NCBI GenBank assembly: GCA_028673005.1
Contig: CM054115.1
Location: 193,386,370 to 193,450,369, forward strand
Direction of reading: 5' to 3'
DNA from: Tanypteryx hageni
Taxonomy: Eukaryota > Arthropoda > Insecta > Odonata > Petaluridae
Length of the DNA: 64,000 nt
Every line of letters starts with the position of its first letter. Position 1 is the stretch's first letter. The translations under genes were made by a program, and so were the position numbers. Below the pieces are notes generated by a model. It saw nothing but the letters and a program-made list of their open reading frames with translations. It searched no databases and was not told the DNA's origin. This document shows, piece by piece, positions 1-64,000 of the stretch.

Positions 1-975
1 CCAAAGCGTCAGCCTTTGCCATCAAAACAGGACCAGAAATTGGAGCATTCTGGGTTCTTGCTTGCTTAAACCAGATGATCAGCGCCGCTTCCAAATCCTC
101 GTGCTTTGCGTAGAAGCTTCCGTTCCGGTTCAAACATGCTTCTCTCAAACACAGATGTTATTTTATCACGATTTTTTATAATTGTTGACAAAGTTGAAAA
201 GGGAACTTCGAACTCTTTACAGATGTCCGTTTTGGTTCTATCACCGTTATCAACCGCTTGTAGGAGCTGCATTTTCATTTTCAGCGGTATTGCTTTTTGC
301 TTACGCAATTTACCAGCCATTTCTTTGTGGGTCTTTTATCTTTTATAAAAATATAAAATCACAACTGAAAACGATCCCGAAAAAGAAAGAAGAACTTCGC
401 TCACAGATTCTTTACACATTCGCTAACCGTTCCACACGGAAATTCAGAATCAACGGAATCAACTGAGTAGAACTGTTCTGCGTAGGGGTCTGGAGACGAG
501 AGCAAGAGAGGAGTTGAGCGTATTGAAAGACGGGAAAAGGGAAGGTACAGTACAGATAACAATATGCACCTCCAAATCCTTCCTTTCATTCGAAGATGGT
601 AGTTCCCAGAATTTAGTTTATTGCTGCCAAGGAAATCTCAGTAGCAACCCTCTCAACGGGGGCGCGTGAGTTTCTCTGAGGTCTACTAATGACTATGCCA
701 ATTGAAAGAGAGAGGGAAGGAGGAGATTGTGAGATTATTCATACTTCTGTGTTAAGAAACGAGTGGGTCGTTTCGTGTTATCCAAAGAATTTGACATGGA
801 TTTATTTTCAGGGGACCGAAAAAAAATTCGTGTTAACCGAAATTTCTTGTTAACCATTTCGCGTAAAACGAACTAAATATACGTTGAAATGTATAGGCAC
901 CGGTATGGACCGAGCCTGCATTTCGTGTTAACCGATATTTCGTGTTATCCGTTTTCGTGTTAAGTGGTTTCCAAT
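1..975 (-). mobile_element. Tigger/pogo-like DNA transposon, copy 1 (5' part, cut by window edge)
   Basis: This is the same element as the one at 17.1-19.3 kb. Bases 1-900 align almost base for base with 18.4-19.28 kb. The first part codes on the minus strand for a CENP-B-type DNA-binding domain. The outer part is non-coding and ends with repeated TTCGTGTTAACCGA-like motifs at 820-965, as expected near a Tigger terminus. Copy 1 runs about 70 bases further outward than copy 2. It keeps about 40 bases of the helix-turn-helix coding region that copy 2 has lost, but it has its own 4-base deletion near 108. The rest of the transposase lies beyond the left edge of the window. Confidence 0.8.
66..320 (-). 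pseudogene. Tigger transposase N-terminus (CENP-B/Psq helix-turn-helix), frameshifted
   Basis: This 84-residue frame begins at ATG 320 with a basic MAGKLRKQKA stretch. It then shows the classic CENP-B N-terminal pattern: a first helix, then ICKEFEVPFSTLSTIIKNRD, which fits the recognition-helix region of Tigger and CENP-B proteins. This domain binds the transposon ends. After FERSMFEPERK the frame is lost (residues about 73-84) where copy 2 has four more bases. The frame in copy 2 continues into the second CENP-B DNA-binding domain and the DDE catalytic domain, so this is a broken gene and not a short protein. Family assignment is firm; activity is excluded by the frameshift. Confidence 0.75.
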
Positions 976-1017
976 GTAATTTGCTCTTATAAATACCGGG
1001 TAAGAGCCTGCCTTAAA

Positions 1018-1318
1018 GTATACGGCAGTGGTGCCCAAATTGTTTTACTGGCGAGCCGCATCGGTAGTTGCAAACCCTTCGGCGGGCCGCATTGTAAGTT
1101 GCCAATTCTATTATCTATATGTTCTTATGCGCTATATAAGTGAAAATAAAGTCTAAATAAGGTTATTATGATTACAATATTAAATCTTTTATTATAAAAT
1201 TTTTTATAAAATGTATGAATTATTATATTAAATATTCCAGTAAGGTTTTTTATCATACCCTAGTGAGCCGCACTAAAACCCTTTTTGGGCTGTACTTTAG
1301 GGCATCACTGGTATACGG
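1018..1318. mobile_element. hAT MITE with perfect 8-bp target-site duplication
   Basis: A 285-bp element occupies 1026-1310. Its left end reads CAGTGGTGCCCAAA and its right end, read inward on the other strand, CAGTGATGCCCTAAA. The 8-mer GTATACGG lies immediately outside both ends (1018-1025 and 1311-1318). Eight-base duplications and CAGNGG termini define the hAT superfamily. The interior is AT-rich and non-coding, so it depended on a transposase supplied elsewhere. The phrases on gcgagccgc and gcgggccgc resemble the ends of BED-type hAT elements. Confidence 0.9.
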
Positions 1319-1836
1319 TAAACACTCATCCTTGTTTACGTCTACAGCACTCGAGATTTTCACTACATGGGCCGAGAAGGATGTGTTTGCAACGCTGTCT
1401 GTAGTGTGTACTCTGTTCTCCGCTATAACACCTAAACTCTTTGTCAAACACAGAGGCGTAGCCAAGGGGGGTTTCTGGGGTTCACACCCCCCTCCCCATG
1501 AGAAAATCGAAAAATTATCTTTATTACTTATATATTATTTTTAACTTTTTTGTTATTGATTATTGAAAAATACAAAAATTTACAATTGAATTGAAAGAAA
1601 AAATTATTTATTAAAATTTTTTTTCCTGTTTTTCTTACAACTATAACATCCAGTGATAAAATTGAACTTATTAGTAAAAATAATTAACTACGTATTAACA
1701 ATGAAAGCTGTGTAAATATGAAACAAAAACAGCGTGCTGATCATCTACCTATGCAGCAAGGCCATATATTAGTAAGGTTAACACATCCTTTGCGGGTGAG
1801 AATGCCGAGAAGCGCGACCTATCATTGGACTAGAGC
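1319..1836. other. AT-rich spacer with a possible hAT end
   Basis: No gene is seen. At 1451 the motif CAGAGGCGTAGCCA followed by a run of G resembles a DNA-transposon terminus, but I could not find a matching right end. The remainder is AT-rich non-coding sequence. Confidence 0.35.
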
Positions 1837-2127
1837 AGTGGTCTTCAGACTTGGGATACCCGAGGAACCCTTCTCAATGTGTAAAATCAGTGCGGAACCC
1901 ATTAATAAATACGTTTCATGTAATACATTTTATTTAAACAAAATGTTACAATTTATGTTGCAATAATACATATCATACAATGTAAACAAACTATTTATAA
2001 ATGCATTAATGAACCCATTTATTACTTAGTAACAAAATAATACTAAATTTACTGAATACATACCTACTAAATTTAGTATAACGTCACTAACAAATTATAT
2101 GAAAAATTATACTTCATTTTAATGACT

Positions 2128-3209
2128 TGATTATGCTTGTTTTTTGCCACAAAGAAAATCAAAATTTGGTGTTATTGATGACAGTTTCAAGCGCATTTCT
2201 GGTTCTGCATTCATTTCATTCCTGTATTTTGTTTTTGTCGCTGTATACGTGGAAAAAGCCTTTTTGCATAAATAAGTTGTGACTAAAGGCATAAGAATCT
2301 TTATTGCATGATCAGACACTTCAGGATATCCACTGTAATTTTGCCAAAAATCAAGAAGTTCTTCCTGTCGGTACTTAATTTTTTAGGTCGAATCTGTACA
2401 TATATCAATTAATTGTTCCCTCTCTTTCATTGATAAAAGTTCACTTTGACAATGATTAAATGGGTTTTTTTTAATCCAGTTGTATGTTTCTGTTTGCGCT
2501 GCAAAATATTCTCTAATAGTTTTTTGTTGATTCAACAAATGTTCTATTATGTATTCTTGAACAATTTTATTAAGATTCAGATTATTTTGTATCAAAAAGT
2601 CACTTAATTTTTCAAATCAGTTTACATCGTTTTTTCTTACGTATGAAATCCATAAATCGAATTTTAAAATTAATGCATTTATTTTATCATTAACTTTAAA
2701 TATATGAGTTTTACTTCCTTGGAGGGATATATTTACTTCATTTGAAAATAAAAATATATCTGCAAGGTACGCCATAATCTGAATCCGTATGTTGTCATGT
2801 AATTTTGAGCAACAATCATGTTTCATTTGAGTTTAAAAATATTTTACCTCTTCTTTCAGCATATAAAACCAGCACAAACTTTTTCCTCAGGATAGCCAGC
2901 GTACCTCTGCGTGTAGGAGCAATGTTTTGTGAGAACTAGATATCTCCTCGCAGAGTAATGAGAATAATCTTGAGTTTAGCTCCCTGGATTTGATAAAATT
3001 AATGATTTTCACGTCACCTAAATCATCTTTTATTTTTTCTGGAATTCGTTTCACAACGAGAGCATGGCGGTGCAGATAGCAATGAGAATGTTGAATATGT
3101 GGATCTATTGTTTTTATTCTTGATATGACTCCTTTTTTTGCACCCAATAAAGATTTTGCTTCGTCGGTACAAATATGAAAACATAAATCCCAAGATAGTC
3201 CATGTTTCT

Positions 3210-3297
<88 letters not shown>

Positions 3298-3384
3298 TCT
3301 TGCTTCCCTTTCAACTTCTTTTGTAAACACACCAGATATTAGTGAAATAATTTTTCTTTCGTATTGTTTCCAACTAACAGACAT
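2128..3384 (-). pseudogene. hAT transposase (ZBED5/SCAND3-like), C-terminal two-thirds, decayed
   Basis: Read from 3384 down, one frame gives most of a hAT transposase interrupted by stop codons. In order: the catalytic-region segment HICTDEAKSLLGAKKGVISRIK; the HCYLHRHAL motif corresponding to the conserved C/H region; INFIKSRELNSRLFSLLCEE; HAEVRWLS just before a stop near 2889; YLADIFLFSNEVNISLQG; and the C-terminal dimerisation region ILMPLVTTYLCKKAFSTYTATKTKYRNE, ending at 2131 with GKKQA. The arrangement matches ZBED5/SCAND3-like transposases. Stops lie near 2889, 2828, 2614 and 2381. A (TA)n(TG)n microsatellite sits inside the coding part near the first catalytic Asp. The gene is dead; family confidence is high. 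Confidence 0.8.
3212..3297. repeat. Compound (AT)n(TG)n microsatellite
   Basis: About 59 bases of alternating AT run into about 28 bases of alternating TG. The tract sits inside a decayed hAT transposase, where it reads as Tyr-Ile and His-Thr repeats. Those repeats are a by-product of the microsatellite and not a protein feature. Confidence 0.97.
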
Positions 3385-3477
3385 TTGCGCAAACCAAGGA
3401 GATTAAGAATGTGTAACTAAGTAAGCTTACGTATAAATTGTTTGCAAAACGAATAAACGGTCTGTTCACGAACATAT

Positions 3478-4110
3478 CGGACAGCACTCAAGTGCTGGGG
3501 TGGCTACAAGCGCCAGAATGGAAATTCTATCTACCAATCTAAAATACTTGTTTAAAGGAAACTACTAATTTCGGGTTTTTCGGGTTTTACCTTAAATTTT
3601 AAAAAGGCAATCGGAGGGTAAAAATCGGGTAAAACCCAATAAATTCATATCCTACTCATGAGTAGGGTATGGATTTTTCGGGTTTAAAAAATATTTCATT
3701 CGGAGGGTAAATTTCGGGTTTTATTATTTACCTTTTCATTCGGGTTAAAATCGGGTATAAATAAGTTACAGATTTTTCGTGGTTTTGAAAAAGGTTCAAT
3801 CTCGGATAATTTTCGGGTTTTATTATTTTGTAATTCGGACTAAATTATTTTTAAATAAAAATCATGGTTAAAAATTTAAAAGTTTTATCAACAATCAAAA
3901 CCTTTTACTATTTCGGACTGCACCCAAGTGCTGAGGTGCCTACAAGTGCCAGAATAGAAATTCTGCGAGCAAATATAAAAGAAATTTGTTTAAAGAAAAC
4001 TAATAATTTTGGGTTTTACCCGAAATTTACATGAGGCAATCGGAGGGTAAAAATCTGTTAAAAATCGGGTAAAACCCGAAAAATCCATACCCTACTTATG
4101 AAATATCTGT
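3478..4110. repeat. Direct and inverted repeat rich in TTCGGGTTTT motifs
   Basis: A unit starting at 3478 (cggacagcactcaagtgctg) recurs at about 3913 (cggactgcacccaagtgctg). Both continue through caagtgccagaat-type sequence, a TTTAAAGAAAACTA-like stretch and blocks of TTCGGGTTTT and GGAGGGTAAAAATCGGG. Between them, around 3657, lies the palindrome CTACTCATGAGTAG, around which the GGGTAAAACC and TTTTTCGGGTT blocks are inverted. It is non-coding and likely an old non-autonomous DNA element or a tandem duplication; the family is not recognised. Confidence 0.6.
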
Positions 4111-4559
4111 ATCTGTAATTAACTACGGCAATGTTTCATTTGTTTACTTTGTTACAAAAATATTAGCGAAGCGTAAATACTGTAAATTTACTTTCGAAAA
4201 GGGATAAAGATCATATTACATCTGTTATACTGCGGTGAAGTATGTTTCCGAAAACTCACGTGAAAATTCTAACAAAAGAACACCTTTTGGAATCTGCTCT
4301 AAAAGTTCTTTTTAAGCTTGTTCAACTGTTAAAATTGCAAGTCCTCATGTGCAACATGAGTGTTATTTTCTAATGTCATTTAATAGAAAAAACATCGCGT
4401 TGTATTCCGCTTGTTCCGGTAATTGGTAATCTCACTCGAATCGTTTCCATAGAATGTATTGTAATGAACACAAAAATAACTAAATTGATTCAATAAATTC
4501 TTTTCTAAATCAACACAAGAAAACGAAAAAAAAATGCAGAAACACCGCGTTTTAAAAAT
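4111..4559. other. AT-rich spacer, nothing recognised
   Basis: No long reading frame, repeat boundary or RNA gene is visible here. Confidence 0.5.
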
Positions 4560-5575
4560 TTGAGTTTGAGAGCGAGAAGAAAAAGGGAGAGAGTGTGGAG
4601 GGAGCCTGAATTAGAGTCAGAGCGCAAAGGAAGAGAGAGTGGGTTATTCGGAGGGTTTCTTTTTGAAGGAAGGAGTGAGTTCCTCAACAGAGGTTACCTA
4701 GAGAATCATGAACTGCAAAAGAGAGAAGAGAGAGGGGGGGGGGGAGAGAAGAGAGATGAGAGAGAGGGGAGAAGGGGAAAAGGGAGAGGGGGCCAAGAGA
4801 GGGAGGAAGCATTAGGCGATTACGAGAAGATAGAGGAAATGGCCAATTTTCGGTGAGGAAGATAGCGAGCAAACGTCGGTACGAAGGAGAAAGAAATGTA
4901 ATGAAATGTAAGTCAGCTCGAAAATTACCCGGCAGATGTCGCTAATAGGAGAAATTCCTGAAATTCGATAAAGAGGGTGAGAAATGAAGTTCCACGTGAA
5001 ACCTTTTGCAGAAAACGAGCCGATTTCGAGAAGAATGAGGCGAGAATTTTAGACTTTGGGAGCGATGGCTGTGTTTGCAAACGAACAAAGTGTCACTTCT
5101 CTCTTGGCATCAGAAAACGATTGGCAGCGGGTGTGTGGCGAACGGGAGACGGGGAGAGAAAAGTTGGGAGGTGGGTGGAGAGAGAGGAAGAGATAGGGGA
5201 GGAGGAGAAGAGACACAAGAGAGAGAGAGGGAGGATTTTTTCGTAGAGCAGAGAAGATAAACGGGTGTTCGGAATGGCTTTCTTTTGCAGAAAGTGAAAA
5301 CAGGAGAGGGCGTGGCAGAAGTTTTTCCAGAATGCCAACAGCTTTCCAGAAAGGAAGAGAAGTAAGAAGGAAAGGGGAGGATGAGAAGGGAGGAGGAATT
5401 GCACACGTCAACGGCTCATGCTAAGAAAAGACTAAGGAGAATGAGAGTTTAAAAGGGAGAAGAGAAAGAGAGAGGAAAGGACGGAGAGAGTCAGGGTAGG
5501 AGGGGGAGGTATACGGAGGAAGGAGTGAGAAAGAGAGAGAGAGAGAGAGAGAGAGGTGAGGCAAGATGGATTGAA
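4560..5575. repeat. Purine-rich (GA) region on the plus strand
   Basis: About 1 kb in which the plus strand is dominated by GAGAGA, GGGAGA and AGGAGG blocks, with pure purine runs around 4710-4800, 5150-5240 and 5440-5560, interspersed with less biased sequence. Open frames in it have low-complexity Arg/Glu/Gly or, on the other strand, Ser/Pro/Leu composition, and I do not regard them as genes. Such homopurine tracts can form triplex (H-DNA) structures. Confidence 0.75.
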
Positions 5576-6190
5576 CGAGAAAAGTAGGGAGAAAAATCTT
5601 AATTCGGATCTGAATTGAGGTTACAAGTTATCCTTTTTCTCTATTTCCCAAAGTCTCAGCTGTAGAGAATCAACTGAATGAAAACAAGTTTGTCTCTATA
5701 GAATAGCGCCTAAAGGGAGAAAACATAAATGAAGCGCGCTGACGCAAATATAATACGTTTTCCACACACTCTTAAGCTTTTTTTAATCTCTTTTTTGATA
5801 TTGAGCTAGCGAATAATGAAGAAAGCGATTTATATAAGAAAAATGCTTTTTTTGTAGTCACAAAAGTAACTCGTTTTCCTATCGCTAAGGAAATAAGTGA
5901 GATGAATTATTGATGGAATGATATGGTGGAGAAATAAAAGAAGGATATTCTTTGGGAGTTTAAAAGAGAAAGGCGGGCAACACAAAAAGAGGAGAGAGAA
6001 TGGATTAATGCGGGCCGAGTAGGAAAATATCAGTGATTCATTATATAGGATTAGCTAAATTATTAGGTAAAGTCACTTTATTCAACCACTTCGATAAAAA
6101 CACTAAAACTGTATCATTTCTACTGCGATAGAGCATGATATACACAGGATGACATTATGGCAGTAACTGGAGTTAGGAAGGGTTGGAGAG
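5576..6190. other. Spacer, nothing recognised
   Basis: No gene, terminus or repeat structure was identified between the purine-rich block and the GGGA minisatellite. Confidence 0.5.
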
Positions 6191-6229
6191 AGGTTGTTGC
6201 AATGGATGAAAGGCAGATGTCGGAGGCAT

Positions 6230-6500
6230 AGGGGTGGGGGAACGAAGAGAGGGAGAAGGGAGAAAGGGGTAAGTAAGGAAGGGAGAAGGGAGGGGGAAGG
6301 GAGGGGGAGGGAGATGGAAGGGATGGGGAGGGAGGGGGAAGGGAGGGGGAGGGAGATGGAAGGGATGGGGAGGCAGGGGGAAGGGAGGAGGAAGGGAGGG
6401 GGAAGGGAGGGGGAAGGGACGGGGAAGGAAGGGGGAAGGAAGGGGGAAGGAAGGGGGAAGGGAGGGGGGAGGGAGGCGGAAGAGGAATGGGAGAGAGGAG
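6230..6500. repeat. GGGA/GGGGGAAGGG minisatellite, G-quadruplex-prone
   Basis: The plus strand is an almost pure array of GGGAGGGGGAAGGGAGG-type units, with a higher-order repeat around GGGAGATGGAAGGGATGG seen twice (about 6310 and 6350). Many closely spaced G3-G5 runs give high G-quadruplex potential. The array lies just downstream of the CR1 reverse transcriptase remnant (minus strand), so it may be an expansion inside that element's 3' untranslated region. Confidence 0.9.
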
Positions 6501-6609
6501 CGATAAAGTGCACGGAGCGTTAATTGAGTAGATTATAATCAAAAGAGATGGGATGGAACAGGATAAGTGCGCAGAGAATGACTGCGAGGAAGCAGAGAAG
6601 GGGAGAGGT

Positions 6610-7630
6610 TGGAGGGGAGTGGGAGTTCTTATTATTTCTTCGACGTCGCTGGAGAAAGTACTAGTTCTAAATCTTTCAAGAAGTTTTAACCTAGCACGTG
6701 ATCGGCGCTCAGCTAGTGATTCCCATCCTAAGTCCTGTATCAAGCCTGTAACGCTTTTATTTCTATCATAACAATTTTGGATGAATCTAGCAGCTTTTCG
6801 TTGCACTTTCTCTAACTCGGCGATTAATCATTTCTCGTACGGATCCCATATGCTCGACGCATACTCTAGCAGCGGTCTAACTAAAGAAAACTAACATGTC
6901 TCTTTGACTTTTTCTTCGCTTTTACCTACTATCCGTTTGATGAATCCTAGTTTCTGCTTAGCTTTCCCGGATATATTTCGTATGTGTGTGTCCCACGAGA
7001 GGTTACTTGTTAAAATGACACCTAAGTATTTGACGGATTCGGATAATTTTAGATGTACGCCTTCTATACTGTAATTCATCGCCTCAATTTCTTTGTTTCT
7101 CCAGAATCTCATGACGGAACACTTACCTAAGTTCAGCTCTAATTGCCACTCTTTACACCACTCGAGAATTGCGTGTAGGTCGTTAGAAAGTAATGCTTGA
7201 TCAGCAGGACTGTTAATCTCTCTGTAAACTACCGTATCATCCGCGAATAACTTGATTTTACTTGTAATAACATTATCTAAGTCATTTATGTATATAAGGA
7301 ATAATAGGGGACCGATGACACTTCCCTGTGGAACGCCGGAGGACACGCTGACCGAATCTGATTTAAATCCATTTATGACTACCATTTGTTCCCGATCATT
7401 GAGAAAGTCCCTGATCCACTCGATTATCTTTCGATTTATTCCACAGGCTTGTAATTTTTTCAATAACTTAATATGAGGGACTTTATCGAATGCCTTCTTG
7501 AAGTCAAGAAAAACCGCGTCTAGCTGAGTCTTTCGATCACCGGATCGTAGTATATCATGTGCAAACAGATCGAGCTGAGTTTCACAAGATCTTGCCTTCC
7601 TAAAACCGTGTTGATAGTTAGTGCTAGGAA
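6610..7630 (-). pseudogene. CR1-like LINE reverse transcriptase, 5'-truncated fragment
   Basis: The minus strand encodes the palm and C-terminal part of a non-LTR reverse transcriptase. From 7620 downward it shows HGFRKARSCETQLDLF, FLDFKKAFDKVPH, SGVPQGSVIGPLLFLIYIND, the catalytic LFADDTVVYRE, KYLGVILTSNLSWDTHI and, after a stop and frame change near 6890-6810, the RKAARFIQNCYDRNKSVT thumb/tail region. It is clearly the same family as, but distinct from, the two CR1 copies at 19.7 and 31.5 kb. There is no endonuclease or ORF1: the 5' end stops abruptly at about 7630 against hAT sequence. Dead copy. Confidence 0.85.
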
Positions 7631-7635
7631 CTATT

Positions 7636-8626
7636 AAAAATTGATTGCATTATACATATCCAAAATTTGTGTGGTAAGGATAAAGGCTTTGATCATGTCA
7701 TAAAGGAGGTTACACAGCCAGTTAACATAATTAAATCAAGAGGGCTTAATCACCGGCAATTTAAACAATTTCTAGAAGAAAATGAGGCAGAATACAATGA
7801 CTTGGTATATTATACTGAAATTCGTTGGTTGGGCCGAGGAAAATGCTTGATGCGATTTCTACAGTTATTGGATGAAATTATATTTCTTCGCGAAAAAGGT
7901 AGGCCTGACACACTTATTGAAGATTCTAATTGGCAATGTGACTTAGGATTTTTAGTAGATATTTCTCATTTACTCAATGATTTAAATTCAATGTTGCAAG
8001 GTAAATATCAACTAATCAATCAGTTAGTAAACCATGCAGCAGCTTTCATGGCTAAATTAACATTATTTAAATCCCAAATTCAGCAAAATAACCTTTTACA
8101 TTTTCCAAATTTTTCCAAAATGATAGAAAAATATAAAGTTAGTTTGACCAAGTATGCGAATGTAATCGACAAACTTTTTGAAGCTTTTTCATCAAGATTG
8201 CAACTCTTTCACAAACAACTTGGGGACTGACTCTGTTTTCTAATCCTTTCATTGCAGATGCAAATAATGTTAACTCCGTTGTGCAATTAGAGTTGATTGA
8301 TATTCAGAATTCCAATAGTTATCATGCAAAATTCAATCCTGAGGATTTGATGGAATTTTATAAATATTTGCCATGGGAATGTTTCCCTAATCTTTTAGAA
8401 AATGCACTTTATTATACAAACATGTTTGGTAGCACCTACATTTGTTAGCAAACATTCACTATTTTGAATTTAAATAAAAACAAGTCCCGAAATCAACTTA
8501 AGGATGAAAATTTGAATGATATTCTGCAGTTAGCCACATCTTCCCTGAGACCAAATATTGAGAGTCTAATTATGGAAAAGCAGTGTCATCCCTCACATAC
8601 TTCTGAAACTTCAACTAAAAATGAAT
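7636..8626 (+). pseudogene. hAT transposase C-terminal half (GTF2IRD2-like), decayed
   Basis: Starting next to the truncated CR1, the plus strand reads DCIIHIQNLCG, the C-x-x-H motif of hAT transposases. It goes on through IIKSRGLNHRQFKQFLEE and YYTEIRWLGRGKCLMRF to a stop at 8230. After a one-frame shift it continues NPFIADANN through LPWECFPNLLENALYYTNMFGSTYIC, has an in-frame stop, and then shows the C-terminal dimerisation segment NKNKSRNQLKDENLNDILQLATS, ending near 8626. This matches transposases related to GTF2IRD2. The BED finger and first catalytic Asp are missing, so the element is 5'-truncated as well as frameshifted. Confidence 0.8.
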
Positions 8627-9293
8627 AATGATTTATTTACGTTTTATTGAAACTTTTTACATTTGAATATGAACATTAATGTTTACAATACAAAAAAAAA
8701 TTCTTTGTTCTGTGCACAATATCTGTAATTTGTGTTATATTAATGATAATTTGCTGTTCTATTGATGATATTAGAGTAATATTAAACCTGATTCATTTTA
8801 TTGTCTTGCATTAAATATACTACATTACTTCTTTTGATGTAATGTTCATTTTGCAATAATTATTATTAATAAACCAGAGTTTTCTTTTATAATTGAAAGT
8901 AAGCATCAAAAGAATATTTCTTTTACGATTACTTATATGATTATTTTTATTTCAATTTAAGAATATTTGTGTTATTATTATATCATCTCTAAAATAGATT
9001 AAAGAACAAGAATAAATATTTGGTGTAGATATATTGTATAGGCAACTGTTACAACTGAGTATGATACTAGATAAAAGTACCTATACTATTTCTGAAAAAG
9101 TATATTACATGCCGTAGAATCAATAAATAAAAATATTTCAGTGTGGTAGAAATTTATTAATTATAGTATCTCTTTTTATCTATTCTTGTGAGTAAACTTT
9201 CACTACTATAAATTAAAAAAAAATTACCAGAAATCAACTGAAGAATGAAAATTTGAACAATATCAAAATTAGGCACTCAAATAAGTTATTTAG
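8627..9293. other. AT-rich sequence, probable 3' flank of the hAT remnant
   Basis: Strongly AT-rich with no frame of note. Part may be the untranslated 3' end of the hAT copy, but no terminal inverted repeat was found. Confidence 0.4.
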
Positions 9294-10545
9294 TTCTTAT
9301 AGTAGTTGTAGTAGTTTTATTCACCATAGGCAATACATTGCATGGTTTCGTCAAAAACATACATTTATATTTCAAATAGCAAACAAGGTGAAAAAAGCAC
9401 ATTCATATATGAAGTCCAACACATAAATTAACAGTATAAAATAAAGCATCAAGAAAAATAGGAGATACAATACAATCTTTGATTACAACAAACATTACAA
9501 TAGGATTATATATGGGAGTCGTTCATAAACTCAGTAACACTGTAGAATAATTTTTTGTGAAGGAGTTCCTTAATCTTTAATTTAAATTTTTTCTTTTCTA
9601 GGCATTTTACTGTATGGGGTAGTTTATTATATAGGAGAAATCCTCAGTGAGTAATGCTATTAAGGCTTTTTGTGGTTCTATGGCTGTTTAGGTGTATGAA
9701 GTTAAGTGATCTTGTATTGTAATTATGAAAATCAGAATTTTTTTGAACATGCTTTGATTGCTGTGAATGAAACAAACTGTTTCCAGTATTTATATGCAAG
9801 GCACTTGTAGAAATTTTAGTTCTTTAAAGAGTTGTTTGCCTGGAGTCCTTAATGGAACCTGTTTCATAGTTTTTAATATCTTTTTTTCATTTTAAAGACT
9901 TGAAATATTTTATGGGAAGACCCCCCCCCAAAGGGATACCATATGATATTATGGCTTGTACATAGCCATAGTACACACTCTTTAGGACATCGAGTGTTGT
10001 AATTTTGCTCAAGACATGTAGAGCATAACATATGCAACTTAGTTTTTCATTTAGTTGGGTTATATGTTGTTCCCATGACAAGTCGGAGTAAATCCACAGA
10101 CCCAGAAATTTTGTTTGATTTTCTTCCTTAATTTTCGTGCAATCAAATTCTACATTTAAGGGTTCTCTATGCTTCATATTAGTATTAAAATTAATACAGA
10201 TAGTTTTATTAGTATTCAAAAATAATTTATTTGTTTGCAACCAAGTTAGTAGGTCATTCTTTGTTTTATTCACTTTGTATTGAAGGAAATTAAAACTGTT
10301 GCTCTTAAAAATTATATTTGTGTCATCTGCAAAAATAAGTGGTTCAGATAATGGAAGATTTGTTGGCAAATCAATTATGAAAGCTAGAAAAAGAATAGGG
10401 CCCAAAATGGAACCTTGAGGCACACTGCAGATTAAGGGGGGATAGTTTTAGTGAACTCCATTAATTTCAACAATATGCTTCCTGCCCTCTAAACAAGAAC
10501 GAAACCACTGATTGACCTGACCTCTTATGCCACAGTTCTCTATAC
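9294..10545 (-). pseudogene. Jockey/BS-like LINE reverse transcriptase fragment with 3' tail
   Basis: The minus strand carries the second half of a non-LTR reverse transcriptase. In order: ENCGIRGQVNQWFRSCLEGR (10,540-10,480), then after a stop VPQGSILGPILFLAFI, the catalytic LIFADDTN, a KFLGLWIYSDLSWEQHI segment and SVYYGYVQAIISYGIPL. A run of nine C at about 9920 marks a frameshift, after which recognisable C-terminal sequence continues with stops to about 9560. The 3' end has AATAAA followed by an ACTACA-rich tail at about 9320-9294. It is unlike the CR1 copies in sequence and tail. The 5' end is truncated at about 10,545. Confidence 0.8.
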
Positions 10546-12700
10546 AGGCCACGGAAGCAATCCTGGATGAAATATGGCCCACGAGCCAAAAAGTTTGTGC
10601 ACTTATGATCTATATCGAATGAATGAATGAATGACCCGCTGCCACCGGGACCTGCTCCCAATTGTAGCGTTTTTGTGAATAATAATAACATTAACTGAAT
10701 ATGCATTTAAAAATAAATATTTGCTGTTATTAATAATTTAACATGTAAGATTTGGCTAAATGTGATGCATTATGATGTACCTCGGCCGAAATGGTAAGTA
10801 TAGTGTGGTCATTGTAGTTATTTAAATTGATGTAGTTGCTAATAATTTGTTTTGTAGAAGTAATGATAGCTTTCAATGCCACATATTCATTATGTACTTT
10901 ACAATGGTAAATGTATCTCTTTAAATGCTAAATGATATAATTTATTTATGTGTTATAAATTCGCATTGAACAAAAGTGTCTCTGACCAACCAAGAGGGAT
11001 TAGGGTTATTAAGTAGATGAAAACGCTTAATCTTTTAAGTTCTGTAATTTTTTAAGGGCTTACATCTCGTAATGATATACTTATGATATCTACAATATAA
11101 GATTGTATGCAAATTAATTTAAAAAACTAATGTCTACTTAATAATAATAATATTTAATACAGATTTTACAATTCAATACTAACATTATGATACAAAGATC
11201 TGATGTGTTTCAGTGGCAACTGTTTATATATCCTGTTCATTAGCAATACAATGTTATTGTGTGCCATGCATATTGCCTTAGGGTTTTATATATATAGATA
11301 GCGTAAAAAATGAGGTTTTGAAAATGAAGGTAACAGCCACCTTAACGTGTGATGCATCAAATTAAATGCCTTGACATGCAGATTTACAGGAAAATAAAAA
11401 AATTGAAATCAATCAAACAATTGGAGAGATATTAAGGTTTTTAGTTATCGGCTAAGCTCTGCCCGACGTAATTGTAGTGGTTAATGTTAAGGTGGTCCTA
11501 CTAGCGGACATTAGACACGGAAGGATATAACTTGGCACTCCTAGTGGACATTAGTAAAAGGAAATAAACTTTGCAGTCACTGACCTTCATGGTAATGTGA
11601 TAGATGGCTAACTACCAAGACAATATTTTATCTAACCAACCAGTCATTTTATCGATGGGCAACTACTAGTTTCTGTTGATATGGATTAGGGATTTAAGGT
11701 TTTTAGGACCAAATTAGCGCATAGTATTATGCTAAGCTATTAAAAGCCGCGAAAAAAAGGGATGTAAGCGAGTCCTGTTTTACCCTCTCCCTCTCCTCCT
11801 CTCTCATTAAAAGTAAAATACACTACTATAATACTGCTACAGTAGAGAGGAAATAAAATTTAAAACAATTTAATGCTTCCGAGAAAGTAAATATAGTATT
11901 TACGGTTATTTATGGCAATGCAGGGACTCAATTCAAGCAAAATCGTAGATTTGGAAAAAAATTGAATGTGATCGGATCGCATCTAATTTTACACAAATGA
12001 GTTTTCACAATATTTGATAATTAAATATATATTATCTTTAAAAATCCATAAATCGAACCACATGAATGGAATAATTTGATTCGACTAGTCCGATTAATCG
12101 TAGGAAGTGAATAGATTTATTCGTGAATCGAATCAAAATTGACCATTTCCACGAAACACTACAAATTTTCTGGCCTTCACGTTTTTTCGAGCATATTCAC
12201 TTCGAATGAAAAAAGGAGAAACCTAATAATCATAAAAAATAATGAAAAGGGTGTACGACCGGTTAAGGGGATATTACGCTGACAGAAATTAAATGTTCTG
12301 AGTTCAACATCCCTACAAATTTTCGTCACCCCAAAAAAGAAAAACTTGGCTCAATTTCAGAAATGTTTCTTTTCTTGAAACGAATGAAACGTTAATTCCG
12401 TTTAAAAATGTATGTATATCAAATCTTGGTGAGAAAATGAAGTAGTTATATAATATTTCAAACCAAAATAAAATAAATGAATGATGTATTTGAAAGAAAT
12501 GTATTAATAATTAAATTTTAAAATGAGATTTCTTCGTTAAAATGCATCATTTTTATTGTAACGAATCTACTATAATAAAATAGATAAATGTTCTTATAAA
12601 TAAATAGAACTGCTTTTTTTAAATATGAAAGCCATCTATTCATTAACTAAATAATATATTTATGCACTTGAAATAGCTCAATAACAGCCGTAATCTGTCT
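10546..12700. other. AT-rich spacer without recognised genes
   Basis: A short stretch at about 10,565-10,600 (tatggcccacgagccaaaaa) resembles hAT-type terminal sequence, followed by a small (GAAT)n run. The rest is AT-rich sequence in which I recognise no element, RNA gene or credible frame. Confidence 0.45.
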
Positions 12701-12724
12701 TTTAAAATGAATGTAATTACGAAA

Positions 12725-12810
12725 ACACACACACACCTATGCCATCAGTAGAATTCAAACCCTCGGCTGTAACATTGTATAGCATTGTAAGCACAGTAAC
12801 TAACTCTCTA
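12725..12810 (-). repeat. Possible tRNA-derived SINE head
   Basis: Read on the minus strand, GTTAGTTACTGTGCTTACA is followed 30 bases on by GAGGGTTTGAATTC, spaced like the A and B boxes of a tRNA-derived promoter. A short (GT)n run and an A/T-rich stretch follow. The cloverleaf cannot be drawn convincingly, so this would be a SINE and not a tRNA gene. Weak call. Confidence 0.35.
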
Positions 12811-13003
12811 AAAATCCCAAGAATAAGTTCGCGTCAAGCCCTTATCGTTTCACTCAATAATTTATCCAGCTTCATCACTTAGGTGGTTCGAAGATGCATC
12901 CATAATTAGGTGAAACAAAAGGCGTACCGATCGAGCCGTCAGCCAGAATCGTGACCCGTACGGAGTGGAATTTTTTGCACCAATCATAGATTGAATTTTA
13001 GTG

Positions 13004-13076
<73 letters not shown>
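13004..13076. repeat. (TA)n microsatellite
   Basis: About 73 bases of uninterrupted TA directly adjoin the start of a TA-linked repeat copy at 13,079. Confidence 0.98.
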
Positions 13077-13080
<4 letters not shown>

Positions 13081-13745
13081 AAGGAAAAGAAAATGTAGTG
13101 ATGAGGGTGGCAACAAGGTGTTGAGGGAAGCCCAGCGGACACTTACCAAGTTGGCAGGCTGCTGGGGGCGTCGAAGAGACACGTAAAACACAGGAACACA
13201 CAAAAACACAAATAAACACGCGAGCTTATCGGGCCTATGACCTTCTTCGGCGAACGAGTATCTGAAAGTGACACACTGGGCGGGGAAAGACAGGGTGATG
13301 TGGGAAGGTTGATGATTGGAGGAGATGGCGAGATGGGGAGTAGGAAGGGTGGATAGCCAATAAGGAAGGAGTGTGGTAAGGTAAAGTGCGAATAGTTACA
13401 ATGTAACAGAGGAGACATTGTAAGGGTGCTAATATGGTTAGCGGAGGTTGAGGCCAGGCGAGGAGAAAGAGTCAAGAAGATGTATATGTGCTATACTTCA
13501 ATTAACGAGAGTTGGGATTTGTGGAGGCGGAACTTAGAATGCGGAGTTGTCTAGACTTCTGCCGATTCCCCCTCCACCGCATTTCCACTCCATCCCCTCC
13601 ACTGTATTTCGCCCACCGCGCAGGCGTATATATAGTTCCCAGTGTAGGAGAAGGGGGGGTAGGAGTGTCATAGGGTAAGGCGCGAATAACCCTTACATTG
13701 TAGCAACTTTTGAAGGGGACATTGTGGGTATTGAAGATGATCCAA
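13077..13745 (-). mobile_element. Penelope-like/hammerhead repeat, copy P1
   Basis: This is the longest copy of a dispersed family (others at 29.6, 36.7, 38.5, 38.9 and 39.5 kb). On the plus strand it begins right at the TA tract with TTAAGGAAAAGAAAATGTAG, then gatgagggtggcaacaagg, and runs about 670 bases to ggggacattgtgggtatt. The minus strand contains a hammerhead-like core at 13,223-13,249 (here CCGAAGA replaces CTGAAGA) and the donor-like CTTGGTAAGT at 13,141-13,150. It holds about 150 bases (13,490-13,640) that are missing from copy P5. There is no reverse transcriptase frame. Assignment to Penelope-like elements is inferred from the hammerhead motif, the conserved donor and microsatellite targeting. 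Confidence 0.6.
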
Positions 13746-14155
13746 AGGGAATTTTATGTCTATTTTCCCCATAATTATTTAGTTAATACTTATATTGGCG
13801 TCAATAACTTTAAAATCATCGCGGATGAGTTGATCTTTGTGTTCCCAAATTTCATAATGTAACGTCATAAAATATTACAAATACATTCGAACGGAAAACT
13901 AAATTGATCAATTTGTGTGGCAATAACTTCGCGGGTGTGTATACTAGACTACACCGAATCCGAGTCCAACAATAATCATTGTAATAACAACTCTCGTAAT
14001 GAGTGATAAAAGCTTCAAAAATGCAACTGTTTACACAGAATACAAAGAAATATGATCGATAAGCAACATTCTACGATAAAAATTAAATCTCCATTACTTT
14101 CCTCAGATAATAGAGCAAATCACGCTCCGATATTACAATTCAAAGATTTTTTAAT
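13746..14155. other. Spacer, nothing recognised
   Basis: AT-rich sequence without a recognisable gene or repeat boundary. Confidence 0.45.
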
Positions 14156-14159
14156 GCGC

Positions 14160-14290
14160 ACTTGAATATTACCCTGCACGATGGATTTGAGATTTCCCAT
14201 GTAAATCAAATGGGAAGGATAGTTCCTGGAATCGAACCAGGGATTTTCAATCTTTGCAAAAATACTTCCTCGGGAGCTCGTCCCAGTAAC
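14160..14290 (-). repeat. tRNA-like element with a perfect T-arm (SINE candidate)
   Basis: On the minus strand CCTGG-TTCGATT-CCAGG forms a perfect 5-bp T-stem with a 7-base loop and contains the pol III B-box consensus GGTTCGATTCC. Upstream, GAGCTCCCGAGGAAG could be a decayed A box. No acceptor or anticodon stem can be built, so it is better read as a tRNA-derived SINE head than as a tRNA gene. Pol III activity is unproven. Confidence 0.4.
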
Positions 14291-14349
14291 AAGAAATTTC
14301 CACCAAATGTCATGAAAATTGGTCTATTGGTTAAAAAGTCAATACAGCT

Positions 14350-14640
14350 AGTTCTCGATTTGCGCGGTTAACGCGTTACTGGAAACTAGTGTAAATCAAA
14401 TTCGCGTAAAAAGAGAACTATTTTCTTATATAAAATAATTAAAATGTCCAAGTTAGGGAGAGTGCGTTCCTGTATTACCCTACCCAACATCACCGAAATT
14501 TCAAATTTTAATACACAACCTTTTTGAACTTGGCGAGTAATTGGTTCCGGAAAACTGACGCGGAATGCAAATTCGCGAAGTACAAGTCCTTTTTCCCATA
14601 AGTCGCAACGTAAAATAACAGTGCGGTTCCGAGTCAACCT
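14350..14640. repeat. Possible Tigger-type non-autonomous remnant
   Basis: Phrases such as CGATTTGCGCGGTTAACGCG and repeated aaattcgcg blocks resemble the subterminal sequence of Tigger/pogo elements. I could not pair two ends, so this is tentative. Confidence 0.3.
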
Positions 14641-14747
14641 AAAACATTCACTTTTTATGATAAATAATTCAGTTAAACAGAAAATAAAAAAATCGTAACA
14701 GCAAATGAAAACCTAGCATCATTAAGTGAAAAAAATTCTTTTAATTG

Positions 14748-15592
14748 CAGTAAGACCCCTTTAATTCGATACTCGGTAATCCGAAATTTCGGTTAATCCG
14801 AACAGGATGTAAAAGAAATAGCCATAAAAAATAATTTTATTTATTCAGACGAAAATTGACATATTATAACTTACACACTTATGAATTAGTACTTTTTTAC
14901 AAAATCGGTTATTTTCTTCTGAGAATATGTTGAACGACGAGAAGAGGCTGCAATGTTCCGCCAGCGCTCCATAAAAAATACGTCTGCAGTCGTAGCTTTA
15001 CTGTGCCGCTTTACGTACAGCAGCAGAGCGTGTTCTGTCTCTTCCAATCCCTCAGTGTGTGAGATTACTTCCATTGTAGCTTCGTCTGAACCATTTTCAT
15101 TCGAGTCATCTTGACCACTTTTCTCCAACAATACAATTACCGAGAGATTCAACACTAATGTGTAGTGCCACAAAATTGTTCAATTTTAGTAAGATTCTTT
15201 TTCCAGTCATTAATGGTTGCTTTTCCGACAACAAACTCTAAGGCTATTTTGGTCGTACTTTCCCTTTGTCAATGCGTTGAGCAATTCCAACTTATCTTTT
15301 AACAAACACGAACTGTGTTTACGCTTTTTGGACATTTCTAAAAGATTGACAAAATGGCGGCAGTAATTTAAAACACCGGGAAAAGACCTTCATTTCATTA
15401 CACAGTTGTACGCTAAAATGGTAGAAACAGCACTGAGCAACGAATACAGTTGTTTTCTGTGGCCTTCACTCGAGAGCGCACGAATCTCTGACCCCCGCCG
15501 TGTATTTTGTAAAACTTGGTTAATCCGAAAATTCACTAATCCGAACATACCCGAGTCCCGATTAGTTCGGATTAGTGAGGCGCTACTGTACT
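14748..15592 (-). mobile_element. Internally deleted Tigger/JRK-like transposon
   Basis: The left end (CAGTAAGACCCCTTTAATTCG) and the inverted right end (CAGTAGCGCCTCACTAATCCG) form related termini, and both continue into ACTCGG. The minus strand holds only the two ends of a transposase gene. The N-terminus begins at ATG about 15,336 (MSKKRKHS, then a KDKLELLNAL...KGKYDQ helix-turn-helix start). The C-terminus (15,173-14,886) includes FMERWRNIAASSRRSTYSQKKITDFVKKY, typical of Tigger/JRK tails. The catalytic domain is absent, so this is a non-autonomous deletion derivative. Confidence 0.75.
14886..15338 (-). pseudogene. Tigger/JRK-like transposase, N- and C-terminal remnants fused by deletion
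   Basis: The start MSKKRKHS at about 15,336 is followed by the first helix of a CENP-B-type domain and breaks up near 15,200. From about 15,170 a second frame gives the acidic linker and the C-terminal LLLYVKRHSKATTADVFFMERWRNIA segment, ending at 14,886. The DDE catalytic core that should lie between is missing. Not a functional protein. Confidence 0.7.
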
Positions 15593-17100
15593 TTTAAAAC
15601 GCGTAATAGCAAATGAAAACCCATCATTACAAAGTGATATTACTTCTTTCGGCAATTGTGCAGTTAACCCACAGCACATTTTTGCATGAGATTTTCGATG
15701 TTCTGTTGTTCATTCCAAGGAAATTCTTTAATTTAAATGGATTATCTACTGCAATGGAATGTTGAATACGTGATGCAAGAATATTTTCTTAGGTTCTGAA
15801 ACAAACATTTCCAAGCCGCAAAAAACACTAGCACTATAAGGTGGTAACATGTTTTTTTTAATTACATTCATAGTGCGTAACACAAAATCAAAACCCAGCC
15901 TAGGAAAGTGACAAAATTTCTTTTAATTGATCAAAATACGTCATAAATATCCGAAGCACTAAAGTGGTAACATTTCTTTCAGTAATCTCGTTCAAAATTC
16001 GCTGCAGAAAATCTTACGTGTACAAAATGATACAAATTCTTAGAAATTCGCAATAAAAATGAAACCCTATCAAAACAAAATAACATCTACTTAAATTACG
16101 TTCAAAATATGCACAAAGATAATAAAAAATTAAAACCTTACATTAAAAAATGGCGTTTGTTTTTATTTAAACTAAAGTTTCATCATCGAAAATAGTAGCG
16201 TTGGAGGTGAAGCTCAAACTGAGCTAAAAAATAATTAACTTGCCAGTTATCACCTTTATTTTACTCTAAAACTGCTAATAATGACGATTATAAATATAAT
16301 ACAATAATAATAATCAGTGGCGTCCTATAGGGTGGCCAGACGTACCCCATTTTGGGGTATAATACCCCATTTGCTGAATTAAATTTATAAAATACCCCCT
16401 TTTTAAAATCTGAAATGGGGTACGAAAAATACCCCTTTTCAGTGTTTCGGGCATAAAATTCTTTTCTCAGTGTTCTGTACTAAATGAATAAATATTGAAT
16501 ATTGCCTTTACTGCGAGTGCCACTAAGTAAGCAAAATGTGAACGCGACAAATCATATAATACCAAGTTTAGGTAATTACATAAGAGGAAAGAATTAGCGG
16601 AGGGTAACTATTTTGTTGAAATGCACGCTTGACCCCTCAAGCCCGGAGGAGATTTACTGAATCCCACCCGTACGGCCGGATGAGGTTTTTAAATTTTCAC
16701 GATTGCGTTGCAAAAACGTTCGAAAATATTAAAATAATCATAACTTGAGAAATTTTCTCTTGATTTCTCTGAATTTTTTGTGGATTTATGAAAAACGTGA
16801 AATTTGTAAATATCTATTTTGCGTATAATATTTTACATACAAAGATTGTTGGAGTAGAAGAGAATGTACACCAATCGCTAATTTACCGGCGTACATTCGC
16901 GCTTTATATATAACATTCAGCACCGGAAAATCTATAGAAGATATTGATGTTCAATCTAAATAAAAAAATAGCTTAAATTAGTAACTATTTCATTCTGCAA
17001 GTCTACCCATCTAAACCAATTAGGTGAAAAGTTTTACGCATTTCAACTTTTTCATGTATTGACTGGAAATTTTTAAGTAAATGTAGAATTATTGATTTAT
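15593..17100. other. AT-rich spacer; contains a short TACCCCATTT inverted repeat
   Basis: At 16,330-16,440 the phrase GGTGGCCAGACGTACCCCATT and several copies of ATACCCC / GGGGTA in both orientations suggest the end of an old hAT-type element. The preceding CAGTGGCGTCCTATA at 16,317 could be another terminus. No second end or gene was found in the rest of the interval. Confidence 0.4.
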
Positions 17101-17189
17101 TAAAATATGATTTATTTATAATATAAACGTTTTAGTTATTCAGTCATCATTCTTAGTCATTACAGAAGTCACAGAAGCATTTCGTTCAT

Positions 17190-18698
17190 TGGAAAGGGAG
17201 ATATGACGTTGTATAAAAAATTGTACAAAAATTCATTTTCCAAAAACCGACGCACACTTTTTAGCATTCCACGGATATCCGCAGCACTTGGCACTGGCAA
17301 CATTCTGTCGTCATAATCATCTCCACTTTCACTACTATTTTAATTTTCTTTTGTTGCACTTGATTTAACAATGTCCACAATGTCACTGTCTGTTAAAAGT
17401 GGTGTAGTGGCAATATGGTCATCCACTGCTATATAATCATTCAGCGTGATTTCAGTTGTCAATCTCATTACAGACGACACGCGACCGAAGATATCGCACA
17501 ATTCACTTTCAGTAGATGTATTTACTCTAGTTTCCGTAGTCGATTCAGTTTCATCCTGTCCAGAAAACCTATCTGCTATTGGCGAAGAGGAAAATCCAGC
17601 GTGGCGAAAATAATTTTCGATTGTTTTCGCTGTAACTGACCTCCAAGCGGCATACAACAAATGCAAGGAATCCAAAAGAGTCACGGGCTTAATTTCCTCA
17701 TTTGATTCAGTACTAGATAAATATTTCTGGAGTAATAACTTCCGATAGTGGCATTTTAGATTTTTTATAATACCCTGGTCACATGGCTGCAATACGCTTG
17801 TTGTATTGTAGATGTAGATGTATTAGGCGGCAAAAAGATCAGTTTAATTGATTTCAGCAGTTCCACTTCTGGATGAGCAGGGCTGTTGTCGATAATTAAA
17901 GCTATTTTGCGCTTCTGGCATGAAAAGCGCTTGTCCAATGCCCTAACCCAATCTGTAAAAATGTTTCCCGTCATCCAAGCTTTTTTATTTGCGGTGTATT
18001 CCACGGGAAGCTTCTTTACATTCTTGAAGCAGCGAGGATTCAGAAATTTACCCACAAAAAACATCAGGATTTTTTCAGAACCGTCTGAATTGCAAGCCAC
18101 CATTACCGTAATGCGCTCTTTAGATTTCTTTCCACCAGAGCACTGCTCATTTTTAAAAGCTAAAGTTTTTTCTGGGAGGCAACAAAAAAAATTCCGGTTT
18201 CGTCAGCATTAAAAATGTCCTTAGGCGCAAAGTCTGTTAATAATTTAGGCAAAGTAGAAGTTACCCACTCTGATGTCATATCACGGAAGACGTCTCCCGA
18301 CTCGCCGGAAACAGTCTTAAAAATTATCCTATTCCTCACCTTGAACCGCTCCAACCATCCAGGACTAGACTTGAATTCAATTCCCAATTCTGATCCTAAA
18401 GCGTCAGTCTTTGCCATCAAAACAGGACCAGAAATTGGAGCATTCTGTCCTCTTGCTTGCTTAAACCAGATGATCAGCGCCGCTTCCAAATCCTCGTGCT
18501 TTGCCGTGCGTAGACGCTTCCGTTCCGGTTCAAACATGCATCTCTCAAACACAGATGTTGAAAATGAATTTCGAACTCTTTGCAGATGTCCGTTTTGGTT
18601 CTATCACCGTTATCAACCGCTTGTAGGAGGTGCATTTTCACTTTCAGCGGTATTACTTTTTGCTTACGCTATTTACCAGCCATTTTATGTGGGTCTTT
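17190..18698 (-). pseudogene. Tigger transposase (CENP-B HTH plus DDE domain), broken
   Basis: In order on the minus strand: second CENP-B DNA-binding domain (FEPERKRLRTAKHEDLEAALIIWFKQARGQ, then GWLERFKVRNRI); first catalytic Asp in IFNADETGIFF (about 18,205); after a one-base shift in the T run, PEKTLAFKNEQCSGGKK and ITVMVACNSDGSEKI; second Asp in KIALIIDNSPAHP (about 17,900); IKLIFLPPNT; then, beyond a 17-base insertion, QPCDQGIIKNLK with the third Asp. An in-frame TAA at 17,340 is followed by 40 more family-like residues (DRMLPVPSAADIRG). The catalytic triad is present in sequence, but the gene cannot give one protein. Confidence 0.85.
17803..17824 (+). mobile_element. 12-bp (GTAGAT)2 micro-insertion with 5-bp duplication
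   Basis: The transposase reading frame is interrupted by 17 extra bases: GTAGATGTAGAT (17,808-17,819) plus a second copy of GTATT (17,803-17,807 and 17,820-17,824). Taking out those 17 bases brings the third-Asp block of the transposase back into frame, so the insertion site is exact. GTAGAT repeats are the 3' tail of the CR1 elements in this window. Confidence 0.75.
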
Positions 18699-19280
18699 TA
18701 TCTTTTATAAAAATATAAAACTACAACTGAAAACGATCCCGGAAAAGAAAGAAGAACTTCGCTCACAGATTCGTTACACATTCGCTAACCGTTCCACACG
18801 GAAATTCAGAATCAACGGAATCAACTGAGTAGAACTGTTCTGCGTAAGGGTCTAGAGACGAGATCAAGGGAGGAGTTGAGCGTATTGAAAGACGGGGAAA
18901 GAGAAGGTACAGTACAGATAACAATCTGCACCTCCAAATCCTTCCTTTCATTCGAAGATGGTAGTTCCCAGAATTTAGTTTATTGTTACCAAGGAAATCT
19001 CAGTAGCAACCCTCTCAACGGGGGGCGCGTGAGTTTCTCTGAGGTCTACTAATGACCATGCCTTTTGAAAGAGAGGGGGAAGGAGGAGGTACAGCTGTGG
19101 TTGTGAAATTATTCATACTTCTATGTTAAGAAACGAGTGGGTCGTTTCCTGTTATCCACATAATTTGACGGGGATTTATTTTCAGGGGACCGAAAACGTT
19201 TTTCGTGTTAACCGAAATTTCTTGTTAACCATTTCGCGTAAAACGAACTAATATACGTTGAAATGTATAGGCACCGGTAG

Positions 19281-19700
19281 TGACCGTCGCTTCATCGCTG
19301 CTTTGGCCCTGCTAGCACAACAGCGAAGCACTTATCTGAAGAGGAAAACAGACCTCGTCTCCTTTCAAATGTCAAAGAAAAGGAACCCAATTTGGTGGGT
19401 TCCCTTTCCTCAGGTATTTATGGGTCAACTTTAGAAACCGAAAATCCGTAGGTCCGTGATAGAAACTAAAATTCTATCACAAAACTAAACGTATATTATA
19501 TGTAAACAAATACTTACAAATAGATATACTCAATTCCCCGCAATTTTCTTCGAGATTAAAATAAAATTCTAAAGGTCTTGAAAATTATATGACAGATATT
19601 ATCCTTCTCACAAAATGCCTCTCTTTGAGGCGTGGCACTAAATTATCGGAAGAATGTCGGCCTTGGATTTTGAAATCAGCTGTTTTGACGTTGACGAACG
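19281..19700. other. Spacer between Tigger copy 2 and CR1 copy A
   Basis: No gene is seen. A short hairpin, GGAACCCAATTTGGTGGGTTCC, lies at about 19,382. The phrase AAAATTCTATCACAAAA at about 19,467 resembles sequence near 24,815, so the interval may be part of an unrecognised repeat. Confidence 0.35.
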
Positions 19701-19796
19701 AAGGATCTACATCTACATCTACATTATACCTTGCAAGTCACCTTTTCGGTGGATGGCAGGGGGTGCAGTGCACCAAGGGTCCATAGTTTTCTTACG

Positions 19797-21812
19797 TCAT
19801 CTTTTTCTATTATGGTCTCTTATCGTCCTAGGGAAAAACGATCCTCTATATCGCTCCGTTCTGCAGTCAATCTCGCGAATCTTATCCTCACTGTCCTGCC
19901 TTCCGAAATACGTCGGGCTTCTGATAAGTCCTACTACCTCATTCGCTAGTCCCTCCGACATAAATTTTTCCAGTAGTTTAATTCTAGCCTGCAGCCTACG
20001 TTCCTCTAACGATGTCCATTTCAGATTTTCTATTAATGATGTTACGCTTTGTTTACTATCGTAATTCCTCTTTACAAATCTAGCTGCCCTGCGCTGAACC
20101 TTTTCTATCTCGTTAGTGAGTCCCTTTTCGTAAGGATCCAGCACAGCTGAAGCATATTCGACCTGCGGTCGAACCAAGGATAAATAGCATAATTCTTTCA
20201 CTTTTTCGGAGCTATTTCGAACTATTCTCCCTATAAAGGCCAGCTTTTTGTTAGCGGCACCTATCAATCGGCGAATGTGGGTGTCCCACGAGAGATCACG
20301 ATGGATCGTGACTCCGAGGTATTTAATCGAGTCTGAAACTGGAATCTCTACTCCGTCCAACGAATAATTATTATTCAACGAGATACTCTTGGTTCTCCAG
20401 AAGTTGATGACGCAGCTTTTCTTTTGGTTTATCTCTAACTGCCATTCCTTACACCATACAGAAATAGCTTCTAGGTCATTTTGGAGATACTGGTGGTCTT
20501 CTGGATTGCTTATTTCTCTATAGATGACGGTGTCGTCCGCGAAAAGCCTAATTTTACTTCTGACTACTGAGCTGATATCGTTTATATAAATTAGAAATAA
20601 TAACGGACCAATTACACTACCCTGTGGAACGCCAGAGACAACCTCCACTAAGTTCGAAGATTTCCCATCTATAACAACCTTCTGCTTCCTATGATTTAAA
20701 AATTCACGGATCCAACTAACGATTTTAGAATTTACGCCTAAGGTTTCTAATTTCGTTATTAACTTCCTGTGAGGTACCTTATCAAAGGCTTTCCTAAAAT
20801 CTAAGAAGATGGCATCGAGCTGCTTATTCTTTTCTCCGCTTCTCAGTAAACAATTAACAAAAAGACCGAGCTGAGTATCACATGACCTACCTTTCCTGAA
20901 GCCGTGTTGACAATCATCTAACAATAAATTACTATCAAGAAATCGCATTATGTTGCTAACGAGTATATGTTCGAGAATCTTACACGATATCGAAGTTAAA
21001 GAAATCGGCCTGTAATTTTCTGGGTTCTCCTTGTCTCCGCCCTTATGAATTGGGGTAACGTGCGCTAACCTCCAGTCGCTAGGGACCTCTGCGCGAGAAA
21101 TGGATTTCTCGAAGATTATCCGAAGAAAAGGTGCTATTTCTTCCGCTAATTCTTTTAAAACGCGAGCAGGAATTTCTTCGGGGCCAGTGGCTTTGTTATG
21201 TCTGATGGAACTTAATTGCTTTGCTATTCCCACCTCAGAAAATACTATATCGTCCATCAGCCCTCCCCCCCTTATTGCGGGTGCAACATGTACGCAATGG
21301 TCGCTGACGGCTGTGAATGCTTTTACAAAATGACCGTTTAACAGGTTGGCTTTCTCTACGCTATCATGAATAACGTCACCCGAGTCATTACGCAGGGAAG
21401 GTATTGTAGGGCCTCTACCTTGGACCTCTCTCACATAGGACCAAAACGCTTTAGGGTCTTCCTTCAAATAATTATTTAATACCTTATTCCGGAAGTTAGT
21501 AAAAGCCTCGCGCATAGTAGTTCTCGCTTTAGCGAGGGATTCCTTATACGTCTTAACTTTAGTTGCTCTATATTCATCGGATGATGTAGACGGCATATTT
21601 TTTATTTTCGCGTGGCATATTCTCTGACGCCTAAGCGCACTACTAACTTGCTTATTGTACCAACGTGGCTCTTTATTGTCGACCTTCGATTTAATTGGAA
21701 TGTACTTATCGATACTCTCTAGCATTATATCCTTGAATAGTTTCCATGACGACTCAGCACCTGATCGTTCGGTCATATCACGGAAACCAGGTAGTATTTC
21801 TCCTAGGCGCAC
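19797..21812 (-). CDS. CR1 ORF2, reverse transcriptase part (copy A)
   Basis: A 671-codon frame, without an ATG of its own, overlaps the end of the endonuclease frame. Residues 1-180 are the linker. The reverse transcriptase follows: SDWRLAHVTPIHKGGDK, NYRPISLTS, HGFRKGRSCDTQL, FLDFRKAFDKV (Asp 338), SGVPQGSVIGPLLFLIYIND and LFADDTVIYRE (Asp 426 and 427), then KYLGVTIHRDLSWDTHI and the RRAARFVKRNYDSKQSVT tail typical of CR1. It is uninterrupted to its stop at 19,797, with an intact active site. It would be a functional enzyme if joined to the endonuclease by a -1 shift. Confidence 0.9.
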   Translation of the reverse strand: MRLGEILPGFRDMTERSGAESSWKLFKDIMLESIDKYIPIKSKVDNKEPRWYNKQVSSALRRQRICHAKIKNMPSTSSDEYRATKVKTYKESLAKARTTMREAFTNFRNKVLNNYLKEDPKAFWSYVREVQGRGPTIPSLRNDSGDVIHDSVEKANLLNGHFVKAFTAVSDHCVHVAPAIRGGGLMDDIVFSEVGIAKQLSSIRHNKATGPEEIPARVLKELAEEIAPFLRIIFEKSISRAEVPSDWRLAHVTPIHKGGDKENPENYRPISLTSISCKILEHILVSNIMRFLDSNLLLDDCQHGFRKGRSCDTQLGLFVNCLLRSGEKNKQLDAIFLDFRKAFDKVPHRKLITKLETLGVNSKIVSWIREFLNHRKQKVVIDGKSSNLVEVVSGVPQGSVIGPLLFLIYINDISSVVRSKIRLFADDTVIYREISNPEDHQYLQNDLEAISVWCKEWQLEINQKKSCVINFWRTKSISLNNNYSLDGVEIPVSDSIKYLGVTIHRDLSWDTHIRRLIGAANKKLAFIGRIVRNSSEKVKELCYLSLVRPQVEYASAVLDPYEKGLTNEIEKVQRRAARFVKRNYDSKQSVTSLIENLKWTSLEERRLQARIKLLEKFMSEGLANEVVGLIRSPTYFGRQDSEDKIREIDCRTERYRGSFFPRTIRDHNRKR

Positions 21813-22813
21813 CTGAAGCTTGAAAAGTTTGCCCTAGCAAATATATTAAACTTTCTTTGAGGCTTAGGGTGCCTATCGATTTTCAACTTACACTCTGCAT
21901 ATACGGCCAAATGATCACTTATTCCATCTTCAATGGTGACGTTTATTTTTTCTGGGACGTAAGTTGCTAATAAATATAATATGTTTCCCAATCGCGTTGG
22001 CTTTCTGACTAATTGAAGGAGAGAGTGCTCGCAGAATGTTTCGATTAATGCCTCACAGGATTCGCGTTCTTTACCTCTAGATTCGAAACATAGATTTTCC
22101 CAATCAATTGAGTGTAAGTTAAAGTCACCACCGACTATAACGATACCATCTTGATTTATCAGTCTAAGCTTTGATAATTGTTTCTCGAGACTTAAAATAC
22201 AATCTACGCCAGCGTTAGGTGTCCTGTAAAACGAGCATATGAACACCTTTTTGGAGCCATCTTTACCTATGCGGCACCAAACACTCTCGATATCCTCGTC
22301 ACTTATCGGAATCTCACTGCTATCGTACTTATCGCTAACCGCTATGAAAACTCCCCCGCCCGATCTATTAGCGCGATCTTTTCTATAGACACGATAGTCT
22401 CTAGGAAATATCTCCTGACTCTGAATTTCATCCGTTAACCAACTTTCTGTGCCTATCACGACGTCGGCATGCAGACTGCGAATAACATGCTCGAACTCAG
22501 CAATTTTCCTACGGATGCTGCGACAGTTCAGTACGACGACGTTTAATTTCTCACTATCACTTCGCATGCTAATCTCACCCTTGACTTTCTCTTCCACTCT
22601 AAAACTACATGCGCTCCCACCACAATCACTCCCACGACTGTATGGCGTCGCATCAAAATTGGAATTGCGACCCGTCGCGCCCTTAACGGAACATTCTATC
22701 AATGACCTATCGCGAAATTGGTGCTGCATGTCACGCTCGGTGTATATTCTATCATTAGATAATCTTTCGGGATTCTTATTTTCTACAAATGCATCGATTA
22801 TCCCCTGACCCAA
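21803..22813 (-). CDS. CR1 ORF2, apurinic-like endonuclease part (copy A)
   Basis: The open frame of 336 codons has no ATG at its beginning; the first ATG is at 22,729 and another, MRSDSEKLNVVVLNCRS, immediately precedes the domain. It shows the endonuclease/exonuclease/phosphatase fold that nicks target DNA: LNVVVLNCRSIRRK (Asn motif), VIGTESWL (Glu), GGGVFIAVSDKY, VFICSFYRTPN, IVIVGGDFNLHSIDW (Asp-Phe-Asn) and the final ISDHLAVY (Ser-Asp-His). All catalytic motifs are present. The frame ends at 21,803 where the reverse transcriptase begins in the -1 frame. How ORF2 is initiated is unknown; reinitiation after ORF1 is one possibility. Confidence 0.85.
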   Translation of the reverse strand: MGQGIIDAFVENKNPERLSNDRIYTERDMQHQFRDRSLIECSVKGATGRNSNFDATPYSRGSDCGGSACSFRVEEKVKGEISMRSDSEKLNVVVLNCRSIRRKIAEFEHVIRSLHADVVIGTESWLTDEIQSQEIFPRDYRVYRKDRANRSGGGVFIAVSDKYDSSEIPISDEDIESVWCRIGKDGSKKVFICSFYRTPNAGVDCILSLEKQLSKLRLINQDGIVIVGGDFNLHSIDWENLCFESRGKERESCEALIETFCEHSLLQLVRKPTRLGNILYLLATYVPEKINVTIEDGISDHLAVYAECKLKIDRHPKPQRKFNIFARANFSSFRCA

Positions 22814-22839
22814 AACTGACCTACACCCTGCCCTACTCT

Positions 22840-23871
22840 CTAGCCTAAAAAATCCCTACTGTGCTCGAGAATCCTACTCGCTACTCTCTGAGCCGATTCG
22901 GGCGTGTAGTGAACACCAGAGTGATCCAGTGGTGCCCTGCACGATTCCATATTCGGTCGTAGGTCGACGAAGTCCACTCCCAAGTCCCGACAGAAATTCC
23001 ACAGCCTTCGGTTCAGACCTTCAACTCTACTCCAAACCTCAGAACCGCGGTCAATCCTAGGGACTATACTGCAGACAGTAAGCCGCACATCGGAACCCGA
23101 CTCCTCTCGGACACGAGCAACCTCAGAGGCCAAGGCCTTAAAAGAACTTAAAATCTCCTCGGACCCGCGCTTCGAGGCGTCGTTAGTCCCAACATGGGCC
23201 ACCACCCGCAGCCGAGAGCAACCTGTCGCCACTACCGCTTCTCTCCCCGTGTTGGTCACTTGCGGCATCGTGCCTACTGATATACATCTGGAGAAGACCC
23301 GCTCTTCAACTCCCTCCCGGCGGGCACTGGATAACAGGGGTGCCTTTACACGCCGAACGTTAGAGCTACCTAACACTAACAACCCTCCCTTCCCAACCCG
23401 ACTCCCCTTGGGCCCGGCCTCCATCGAAGAGACGGGAGTGGGTACGGGCGCAATGGCCGTGGAGTCGTCCTCCGACAACACCTCGAACCTATTACTGACA
23501 GGAAGCGAGTCCGCCGAAGCATTCCCAACTCCCTGCCTCCGCAGCACCACCCCACGATCTCCCCGAGTGGACACCACTCTCCACTCATCGGATTTCCCAG
23601 CCCGAGGACCCTCAGCCCGCGGTAAGGAGTCAGAGTCAACCCCGATCACTCTACCGGCTGCCGCACCCAGGCGAACCCGGGCCGCCAATTTGGCGCGGCG
23701 AGCTTTCAGGGATGACCCCGCACCCCCCACACGAACCAAGGCTGCCTCGGACCTTTCCACCCTCTGAAGGAGGTCCGCAACTACCCTCTCCAGCTCCGTG
23801 ATTCGAGCCCTCATGGCCTCGCAACCAGCGGCGCACAAGAAGGAGGAAACGGGAGTCCTCGGTGAAGCCAT
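22840..23871 (-). CDS. CR1 ORF1 protein with SGNH esterase domain (copy A)
   Basis: An intact 343-residue frame. I start it at ATG 23,871 (MASPRTPVSS), which has A at -3 and G at +4; the open frame extends 18 codons upstream without an earlier ATG. Residues 19-48 form an amphipathic, probably coiled-coil segment (ITELERVVADLLQRVERSEA). Residues 50-160 are basic and low in order. The rest is an SGNH/GDSL hydrolase fold: block I LLVLGSSNVRRV (Ser 169 or 170, with Asp of GDS replaced), block III VAHVGTND (228-231) and block V DHSGVH (316-321, Asp-x-x-His). In CR1 elements ORF1 binds element RNA, and its esterase may act on lipid or membranes; that role is inferred. The stop lies 27 bases upstream of the ORF2 open frame. 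Confidence 0.88.
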   Translation of the reverse strand: MASPRTPVSSFLCAAGCEAMRARITELERVVADLLQRVERSEAALVRVGGAGSSLKARRAKLAARVRLGAAAGRVIGVDSDSLPRAEGPRAGKSDEWRVVSTRGDRGVVLRRQGVGNASADSLPVSNRFEVLSEDDSTAIAPVPTPVSSMEAGPKGSRVGKGGLLVLGSSNVRRVKAPLLSSARREGVEERVFSRCISVGTMPQVTNTGREAVVATGCSRLRVVAHVGTNDASKRGSEEILSSFKALASEVARVREESGSDVRLTVCSIVPRIDRGSEVWSRVEGLNRRLWNFCRDLGVDFVDLRPNMESCRAPLDHSGVHYTPESAQRVASRILEHSRDFLG

Positions 23872-24494
23872 CCTAAACTTACCTAATTTATATACTAACG
23901 CAAAAGAGTTACAATATAAAAACAAAAGCTGAAATGGGATAAGGCTAAAGAATTTGGTCTGTTTTAAAGCGGGGACGCTCTTCGTGTAGCGTACGAGAAA
24001 GGGTCAAGCGCAGGTATAAAGTGAAAGGCGTAAACAACACAAACAAGGTTAGATCACGCACAGGAGATGATAGTACACAACAACGAAAAATATAAATACT
24101 ATGGAGCGTAAAACTAAAACAACCTTACAAATGTAACGAGAATATGCTAATACACAATAACTACTATGATATAAATATTATTTTGTAAAAGGGAGAATGA
24201 AATTTCTAACAAGAAACTACGAGGCTTAAAAGTTAACTATTACGGTAGAGGAAAATAAAAACTATAACGTGGATGTTATAACAAAACTAATTACATAACT
24301 TAAACGAATGTTAAATAAAATTACCGAAGGATAACAATAGAATAAAGTAAATTGTTAGTTCTACTTAACACTACAGCTACTCTAATGCTACAGCTACTCT
24401 AGTCGCTCGAGGCTACGTAGGAGATCGCAGGAGCAAGTGAAAGGCACGTCCGTTCACTTCAACAGCCAGGTAAAGACTCGCCAGGTAAAGGATC

Positions 24495-25546
24495 GCGCGG
24501 TAATGGAAGGGAATGTTTACAAAAATGTTTTTACTCAACCTCATTCCATTCCTCATCAATTGCACTGTAAACATTTGTAATAAGCTGTGCATAGACAGGC
24601 ATAAGATGTTTTCCTTTCTTTCTTTACATACCGACGAAGACCTTTGTCGCATGATATAAGCCAAATATCTCCACCAGGAAAAAAGAGGAGAAAAAACGTG
24701 CTCTCCTTTGAAATGATACACAATTCCTTCATTGCATTTCAAACACTAAGGAAAGGTTCCTTGCTCCATTGAAAAGCAACTTATATACGGAGAAACACCA
24801 TCATATCATAGCAAAATTGAAAATTCTATCGCAAAATTCAACGTTGATTACATATTTTTTATAAGAGAAAATAAATACAGGACAAGCATAGATAAGAAGT
24901 ACAAAGCTTCTTCTTTCAAAATATATATAGCTTATTTAGATTTAAAGAAGTCTCTAGCTTCAAAAGATAAAATAAATTAGGGCTGCCGCAGGACGTAATA
25001 GTACGCCTGACGGCCGATTGGACAGTTTTTGTAGGACGTAATAGTAAGCCTGACGGCGTTGAGGGGATCAAGACTCGAAAAAACTACTTTGTTTCCTACT
25101 CATATGGAGCGTTATAGGATATTTATATTATGCTTACTTTGTAATGTTCGGCACCTGTCACAATCCCGACAAGAAGGGAGTAAGGGGTCCCGCGCTCACT
25201 ACTTGAGATATTTTTATCTCATTGTATTATCGTGAGGGCTTACGCAGCGAATAAAAGAAGATAGTGTACCATACATTCTTCAGAAAGAATTTAGAGCAAA
25301 GAAATAAGAGAAGCTTGCCGGTGTGATTTTTGCAGCAAAGTGTGAAGCTGAGAGTTCCTGGCATGTGCTTCGGAAACTGTTTATTTATATAACAACTGGA
25401 TTGTATCGGATTTTATTTTGATCATTTTGATACAGATAATGTTTCAAGTTAATTATTGTTGCACTAATTTTAATAATACTATTTTTCCGGTTATTTATTA
25501 ATACAATAAATTCTATAAATATTACATTAACCCTTGTTTTCACAGA
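24495..25546. other. Spacer between CR1 copy A and a hAT gene
   Basis: No gene is recognised. Near 24,990 and 25,025 the phrase AGGACGTAATAGTA followed by CCTGACGG occurs twice, about 40 bases apart. The part after 25,200 may be the 5' untranslated region of the hAT element at 25,547, but no terminal repeat was identified. Confidence 0.4.
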
Positions 25547-27435
25547 ATGTCCTCTTCATTGTCATCAGATGCCGAAGAAAAAAAAATAGAGGTTAAATCA
25601 AGAGAAGAAAAAGAAGAAAAAACATCAGAATTATTTCAACGAGGAGTGGCAGGGACTTACGCCTGGGTGATTAAAGGAAGAACTGCTGGTAAAGCAAAAT
25701 GTGTATGGTGCAATTGTGAATTTTTCATAGTAAATGGAGGTGTTTATGACCTTAAAAAGCATATGCTAGGTAATAAGCTTAAAAAAGGGAAAGCATTAGC
25801 TAGTAATAATCAAACTTTGAATTTATTTTTCATTTCTTCGGCGACGTCATTAGTTTCGACTGAAGAACAAAAGATTGTTGCCGCAGAAGCTACGTTTGCC
25901 TATCACACAGTGAAACATGCGCATAGCTATCGATCATCGGATTGCATGAGTTCATTATTCAAAACATTATTTAGTGATTGAAAAATCGCTTCTCAATTGA
26001 CATGCGCGCGAACAAAAATATCTAAAATAATAACAAATGTTTTAGCAAAAGACTGCGTATCTAAAGTTGTCGAGAATTTAAAAGAAAATCATCCATTTTC
26101 AATTGCAACAGATTCGTCAAATAAAGGGAACATTAAAATGTTTCCCTTAATGTGTAGATATTTTTCTAAATCTAGTGGGGGAGTTCAAACAAAACTTTTG
26201 AGTTTCTGTAACAGCCAGTCAGAAACTTCAAATGATATTTCACTTTGCTTACTTCAAAAGTTGAAGGGGCTGAATTTAAATCCCGAGAACATTGTTAGTT
26301 TTTGCGGTGATAATGCTAATGTAAATTTTGGTATTAATCAGAGTGTATTTACAGAATTTAAGAAATTTAATAAGGATTTAATAGATATGGGGTGTCTGCC
26401 ATGTCTTACACAATGTAACAAGAAAAGCTACAAGCTGTTTAGAAGTTGATATAGAATGTATAATTTTAAAAACATATAATGAATTTAGTTCACATAGTAA
26501 AAGGTTAGAAAATTTAAAAGAACATTACGAATTTTTCGATCTAGAATATTCAGACCTAATGCGTCACGTTCCTACAAGATGGTTGCGCTCCTTCCAGCAG
26601 TAGATAGGCTAAACAAAAATTTTGAGCAAGTGTAAACTATTTTCTATCTTTGGAAAGATGTCCACCTATTTTGCGATATTTTTTTTCTAACGAATTAGCT
26701 GATGCCTACCTTTCTTTCTTTTCAAATGCAGCAACCTGTGTCCAAAACGCAATTTGTAATCTAGAGCAGGATGGTCCAATTATAATAGAACTATTTAACT
26801 TAATGTTCAATCTAAGAAACTCTCTACTTGCTAAATTAAATGATCATTTTTATGGATTCGTTGCTATACAAAAATTGAAATCTTGTCGCAACCCAGTAGA
26901 GATAAATGTGTTTAAGAAAAGAGCAGACGATTTTCTGAAAACTTTAATTCAGTACATTGAAAAAAGATTTAGTTTTGAAAATAATAAGTATGAGTATCTA
27001 AATATATTCAAACTACATGAAGTGTCACATTTTGATCTTTTCTTAAAAGTTATAGATTTATTTAAAATTTCCAATATTAATATTGGTTTGCTATATGAAG
27101 AGTACGTCCTGTTCCATAAAAATACTAACACAAAAGAACTCAAAAATATCACAGATATTTGGATAAAATTTTTAAATGCATACGATGTACCTAATATAGA
27201 AAAAATTATTAATTTTGTTTTTGCTTTGCCTCACTCAAATGCAATGAGTGAGCGAGTATTTAACTTAATGCTCAACTCTTGGAAAAAGAATAGGAAGAGA
27301 TTAGACCTAAAAACTGTTGAGGGAGAATTACTGGTGAAAACCAATTACAATATGTCTTGCAAAGAATTTTATGCAGTTGTATTAAAAAATGAAAAATTGC
27401 TAAAAGAAATTCGCTCAAATGAAGAATATTGTTAG
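25547..27435 (+). pseudogene. BED-finger hAT transposase, nearly complete but broken
   Basis: It starts at ATG 25,547 (MSSSLSSDAEE). An acidic lead is followed by a BED-type zinc finger: YAWVIKGRTAGKAKCVWCNCEF with Cys-x-x-Cys and a DLKKHM helix; the last His is not evident. An in-frame TGA at 25,979 interrupts the gene, which resumes in the same frame: TDSSNKGNIKMFPLMCRYF (first Asp), then VSFCGDNANVNFG (second Asp). A frame change near 26,420 leads to DLMRHVPTRWL, and another near 26,620 to ERCPPILRYFFSNE. The C-terminal hAT dimerisation region ALPHSNAMSERVFNLMLNSWKKNRKRLDLKTVEG (about 27,222-27,325) is intact. It has at least one nonsense codon and two frameshifts, so it is inactive. Terminal repeats were not found. 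Confidence 0.8.
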
Positions 27436-28190
27436 ATAAATACTTCTATTTTGATAAAATAAATCAGGTTTACTGAATTTATATTGTAAATAATTATGCA
27501 AAACATATCATGATAATATTTGTAAAAGTTTACGTTAGCTGTTATAACTGTCATAAAATAAAATATGGAGTGTACTTTTCTATCGTGTTAGTGTCTAAGT
27601 GAAAAGCGCTTAAAATGGTATACAAAAACATTTTTTTTTTCACAAAAATCTAAAAATAGTTGATACCCTCCATCGTCAAATACGAAAGATATTACGGTTT
27701 TGGCATCATCAATTTGTAGAAAAGCATTCGTCAACTTAATCTCTAAATTAAAGCTTCATATGACAAAAATATAAAAATATTTTCTTAGAGTTCATCATAA
27801 AAATTTTCAAATTTGTAGATATATTCTTTTATTATATTTATACAAATTAATATTGACGAATCAACAGAAAAAATAAATAAAAGTTGTAATTAGCAAAAAG
27901 CAATTTTAAATACTATAACATCAACTCAAAATGGGTAAAAAAACTTGAATTTTCTGGAAATTTTGTGTCAAAAAAGGGTCGATGGCTAGGAAATACGATA
28001 AACCTGTGAATTGTTTAGGCATCCAATAATATTTTCAATGAAAAAAGAAAAGTAAGCCAAAATAAATAATTTTGACAATCTATATAAATATATAATGAAT
28101 TATTATTTAACGTGAAGTGTTTTGTTCAATTCTGTGAATGAATGAAGGAAAGATGACTCTTAGCTTTAGGAGAATCTCTGTCCTCCTCGG
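27436..28190. other. AT-rich spacer
   Basis: No gene is seen. It probably includes the 3' non-coding part of the preceding hAT copy. Confidence 0.4.
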
Positions 28191-28204
28191 CCCCCTGCGT
28201 TAGG

Positions 28205-28562
28205 TTGAATCAGTTAGTTTTGGGCTGGTTTCATGTACACATTGACTTTGTTCCCACCTTCGGATTATGTTGGATAGTACACGTCGACATTTGACACACC
28301 CGCGGCTTCGATTTGTATAAGTCCTTTCCTTCATTTCTTCAGTATTGTTTGTTATTTTGCTTCTTCTCGAACTAGCAATTCTTGATACTTGGAGATATTT
28401 TAAATAGAAATAATAATAAATACTGAAGAAACGAATGAATGAACTCATACCCAACCCAATGGTGGTGACAAAGTCAACGTGTACTACCCAACCCAAACTG
28501 CGTGTGTGAACAAAGTCAACGTGTACAGAAAACCGACCCAACAGTTTTGGGATGGACTACAT
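28205..28562. mobile_element. MITE-like element with long inverted repeats
   Basis: The left arm (tttgggctggtttcatgtac, then acattgactttgttc) is the reverse complement, with mismatches, of the right arm (gaacaaagtcaacgtgtaca, then gaaaaccgacccaaca). The submotif GTACACGTTGACTTTGT occurs at least three times inside. It is non-coding and about 355 bases long. The superfamily is not clear. Confidence 0.6.
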
Positions 28563-28804
28563 TTACCTGAGATCGGCAAAGTTTACAAATCAGATTTTCT
28601 ACCTGTGTTAACGTTTGAGGATTAACTATGGATTATCGGCCGAGTTGACATTTTCCCTTCTTCTCTGTCTCCCTTCTCTCTCTCTCTCAGTCGGTTCATA
28701 CGCGGCCACATGAAAAGTGAAATAAATAAAATGCGATATAATATAATTGATAATTCTTTGAAAAACAGGCAAGAAATAAATAATAATAATAATTTCTCAT
28801 GTAT

Positions 28805-29265
28805 AGTAGAACCTCGATTTTTTCAGGTTTCGGGCAAAGAGAATGTCGGATTTGAGAAATGGATGGATAATAGAGAGAGAAATAGAATATCGGATCGAAT
28901 TCGGATTCATAGAAAAGGACTTCTGCGTTATTATAGGCCCTGTTAGAGGAATTCGTTTACTCCGTTGTTAAACGAACTACCGAAACATTGCGATATCGAG
29001 TTGGTTGTGAGTAACACATTTCATCGTTTTCCAACGAGTTAAGATTCCACAGTTCACTTCCGTTTTACTTACCGAGTCCACAATTTTGTCACCATCCCGC
29101 TATAAATCATTAATGGTAGTTCTTGCAATACCGTAAATTTCTGTTAAACTGGAAGCACTAACGCCTTTCCTTAAACATCGAACGTCTTTTTCCGCCACTT
29201 TTATGTAGGGCACATGTGCACTCAGGTGGATCTTTCAAATCTGGCAGAAAATTTTAAGTGCCAAA
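28805..29265 (-). mobile_element. Tigger-like remnant with CENP-B HTH segment
   Basis: The left part (agtagaacctcgattttttc, then repeated cggatttgag/tcggatcgaattcgg) looks like a Tigger end. On the minus strand, 29,165-29,040 reads GVSASSLTEIYGIARTTINDL, a stop, then RDGDKIVDSVSK: the recognition-helix region of a CENP-B-type transposase with one nonsense codon. Only the DNA-binding N-terminus survives. It belongs to a different subfamily from the copies at 1 and 17 kb. Confidence 0.65.
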
Positions 29266-29590
29266 CAGAAACAGACGGGGATGCTAATTCCGAGAATTGT
29301 TTGCGTATGCGAAAACGTGTGATATTTATTCCAAGAATACTTAGCGAGAAATAAACACGAAAATTTTATAGGAACGGCTGAAATAACACCATATACATAT
29401 ACAAGTAAACATTACAAAACATATTTTACTTGGATGAGTAGTTCGTAGTTCTATAAATGTATGTTCAAACTTTGAAACAAAAAATCTAGCGGGGTGACAA
29501 TTAACAGAATGTGACAGATAAACAGGGTTCTACAATATATAACCAATATTTCTTGATATCTTTGTAAGCGAAGCTGCAACGGACATCCTA

Positions 29591-29591
<1 letters not shown>

Positions 29592-29631
<40 letters not shown>
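29592..29631. repeat. (TA)n microsatellite
   Basis: About 40 bases of TA directly border the repeat copy that follows. Confidence 0.97.
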
Positions 29632-29634
<3 letters not shown>

Positions 29635-29935
29635 ATAAGGCAAAGAAAAGGTAGTGATGAGGGTGGCAACAAGGTGTTGAGGGAAGCCCAGCGGACACTT
29701 ACCAAGTTAGGGACCAAGTTGGCAGGCTGCTGTGGGAGTCGAAGAGACACGTAAAACACACGAACACAAAAAACACGCATGCTTATCGGGCCTTCTTCAG
29801 CGAAAGAGTATCTGAAAGTGACACACTGGGCGGGGAATGACAGGGTGATGTGGGAAGGTAGATGATTGGAGGAGGCGGGGAGTAGGTAGAGTGGATAGCC
29901 AATAAGGAGGGAGTGTGGTAAGGTAAAGTCTGGAT
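29632..29935 (-). mobile_element. Penelope-like/hammerhead repeat, copy P2
   Basis: Begins at the TA tract (AAACATAAGGCAAAGAAAAGG) and follows copy P1 for about 300 bases, ending at about 29,935 where unrelated sequence starts. The minus strand has the donor-like CTTGGTAAGT at about 29,696-29,705. At 29,781-29,800 it has the core CTGAAGAAGGCCCGATAAGC, in which the hairpin loop has been lost. It carries a 12-base local duplication (ttagggaccaag) relative to P1. Confidence 0.6.
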
Positions 29936-29981
29936 ATCTCCTCCGATGATCGCTGACAACCTGCAGAAGAAATTGCTTTTG

Positions 29982-31330
29982 CTATTCACCCTGGGTGTGT
30001 AATCGATTGTATTCCTCGATCAGGGCAACTCCGCGTTCTGCCGTATCGTTAATGCAATTAATGGACCTGATGCACTTTTCTGTGGCAATGTAGTTCCCAT
30101 CAGAAGCCCAGAGTTCGGGATCCAATTCTGTGAATTTCGAGTCAAGACCAAATATGTCGAAAAACCTCAAAGTGTTGGCTGACACAAAATAGTTCAAATT
30201 TTTCTCCAAGATTCTATCCAGATCGACAGTCACTCTCTTTGAGTGGTCCTCATTACCATCATTTTGGAGAGCTTGAATCAATTTAGCTTTTGTATATATT
30301 GGTGGTTTTTTATCAAAGAAAGCAAGGGCAACCAGCTCTTCGATGAGGTACGACAGATGACGAGCAAGCTTCTTCAGAGCAGCGTTGGCAACTATTGAGT
30401 TTGTAGTCTTGTACTGTTAGAGGTTCTTCAACAGCATCAGGTCATTTAAAGGCGCAGCTGCTGGAAGTGCAGCTTGAAACCACGCCTTCAAATAGAATCT
30501 CACAACAAAAATTGCAATGTCCCTTATCCAAGCTTTCTCTTTTGTCTTCAATGGAAACTGTCCTTTGAACATCCACAGTTTAATAGCATAAATGGCTTTG
30601 GCCATTCAACGAGCCTTATGCATTGCACCAGGAGCAAGAAATCTAATTCCACGAGAAGATTCACTTCCAAGAAAGGTGATAGAGATTTCGAGGAGTTCTC
30701 TGTTATCATCGCGAGATTGCTGCTGGTTCAGTTGGTCAGTAGTAAAAGTGATTATTTCGTCTTTAATATCGGCAGTGAACTCATCATCAAGTGCAGTACT
30801 GTATTCGGACTTATCCAGTGACACCCAATGAGCTTGAAATCGCTTGAAAATTAGTATTTCTGAGCTCGCTGATGGACTTACGATGATATAGAAGACAGCT
30901 TCTAGTACCAGCTCCAATATGTGATGCCTGCATGGAATATAGAGAAGGTTCTTGTCTAATTTCTGTTCAATCCAAAGACATGCTCCATTTTTCATCCAGT
31001 ATTTGACGCAGTAGAGTCAAAAAACTTTCCCTTTCACTTTCTCTGCTAGATTCCACAGTTCCAAAGTTTCAACAACAGCCTTGCCCATTTCCAATTCATT
31101 TCAAGCTGCAATTTTTGGAACACCGAGCAGTTGTTCTACTCAATCACATGTGACTAAAATAGGAAGACGATCAAGTACTTCCTTTCCAGTATGATCTGGC
31201 AGCAGCTTACCATCCCAATGCACAACTAGCGGAACTGATGGATTAAATTGAGAGATTATTCGTTTATCTGTTGCTTTCCTTTGCTGAATGTGACTTACAC
31301 GAATTGAGGAACGATTTACGATTGCTTATG
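29982..31330 (-). pseudogene. Unrecognised transposase-like gene, multiply broken
   Basis: Four minus-strand segments read in order as one protein family. At 31,250-31,020: NPSVPLVVHWDGKLLPDHTG, EVLDRLPILVTCD, VEQLLGVPKIAA and VKGKFFDST. Then 30,995-30,606: GACLWIEQKLDKNLLYIPCRHHILELVLEAVF and a RFQAHW segment, ending RGIRFLAPGAMHKAR. Then 30,605-30,417 (AKAIYAIKLWMFKGQFPL) and 30,281-29,982, ending DTAERGVALIEEYNRL. The acidic FDST block followed by CRHHILELVL recalls the second-Asp and C/H motifs of hAT-like transposases, but I cannot name the family. Separate stops and shifts break it at about 31,100, 31,018, 30,605 and 30,416. Confidence 0.55.
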
Positions 31331-31546
31331 AAGGTTCTGTAACGTTCTGGACAGTTCTAGATTGTTCCAAAAGACCTGATATGGACTATTACTTAACACA
31401 AAGAGTGCTCCTGCAAGTGGACTTACGCAGGATTTCTGAAAGGTACATCTGGAAGGTTATATCTATTGCAGTATTGCTTAACATTGACCAATGGGTGCTG
31501 CATCACAATTTTCAATATTAAGTATTTACAATTCACAGTTCCATTC
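31331..31546. other. Short spacer
   Basis: Nothing recognised. It ends at the tail of CR1 copy B, whose flank differs from that of copy A. Confidence 0.4.
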
Positions 31547-31632
31547 ATCTACATCTACATTATACTCTGCAAGTGACCTTTTTGGCGGATGGCAGGGGGT
31601 GCAGTGCACCAAGGGTCCATAGTTTTCCTACG

Positions 31633-33636
31633 TTATCTTTTCCTATTATGATCTCTTATTGTCCTAGGGAAAAACGATCCTCTATATCGCTCCGTTCTAC
31701 AGTCGATCTCGCGAATCTTATCCTCACTGTCCTGCCTTCCGTTATACGTCGGGCTTCTGATAAGTCCTACTACCTCATTCGCTAGTCCCTCCGACATAAA
31801 TTTTTCCAGTAGTTTAATTCTAGCCTGCAGCCTACGTTCCTCTAACGATGTCCATTTCAGATTTTCTATTAATGATGTTACGCTTTGTTTACTATCGTAA
31901 TTCCTCTTTACAAATCTAGCTGCCCTGCGCTGAACCTTTTCTATCTCGTTAGTGAGTCCCTTTTCGTAAGGATCCCACACAGCTGAAGCATATTCGACCT
32001 GCGGTCGAACCAAGGATAAATAGCATAATTCTTTCACTTTTTCGGAGCTATTTCGAACTATTCTCCCTATAAAGGCCAGCTTTTTGTTAGCGGCACCTAT
32101 CAATCGGCGAATGTGGGTGTCCCACGAGAGATCACGATGGATCGTGACTCCGAGGTATTTAATCGAGTCTGAAACTGGAATCTCTACTCCGTCCAACGAA
32201 TAATTAATATCCAACGAGATACTCTTGGATTTCCATAAGATGAAGACGCAGTTTTTCTTTTGGTTTATCTCTAACTGCCATTCCTTACACCATACAGAAA
32301 TAGCTTCTAGGTCATTTTGGAGATACTGGTGGTCTTCCGGATTGCTTATTTCTCTATAGATGCCGTCCGCGAAAAGCCTAATTTTACTTCTGACTACTAA
32401 GCTGATATCGGTTATATAAATTAGAAATAATAATGGACCAATTACACTACCCTGCGGAACGCCAGAGACAACCTCCACTAAGTTCGAAGATTTCCCATCC
32501 AAAACAACATTCTGATTCCTATGATTTAAAAATTCACGGATCCAACTGACGATTTTAGAATTAACGCCTAAGGTTTCTAATTTCGTTATTAACTTCCTGT
32601 AAGCTACCTTATCAAAAGCTTTCCTAAAATCTACGAAGATGGCATCGACCTGCGTATTCTTTTCTCCGCTTCTCAGTAAACAATTAACAAAAAGACCGAG
32701 CTGAGTATCACGACCTACCTTTCCTGAAGCCGTGTTGACAATCATCTAACAATAAATTACTATCAAGAAATCGCATTATGTTGCTAACAAGTATATGCTC
32801 GAGAATCTTACACGATATCGAAGTTAAAGAAATCGGACTGTAATTTTTTGGGTTCTCCTTGTCTCCGCCCTTATGAATTGAGGTAACGTGCGCTAACCTC
32901 CAGTCGCTAGGGACCTCTGCGCGAGAAATGGATTTCTCGAAGAATATCCGAATAAAAGGTGCTATTTCTTCAGCTAATTCTTTTAAAACGCGAACAGGAA
33001 TTTCTTCGAGGCCAGTGGCTTTGTTATGTCTGATAAAACTTAATTGCTTTGCTATTCCCACCTCAGAAAATACTATATCGTCCATCAGGCCCCCCCTTAT
33101 TGCGGGTGCATAATGTACGCAATGGTTGCTGACGGCTGTGAATGCTTTTACAAAATGACCGTTTAACAGGTTGGCTTTCTCTACGCTATCATGAATACCG
33201 GCACACGAATCATTACGCAGGGAAGGTGTGTTAGAGACTCTACCTTGGACCTCTCTCGCATAGGACCAAGACGCTTTAGGGTCCTCCTTCAAATAATTAT
33301 TAATACCTTATTCCGGAAGTTAGTAACAGCCTCGCCCATAGTATTTCTCGCTTTAGCGCGGGATTTCTCATACGCCTGAACTTTAGTTGCTCTATATTCT
33401 TCGGATGATTTAGACGGCATATTTTTTATTTTCGCGTGGCTTATTCTCTGACGTCTATGCGCACTCCTAACTTGCTTATTGTACCAACGTGACTCTTTAT
33501 TGTCGACCTTCGATTTAATTGGAATGTACTTATCGATACTCTCTAGCATTATATCCTTGAATAGTTTCCATGACGACTCAGCACCTGATCGTTCGGTCAT
33601 ATCACGGAAACCAGGTAGTATTTCTCCTAGGCGCAC
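31633..33636 (-). pseudogene. CR1 ORF2 reverse transcriptase (copy B), active site deleted
   Basis: Three overlapping frames (33,636-33,289, 33,292-32,708 and 32,745-31,633) together match the reverse transcriptase of copy A. Breaks occur where one base is missing in the AATTATTAAT stretch near 33,299 and where bases are missing at the end of HGFRKGRS near 32,712. The catalytic loop reads LFADGIYRE in place of LFADDTVIYRE: a 6-base deletion near 32,364 removes the second active-site Asp. The copy is therefore catalytically dead independently of the frameshifts. Confidence 0.88.
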
Positions 33637-34635
33637 CTGAAGCTTGAAAAGTTTGCCCTAGCAAATATATTAAACTTTCTTTGAGGCTTAGGGTGCCTAT
33701 CGATTTTCAACTTACACTCTGCATATACGGCCAAATGATCACTTATTCCATCTTCAATGGTGACGTTTATTTTTTCTGGGACGTAAGTTGCTAATAAATA
33801 TAATATGTTTCCCGATCGCGTTGGCATTCTGACTACTTCAAGGAGAGAGTGCTCGCAGAATGTTTCGATTAATGCCTCACAGGATTCGCGTTCTTTACCT
33901 CTAGATTCGAAACATAGGTTTTCCTAATCAATTGAGTGTAAGTTAAAGTCACCACCGACTATAACGATTCCATCTTGATTTATCAGTCTAAGCTTTGATA
34001 GTTGTTTTTCGAGACTTAAAATACAATCTACACCAGCGTTAGGTGGCCAGTAAAACGAGCATATACACCTCTTTGGAGCCATCTTTACCTATGCGGCACC
34101 AAACACTCTCGATATCCTCGTCACTTATCGGAATCTCACTGCTATCGTACTTATCGCTAACCGCTATGAAAACTCCCCCGCCCGATCTATTAGCGCGATC
34201 TTTTCTATAGACACGATAGTCTCTAGGAAATATCTCCTGACTCTGAATCTCATCCGTTAACCATCTTTCTATGCCTATCACGAAGTCGGCATGCAGACTG
34301 CGAATAATATGCTCGAACTCAGCAATTTTCCTACGGATGCTGCGACAGTTCAGTACGACGACGTTTAATTTCTCACTATCACTTCGCATACTAATCTCAC
34401 CCTTGACTTTCTCTTCCACTCTAAAACTACATGCGCTCCCATCACAATCACTCCCACGACTGTATGGCGTCGCATCAAAATTGGAGTTGAGACCCGTCGC
34501 GCTCTTTACGGAACATTCTATCAATGACCTATCGCGAAATTGGTGCTGTATGTTACGCTCGGAGTATATTCTATCATTAGATAATATTTCGGGATTCTTA
34601 TCTTCTACAAACGCATCGATTATCCCCTGACCCAA
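33627..34635 (-). pseudogene. CR1 ORF2 endonuclease (copy B), frameshifted
   Basis: The frame follows copy A through LNVVVLNCRSIRRK, VIGIERWL (copy A has VIGTESWL; the catalytic Glu is kept) and GGGVFIAVSDKY. It shifts at about 34,060 after IGKDGSKEV, so the FYRTPN and GGDFNLHS blocks fall in other frames, and it reopens from 33,827 to 33,627 through ISDHLAVY. It ends with the same NFSSFRCA and stop as copy A at the junction to the reverse transcriptase. Confidence 0.8.
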
Positions 34636-34661
34636 AACCGACCTACACCCTGCCCTACTCT

Positions 34662-35693
34662 CTAGCCTAAAAAATCTCTACTGTGCTCGAGAATCCTACT
34701 CGCTACTCTCTGAGCCGATTCGGGTGTGTAGTGAACACCAGAGTGATCCAGTGGTGCCCTGCACGATTCCATATTCGGTCGTAGGTCGACGAAGTCCACT
34801 CCCAAGTCCCGACAGAAATTCCACAGCCTTCGGTTCAGACCTTCAACTCTACTCCAAACCTCAGAACCGCGGTCAATCCTAGGGACTATACTGCAGACAG
34901 TAAGCCGCACATCGGAACCCGGCTCCTCTCGGACACGAGCAACCTCAGAGGCCAAGTCCTTAAAAGAACTTAAAATCTCCTCGGACCCGCGCTTCGAGGC
35001 GTCGTTAGTCCCAACATGGGCCAACACCCGCAGCCGAGAGCAACCTGTCGCCACTACCGCTTCTCTCACCGTGTTGGTCACTTGCAGCACCGTGCCTCCT
35101 GATATACATCTGGAGAAGACCCGCTCTTCAACTCCCTCCCGGCGGGCACTGGATAACAGGGGTGCCATTACACGCCGAACGTTAGAGCTAACTAACACTA
35201 ACAACCCTTCCTTCCCAACCCGACTCCCCTTGGGCCCGGTCTCCATCGAAGAGACGGGAGTGGGTACGGGCTCAACGGCCGTGGAGTCGTCCTCCGACAA
35301 CACCTCGAACCTTTTACCGACAGGAAGGGGGTCCGCCGAATCATTCCCATCTCCCTGCCTCCTCAGCACCACCCCACAATCTCCCCGAGTGGATTTCACT
35401 CTCCACTCATCGGATTTCCCAGCCCGAGGACCCTCAGCCCGCGGTAAGAAGTCAGAATCATCCCCGATTGCTCTACCGGCTACCGCACCCAGGCGAACCC
35501 TGGCCGCCAATTTGGCACGGCGAGCTTTCGTGGATGACCCCGCACCCCCCACACGAACCAAGGCTGCCTCGGACCTTTTCACCCTCTGAAGTAGGTCCGA
35601 AACCACCCTCTCCTGCCCCGTGATTCGAGCCCTCATGGCCTCGCAACCAGCGGCGCACAAGAAGGAGGAAACGGGAGTCCTCGGTGAAGCCAT
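34662..35693 (-). CDS. CR1 ORF1 protein with SGNH esterase domain (copy B)
   Basis: An open 343-residue frame starting at the same ATG context as copy A (MASPRTPVSS). The coiled-coil-like segment, AHVGTND and the DHSGVH block are all kept. Block I reads LLVLVSSNVRRV, so the Gly before the catalytic Ser region has become Val, in addition to the family's lack of the GDS Asp. The frame is uninterrupted although ORF2 of this copy is dead. This shows either recent insertion or chance survival. Confidence 0.82.
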   Translation of the reverse strand: MASPRTPVSSFLCAAGCEAMRARITGQERVVSDLLQRVKRSEAALVRVGGAGSSTKARRAKLAARVRLGAVAGRAIGDDSDFLPRAEGPRAGKSDEWRVKSTRGDCGVVLRRQGDGNDSADPLPVGKRFEVLSEDDSTAVEPVPTPVSSMETGPKGSRVGKEGLLVLVSSNVRRVMAPLLSSARREGVEERVFSRCISGGTVLQVTNTVREAVVATGCSRLRVLAHVGTNDASKRGSEEILSSFKDLASEVARVREEPGSDVRLTVCSIVPRIDRGSEVWSRVEGLNRRLWNFCRDLGVDFVDLRPNMESCRAPLDHSGVHYTPESAQRVASRILEHSRDFLG

Positions 35694-35910
35694 CCTAAAC
35701 TTACCTAATTTATATACTAACGCAAAAGAATTACAATGTAAAAACAAAAGCTGAAATGGAATAAGGCTAAAGAATTTGGTCTGTTTTAAAGCGGGGACGC
35801 TCTTTGTGTAGCGTACGAGAAAGGGTCAAACGCAGGTATAAAGTGAAAGGCGTAAACAACACAAACAAGGTTAGATCACGCACAGGAGATGATTGTACCC
35901 AACAACGAAA

Positions 35911-36083
35911 AATACATCTACATCTTCATATTACCCTGCAAGTCACCTTGACGGTGGATGGCAGGGGGTGCCGCGCACCAAGTTCCTTACTAATTATTAT
36001 TCATTTATCTATTGTGGTCACGTATTGTCCTAGGGAAAAATGACTCCTTATACCTCTCCGTCCTACTATCTATTTCGCGAATA
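35911..36083 (-). mobile_element. Nested 5'-truncated CR1 tail (165 bp) inside CR1 copy B
   Basis: Copy A reads straight through this point. Copy B has 165 extra bases beginning with (CATCTA)n-like tail and the CR1 3' sequence (ccctgcaagtcaccttgacg, then gtggatggcagggggtg), ending in ctatttcgcg. AATA flanks both sides (35,911-35,914 and 36,080-36,083). The inserted sequence is a diverged relative of the copy A and B 3' ends, so a different CR1 subfamily member inserted here. Confidence 0.85.
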
Positions 36084-36449
36084 TAAATACCATGGAGCGT
36101 AAAAATAAAACAACAACAAATGTAACGAGAATATACTAATACACAACAACTACTATGATATAAATATTATTTTCTAAAGGGGAGAATGAAATTTCTAACA
36201 AGAAACTACGAGGCTAAAAAGTTAACTATTACGGTAGAGAAAATAAAAACTATAACGTGGATATTATAACAAAACTAATTACATACCTTAAACGAATGTT
36301 AAAAAAAATTACCGAAGGAAAACAATAGAATAAAGTAAATTGTTAGTTCTACTTATCACTACAGCTACTCTAGTCGCTCGAGGCTACGTAGGAGCTCGCA
36401 GGAGCAAGTGAAAGGCACGTCCGTTCACTTCGACAGCCAGGTAAAGACA

Positions 36450-36655
36450 AATAAGTTGAAAATGTAAACTAATTTAAAAATGAGTGCACCTATGTTTAGC
36501 ATTATGATATATTGCGATTTTTCAGATCTTGGTAGCGACCCCTAAATATTATTGAAAACTAACTTAATTTTACCAAAACTATTTTTTTAATAATGGAACA
36601 GATTCAAAACGTGCCCCCTCCAGTTTTCCAAAGCTTAAAAATAAGGACCACCCTA
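36450..36655. other. Short spacer
   Basis: Nothing recognised between CR1 copy B and the microsatellite cluster. Confidence 0.4.
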
Positions 36656-36758
36656 ATATATATATATATATATATATGGATGTCAACAAGGTGTTGGGAT
36701 GGGATCTGTTCTCTCTCTGTAGCTGATGAAGGAATAATTCCGAAAGCTTCTACGTTTG

Positions 36759-36817
<59 letters not shown>
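36656..36817 (+). mobile_element. Penelope-like/hammerhead repeat, copy P3 (short, between two TA tracts)
   Basis: Only about 84 bases (36,678-36,761) separate two TA microsatellites (36,656-36,677 and 36,762-36,817). The first part (atggatgtcaacaaggtgttg) matches the plus strand of the start of copy P4. The second part (ctgtagctgatgaaggaata onward) matches the minus strand of the other end of P4. The copy is therefore an inverted junction of the two ends of the element. It contains the best hammerhead core in the window. Confidence 0.65.
36718..36754 (+). ncRNA. Hammerhead-ribozyme-like motif (Penelope type)
   Basis: The RNA can be drawn with helix I TGTAG/CTACG (36,718-36,722 with 36,750-36,754, one G-U pair), core CTGATGA (36,723-36,729), helix II GGAA/TTCC closed by TAA (36,731-36,741), core GAAA (36,742-36,745), then GC and UU. 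Cleavage would be expected after U 36,749. The layout has almost no helix III, as reported for Penelope-associated hammerheads. One unpaired A (36,730) between the core and helix II is atypical. Self-cleavage is a prediction. Confidence 0.55.
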
Positions 36818-36819
<2 letters not shown>

Positions 36820-36829
36820 ATAAGTATTT

Positions 36830-37387
36830 TGACGAATTTGTTTGTTTATTTGTGCATTTATAAGGTAACAACTACAGAACGAAGAAGCAAGATGAAGGTG
36901 TCATTTTAACCGCAATAAAAAGCTAAGCAAAATGGGAGGGTTTTGAAAGCGATATGAACTATATTTTTCATTTATAACATGTTTTACTCTTTTAATTTTT
37001 CCCATTTAAATAACATGGGAATGAGCGTATTGTTGAATTAACAATCTACTTGACTACCCTTATAAAGAATACCCAATATTAAATAAAATAAATAGTATAT
37101 ACCTAAAATAAACAAAATTAGGGAAGAAAGAAACACTAAGATTATTCAAAGAATGGCAATCACCAAAAAAACTAAAATCTGGCTAATTATTTCAAAAGTT
37201 AAGTTGAAGACAGTTATAATGTGTAACTTAAATGCTTTCGTTCTCTAACATTTTTTTATGTATTCTTCATATTCTCTATACCTAGTAGACAGCAAAATGT
37301 TTTTCATTAACATTGAAAATGAATTCAGTGAAAGATATCTCCGATAGTACAATAAGAAAACTTCCAGAACAATTCTTTAATTTAGAC
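36830..37387. other. AT-rich spacer
   Basis: No gene or repeat recognised. Confidence 0.4.
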
Positions 37388-37686
37388 CAGGGGTGGGCAA
37401 ACCGCGGGTAGCGAGTCGCATGAGGCTCTTTCAAATTAGGTCGCGGCTCTTTTAAATTCACATTCAGAGACGTGTAAATGTTTTTACTACAGAGCACAGT
37501 GACGTACGGTAACTTGAGGCGTGGAGGGGATACATAAGAGGCATGTATTACATCTGAATTGCTTCGGATACAGGTTATGTTTGATTGTTCCTAAATTTAT
37601 GATTACTGAATGTGTACCATGCGGCTCTCAAACTTCTAAATATTATCGAATGCGGCTCCGAGGGTAAGTATGTTTGGCCACCCCTG
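37388..37686. mobile_element. hAT MITE (about 300 bp)
   Basis: The left end CAGGGGTGGGCAAAC pairs with the inverted right end CAGGGGTGGCCAAAC. Inside are phrases such as gcatgaggctctttcaaatt and tgcggctctcaaac, typical of short hAT derivatives. The flanking 8-mers (atttagac and ctctatgg) do not match, so no target duplication can be claimed. Confidence 0.75.
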
Positions 37687-37689
37687 CTC

Positions 37690-38035
37690 TATGGCGTCCA
37701 TTCCATTCGACCGCCGCTTGTTTAGCAGTTTGCAGGGCATTCTTCTCACGAGACAACTTAAATATCGAGTCTTATAAGTCACAGAATCAAAACGGAGTCG
37801 GTCACGAACCGATTGAACCGAATTTAGCGATATTCGTACCCTTTTGGTTGCGCGGAGCTCCATCTTTCTAGATAAGGGAAAATGAGGAGATAAATATGCG
37901 CATAGCCGTCTTTATTTGTTGGACAGCCTGGTTCGGAATCTACAATTGAGTCGACCGCTTTTTTCCCCCGAGCGCTTTCCCAAATCCATTCCCCAACTGA
38001 CCGTTCCCAGGCCCACTTCCTTTGTTAAGCAGAGA
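37690..38035. other. Spacer
   Basis: No gene recognised. Confidence 0.4.
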
Positions 38036-38039
38036 TGAA

Positions 38040-38240
38040 GGCCCCAGAGAGAGCGAGAGGGTCCAAGAGAGAGAGAGAGAGAAGGAGAGAGAGGGAGTGA
38101 GAGAGAGGGAGGGAGAGAGAGGGAGAGAGAGAGGGGGAGGGGGAGAGAGGGAGGGAAAGAGGGGGAAGGAGAGAGAGGGAGGGAGAGAGACGGAGAGAGA
38201 GAGAGAGAGGGAGAGAGAGGGAGGGAACGAGGGGGAAGAG
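38040..38240. repeat. (GA)n-rich purine tract
   Basis: About 200 bases of GAGAGA and GAGGGA with very few pyrimidines on the plus strand. Frames through it are Arg/Glu or Ser/Leu/Pro low-complexity artefacts. Confidence 0.95.
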
Positions 38241-38456
38241 TGTGTGGAATTGTAGAGTCGGTATTCTTCAAAACTCTCCCGAATAAATAAACGTCGAGTT
38301 CAAAAAATAAACATCTATTTCTACCAATTTTATTGTAATTTTAACCGTCTATATTCGTCTAAAATTTCTAGGGAAAATAAACGTCGATTTTCAGAAAAAA
38401 ATAAACGTCGAATTCTACCAAGCATAGTTATATGTTAATCCTCCTCTGAAAGAAGC

Positions 38457-38460
<4 letters not shown>

Positions 38461-38489
<29 letters not shown>
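38461..38489. repeat. (TA)n microsatellite
   Basis: About 29 bases of TA immediately before repeat copy P4. Confidence 0.97.
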
Positions 38490-38721
38490 ACAGCTTACGG
38501 AAAAGGAAAAGTAAAATGGATATATGGATGGCAACGAGATGTTGGGATGAGGAAGCCCAGTGAACACTCACCAATCGGACGACTTCAGGTTGGCGAGGCC
38601 CTGGGGATGTCGAAGCGATACATGTAAAAGAACACTAAGACAGCACAGAAACATCACAAACGTAGAAGCTTTCGGAGTTATTCCTTCTTCAGCTGCCGAG
38701 AGAGACATCTATATATTTATA
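38490..38721 (-). mobile_element. Penelope-like/hammerhead repeat, copy P4 (second subfamily)
   Basis: About 220 bases between a TA tract and a TG/GC tract. It has the same architecture as P1, P2 and P5 but is strongly diverged: ggaaaaggaaaagtaaaatg start, ggatggcaacgagatgttgg, donor-like TTGGTGAGTG on the minus strand (about 38,564-38,573), gtcgaagcgatacatgtaaa, and a hammerhead core at 38,670-38,692. On the minus strand the core is CTGAAGA, hairpin GGAATAACTCC, GAAA. Position 7 of the core (U or A) is known to be variable in hammerheads, so the core is intact. Helix I is only partly paired. Confidence 0.6.
38670..38692 (-). ncRNA. Hammerhead-like core in copy P4
   Basis: The minus strand reads CTGAAGA, A, GGA-ATAAC-TCC hairpin, GAAA, GC, TT. 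The conserved core bases are all present. The candidate helix I strands GGCAG and CTACG pair at three of five positions. It is probably a degenerate version of the motif at 36.7 kb. Confidence 0.4.
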
Positions 38722-38815
38722 TGCGTGTGTGCGCGTGTGCGCGTGTGCGCGTGTGCGCGTGTGCGCGTGTGCGCGTGTGCGCGTGTGCGCGTGTGCGCGT
38801 GTGTGCGTGTGTGCG

Positions 38816-38878
<63 letters not shown>
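38722..38878. repeat. (TGTGCGCG)n / (TG)n microsatellite
   Basis: About 100 bases of GTGTGCGC units grade into about 55 bases of pure TG. This alternating purine-pyrimidine tract is prone to form Z-DNA. It lies exactly between repeat copies P4 and P5. Confidence 0.97.
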
Positions 38879-38880
<2 letters not shown>

Positions 38881-39440
38881 ACTAAAGGAAAAGAAAAGGT
38901 AGTGATGAGGGTGGCAACAAGGTGTTGAGGGAAGCCCAGCGGACACTCACCAAGTTGAGGACCAAGCTGGCAGGCTGCTGGGGGCGTCGAAGAGACACGT
39001 AAAACACACGAACACAAAAACACACGCAAGCTTATCGGGCCTATGCCCTTCTTCAGCGAAAGAGTAACGTAAAGTGAAACACTGGGCGGGGAATGACAGG
39101 GTGATGTGGGAAGGTTGATGATTGGAGGAGGTGGGGAGTAAGAGGGGTGGATAGCCAATAAAGAGGGAGTGTGATGAGGTAGAGTGCGAATAGTTACAAA
39201 GTAACAAGGAGACATTGTAAGGGGGCTAATAGGGTTAGCGGAGGTTGAGGCCAGGCGGAGAGAAAGAGTCGAGAAGATGGATATGTGCTAGTTCCCAGTG
39301 TCGGAGAAGGGGGGCAGGAGTGTCATAGGGTAAAGCGCGAATAATCCTAACATTGTAGCAACTATTGAAGGGGACATTGTGGGTATTAGCATGTAATGCA
39401 ACTGGGAGGGGGCGTCTGAGAGAAACGCTAATCCGGTGAC
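38879..39440 (-). mobile_element. Penelope-like/hammerhead repeat, copy P5
   Basis: It starts at the end of the TG tract (TTAACTAAAGGAAAAGAAAAGG) and follows P1 closely, but lacks the 150-base block found in P1 at 13,490-13,640. The minus strand has donor-like CTTGGTGAGTGTCC (about 38,944-38,953) and the core CTGAAGAAGGGCATAGGCCC at 39,037-39,056 followed by GATAAGC. The helix II sequence (GGGC/GCCC) differs from that of P3 (GGAA/TTCC) while keeping its pairing. Confidence 0.62.
39030..39056 (-). ncRNA. Hammerhead-like core in copy P5
   Basis: The minus strand reads CTGAAGA, A, GGGC-ATAG-GCCC, then GATAA in place of GAAA, then GC TT. The extra U in the second core segment would be expected to weaken or abolish cleavage. 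Helix II is fully paired. Confidence 0.35.
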
Positions 39441-39444
39441 CGTT

Positions 39445-39454
39445 CATTTCTTTA

Positions 39455-39512
<58 letters not shown>

Positions 39513-39522
39513 TAAAGAAATG
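39445..39522. repeat. 78-bp palindrome with (TA)n centre
   Basis: CATTTCTTTAAGTTTA at 39,445-39,460 is the exact reverse complement of TAAACTTAAAGAAATG at 39,507-39,522, and the DNA between is pure TA. The right arm is the beginning of repeat copy P6, so the left arm is the same element end in the opposite orientation. Confidence 0.9.
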
Positions 39523-39582
39523 AAAAGGTAGTGATGAGAGTGGCAACAAGGTGTTGAAGGAAGCCCAGCGGACACTTACCAA

Positions 39583-39583
<1 letters not shown>
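39507..39583 (-). mobile_element. Penelope-like/hammerhead repeat, copy P6 (truncated)
   Basis: Only the first about 75 bases of the family are present (taaacttaaagaaatgaaaa through gatgagagtggcaacaagg to cggacacttaccaag). The sequence stops exactly at the donor-like CTTGGTAAGT and runs into the TA tract at 39,584. Confidence 0.6.

Positions 39584-39635
<52 letters not shown>
39584..39635. repeat. (AT)n microsatellite
   Basis: About 52 bases of alternating AT closing the microsatellite cluster. Confidence 0.97.
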
Positions 39636-39637
<2 letters not shown>

Positions 39638-40318
39638 TTGAAATTATCCGGCGTTACTCAGGTTTTTATGTTAAAACAAAAAATATCGAGGAAAATATGA
39701 GAATACTAACAAATAATGAAACCAGGTTAATATATACTGTAGTGCTTAATGGTGTGCAATATTTCTTAACTTCCCATCGTTTAACCCAAATAAATAAATT
39801 TTTCCTGCATCCTTTAAATTTGGCGACTGTATTTTTTATCAAATAATCAAAATAAACAATCGATGGAATCACTTTTAAAATATAGTTATTTCACTCAAAT
39901 TAAGTTCCAGTGGAAAGAAGTGCATGATATTATGTAGTCATGAAACTCAAAAACATTAAAAACTTGGGCAGGAATTGCAAGATCTGGGGATGCTTCCGCT
40001 GTAAACACGTTTGAAGATATATCAAATTAAGCTTATTGTTAGCCATACGTTATTCCATGCAAAAGCTGATTTTGTGGGTTTAATTTGTCACCGGAATATT
40101 TTTAAGAGAAGCCTACGAAACAAAATTAATTCCCGGACTTTGTAACCGAATTTGGCAATACATAAAATGTGTTGGTATGACATGGAAAGTGTTATTATAG
40201 TTTAATAAGCATAATTGACCTAATTGATGCATACAAATGTTCAGTTGAAAGGAAAGCAAAATGTACATATAAATGTTCAAGGGAGGAAGAGTTAGCAGTT
40301 ATAAATGGTGGTCTAAAT
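39636..40318. other. AT-rich spacer
   Basis: No gene recognised up to the hAT terminus at 40,319. Confidence 0.4.
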
Positions 40319-41900
40319 CAGGGGTCGGCAAACTTTTGAGACGGAAGAGCCAAACCTGTCCCTCACAACAATTTAAAAATTATTCCAGAGCCATAAATAT
40401 AATTTTACAAATAAGGAAAATTTAAAGTAATATTATAACAAGTTATAATATTAATTATATCTTTATTAAATGAAGAAAAATCACAAAAAAATCACACAAA
40501 ATATTACTCTCATTGGTTTTAATCAGTGTGAGCAATGCGCTTGCATTTCCTTAGAAAGTTTCTGTATGTCCGGTTTGTAACTAGTCATTTTTAATTTAAG
40601 GCACGATTCTAAGTTGGCATCAGTAATTTGGCTCCTCAATTTACATTTAATGAAATTCATGTTAGAAAACGATTGCTCACATAAATATGTAGACCCGAAG
40701 ATACTGAGAACACCAAATGCAAATTTTTCAACTCACGATATGAGTCCGAAAGACTATTCCAAGTATTGAAAATCATTGAGTCTGCCTTCTGTAGGTCTTT
40801 TATAGCAGTCTGCTTGTGCTGTGAAATCAGACTGCATTTTTCTTTTTCCAGTTCTTCTATTTCAGTACCAAGACGTACAAATTTGGAGCTCCATAAGTCT
40901 TTGCTTATCAAGTCCAGCAATTGTATTTCAAAATTAGCCGTGTCAATATCAAAAGGAGAAAATTTTAATTCCTTCACATTGACATTAAGAGGATTTTTAA
41001 TAAAAGCTAGAGTCGCTTTATCATTTCTGAATTCGTGAAACCTTTGAAGAAAAGATTCTCTCATGTTTAAAACTGCTGTCTTGAAATAATCTTTGTTAAT
41101 GAGGGCATTGTTTTCTCGGCGATGTTGAGACAAGTTTGGGAAATTAACTAAAGTTCCCCTCTCTAAATCTTCAGCGAACAGAATCAATTTCTTTTCAAAC
41201 GAAATAACTTCTTCTAGCATTGAAAAAGCAGTGTTTCCCTTGCCTTTTAGTTTACGATTGAGCTGATTCACTTGTGATGTAACGTCCACCATAAAGTACA
41301 ATTTTTGCAACCACTGATCTTCTGTAAATTCTGGATATTGAACAGCCTTGTTGTCGAGGAATAGTTTGATTTCATTTATGCAAGACGCAAAACGCTTTAG
41401 CATGTCGCCTCTGGAAAGCCATCGAACCCTGTTGTACTGGAGAAGATCTGTATACTCAGTCTCCAATTACCAATTCCATAATTTTACCAATTTCTTCTGG
41501 AAATCTTTGTGCAAAAAGTGCTTCCTTGTGGAGTATACAATAGAAAGTAATCACTTCATGATTAATTTTTCCTTTTAAAATTGAAACAAAACCCTTTTTC
41601 GCTCCCGTCGTACTTTTTGCACCATCGGTTGCAATTGACACAATTTTATTGAGTGGGATATGATTTTTTTCCATGCATTCAAGGACAGCATTTGCTATGT
41701 CCTCTCCACGCGTTTGACCCTTGAGTGTCAATAATCCCAGAAGTTCTTCTCTCGGGCCCTCAGATGATATATGGCGCACAAAAAGGGAAACTTGGGCTGT
41801 GTCCTTGATGTCACAAGACTCATCTACCGCAATTGATGAAGCTGAAGCTAATTTAACGTCTTCGACTTGTTGGTTGGTCACATTTGAGAACATTTTAGCT

Positions 41901-44071
41901 GTCCTATCCAGTGGCGGCTCGTGTATAGGCACTGCGGAACTGCAGCACCCCCTATTTCCACTTGATATTATCGATAACATTTAATATAATGAGTCCTTTT
42001 TTCTTTAATTATTTTTGTAGTACAATATATATTCCTTAAGCTTAATGTCAGTACTTCAGTAGCCATCCCCCAGTTTATGAAAAAGATACAAAAATCTTTG
42101 TATGGAACTGTGCGCTTCACAGTGCCAGTGACGTGGTGTTTGACTGTTGTGCGTATGCGCACATAGGAGGGGGGTGGGGAGGAAGGCGGGTCTGCCAGGT
42201 AGAGAGAGCACTATTGCTCTCGCAGTGCCGGCTCTGGCGTGATGGTGGAAGGAAGTTTTTTTTATTCAGCGTGTGTTGTGCTTAAAAACCGTGTACCATA
42301 TTCTTGAATGTGATAAAGTGTAGAAGAGTGTAGAATTAGATTATTATTCTGCTTCCAGCTATTCTATTTGATTCATTTTTTTCGGTTCTTTTATTTAACA
42401 GAAAACTTTAACCATGGCCTTGCATCCCCAAGAAATAAGTTCTGTGACTGTAAGTGAACTTCAACAGCTTAAGTTTTCACAGCTATCTCTCCATGAGAAA
42501 GTTACAGTTAAGAAAAGAGGTCGTTCAACACCTGATATTCTAATATCTCAGCCAGGCAAAAGCAACAACAAGAAATATATTCGTAGCTTTAATTCTGAAT
42601 GGTACCAACGGAAAAGTTGGCTTTGCGGCTGTGAAGTAAAAAATGCACTGTTTTGCTTCCCGTGTTTGCTGTTTGGAGGTGATGTACCGTGGACAAAAGA
42701 TGGTTTTAGAAATATAAACAAAATGAAAGAAAAACTGAAAAGCATGAGAAGTCAAAGAAGCACGTTGATAATGTTGTTTCACTGTCACTTTTAGGAACCG
42801 TAAGTATTAAGGAGAAACTTAGTGAGGCATACAGACTTTCAATCAATGAGCATAATATAAAAGTTAAAAAGAACCGTGAAATTTTGTCCAAAATGATAGA
42901 CTGCATTTACTTTTGTGGAAACTTTGAAACTCCCTTACGTGGACATGATGAAAAAGACGATTCAGTAAATCCAGGGGTATTTAGAGGATTAGTAAATTTT
43001 GCATCTAAATTAGATTCAGATTTGAAGAATCACTTAGAAACCAGTGCAGTCTTCAAAGGTGTTTCTAAGACCATTCAGAATGAGATACTTGACTGCCTGC
43101 TACAAATATACCATGAGGAGATAAGGACGGAAATTAGAAAAGCTTCCTTTGTAGCTGTCATGGCTGATGACACAACAGATGTTTCGGAACACACTCAAAT
43201 GGTCCTTGTTCTACGGTACGTATTGAATGGAGAAATATTTGAGCGTTTTTGGGGATTCTTTATTCCAGAAAATCAAACTGCAGATGGCATATCAAAACGT
43301 ATTTTAGAACAATTGGACATAATCCTTCAAGGAAATGGACAAAAACTGATAGCTCAGACATTTGATGGTGCAAATGTCATGAAAGGCAAAAAAGCAGGAG
43401 TTCAAGCAAAAATAAAAGCAGTTTATAGTAATGCACATTTCATTCACTGTTATGCACATCAACTTAATTTAATAATGAGAAATGCAGCAAGTATTACACG
43501 AAACGCAAGAATATTTTTCTCTAACATTCTGGCTATTCCAACATTCTTCTCAAGATCACCACAACGTGTGTCCATTCTCAAGAAACATATGGACGTCAGC
43601 ATTCCACGTCCATCCTCTACAAGGTGGAATTTCAACATACGGACCATAAACAGAGTTCATGAAAATTTGCAACCTTTTCAACCTGCTTTTCAACATTGAA
43701 AAGAATAAAAACTTTTTTAAGAAGCACTATGAATTCGGAAAGACTAAATGCGCTTGCAGTACTTTCAATGGAGAAAAATTTCCTCAATTGTCATCCAGAG
43801 ATCAAGGAGAAAATTATTGAACTTTTTGCGCAAATTAAAACAAGAAGAATGGATTTCATTTTTAAATGAATAGATCAAGCTTGAACTGTAACAATTTAAG
43901 TTAAAGTAAGTAAAAAATGTTTGTTTTTTTGTTAAGATTTTATCAAGTTCCTGAATAAATTTTCTTTTTATACATGTTTTTTTCCTTTTACACAATTTTA
44001 AAACAAAGGCTAAAAATTTTCTGGAGCAGCACCCCCACTAATTTTAGCTACGAGCCGCCACTGGTCCTATC
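41901..44071 (+). mobile_element. Nested hAT transposon with 14-bp TIRs and perfect 8-bp TSD
   Basis: The element spans 41,909-44,063 (2,155 bp). Its ends are CAGTGGCGGCTCGT and the exact reverse complement ACGAGCCGCCACTG. GTCCTATC flanks both sides (41,901-41,908 and 44,064-44,071). It lies in opposite orientation to the host element. It encodes a ZMYM1/TTF-finger type transposase with an internal deletion, so it inserted either before the deletion or by borrowing a transposase. Confidence 0.95.
42414..43869 (+). pseudogene. TTF-finger (ZMYM1-like) hAT transposase with internal deletion
   Basis: From ATG 42,414: a TTF-type zinc finger (RSFNSEWYQRKSWLCGCEVK, ALFCFPCLLFGG). A frame change near 42,735 follows, then from 42,884 FETPLRGHDE, GVFRGLVNFASKLDSDLKNHL and the catalytic domain: VAVMADDTTDVSEHTQM (first Asp), LIAQTFDGANVMKGKKAGVQ (second Asp), HFIHCYAHQLNLIM (C-x-x-H) and PSSTRWNF. 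Directly after ENLQPFQ the sequence jumps, in another frame, to the C-terminal dimerisation block NSERLNALAVLSMEKN and RRMDFIFK, stop 43,867-43,869. The insertion domain and the Glu region that should lie between are missing. Inactive. Confidence 0.85.
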
Positions 44072-44554
44072 TGCTACTGTTTTGGCAGATAACGGTATGT
44101 TTTTAATGTTATTTAAAATCTCTGCTTTGTTTTTGAAATCCCAAAAAAGTTCTTCAGATGCATTAACAAAACAACATATTATGTATTCACCATCTATGAA
44201 TGGTTTTCCTCTCTTATCGATCTCCTGACTCACTACGAAGCTTGCAGTATTAACATTATTGGTAGACTGTATCCAATAATTAAATACAGAACTTGATTTT
44301 TCAACATTTTTCTGAATTTCTTCAACTGCTCTCTTTCTCGTGTCACCGACGGGATATTTTCTTGCAAATGTGGCATGTTATGTCGTGAAGTGTCTCTCCA
44401 AATTTGACTTTTTGTTGTGCGCCTGTTTTTCTTGGTAAATAAGACAGGTTGGAAGGCCATCTGAGTTCGAGATAAACGCGAAAGATTCAGTCCATTCAGT
44501 TTTAAAGTCACGATGCTCATCTATTGTTTGTCTTAGTTTTTTCTTCGTAGACAT

Positions 44555-44788
44555 GTTGAAAAGCACCCTAAACAATATATTTTATTTAACACGTTATAAA
44601 AATACATTATATAAAAAGAAAATAAAAAGAATTAAGTGATTATTCAAAATGATAAATAACAATAATTCGAAAATATGATAAAAATAAACCTCACCAGTAA
44701 CACGTTTTATTGTAACAGTTGCACATGAAATAAAACTCGCCGCGGTAAATCTCCACCGTCAACGTATCTAAATATAATAAAACCAATA

Positions 44789-44833
<45 letters not shown>

Positions 44834-45418
44834 AAATAATTGCCTTTATAATAATAATAATTGCCAGGTTGCCTTTATCAACAATACCTTGTATCTTGTA
44901 GTAAACTTGGATGAAAAGATTAATGCAGTTTCTGGATGCACCCAGCCAAAAGATATACTAAGTTGCAGAAACAGCAAAGCGACACTGACTCCACGTTCGC
45001 GCAACTACACAAACTACACAAAAAACAACTACACGTGCCTCCCCTACATTCCCCGCTTTCACATTTCGCCATTGCCAACGTTGCCTGCCCAGTAGAGGGC
45101 GCCCGTGCGCTCACTTATTAGTCACTTTGTTTGGCTGCCCTGCCTACCATGTGCTCAACCATCCCCTCCACTCCCTCTGTATACCCCCTCCACGCTTGCT
45201 TTCCCCTCCCTAACGTCACGCTTCGCGCATCTTAGTGCCACGAAGTTTTGCGAGACCTATAAAACAAATGAAATCACCATTATGTGAATAAAATACTTTA
45301 AAAATTTTTTAAATGAAACTATGATAGTTTTATTTTCATTTTCAATTTTACTTCAGAGCCACATGTACGCACCCAAAGAGCCACATGTGGCTCGCGAGCC
45401 GCAGTTTGCCGACTCCTG
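44555..45418. other. 5' non-coding part of the hAT host element
   Basis: Untranslated end of the 40.3-45.4 kb element, with a TA microsatellite at 44,793-44,831 and a pyrimidine-rich stretch at 45,040-45,220. It ends in the terminal inverted repeat at 45,403-45,418. It could hold the promoter; none can be singled out. Confidence 0.5.
44793..44831. repeat. (TA)n microsatellite
   Basis: About 39 bases of TA inside the hAT non-coding region, without adjoining hammerhead-repeat sequence. Confidence 0.95.
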
Positions 45419-45897
45419 ATATAGACTTATAAAGTTATATTTATCATTGAAGCTTATAATTTGAAAAGTGTATACGTACTTGAAAATTTTGCCTTTTGTT
45501 TCTGTCAATTTTTTTTGGGTGTAAGATAAAATTAAATGTACTCTAATTAAAATTTTATATGAGCATTGGATAGAGGAATTGCAGAATAAATTACATGAGG
45601 CGCTTTTTTCACCAACTGATCTATAGCGGAGTAAAGAATATCAGCTGTGATGCATTGCTGGTTACCTCTGTTGAGCATTTACTTTTTAACGACTTTTCCG
45701 GTTAATCCCTAGCAGCAAATCCTACATCGACTAAGTTTACACCATGTCTAACGCTAATACAGAAAAAATCTATCCTTAAAATTTGGTTTGTCTAAGTTGC
45801 AGGACTCCAGAGATAGGACTCATAGATACGGCCTGACGGACATACAAACCGAATACATGAGGGGTTTGTTACAAAAATGCACCTCATTTTGTTTTTT

Positions 45898-46050
45898 TAG
45901 TATCTGTTATTATATAATATGAATAAATACATTTCTATTACGTATTTTCTAAGTTTTCAACTGACGTCTAATTAAAAGAGCTCAGTAAAAAAAATGAAGG
46001 GGCGCCATATTATATCTTGCCTCAGGCGGCAAACTTTCTGGGCCCTGTAT
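45898..46050 (+). repeat. Direct repeat, left copy (partner at 46,790-46,940)
   Basis: About 150 bases (ataatatgaataaatacatt through caactgacgtctaattaaaa to atgaaggggcgccatattat and cttgcctcaggcgg) recur almost unchanged at 46,790-46,940. The two copies lie about 890 bases apart in the same orientation. They are non-coding. Confidence 0.85.
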
Positions 46051-46383
46051 CCGTTTAACCATATCAATATTTAATCGACACGTCATTCCGATAATAATAT
46101 ATAGTTATTATATTATTTAGCTGATCATTCATTGCTATTATACCTTTTGGTACGATTTGGGTAACCAAATTCAATCTCTATCGTGCAATGCTTTACTTCT
46201 TTATCTTCACATACAAATTCCCTTCTTTTAATGCATTAAATATTCCTTTCCTTTAACCTCTTTGCATATTTTTGGTATACACCCTTGTATGATTTTTTTC
46301 AGAAATCGATACTTATCATAATTTATGTAAGTGTTATTAAGAATAAATTGAAATACTTCACTGCAACATACTTATCTTCTTGA

Positions 46384-49300
46384 TGTCCGTCCGTCCGTAC
46401 GCATATACGTATCAGAGAAGAATTGGCTAAACCGATTTCAACCAAATACAGTAAATGAAATTTCCACATAAATTAATGACGAAAATGACATATTTCGACC
46501 GGATCGATTTAGCAGGGGTGCCACAATTGCAAAATTAAAATTTTCGGTATTAATGAATTTGGAAGGAATTGGCTAAACCGATTTCAACAAAAATTTTCAT
46601 AAAGGAGGAGTGTAATATAAAATAACAAAATCAAGATGTTTGGTATAGATATACAAAACAGAGCTGCCACAATACAAGTAATAAAAAATGTTTTTACAAG
46701 TATTTGTGTTAAACAGTCACCATCAATTTCAACCAAATATAATATTTATAATGTACACCTATAAACACAATCATAAAATTAAATGCACCTAACTATATAA
46801 TCATTATATAATCTGAATAAATACATTTTTTTACGTATTTTCTAATTTTTCAACTGACGTATAATTAAAAGAGCTCAGTGAAAAAATGAAGGGGCCCCAT
46901 ATTATATCTTGCCTCAGGCGTCGAACTGTCTTGGCCCGGCCTTGCGTATACATTTCCAACTTGTTCGAATATCGACGCATATCGACGACTATTCATTTTC
47001 GTCGATTTTGAAATTTTTAAAAAATCAACGTTTATCGACCTTTTTCGATTTAAATCGAATCCTACCAAGTCTACATATACGTAAAATTTACGTTTATTTT
47101 ACAATACTGATTATTTATTTAAATTTTTATATGAAGTTAAATCTTTATGTACAAATTAATCGAACTAGTATATTATGTTCTTCATAAATTTTATTTAACT
47201 TATGTGCATTTACACTGTTTTTCATTTTTAAATGTTAATATTACAATAAACACCCAATAACGAATTGAGATTTTCCTATTTAAATGATATAATGAAAACT
47301 AGAAAAAGATTAATTTATGAAATCCGAACAATATGATTTTGCTTTTCCCGAGAAACCTTTTAAAAAATAATTTTCGAGTTCAGCGTAAAGACTTTTACCC
47401 ATTCGTTGATGCCAATTAAGGAAACAACATTAACGATATAATCATTACGATAATATTTTAGACGACAAAATAGAACTATCTAATACTTTGAATTATTTGA
47501 TATATTTAATCACTGCACTACTACTTTTTTAAATATAATATACATAGTGAGAAAAATTAGACTTTATTATTGAGCGTTCGATCAACAGTCTTACCTCAAA
47601 TCCTGATTAAAATATGTTTTTCTTATCGACAAATTATTTTACAACAAATAGCAAATAAATATTTATCCTTAATCCCTCTCCAATTTTAATAACGATTGCT
47701 AATTTATGTGCACCTTTTTTAAACCATCATATATAAATTAAAGTTAATAACCTCTAGCAAAAGACGAAGGATCTAAATGCACGAGAGAGGAACGATCCTA
47801 CCTGAATAACTTTAAGAAAAAGACTGCCAAAAGATTGGGTTATGCATAGGGAGAACGAGTGAAAGTGCATACAACAAGGTCATCTATGGGAAAAACTCTA
47901 GGAAGGTTCGAGATAATGAGTGAAATTCGGCACCGATTTGAATTTAGTCTTAAAAAATTAGAAACCACATTCTTTTATCTATAGAAAAGTTTTCATCTAA
48001 AGTTTCTATCTGAATTATAACTACTTAAAAAATGCAAATTTATGAAACTGCACAGATTTTCATGTTTTTATTATGGAGTATCGAAATGAAATATTGGGGT
48101 AAATAATACCCCCCTAAAAATTATAATTTTTGAAATTTTAGATTTTTCTGGTCGGCTGTGCCTAATAACCTATCATTCTGCCAAATTTCAGGTCCGTGGC
48201 ACATTTAGAACTACCTTCGGTTTTATATCGTACTTGCAAAAACGCAGAAACGGGGGAGTTTTATTTTAAGTTGCAAACTATTTTTATTATTTATTAACTT
48301 TGGTAGCTCTGCTCTTAAGCTCCGCTTTAAAAATCTTGATTTTATTATGATATTTTGTAAAAACCACATATATAAAATTTAATTGACATCTGTTGAGCCA
48401 ATTCCTTCCAAATCCATAGTTACTGAAAGAGTTTAATTTGTAATTGTGGCACACTTGTTTACATGATCCGGTCCAAATATGCTATTATGGCTCTATATAT
48501 GTGTATACATAATAAATGTTATAATATGGTTAAAATTGATGTCGATAGTTCAACACAAACACTTATAAAAAGAAAATTGTTATTACTTTTATTTTGGTAG
48601 CCCTGCTTTTTATACCTATCCTAAAAATCTTATTTTTGTTTTTTTTTTTATCTTGAACAACTCCTTCATACAAAGTTTCGTTGAAATCGGTCGGCCAATT
48701 CCAAAATCATAATTACGGAAAATTATAACTTTGCAATTGTGTACTTAGTTAATTGGGTCAAAGTATAGCATTTTGGTCATGATTTTATGTGAAAATTCTA
48801 TATACCAAATTTCTTTGAATTCGGTTCTGCCCATTCCTTCCAAAAGCAAAATTACCAAAAAGTATAACTTTGCGATTGTGGCACCCCTGCTTGGTCTATC
48901 CGATCCAAATGTCATTTTGGTCATGTGTTTATGTTAAGATTCTATGTACCTACCTAATTTGGTTGAAATCGGTCCAGCCAGATATTCCCTGATATATACG
49001 TACAGGCAGACGGACATTGCCGAAATTTGGACCGACCGATCCATGGGGGCCCCTCGAAATCGTGGGATTTGGACCTACCCTAAATTACGATCCTTGACCC
49101 CGTATTTATTTTAGGCTCGAGAATGTATCTCATCAAAACTGATATTATTGGAGAATTCATCAAAATCGGTCAAATGGTTGCTGAGATATCTTCAAAAAAC
49201 CGGCATTTGGACCAACAATGAGGACCCTCGGTCCCCCGTTAGCTGATTTAAATTATTTTTGGTACTGCAACTCTGAGTATTAATCTAAAGCTGTTGCCAA

Positions 49301-49385
49301 ATTTTGAAGCTCCTACGTTTATTTTCTGAAGAGTTATGGCTGCCACAGACAGGCAGACATTCTCTTTTATTTATAGGATACCTAT
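46384..49385. repeat. Large inverted-repeat region built of GAAATCGGT modules
   Basis: Sequence at 46,384-46,450 (tgtccgtccgtccgtacgca, then ctaaaccgatttcaaccaaa) is the imperfect reverse complement of 48,954-49,017. The module at 46,499-46,570 (aggggtgccacaattgcaaa) is the reverse complement of 48,835-48,905. Between about 48,390 and 48,960 the right side repeats a unit of roughly 140 bases containing TTGAAATCGGT, GCCAATTCC, ATAACTTTGCAATTGTGGCA and TCCGATCCAAAT. At 49,150-49,380 come CATCAAAATCGGT and an acagacaggcagacat tail of a kind often seen in insect repeats. No protein is encoded. Likely an old foldback element; the family is not identified. Confidence 0.65.
46790..46940 (+). repeat. 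Direct repeat, right copy
   Basis: Partner of 45,898-46,050. It differs by a few substitutions and short indels (for example GGGGCCCCATATT against GGGGCGCCATATT). Confidence 0.85.
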
Positions 49386-50929
49386 ATATCCTATATATAT
49401 CCTCCGTAAGAAGCAGCTATTTATAATAGATATGTAAGGAGCATCTATTTATAATATATTTAAGAAGCATCTATTTATAATGATATGCAGGGATTCCGCA
49501 TTTGGAATTTTTTTAACTGGCTGGAAAGTCTGGACCGGTTTTGTTCTTTGGTCTTTACCCATGGACTGGAAAACATCCACTTCCATATTCCTCCTCGGAA
49601 TACTATAAAATCTTTATCAATTTCTTCTTCTCTCTCGCTATCATCCTCCATTACCTAGTCAAGCTGTTTTTGGAGTCCTTTTTGCTTTCAATAGGTCTCT
49701 TTAACTGTTGGAGCCACTCGCTGATATTATTGTCAACTAATTCTTTGTTTTATTCTCTCCGGAGTACAAATAGCATGATGTTATCTCAGAAGTAGTTTAG
49801 AAGGTCTTGCAACTAGTCATAACGACGGTATCTATTACATTTTTCCAGTCTCGTTTGCATACAAAGCCTTTTCCATTCAAAGTAGTATCCAGTTGGTAGG
49901 ATATTCTTGTTGAAGGGGTTAAGTTAATATAAAAGTTGGTAATAAAAAAGATGATCATCATATGAACACGGCACTTTTCTCGAGAACCGTTCCAGATATG
50001 TTCTTGTAATTTTATCTATAACGTTTACATATAATTAGAACCTATAATTGTATATATATAAACAAAAATGTCTCCTTGACTTTGTGGCAAAATATCTAAA
50101 GAACAAATTGATATGGAAACAGAAATTATAAAGCGTGAGTATTCAATGGTAAACTGCGTCCTTTTTTAAGGTGAAAGATTTAGTACACACTTTGTAAAAA
50201 AATCTCTTAAATAGCGGCATTTAAAATTATTTTGTTAAAACTTATTTTGCTCAGATTTTTATTCATGTAAAAATAAGTATATACCTATTAAAATAAATTT
50301 ATTCAAGTTAACTTATTTTTAGTCAAATCTCAAAAATCCGATAACCTTGGGATTAAACTGTGTAAGTACATCTTTTCTGGAAATTACAGATGCTTGAGCT
50401 CAAATTGTCGTTTAACGTGAAAAAAAATCTTTTTAATGGTATGCATGTGCTATATATACATGTATAAATAAATTTTGGAAAGAAAATATGTAACCAAATG
50501 TAATATAAATGGGCATATATTTAAATGCATGAATAATGACTCGAGGGTGTTGACTATTAGATAAAAATGTAATGCCAGAATGAAAATATTCTGAATCAAT
50601 GAATAACGTATACATATTCACACACTAAACGAAATTATGAAAAACACAAACACTCAAATACTTAAAAGAGAGTACATTAGGCAGGTGGAGTTCGTAGCGT
50701 GTGGAATAAAGAAGTACTAATTTTTTATAAATAATGTCCATTGCCACAGTTACATTTCACCTTCATTTGCGAGTGCTATCTCATATAAATTATTATTAGA
50801 TTTAATAATTTAGAGTTAGAGAGCGTAAGGGTGCCACTGAAATCGAAATTTACGCCTTAACTTGATAAATCTTTTATGCCCTAGGATACTTATAGGTCAA
50901 TAGGTAAGTACTACTTCCTCGACGATTTC
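49386..50929. other. AT-rich spacer
   Basis: Short tandem phrases (agcatctatttataat, three times around 49,415-49,480) adjoin the inverted-repeat region. No gene was found further on. Confidence 0.4.
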
Positions 50930-51003
50930 CATTGCCCCGCCGGAAGATTTACTACTTCCTATGCAGCCCGCCTCGTAAAAAGTTTGCCCGCCCCTACCGT
51001 AAT
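50930..51003 (-). mobile_element. hAT terminal fragment
   Basis: Read on the minus strand from about 51,000: GGTAGGGGCGGGCAAACTTT, then tacgaggcgggctgcatagg. This resembles hAT termini such as those at 37.4 and 40.3 kb. No partner end was found. Confidence 0.4.
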
Positions 51004-51639
51004 GTTTATCAAGTTTCTTTTAAAGGGATATCTCTCATATTTTCCTCTTTAAACCTCATATCCATCTATTTCTCAGTGCAAACTTCTTCACTTGACTCGG
51101 AGCTTGCCATAATCCGTCGAAGAGAGAGATAAATAGAGAAGGGGAGAAAAATAGAGTGGGAAAGAGAGAGAGACAGAGATCGCGAAGAATCATTGTTTCG
51201 GACTCTTGGGATTTATAGCAGTTCTCGAAGAAAAAGCTAAGCCAGTGCCTATGATATATAGTCCGTAGGAGGAACTAAAAGATCTTCTCTATATTACCAA
51301 CGATGAAAAAGATCATTTCCTTACAGTTTTTCGCTTCAAACCGAGTAGAGTTGTTTTATTAGGATGTCTGGAAAAAAAATCAACCGTGATAACCGCTTTG
51401 ATCCCTTAAAAAATAGCCTTCCTTTGTCTTCTTTCGGCCATTTTATCACGCCATCGCCGTAAATGCGAAGAGAGCAGTGCCATCTGGAACGGAGTTGGCT
51501 TATCTCGAAGGTGCGCGCGATGAGGATTTATCATTTGTTCCGGAGATTTGGCTGCCTTGCGTCCGATCTTGGATTCAGCTGCTCTCCTTCGGTCCTTGCG
51601 GCCAAACTCGGTTAGTGCCTGCTCTGCACGCATTCCCCT

Positions 51640-52100
51640 TCCTGTTCTATCCCTTTCTCCTTTACCCCCTCCACTTTTCTCTTCCTCCCCTTCCCCTCCG
51701 TCCTATCCTCCCTTCCTCTCTTCCTCACCCCTCATTCCCCTCCTCCCCTTCCCCTCCGCCCCATCCTCTCTTCCCCTCCCCTCATTCCCCTCCTCCCCCT
51801 CCACCCCTTCCTCTATTCCCCTCCCCTCATTCCCCTTCTCCCTTTCCCCTCATCCCCTTCCCCTCCGTCCCTTCCTCTCTTCCAATCCCCTCATTCCCCT
51901 CCTCCCCTTCCCCTCCACCCCTTCCCCTCCATCCCTTCCCCTCCACCCCTTCCCCTCCATCCCTTCCCCTCCACCCCTTCCTCTCTGCCCACCCTCATTC
52001 CCCTCCTCCCCTTCCCCTCCGCCCCTTCCTCTCTTCCCCTCCACTCCCCTCATTCCCCTTCTCCCCTTCCCCTCCCACCTTACATTCCACCCCCTTCGCC
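51640..52100. repeat. Polypyrimidine CCCCTTCCCCTCC minisatellite
   Basis: About 460 bases of TCCCCTCCTCCCCTTCCCCT-type units on the plus strand, with repeated CCTCATTCCCCTCC and CCATCCCTTCCCCTCCACC higher-order units. The complementary strand resembles the GGGA array at 6.2-6.5 kb in composition and unit. Both strands have long low-complexity frames (Ser/Pro/Leu or Gly/Arg/Glu) that I do not accept as genes. Confidence 0.9.
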
Positions 52101-54465
52101 CCGCCCCCGGATCCTCTCTAACCGCATCTTCCCCTTACCGCTTATCTTACCGCTTTCGTATCCCGCCCTTCGTCAACATCTCTCCATGGGTCCACTCTCC
52201 TTTCTCCAAACTGCATTTTTCTCGTCCGATTTCCTCTCTACTAATTATATATACGCGCTCTTTCCTTTTGGCAAAAGCTGTCTCGTTAGACTTGAAACGT
52301 TTATTCTGTAATTTTCATTTCGCAATGTATTTCGCGTTTTTAATAATTTCCAGTCACATACAACAACTGGCCTTGCAAAAACCCATGTCAGGGCAGAATT
52401 TCCTGCTTAAGACAGTATGTGGAACCTTCACCTTTAACAGCCTCTACACGAGGCAGTATTTTTTCATCCACTGCCAATTCTAAGGACATTGGTCTTGTGG
52501 ACAAGAGGGTCACTGAGACGACAGGAATGATTTATTCGAGCATAAAATTGGGGTTGGAGTGGAGGTGTGGTTGGGGGTAGAGGTGTGGCAAGAAGGGAGT
52601 CATCTGGTAAGAGGGTGGAGGAGGCAGATAGAGAGAGCGCTGGGGGCAGGGCACGGGGGATTGCTTCAAGTGTATAGGCACGTAGGGATGAAGCTATAAA
52701 GAAGATGTTTCCTCAGAGGCTATGGAAGGCGAATAGTTCCGCAAGGCACGTCTCCACCGCCCTTCTCTTATTCTAAAGGAATATGGGAAGAGGCGTATGG
52801 CAGACGCTGCGTCCAGAGAGCGTGTTTATCGCTCTTTGTCTGCTTCCGTTTGCGATATAGTGTAGTTCGGCTACGCAAGACGAAGGAGACACGCAATCGA
52901 ACACCGCTCCTCCCCTGCGCAGGCATTTGTTAACTCATAAATGGCTTCTCTCATATAATTGGGGTTCCGCCCGAAATGACCTATAACGCTTAAATATTGA
53001 CTATATGAATAATGCCACTGAACTGCCATTATTTGTACAAATAGTAAAGGGGGGAAAGAAGATTCACGGGACCGGATGTCTTCCCCTCCAACAATGTAAA
53101 CAATATTCGCATTTATAATGTTGGTTGGGTCGATTTGACCCTCATCACACCAGTCGAGTGTAAAATGTAAATAAGAAGTTAGATATAATTTTATAAATTT
53201 TGGTGCACGAAAAACTATTGCATACTTAAAAAGTTCGGTTTTTTGGGTGCATGTCAGTATTACAGTACTAAACTAAGTATCGAATTTGTCAAAAAATGAT
53301 AGGATCGACTTTGGAAGAGATAATAAATTCATTCAATTTGCATAATCTACGTTAATTTTTAGTATAATGAAAATATCATCCTAAGCTGGACTTTATTTTA
53401 GATATTTCATGTTAAACAAGAAAGATTCGTGTTAACAATAAGGTCAGGGCTATTTGGTGCTATTTTTAGCTGCAAAAAAGAAACATTCTGGTCTCTGTAA
53501 TCGTTTCTTTTCTATCCACATAAGAGTCTGCATATAAATCCTATGAATGAATTATTTTTTTTTAAACTTGAGGAGCATTATTTCTGTGAAAATAATTATT
53601 TTAATATATAAATGGTGCAGTCCAATTACCAGGACATTTTGGGCAATAGAATGAATAATTGATAAATTCCTGTTATTTTTTAATACAAAAATATTCGTAA
53701 TTTAATGAGAAAGACGTATAGTAACTTATAAAAATGCATATAGTTACAACATAGCCTCTTCTTAAAATAAATTATAATTTTTATGTACTCCAAATGTCTG
53801 TTTTCATCGAATTTGTCAAATGAGTATTACGTATATTTTAAACGATTACACGGAACATTTGCGACTCGCTTAGCTTTAGCGCATGAATGGCTTCGCTAAA
53901 TAAAAACTGGAATTTCAGCTGCACTAATTGCATGCGCATCTGGGAGCAAGTAGGTCGCACGAGAGAGAGAATACGACGTGCTGACACTTCAAACTTCAAT
54001 ACGCTCCATCAACTAGGAAAGGCGGCGCTAGTATCGCCAAGAGTTTTAATCGAGAGACGACATTCGGGACCATTGTCTCCTGAAACGAAGCACACCAAAG
54101 TTCATTTGGTTCTATTTTTGCAGGCGAATCTTCTAATCACTTCTTTATCGTTTGACAAAGTTAATGCTTTATCGTTTATTTTTGTCATTCTCCTCGTTGC
54201 AGCGTTGCATGTAATTTTGATGTAACGGTGAAAGAAGAAAGGACTAAAACATTAATATTTTTTATTAATCGATGGAATAAAGCGATCTGAAAAATATTCC
54301 CAATAATTTTTTTGTTTAAGAAATAAAATTATAAGAACCTTTTTGCATTTTTAGATTTAAATTATCGAATCATGTTATAAAGTTGCAATAAAAATGCTTT
54401 CCACCTTTCTTCCAGTTTCTTCATTTTACCATGTAAAATACGATCGTTAATTAATTAACTATATA
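52101..54465. other. Spacer without recognised gene
   Basis: A moderately AT-rich region. No transposon protein, terminal repeat or RNA gene was recognised, and reading frames are short and without family features. Confidence 0.4.
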
Positions 54466-54720
54466 TATGTGGGGTGCGGATAAAGGAGACGAGAGAACTT
54501 ATTTCGGATAAATTTTATTATCCTTCAATACACTGGGAACACTGGGAAACTTACGTCGTACACACACCGTCCATTCTGCTACTCAGCTACAGTCACGTCG
54601 TTGTCCCACTTTCACTCGCGCCAACCTCTCGCCATCTTGCCATCACCCAACTATCTCACTCCCAGCATCCACTCTGAACAACTGACGATCATCACCCGTC
54701 ACAAACAAGCGACGATCACC
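54466..54720 (-). repeat. Candidate 3' LTR of the gypsy-type element
   Basis: Downstream of integrase on the minus strand lies about 250 bases beginning near TGTGACGGGTGATGATC and ending near the run ATCCGCACCCCACA. AATAAA (54,507-54,520 region) sits about 40 bases before that end, as a polyadenylation signal in an LTR would. Without a second copy the borders are a guess. Confidence 0.4.
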
Positions 54721-54759
54721 ACCCGTACACCATCTCAGCCCCACAACTCGGCCATCCTA

Positions 54760-55605
54760 TTAATCGTCCGTCCCGGACGATGACAGGTCATCCTCCATGT
54801 CTCGGTAGAACCCTCTCCATGGCTTCATGTTCTCTGCTACGGCGGAAGTGTGTCCTGGACCCTCATGGCTACCAACCTTCTCCACATCATAGCGGTCCTT
54901 AGGGTACACCTTTGTGATTCGGTAAGGTCCCAGGAACTTGTTCCTCAACTTCAGGCCTGCTCCAAACTGCGTCCTCTTCACCGCCACTATGTCACCCACC
55001 TCATACTTTGTGGCCTCCTTTCGTCTGCGATTGAAGCTCCGTCTATTCTCCTCCTGGACCCTTGCAATGGCTTCCTTGGCCCGCTTATGCAGGTCATTCC
55101 TTGCCCCTGTAAAAGAGGTACGCATCTCCTCCTCAATTATCTCCTGCAGTTCGACATTCTCTGGATTCCTCATCATCGTCCCCATTAAAAGTTCAAATGG
55201 GGTGGTGCCAATGGACCGTTGGGGTGTGCTGTTCACTGCCCGCTGCACCCGACTTATTGACTTGAACCACTTCAATGGCTCCTCTGCAGACAGCTTCGCG
55301 AAGACAGCCACCAGGATACTCTGCATCCTCTCTACCTGACCATTCCCTCTTGGCACACCTGTCGTAATGGTGAAATGTTTAATATTCCCCTCCTGGCAAT
55401 ATTGCTCAAACTCCTCAGCCATAAATGCCTTGTTGCGATCCGTAGTGATCCGCCTTGGATTACCAAAAGTTTGCTGGTGGACCCTCAGCTTCTCTAGCAC
55501 ATCTGCCGTTTCCAACGTCTTAGTCGCAAAGAGCCAGGCAAACTTAGTAAATGCATCCACAAGCACAAGGAGGTACTTGTAGCACTTTTTAGTTGATGGC
55601 AATGG
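54760..55605 (-). pseudogene. Pol: integrase core and C-terminal domain (gypsy type)
   Basis: Following the frameshift, the integrase catalytic core shows YLLVLVDAFTKFAWLF, ITTDRNKAFMAEEFEQY and GVPRGNGQVERM. The D, D and E of the D,D-35-E triad are therefore present, although the first Asp motif of the core (HIDHLG) lies just before the shift. A C-terminal domain follows with YEVGDIVAVKRTQFGAGLKLRNKFLGPYRI (GPY/F motif), which binds DNA near the LTR ends. The frame runs uninterrupted to its stop at 54,760. Confidence 0.88.
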
Positions 55606-56279
55606 CCCAAATGATCTATATGTAACATGTCTAAAGGGAGGTCTTCTTTTGGAATAGGGTTCAGGAAACCCTCCACCTTTCCTTGCTTTCTAGCTGCCAA
55701 TATGCATGGAATGCAGTTTTGGATATACTTCTTTATCTTTTTCTCCATCTTATTCATCCAGTACTGCCTCCCAATCATTCTCATTGTCTTCTTGATGCCA
55801 AAGTGTCCTGTGTCATGGGACCTCTGAATAATCTCCCACTCCATACCTTTCGGGATGACTAGTCTCTGTACTCCACCTTCTTCCTTGTAAAGTAAATCTC
55901 CCCTCAGCAAAAAATCATCAAATGTTCCACCTCCACGTAGGACCACCTTAATTGCCTTTAGTCCTTTGTCCCCATTCTGCGCCCTGTCTACTCGGTCCAG
56001 CAGCACATCCCGTAAAGCAAGCACATAGGGATATCTGCTCAGGGCATCAACATGCCTCATTCTCGTCCCAGCCCGGTGCTCGACCTCGTAATCGAACTGT
56101 TCTAGCTCCATTACCCATCTTGTGACCTTAGGTGCTAGGCTGTCCTTCTTAAGGGTTTGTTCAAATGCCTCACAGTCTGTGATGATCTTAAAGTGGATTC
56201 CAAGCAAATACACCCGGAACTTCTGCACTGCTTTTACCACAGCCAACACCTCCAACTGGTAGCTGTGAAGCTTCTTCTC
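55600..56279 (-). pseudogene. Pol: rest of RNase H and integrase zinc domain (gypsy type)
   Basis: In the same frame as the segment before it: EVLAVVKAVQKFRVYLLG, FKIITDCEAFEQTL, HRAGTRMRHVDALSRYP (RNase H end and tether). The integrase N-terminal zinc domain follows, HDTGHFGIKKTMRMIGRQYW then CIPCILAARK, giving the His-His-Cys-Cys set. After DMLHIDHLG, at about 55,606, the frame is lost by the apparent absence of one C in a short C run; the integrase core continues in the next frame. Confidence 0.87.
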
Positions 56280-56282
56280 TGC

Positions 56283-57806
56283 TTATGATGTCTTCCTGCT
56301 CATGTAGTAGACCGGGTGGAGCTGGTTATCATCCTTGGACCTCTGTAGGAAAATCGCCCCTAAGCCATCCATGGATGCATCTGTGTGAAGCTCGGTCTCC
56401 AGCCTTGGATTGTAAATCCGCAGCACAGGCTCAGCTGCCATTGCCCTCTTCAGCATCAGGAATGCTTGATGTTCATCCTTACCCATCAAAACTTTTCTCC
56501 CGCTCTTCAGAAGATCACTAAGTGGCTTGGCAATCTTAGCATAGCCTTGCACATATTTGCGGAAGTAACCTGCCAATCCCAAGAAACTCCGTAGTTGCCT
56601 CCCTGTCCTCGGCTCGGGAAAATTGACAAGGGCAGCTACTTTGTCCGGCGACGGCTGAACTGTACTATTCTCCACATGTCCTAAGAATTCAATTCGTCTA
56701 TGCAGCAGTTGGCATTTCCTCCAATTGATCTCTAATCCATATCTGCTTGCGATTTCTAGCACTTCCCTCAATCTATCCACTGCCTCACTCTTGCTTTCAG
56801 CCACAATTATTTTGTCATCCAAATACATTAGTACAATCCCACGCTTCACCGGCTCCCGAAAAACAAATGAAATGAATCTCTGAAACACAGCTGGGGAATT
56901 GCACAACCCAAATGGGACCCTAGTAAACTCGTACTGTCCTGTTGGTGTCACAAAGGCGGTATATTTTCTGCTCCTTTCTGCTACTTGCACATGAAAGAAA
57001 CCATCTTTTAAGTCCAGCGTAATAAACACCTTTGCCTCCACTAACCTATCCAAAATGTCCTCTATTAAAGGCAGGGGGAAATGCTGTCTAACAATGACCT
57101 CGTTAATCGGTTTGTAGTTCACACATATTCTTGCACTCTCATCTTTCTTCCTGGCCACAACCACCTGGCTAGCGAACTCAGAATGGCTGGTCGTGATTAT
57201 CCACTTTTCCAACCACTCTTCCACCTGCTCGTCAACTTCGGCCGACTCCTTAGGTGATAACTGCCGTGGTCTCCGGTTAATGGGCGCCTCATTCTTTAGG
57301 ACTATTTTCATCTTAATCGGCACCTCTTCCATCTTCTTAGGCTGGTAATCCCCGACTAATTCTCTAACCTTGCTGCCTAATTCTGGGTCTAAATGACTGC
57401 ACTGGTCGTCATCTGCGGCAATAAGCAGCATACAGCCCTCTTCTGGCCATATCTGAGCCTCGCTCCTGCTTAACTTCACTGAAGCATGGTTCAACAGTTC
57501 ATCACCTAAGAGAGCACTCAAGTAAGGAATGGTTCCAGCAGGCACTACCGAGTACAACAGTGGATATGGGACTCCGTCGATAACAGTCGTCGTCTTAAGT
57601 CGGCCTAGCGTCTTGATCATCCCCCCACCTGCGGCTTCTAGAACCTGCTCGTGCCTTTCAAAGTCCAGTTCACCTAACTCCTTGCAAAGATCTTCGGCAA
57701 TGATATTGTAGTCACTGCCACTATCAATTAGACAGTCCACATTGACTCTGTTAATTTTCACAGTCTTAATCCTATTTTTCCGGCCCTCTGACCGTAACTT
57801 TAACAA
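56283..57806 (-). pseudogene. Pol: aspartic protease, reverse transcriptase and start of RNase H (gypsy type)
   Basis: The open frame is 507 codons, continuous with the Gag frame upstream. Protease: VDCLIDSGSDYN with the catalytic Asp-Ser-Gly at residues 28-30. Reverse transcriptase: residues about 165-380, with ARICVNYKPINEVI, FITLDLKDGFFHV (Asp 265), TRVPFGLCNSPAVFQ and the YLDD box at 328-331 (VLMYLDDKIIV). The connection region FLGLAGYFRKYV is followed by RNase H with LHTDASMDGLGAIF (Asp 476). An in-frame TAA at 56,283 cuts RNase H; the same frame goes on immediately. Apart from the stops the catalytic residues are intact, which suggests a fairly young copy. Confidence 0.9.
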
Positions 57807-57877
57807 ACCTGCTCTATCAGTGCTCTTTTCTACATGGAAAACATCCCGTTGACCACCACTCGAAGGCGAACCTGGGC

Positions 57878-58757
57878 ATTTCGCGGCAATATGCCCAAAC
57901 CCGAGGCACTTGAAGCACTTGGTCCCCTATTCCTTAAACTTGCAATCACGGCTCAAATGCCCTACGCCCCCACAATTGAAGCACCTAGCCTGTTTTGTTT
58001 TGTTAGAAAAGTTCGACCCAAAACTCCTTGGTACTTCCACCTCACGCTGCGGCCTATTCGTAGACATTTTGCTCCTCATCATCTCGTAATATTTTACCTT
58101 CTCCCGAAACTCGGCAAATGTCTTAGCCCCATACAGCATTTCCTTATTTACCTCACTATCCCGAAGACCGTCGATAATATATTGAATAGTGATTTCCGGT
58201 TCCAGGTCAATTCTACTAGCAGTTTTCCTCATCTGCAGGATTTACTCTTGGTGGGATTCCCCTTCCTTCTTTTTGCGCCTAAATAGCAACTGATGAATCT
58301 CACGACTGTTTGTCTTCGATTCAAACTCCTCCGTCAGGGCCTCCTTAAGTGCTCCCCACGTCTTGAATACTGGTTCCGCCTCCAGCCACAGCTTCGTGGT
58401 TCCCTCGAGGCACTTCTTCGCAAAAATCAACATCCGTAGTGGCGACCACTCGTACAATTCACTGTGCTCCTCGATGAGTTCAATCCACTTGCCTACTGGG
58501 AAGGCCTTGTCCTCTCCGGTGAATTTCGGGATCGTCCCTTCTATATCCCTGAACTGAAGCTGTCCCCTCATAACTCCGTGGCCCTCATCTCTTCCGCGAG
58601 ATACACTACTTTCGCTCTCCGACTCTTTGATTCGGCGTTGTTCGTCACGCAACGCATCACGCTCAGATTCGGCCTCTGCCAACTCGCGCTGTAGCTGCTC
58701 TACGGTTCGACTTGTTGCCCTCCTCTCTCTCTCAGAAAGATCTTCAGGTGGAGCCAT
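57878..58757 (-). pseudogene. Gag of gypsy-type element (two zinc knuckles), two stop codons
   Basis: Starts at ATG 58,757 (MAPPEDLSERERR). Residues about 10-65 are charged and probably coiled-coil. A capsid-like region follows, containing VGKWIELIEEHSELYEWS and LRMLIFAKKCLEGTTKLWL, then LKEALTEEFESK. An in-frame TAA at 58,240-58,242 interrupts it. The same frame resumes (ASRIDLEPEITIQYIIDGL, FAEFREKVKYYEMM) to the knuckle CFNCGGVGHLSRDC, then an in-frame TAG at 57,924-57,926 and a second knuckle CFKCLGFGHIAAKC. Gag packages element RNA. The two stops are probably inactivating and differ in codon, so stop-codon readthrough is an unlikely explanation. Confidence 0.85.
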
Positions 58758-58859
58758 CTTCCAACGCCTATCCACACTAACACGAAGATACAAAAAGTAC
58801 TTTCCCCTCCCCTCGGCTATACCAGGCACACGCTAGTCTCAGGTTACTTCCTCGTCACG

Positions 58860-60455
58860 TGATCCAACGTCAGTCCAGCACTACCTTCCCGCGCTTTTTC
58901 TCGTCATGTGACCCACCAGCTAGATAGCGTCCATTACGTGAGAAGTGACTTCACCAAAATGGCTTCCCACGCTTTTTCTTTCGAAATCTTAAATGTTTCA
59001 ACGCACAACGTTTATCAGCTAGGAAATTATACCACACTAAAATCGGATAATATTCGGTTGGTATAAACGGAGTAGAATGCTAGCGAAGGGATAAAGCATT
59101 TGCATATCTGAAATCTTTCCCAAGCAACGGAACACTAGAGGCAAAAAATTCGGGGATTCCGATATGAATGAATTCGGCGACATTTATTCGTGATTGGTTT
59201 CGGTATTTCTGCAAATTCCCCTTTCTCGTCCTCTTCATACGCGTCTCGACTCATACGGATCTCACTTCATACTCCTCCGATTCTCTCTCTCTCGGCATAC
59301 ATGTTATATCTATTTCCCATTGCATGAGGGACGTTATAGGAGACTAAAGTATTTTGAACAAGAAAACTGCCTTGATAGGCAAGAGTACATACATTACATG
59401 ATGAAACTGGTATTAGCCCTTCAGTGGTCGCGCGGATGACAATAGTCATCCATAGTAGTTTGATCGATCGTCATTTCGCTCCTGTGCGAGTAGTGTGACC
59501 CCCACTGCCTTCTTATCAAGGGCGTCTCTTTCCGTCAGTTCGATGTTTACTTCCTAACATCTAGCATGCGTGAATTACCAGGCCAAGTTTCAAAATTACT
59601 ATACTCCAAGTGATTACCTTACTGTTGAAGAACAGCTGTTAGATTTTCGGGGTAACTGGTCATTTGTGTCGACTACAGAGTATATTTCAAGGTAGAGCGG
59701 ATTCATTATTTTTGTACTACTAAATCTTATAGAAGTCTTTGATAAATTGTTTTCAGTTTGATTCTTTTGTATTTTCTTAATGCAAGCCTTTGACAAAAAA
59801 ATATGAAGTTTGGTTTTTTTATATCCTTAATCATGGTAGAGGTCTAATTGGAATGAAATTGTTTTTAGAGAACCACTGAAACGGTTTTGTTATAAGCAAA
59901 ACGATAAAATTTGACCATTCGCGTTACAAATATCTACGCGACCAATGTAGGATTAAGGAAATGCAAATGGAAGCCCTAATTAATCGATCGTCGATTCCAG
60001 TGCTTTAACTCTAATGCTGTGATACTTATAACTAGAGCATCTATAATGAATTAAACCATGAGGTGAGCTCATTAATTACTTTTATTTTTAATTTTTATCG
60101 ATTTCAAGGGAATAAAAAGGAATTTTGTAGCTAACCTTATAGCTAATATCAATTTGACCTATATTTTCCCAATAACCATTAAAAGGGTTTCAATATCCTC
60201 TTTGAACATTTGGAAAAGCAGTATTACACTTACAATCAGCAGGGCTAAATATATGAGTTATAGCAAAAATACGAAAATCTAGGTCAGTAGTTGAGATAAG
60301 AACTATTCGATAAAAATTGTAAAAGGATTCATTGACAGCAATTTTGATAGAACAGAAAAAGAAGCATGGAACGCAACTTGACCAGTTTTATATTAAAAAG
60401 TTTCACAACTTAGAAATCATGAAGGCTACATTAACGTAAAATGGGGATTTAGGTG
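58860..60455. other. Spacer without recognised gene
   Basis: Where a 5' LTR and primer-binding site would be expected (58,800-59,200) I see no copy of the candidate 3' LTR. The rest shows no gene, element end or RNA gene. Confidence 0.45.
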
Positions 60456-60459
60456 GAAG

Positions 60460-61345
60460 AATAGAGACGGAGTCTAGGGAGTAAGAGGTAGGGGAGATAG
60501 GAGGAAGACGAGAAGAGGATAAATGTGTGGAGGGAGAGGAGAAGGGCTAAAGAGAAGATGGAAGGAGATAGGGGAGATTAAAAAGAGAAGGGAGAAATGA
60601 GGGGGGAAGAAAAATGGAAAGAGGTAGTAAAAAGTGATTGATGGAGAGAGGTCGACAGGTGCATAAACGATGGAAGAGTACACAAGAGAAAAGACGGAGG
60701 AGGGAGAGAGAGAGAGAGGAAAGGAGAGGAGGAGTAAGATATATAGAAGACGGAGGGATTGACTAGGATGGAGAGGACGAGAGGATATGAAGGAAGAGAG
60801 AGAAAGAGGGAATGGGGAGGAGAGGGAGAAAGATGATACAAGGAGATGAAGAAGAGAGAGAAAAATGGAGGGAGAGACGATGGCGGTGGAGGTGAATGGA
60901 AGAAGGAGAGGAAGAGATAGAGATATATATGAGAGGGTAAAGAGAGAGAGACAAGTGCTGTGTCGTAGTGAAAGGACGAATGAAGAGAGAAACGCGTGCA
61001 GACAGACAGACAGACAAACGACTTTATTAGGGCGAAATTGAGACTACGTAGTCCCTTCTTACATTTAAAGGGAGTTTAAAAGAGTGGGTTACGGGAGAAG
61101 TGATGATGTGGGGGAGAGAAGCGGGAAGGGGGTGGGGGAGGCAGCCGAAGGAGGAGGGGGGCGCTTGTTGGGAAGATTGGATTGGTGCGTTGGGAGATGA
61201 AGGATAGCAGAATGTATATGAAAGGAGAAAGATGGAGGAGTTGAGGTGAATGGGAATCGAAGGAGTAAGGAAAGGAAAGTGACGTTAGGAGGAAAGAAAT
61301 AGAGGGAGATGAGAAAGGCGAGGAGAGGCGTAAAGAGGGAATACG
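60460..61345. repeat. GA-rich purine region
   Basis: About 880 bases with plus-strand GAGAGA, GGAGGAG and AGAGGAGG blocks, broken by ordinary sequence, and a short (CAGA)n run at 61,001-61,016. Composition resembles the 4.6-5.6 kb block. Frames on the minus strand are Ser/Pro/Leu-rich artefacts. Confidence 0.75.
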
Positions 61346-64000
61346 CGTGGTGGAGTTAAAAGCGGGGGAGTTGCCTTTCCTAAAAGGTCTTGATAAAACC
61401 CATTTCTCGTTTCTCGCGAGGGTGGACAGAGTCAAAGTGGAAGGCGTGCTCCTCTTTCAGGACGTGATTTTATTCCTCAAGTTTCGCTTCTCGACCACTG
61501 AATACCACGTTGCATTCATAACTTTATTTTTGGAATTGTTTGACGGGAGAACAGGATCCTGGGATTTATTTTCTGATTTAGCAGGATTGCTGATGCAAGA
61601 TCACCCGATTAAAATTTTAGTTTTTCTTCGTTGAAAGTTATAAAGAGAATTGGACAATGTCGATCTCTTATCGAGGTGGTATCCATCTTCGATTAGTGTG
61701 TAATTTTATGAATGGGTGGATTTAACAAATAAATCTTTACTTGAAAGTAATTATCATCTTATTTCCCTAATTACTAACAGTAATTTCCTCTTTCCCAAGT
61801 TTATTACAAAATAATGATTCATTCTCAGAAGAAAAAATAGCGATAAAACACGAACGTTATAGTTTCACATGTAATGCTTAAAAATGAGACATTTTCTCTT
61901 TAGCAAAGTTACTAATTAAGAATTTTAAATTTATGAGATTTCCCTTTATAATTCAATGTACGTTTTCGTCTCTATAGAAGTGAAGGCGTACAATTAACAA
62001 GTGAATGCTCGTGAAATTGAAGACAAAGAGGCGCATAATGAGGTATCACTGTGACCGAAACAGAAATCGCGTCAAAAAGTTTTGTTTTCCTGGGCGACAA
62101 ATGGAAAAGTACTTCCAAACGTGGAAAGGACATTAAATGCATCCTCATTAGATTCGAGAGGAATATTTTCACATTTCCAATATTTTCATTTTCATCGACA
62201 ATTATTGAAACTAATATTTGACGACATTTCGTTGGAAATTTGATCATTACTAGTGATACCCGTAAAAAAATTTGCGAAGTCTGTCAAAAATCTGCATGAT
62301 TAAAAGTAATAATAGCCCATTTCTCCTTATAAAATTAGACAACTGATATTTTTAATTTAATGCTTGTTTATATAATTCGTATGTGCAATTTTAATTGCTT
62401 CTCCCTTACGAAAAAGGTAACATTCCAGAATTGGTATAAAGAAAGAAGATTTTATTCTTTTGATCAATCGTTCAAATTGCCACAATCCACAAGCAATTTA
62501 CTGAATAATAATAATCCTCAATTATTAACGTTAAAATCTGTCAAGTTTGACGTAGCTAAAACTATAATTTCGTTGCTTCATAAGGTTTGAAGGTTTAATT
62601 GACGTAATTCAATCGGAGGCAACAATGCGGGTCGTCTTGGCAACAGCCGGAAATAGTACGAAAAAGACAAAATTTCGATAAGAAACGCGTGCTTCTGGCA
62701 AATTTTTCCGTGTAACAAGGATACATCTCAAAATTCAGATATTTTCTAGTTTTAGCTATCGAATAATGCAAAATTGGAGCGATTCGGTCTTTGTTTACGT
62801 ATTTCAATGAGTGGAGGAAATAGACCTTGCACCTTGAAAAATCGAAATCCCTGTGTAAACATTTGGGAAATTATAATCATTTCCTGCATACGAACCTGGG
62901 ACACATCCGTAAACGAAAATAGTTTTCCCTTGGTTTCCTAGTTGGCAGAAACAAAATGGCGTGTACTGTATTTTTATGACAAACTGTTAAAGTGATAAAA
63001 GGGGGATCGGATGGACAGACAGAATGTCAGACATTGGGTAATTAAGCATAAAAATTCAGGTATTTACTGAAGATATTAACAAAGGTGAAATACTCCTTTA
63101 GCCTTTAGTTAGTTTTGGCCAAAGTTATTGAGCTACTATCAATTAACTGAAGATATTGTTGACTTCAGTTGTCACGAAGATTGCTTTCGTTGACGACAAT
63201 TTTTTCTGTTTATCCTCACTCAGCTGGGCCCAGCTCCTTTGCTGGACCTTCGCCACTTCCTTATATTGAGTTCACCATGCATCTTTGAGGAGTAAATTAG
63301 TTAATTAGAAGCTATGTCAAATATCAGGTAAAGTAGTCTGAAAATTCTAATAAAGCATAATTAAATATTCTTTCGTCCCATTGCGTCTTTTAGGTTGCTT
63401 TATGTGTCGCTTCTAGTTCAACGAATTTCCCGCCCTTGACAAAAAGAAGGCGATAAAATGGAAGATAAAAATTTTGAGCTTGTTATAATTTAAAAGACTA
63501 GAGCAGCAGTCATTAACAGGCAAATTAAATTTTTATAAATAGAGCAAAAGTTACGAGATAATAGAAGAAAAACAAAAACTTTCCGCATAAAATACTTTGG
63601 AAAATGCTGGAAGAAATATGTTCCTATCGATTGTCGATTACTTACTTTAATTTAGAAATGTAGACAATTCGTGAAATATTTTTAAAAATCAGGTTTACAA
63701 AGTGCGCTAAAATCTTCATTGAAAGGGGACGTCAAGACAACTTGAAATTCAATTCTTCGTATGATCTCTTCAATACTTGAAAATTGGGAGGTTATTTACA
63801 ATATTTAAATAGAAAAAAGGATGAGTGATATGATTTGTGAGGTTGAAAAGAAAGATTTATTAGATATAGTAGAATACCCCAATCCATTCCAGAAAGCATT
63901 CATTGAATTGGAAGGAGAAATATATCCAACAATATTTTTGGTTTACTTATGGCATTTAAAATAAAGAATCATTTAGAAATAGGTTTAACAGAATCTAACA
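61346..64000. other. Right-hand flank, no recognised gene
   Basis: AT-rich, with fewer repeats than the rest of the window. The longest frame (61,347-61,634, 95 codons, MVELKAGELPFLKGLDKTHF) has no domain I know and begins in the GA-rich block. It could be intronic or intergenic DNA of a host locus lying beyond the window. Confidence 0.4.

Follow-up and report, generated by a model that had tools for sequence, protein, structure and literature searches.

A stretch of 64,000 nucleotides from the odonate Tanypteryx hageni (hereafter the window) holds, between two TA microsatellites, a short sequence with the elements of a hammerhead ribozyme. This locus raises the question of whether the motif is a genuine hammerhead, which mobile element carries it, and which form of the RNA of that element, cut or uncut at the motif, is inserted into the genome.

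Anatomy of the motif and its expectation by chance

The motif and its immediate surroundings comprise the following features.

36718..36754, plus strand: minimal hammerhead motif in type I order, identified from the sequence, a descriptor scan and the linkage of its copies to a Penelope-like element (PLE)
36709..36759, plus strand: sense arm of a Penelope-like element, matching copy B (below) and 40 scored genome copies
36676..36701, plus strand: left arm, repeating the element's own 3′ end in inverted orientation and facing the sense arm head-to-head
36655..36677: (TA)n microsatellite to the left of the motif
36760..36817: (TA)n microsatellite to the right of the motif

CUGANGA, GAAA and UH are present in the order of a type I hammerhead. 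Stem I (UGUAG/CUACG, 5 bp, 36718-36722 with 36750-36754, the outermost pair being U-G) encloses C3 to A9 (CUGAUGA, 36723-36729), one extra A at 36730 between CUGAUGA and stem II, stem II itself (GGAA/UUCC, 4 bp, 36731-36734 with 36738-36741, loop UAA), G12 to A15.1 (GAAA, 36742-36745), GC (36746-36747), U16.1 (36748) and U17 (36749), and cleavage is predicted after 36749. The core, its coordinates and this predicted cut are as the preliminary description of the locus gave them. H17 is U in the window motif, which we count against our preferred reading. Stem III is absent, and A-G-C-U (36745-36748) forms a 4-nt palindrome that could pair only with a second copy.

The extra A and a tiny helix III had been named at the outset as reasons for caution; both have published precedents, with the amendment that there is no stem III at all here. 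According to two reports, helix III is missing from PLE hammerheads (PMC6155905, PMC7761336). The plus-strand hammerhead of Chrysanthemum chlorotic mottle viroid (CChMVd) likewise has one unpaired A between A9 and G10.1, and this extra A after A9 comes with a moderate loss of rate, although that is a viroid ribozyme and not one of a retroelement (PMC3705267). Among the type I hammerheads of axolotl and newt, according to PMC7229834, HHR_Amex1 is similar in having a one-pair stem III with a palindromic loop and in working better as a dimer, whereas these ribozymes differ in their retrozyme or satellite context and their loop-loop contacts.

The frequency of such a motif was estimated with a descriptor composed after the motif had been seen; in its loose form (stem I of at least 4 pairs, stem II of at least 3, 0-1 extra nt, and 2-19 nt between A15.1 and U16.1) it gave 0.01 matches per shuffled 64-kb window on both strands (400 shuffles), and in its strict form none in 400 window shuffles. 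Stems I (5 pairs) and II (4 pairs) can form, and the minimum-energy fold holds both, with 4 of 5 stem I pairs in a 37-mer and all 5 in a 51-mer; the fold energies are unremarkable (37-mer, z -1.70, 17 of 200 shuffles as good; 51-mer, z 0.00, 98 of 200). The idea that a dimer is favoured by energy was dropped, as an explicit double hammerhead came to -10.5 kcal/mol versus -12.0 kcal/mol for two monomers. An Rfam scan of the whole window returned no match at the gathering level, no hammerhead family reaching its threshold, and a search of 701 nt and one of 61 nt listed no hammerhead family at E values as high as 10. Rfam hammerhead models expect three stems. Pattern scans of viral contigs and genome contigs gave no matches, the search for relatives in viral contigs confirmed none, and a PDB search gave no matches.

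Genome copies and their link to a Penelope-like protein

Immediately 3′ of the predicted cut stands a 28-base sequence with 2,351 exact occurrences (1,195 + 1,156) in the 1.68-Gb genome; the reversed 28-mer, the control, does not occur. The first 30 copies of the 28-mer were read in chromosome order, a selection made without the arm. A longer upstream stretch was present in 13 of the 30, and the end of a PLE frame lay directly upstream in 11, with at least 280 residues in seven (L065, L069, L070, L075, L076, L080 and L084) and shorter pieces in four (L057, L072, L073 and L079); in the remaining two copies with a long upstream stretch, a frame end was not found. The frame contains YIDD and ends in NIIYLLRCTQCPAFYVG...SFTPPGLNLR with a GIY-YIG-like end, which Pfam scored as GIY-YIG with E values of 0.0024 and 0.003, short of its cut-off; Pfam did not call RVT_1 on the four frame pieces scanned. 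Many of 40 database relatives of the L065 frame carry RVT_1, several carry GIY-YIG and two carry both, and YIDD together with the RVT_1 relatives (best E 3.1e-89) marks a reverse transcriptase in the frame. The motif follows the stop codon by 142 nt in L065 and by 178 nt in window copy E.

The further copies in the window are listed here.

38480..38706, minus strand: copy B, a member of the same family that has body and tail; C3 of its hammerhead at 38692, CTGAAGA
39238..39447, minus strand: copy E, C-terminal end of a Penelope-like protein (MNGHR...SPPGLNLR, stop TAA)
38876..39237, minus strand: copy E, downstream of the frame, degenerate hammerhead (C3 at 39056) and 3′ tail beside a repeat
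13070..13500, minus strand: copy C, related, degenerate hammerhead-like site (C3 at 13250)
29628..29960, minus strand: copy D, related, hammerhead-like site that has lost stem II (C3 at 29800)
39505..39590, minus strand: fragment F, tail only, between two (TA)n arrays

The C-terminus in copy E shares 50 of 70 residues with L065. We take the element to be Penelope-like because the frame end lies upstream of copies, because the relatives of the frame have RVT_1 or GIY-YIG, and because the same C-terminus is found in the window; the assignment draws on partial copies, with the motif on one side of the frame. Copy B (38705-38656) is 92% identical to the window sense arm over 50 nt, and its motif has four differences, two breaking stem I, one breaking the fourth stem II pair and one at N7. 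The sites in copies E, C and D, which are more diverged, are degenerate, that of copy E reading CTGAAGA...GATAA with at most 2 stem I pairs. The motif is thus broken in all of the sisters B, E, C and D, and this is also counted against the preferred reading. The window copy itself, whose sense arm lacks its 3′ part after TTTGT, is a truncated remnant without body and 3′ tail.

Several other features of the window were recorded. A perfect 82-nt palindrome (39443-39524; two 41-nt arms with a TA repeat in the middle) joins copies E and F and may stem either from insertion or from the assembly, and GA-rich and GTGTGTGC arrays adjoin copy B (38066-38226, 38727-38877). Two copies of a non-LTR retrotransposon (19710-24384 and 31546-36372), with pieces 93-98% alike, lie ~11.8-12.0 kb apart with the reverse transcriptase frame on the minus strand. 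There are also remains of a DDE_1 transposon (17343-17822), of a hAT element (26626-27432) and of a long-terminal-repeat-type polyprotein (RVT_1, RNase H, rve; 54763-57926). Of at least 120 relatives found for one protein of the window, the minority that carry a species name come from arthropods.

The architecture of the insertions was read from copies found with the 86-nt unit, which gave 791 candidates in its own 1.68-Gb assembly; 40 were scored, and all 40 matched. As this query contained the left arm, the presence of the arm was selected for in these copies and the TATA spacing is biased too. In these, a sense arm starting at or near TTCTCTCTCTG stands head-to-head with part of the element's 3′ end in inverted orientation; this part varies in length, reaches 0-14 nt past GTTGGG and is joined with 0-10 extra nt at the junction. 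These 'filler' nucleotides were at first sight random, a reading rejected since some equal the upstream sequence CCATCAG. A window copy that is a one-off chimera was likewise ruled out, as its type of junction recurs among the genome copies. Two alternative 3′ end sites are used, ~40 nt apart as measured in L002 (element length 216 nt), and the left/right ends were A/B(tail) in 31 copies, B/A in 4, B/B in 1 and A/A in 1, with three, including the window copy, unresolved. Exactly one end is therefore tailed in 35 of the 37 resolvable copies (31 A/B and 4 B/A), the other three being left out. A TATA box lies 29-41 nt upstream of the RNA start in 39 of the 40, a spacing biased by the arm-holding query, and (TA)n adjoins most tabulated genome copies as it does the window copy.

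According to PMC3846280, insertions of Penelope contain a partial, inverted pLTR and may carry a tail, and the 40 copies, chosen with an arm-holding query, have this architecture. That source also describes Pen2a_Av of Adineta vaga with an inverted, shortened pLTR on its 5′ side and a 31-bp tail at one inverted end, as here, but with a complete-length ORF in the insert, which the short copies here do not have (PMC3846280). The architecture also fits two-strand priming at internal RNA sites, as found in vitro for PAc (Poseidon of Anolis carolinensis), a PLE that cleaves AT-rich DNA, extends both strands from internal sites and has its tail between two reverse-transcription start sites (PMC11167929). 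PAc differs in that its frame starts at stem II and the cut falls 26 bp into the frame (PMC11167929), whereas here the motif follows the frame's stop codon in the copies read, and the motif's own ATG in the window copy meets a stop after three codons.

Two unusual arrangements were seen among the loci read. L087 (G000:C1:37081800-37082800) has three tandem hammerheads with a 79-nt period plus one inverted, the only such array noticed, and L061-L064 and L089 are head-to-head long-arm pairs with two facing hammerhead sites or parts thereof.

Sequence variation and 5′ ends of the copies

The complete motif was present in 16 of the 30 ordered copies, a set in which the 28-mer itself fixes the 3′ strand of stem I, and in 35 of 40 similar copies; its loss in 14 and 5 copies, respectively, weighs against the preferred reading. 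L052, L053, L055 and L056 share the same change that shortens stem I, and the ribozyme of this subfamily was apparently already damaged when it spread.

Variation was counted in 59 closely related copies in which 36 nt or more upstream are preserved. PMC10085705 gives N7 as the unconstrained position of CUGANGA; here it was T in 40, A in 17 and C in 2; the 11 other core sites counted had 8 differences in 649, and the extra A was kept in all 59. Variability was highest at N7, in loop II and at the fourth pair of stem II (A-U 17, G-U 26, unpaired A-C 14, others 2). This pattern, with N7 free, the extra A constant and the core kept, fits a hammerhead. The first ten sites after the 28-mer are as constant as the core (4 differences in 590), so core conservation does not by itself indicate selection, and the youth of the copies may explain it. 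The claim that the core is more strongly conserved than its neighbours was dropped on this ground; a downstream difference of 6.6% and its P of 0 are figures inflated by insertion/deletion shifts. Pair counting in 16 distinct copies gave 91.4% paired cells. Other copies with compensatory changes had been proposed as a check of the motif, and of these two the copies proved numerous and the changes almost absent: among copies too alike, covariation beyond shuffles was not found, the single compensatory cell being reached by 239 of 500 shuffles. An apparent better preservation of hammerheads beside a long upstream stretch (11/13 versus 5/17 in the first 30) was lost in the larger set, where the hammerhead was kept in 12/17 long-stretch copies versus 33/42 with at least 36 nt (38/64 of all others).

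In order to read the 5′ ends, 81 distinct occurrences of the 28-mer among the 2,351 were examined, all within the initial 50 Mb of contig C1; they form part, not all, of the first 100 listed places. None of these 81 copies begins at the predicted cut. Seventeen extend at least 80 nt upstream of it; the remaining 64 include 29 that start 41-46 nt upstream (most commonly at 43, 15 copies) and 18 that end within 32 nt upstream, and 45 of the 64 have a recognisable inverted arm. In many short copies, ~14 nt separate the 5′ end from the motif. Position 43 upstream corresponds to the A of TCAGTT in longer copies, and because TCAGTT resembles the arthropod initiator, this base is probably the RNA start. 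With no copy beginning at the cut and 29 of 64 starting 41-46 nt upstream of it, the examined copies therefore derive from RNA that had stayed uncut at this hammerhead. The lack of copies at the cut site among the 81 accords with the in vitro result for PAc, in which unprocessed RNA is the dominant template (PMC11167929).

Competing readings and the RNA that is inserted

The motif is very probably the minimal hammerhead of a Penelope-like retrotransposon, lying in a truncated insertion within a TA microsatellite, with a putative catalytic activity. Its identity as a PLE hammerhead by descent and anatomy is very likely, and the Penelope-type assignment of the preliminary description is supported by the genome copies, which link the same sequence to a Penelope-like element. 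Under this reading the RNA would start near TCAGTTCTC, which would place the hammerhead at nt ~10-50, and cleavage after U17 would, as in other PLEs, be weak for a single motif because stem III is absent. Pairing of two copies through AGCU, or help from the PLE protein, may improve it. At insertion, copying of the RNA would begin at internal sites on both of the cut strands, and the template would mostly be RNA uncut at this site. The PAc hammerhead needs protein (PMC11167929).

Dimer cleavage has a parallel among relatives of the motif: Lunse, Weinberg and Breaker are said to have described, in 2017, small PLE-associated hammerhead variants with a diminished stem III that cleave as dimers. 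The diminished stem III and the Penelope association are shared, and AGCU could pair between copies here; activity is reported for tested members of that group, whereas the present motif is known from sequence.

A hammerhead sequence that is inherited and needed but no longer cuts, acting as a hairpin or as a protein-binding or start element of the PLE RNA, is possible, though we think it unlikely. It would account for the lack of 5′ ends at the cut, for the recurrence of copies with broken stems and for the normal insertion in vitro of PAc hammerhead mutants (PMC11167929); a protein site does not, however, predict that the most variable positions are those that a hammerhead tolerates, as is the case in these closely related copies.

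Far less probable is a non-autonomous metazoan retrozyme, in which tandem type I hammerhead units spread as RNA circles. Short elements such as L002 exist and L087 is a tandem array, but it is the single tandem locus noticed; tandem monomers bounded by hammerhead cuts were, L087 aside, not found in the loci read, the copies end at 3′ sites beside TA repeats and not at hammerhead cuts, and 11 of 30 adjoin a PLE frame. The inverted ends of ~30 nt flanked by TA would suit a DNA transposon or MITE that has terminal inverted repeats and duplicates its TA target, yet the varying left arm and junction, the tail usually at one end and the PLE frame upstream in part of the copies make such an origin most improbable. 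A chance match in AT-rich DNA, for which the shortness of the motif and the missing Rfam hit could be cited, is refuted by the copies (40 of 40 scored), by the link to a PLE and by the rarity of the motif in shuffles, and can be set aside.

The hammerhead of a mobile Penelope-type element with many genome copies, for which self-cleavage is predicted, is thus the supported reading of this stretch. A more speculative extension, to which we give a low probability, is that the short copies form a self-sustaining non-autonomous branch, in which the inverted 3′ piece and the TA repeat rebuild a promoter, the strands are primed at two RNA sites, and the 5′-terminal hammerhead serves a step other than template processing.

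The locus shows that an Rfam scan can leave a hammerhead-like motif unreported; the motif is real and ordinary for its kind, and the data are useful on which RNA gets inserted. What PLE hammerheads do is unknown according to PMC7761336, and the many copies in this genome, some with a PLE frame and many short, provide material for that question.
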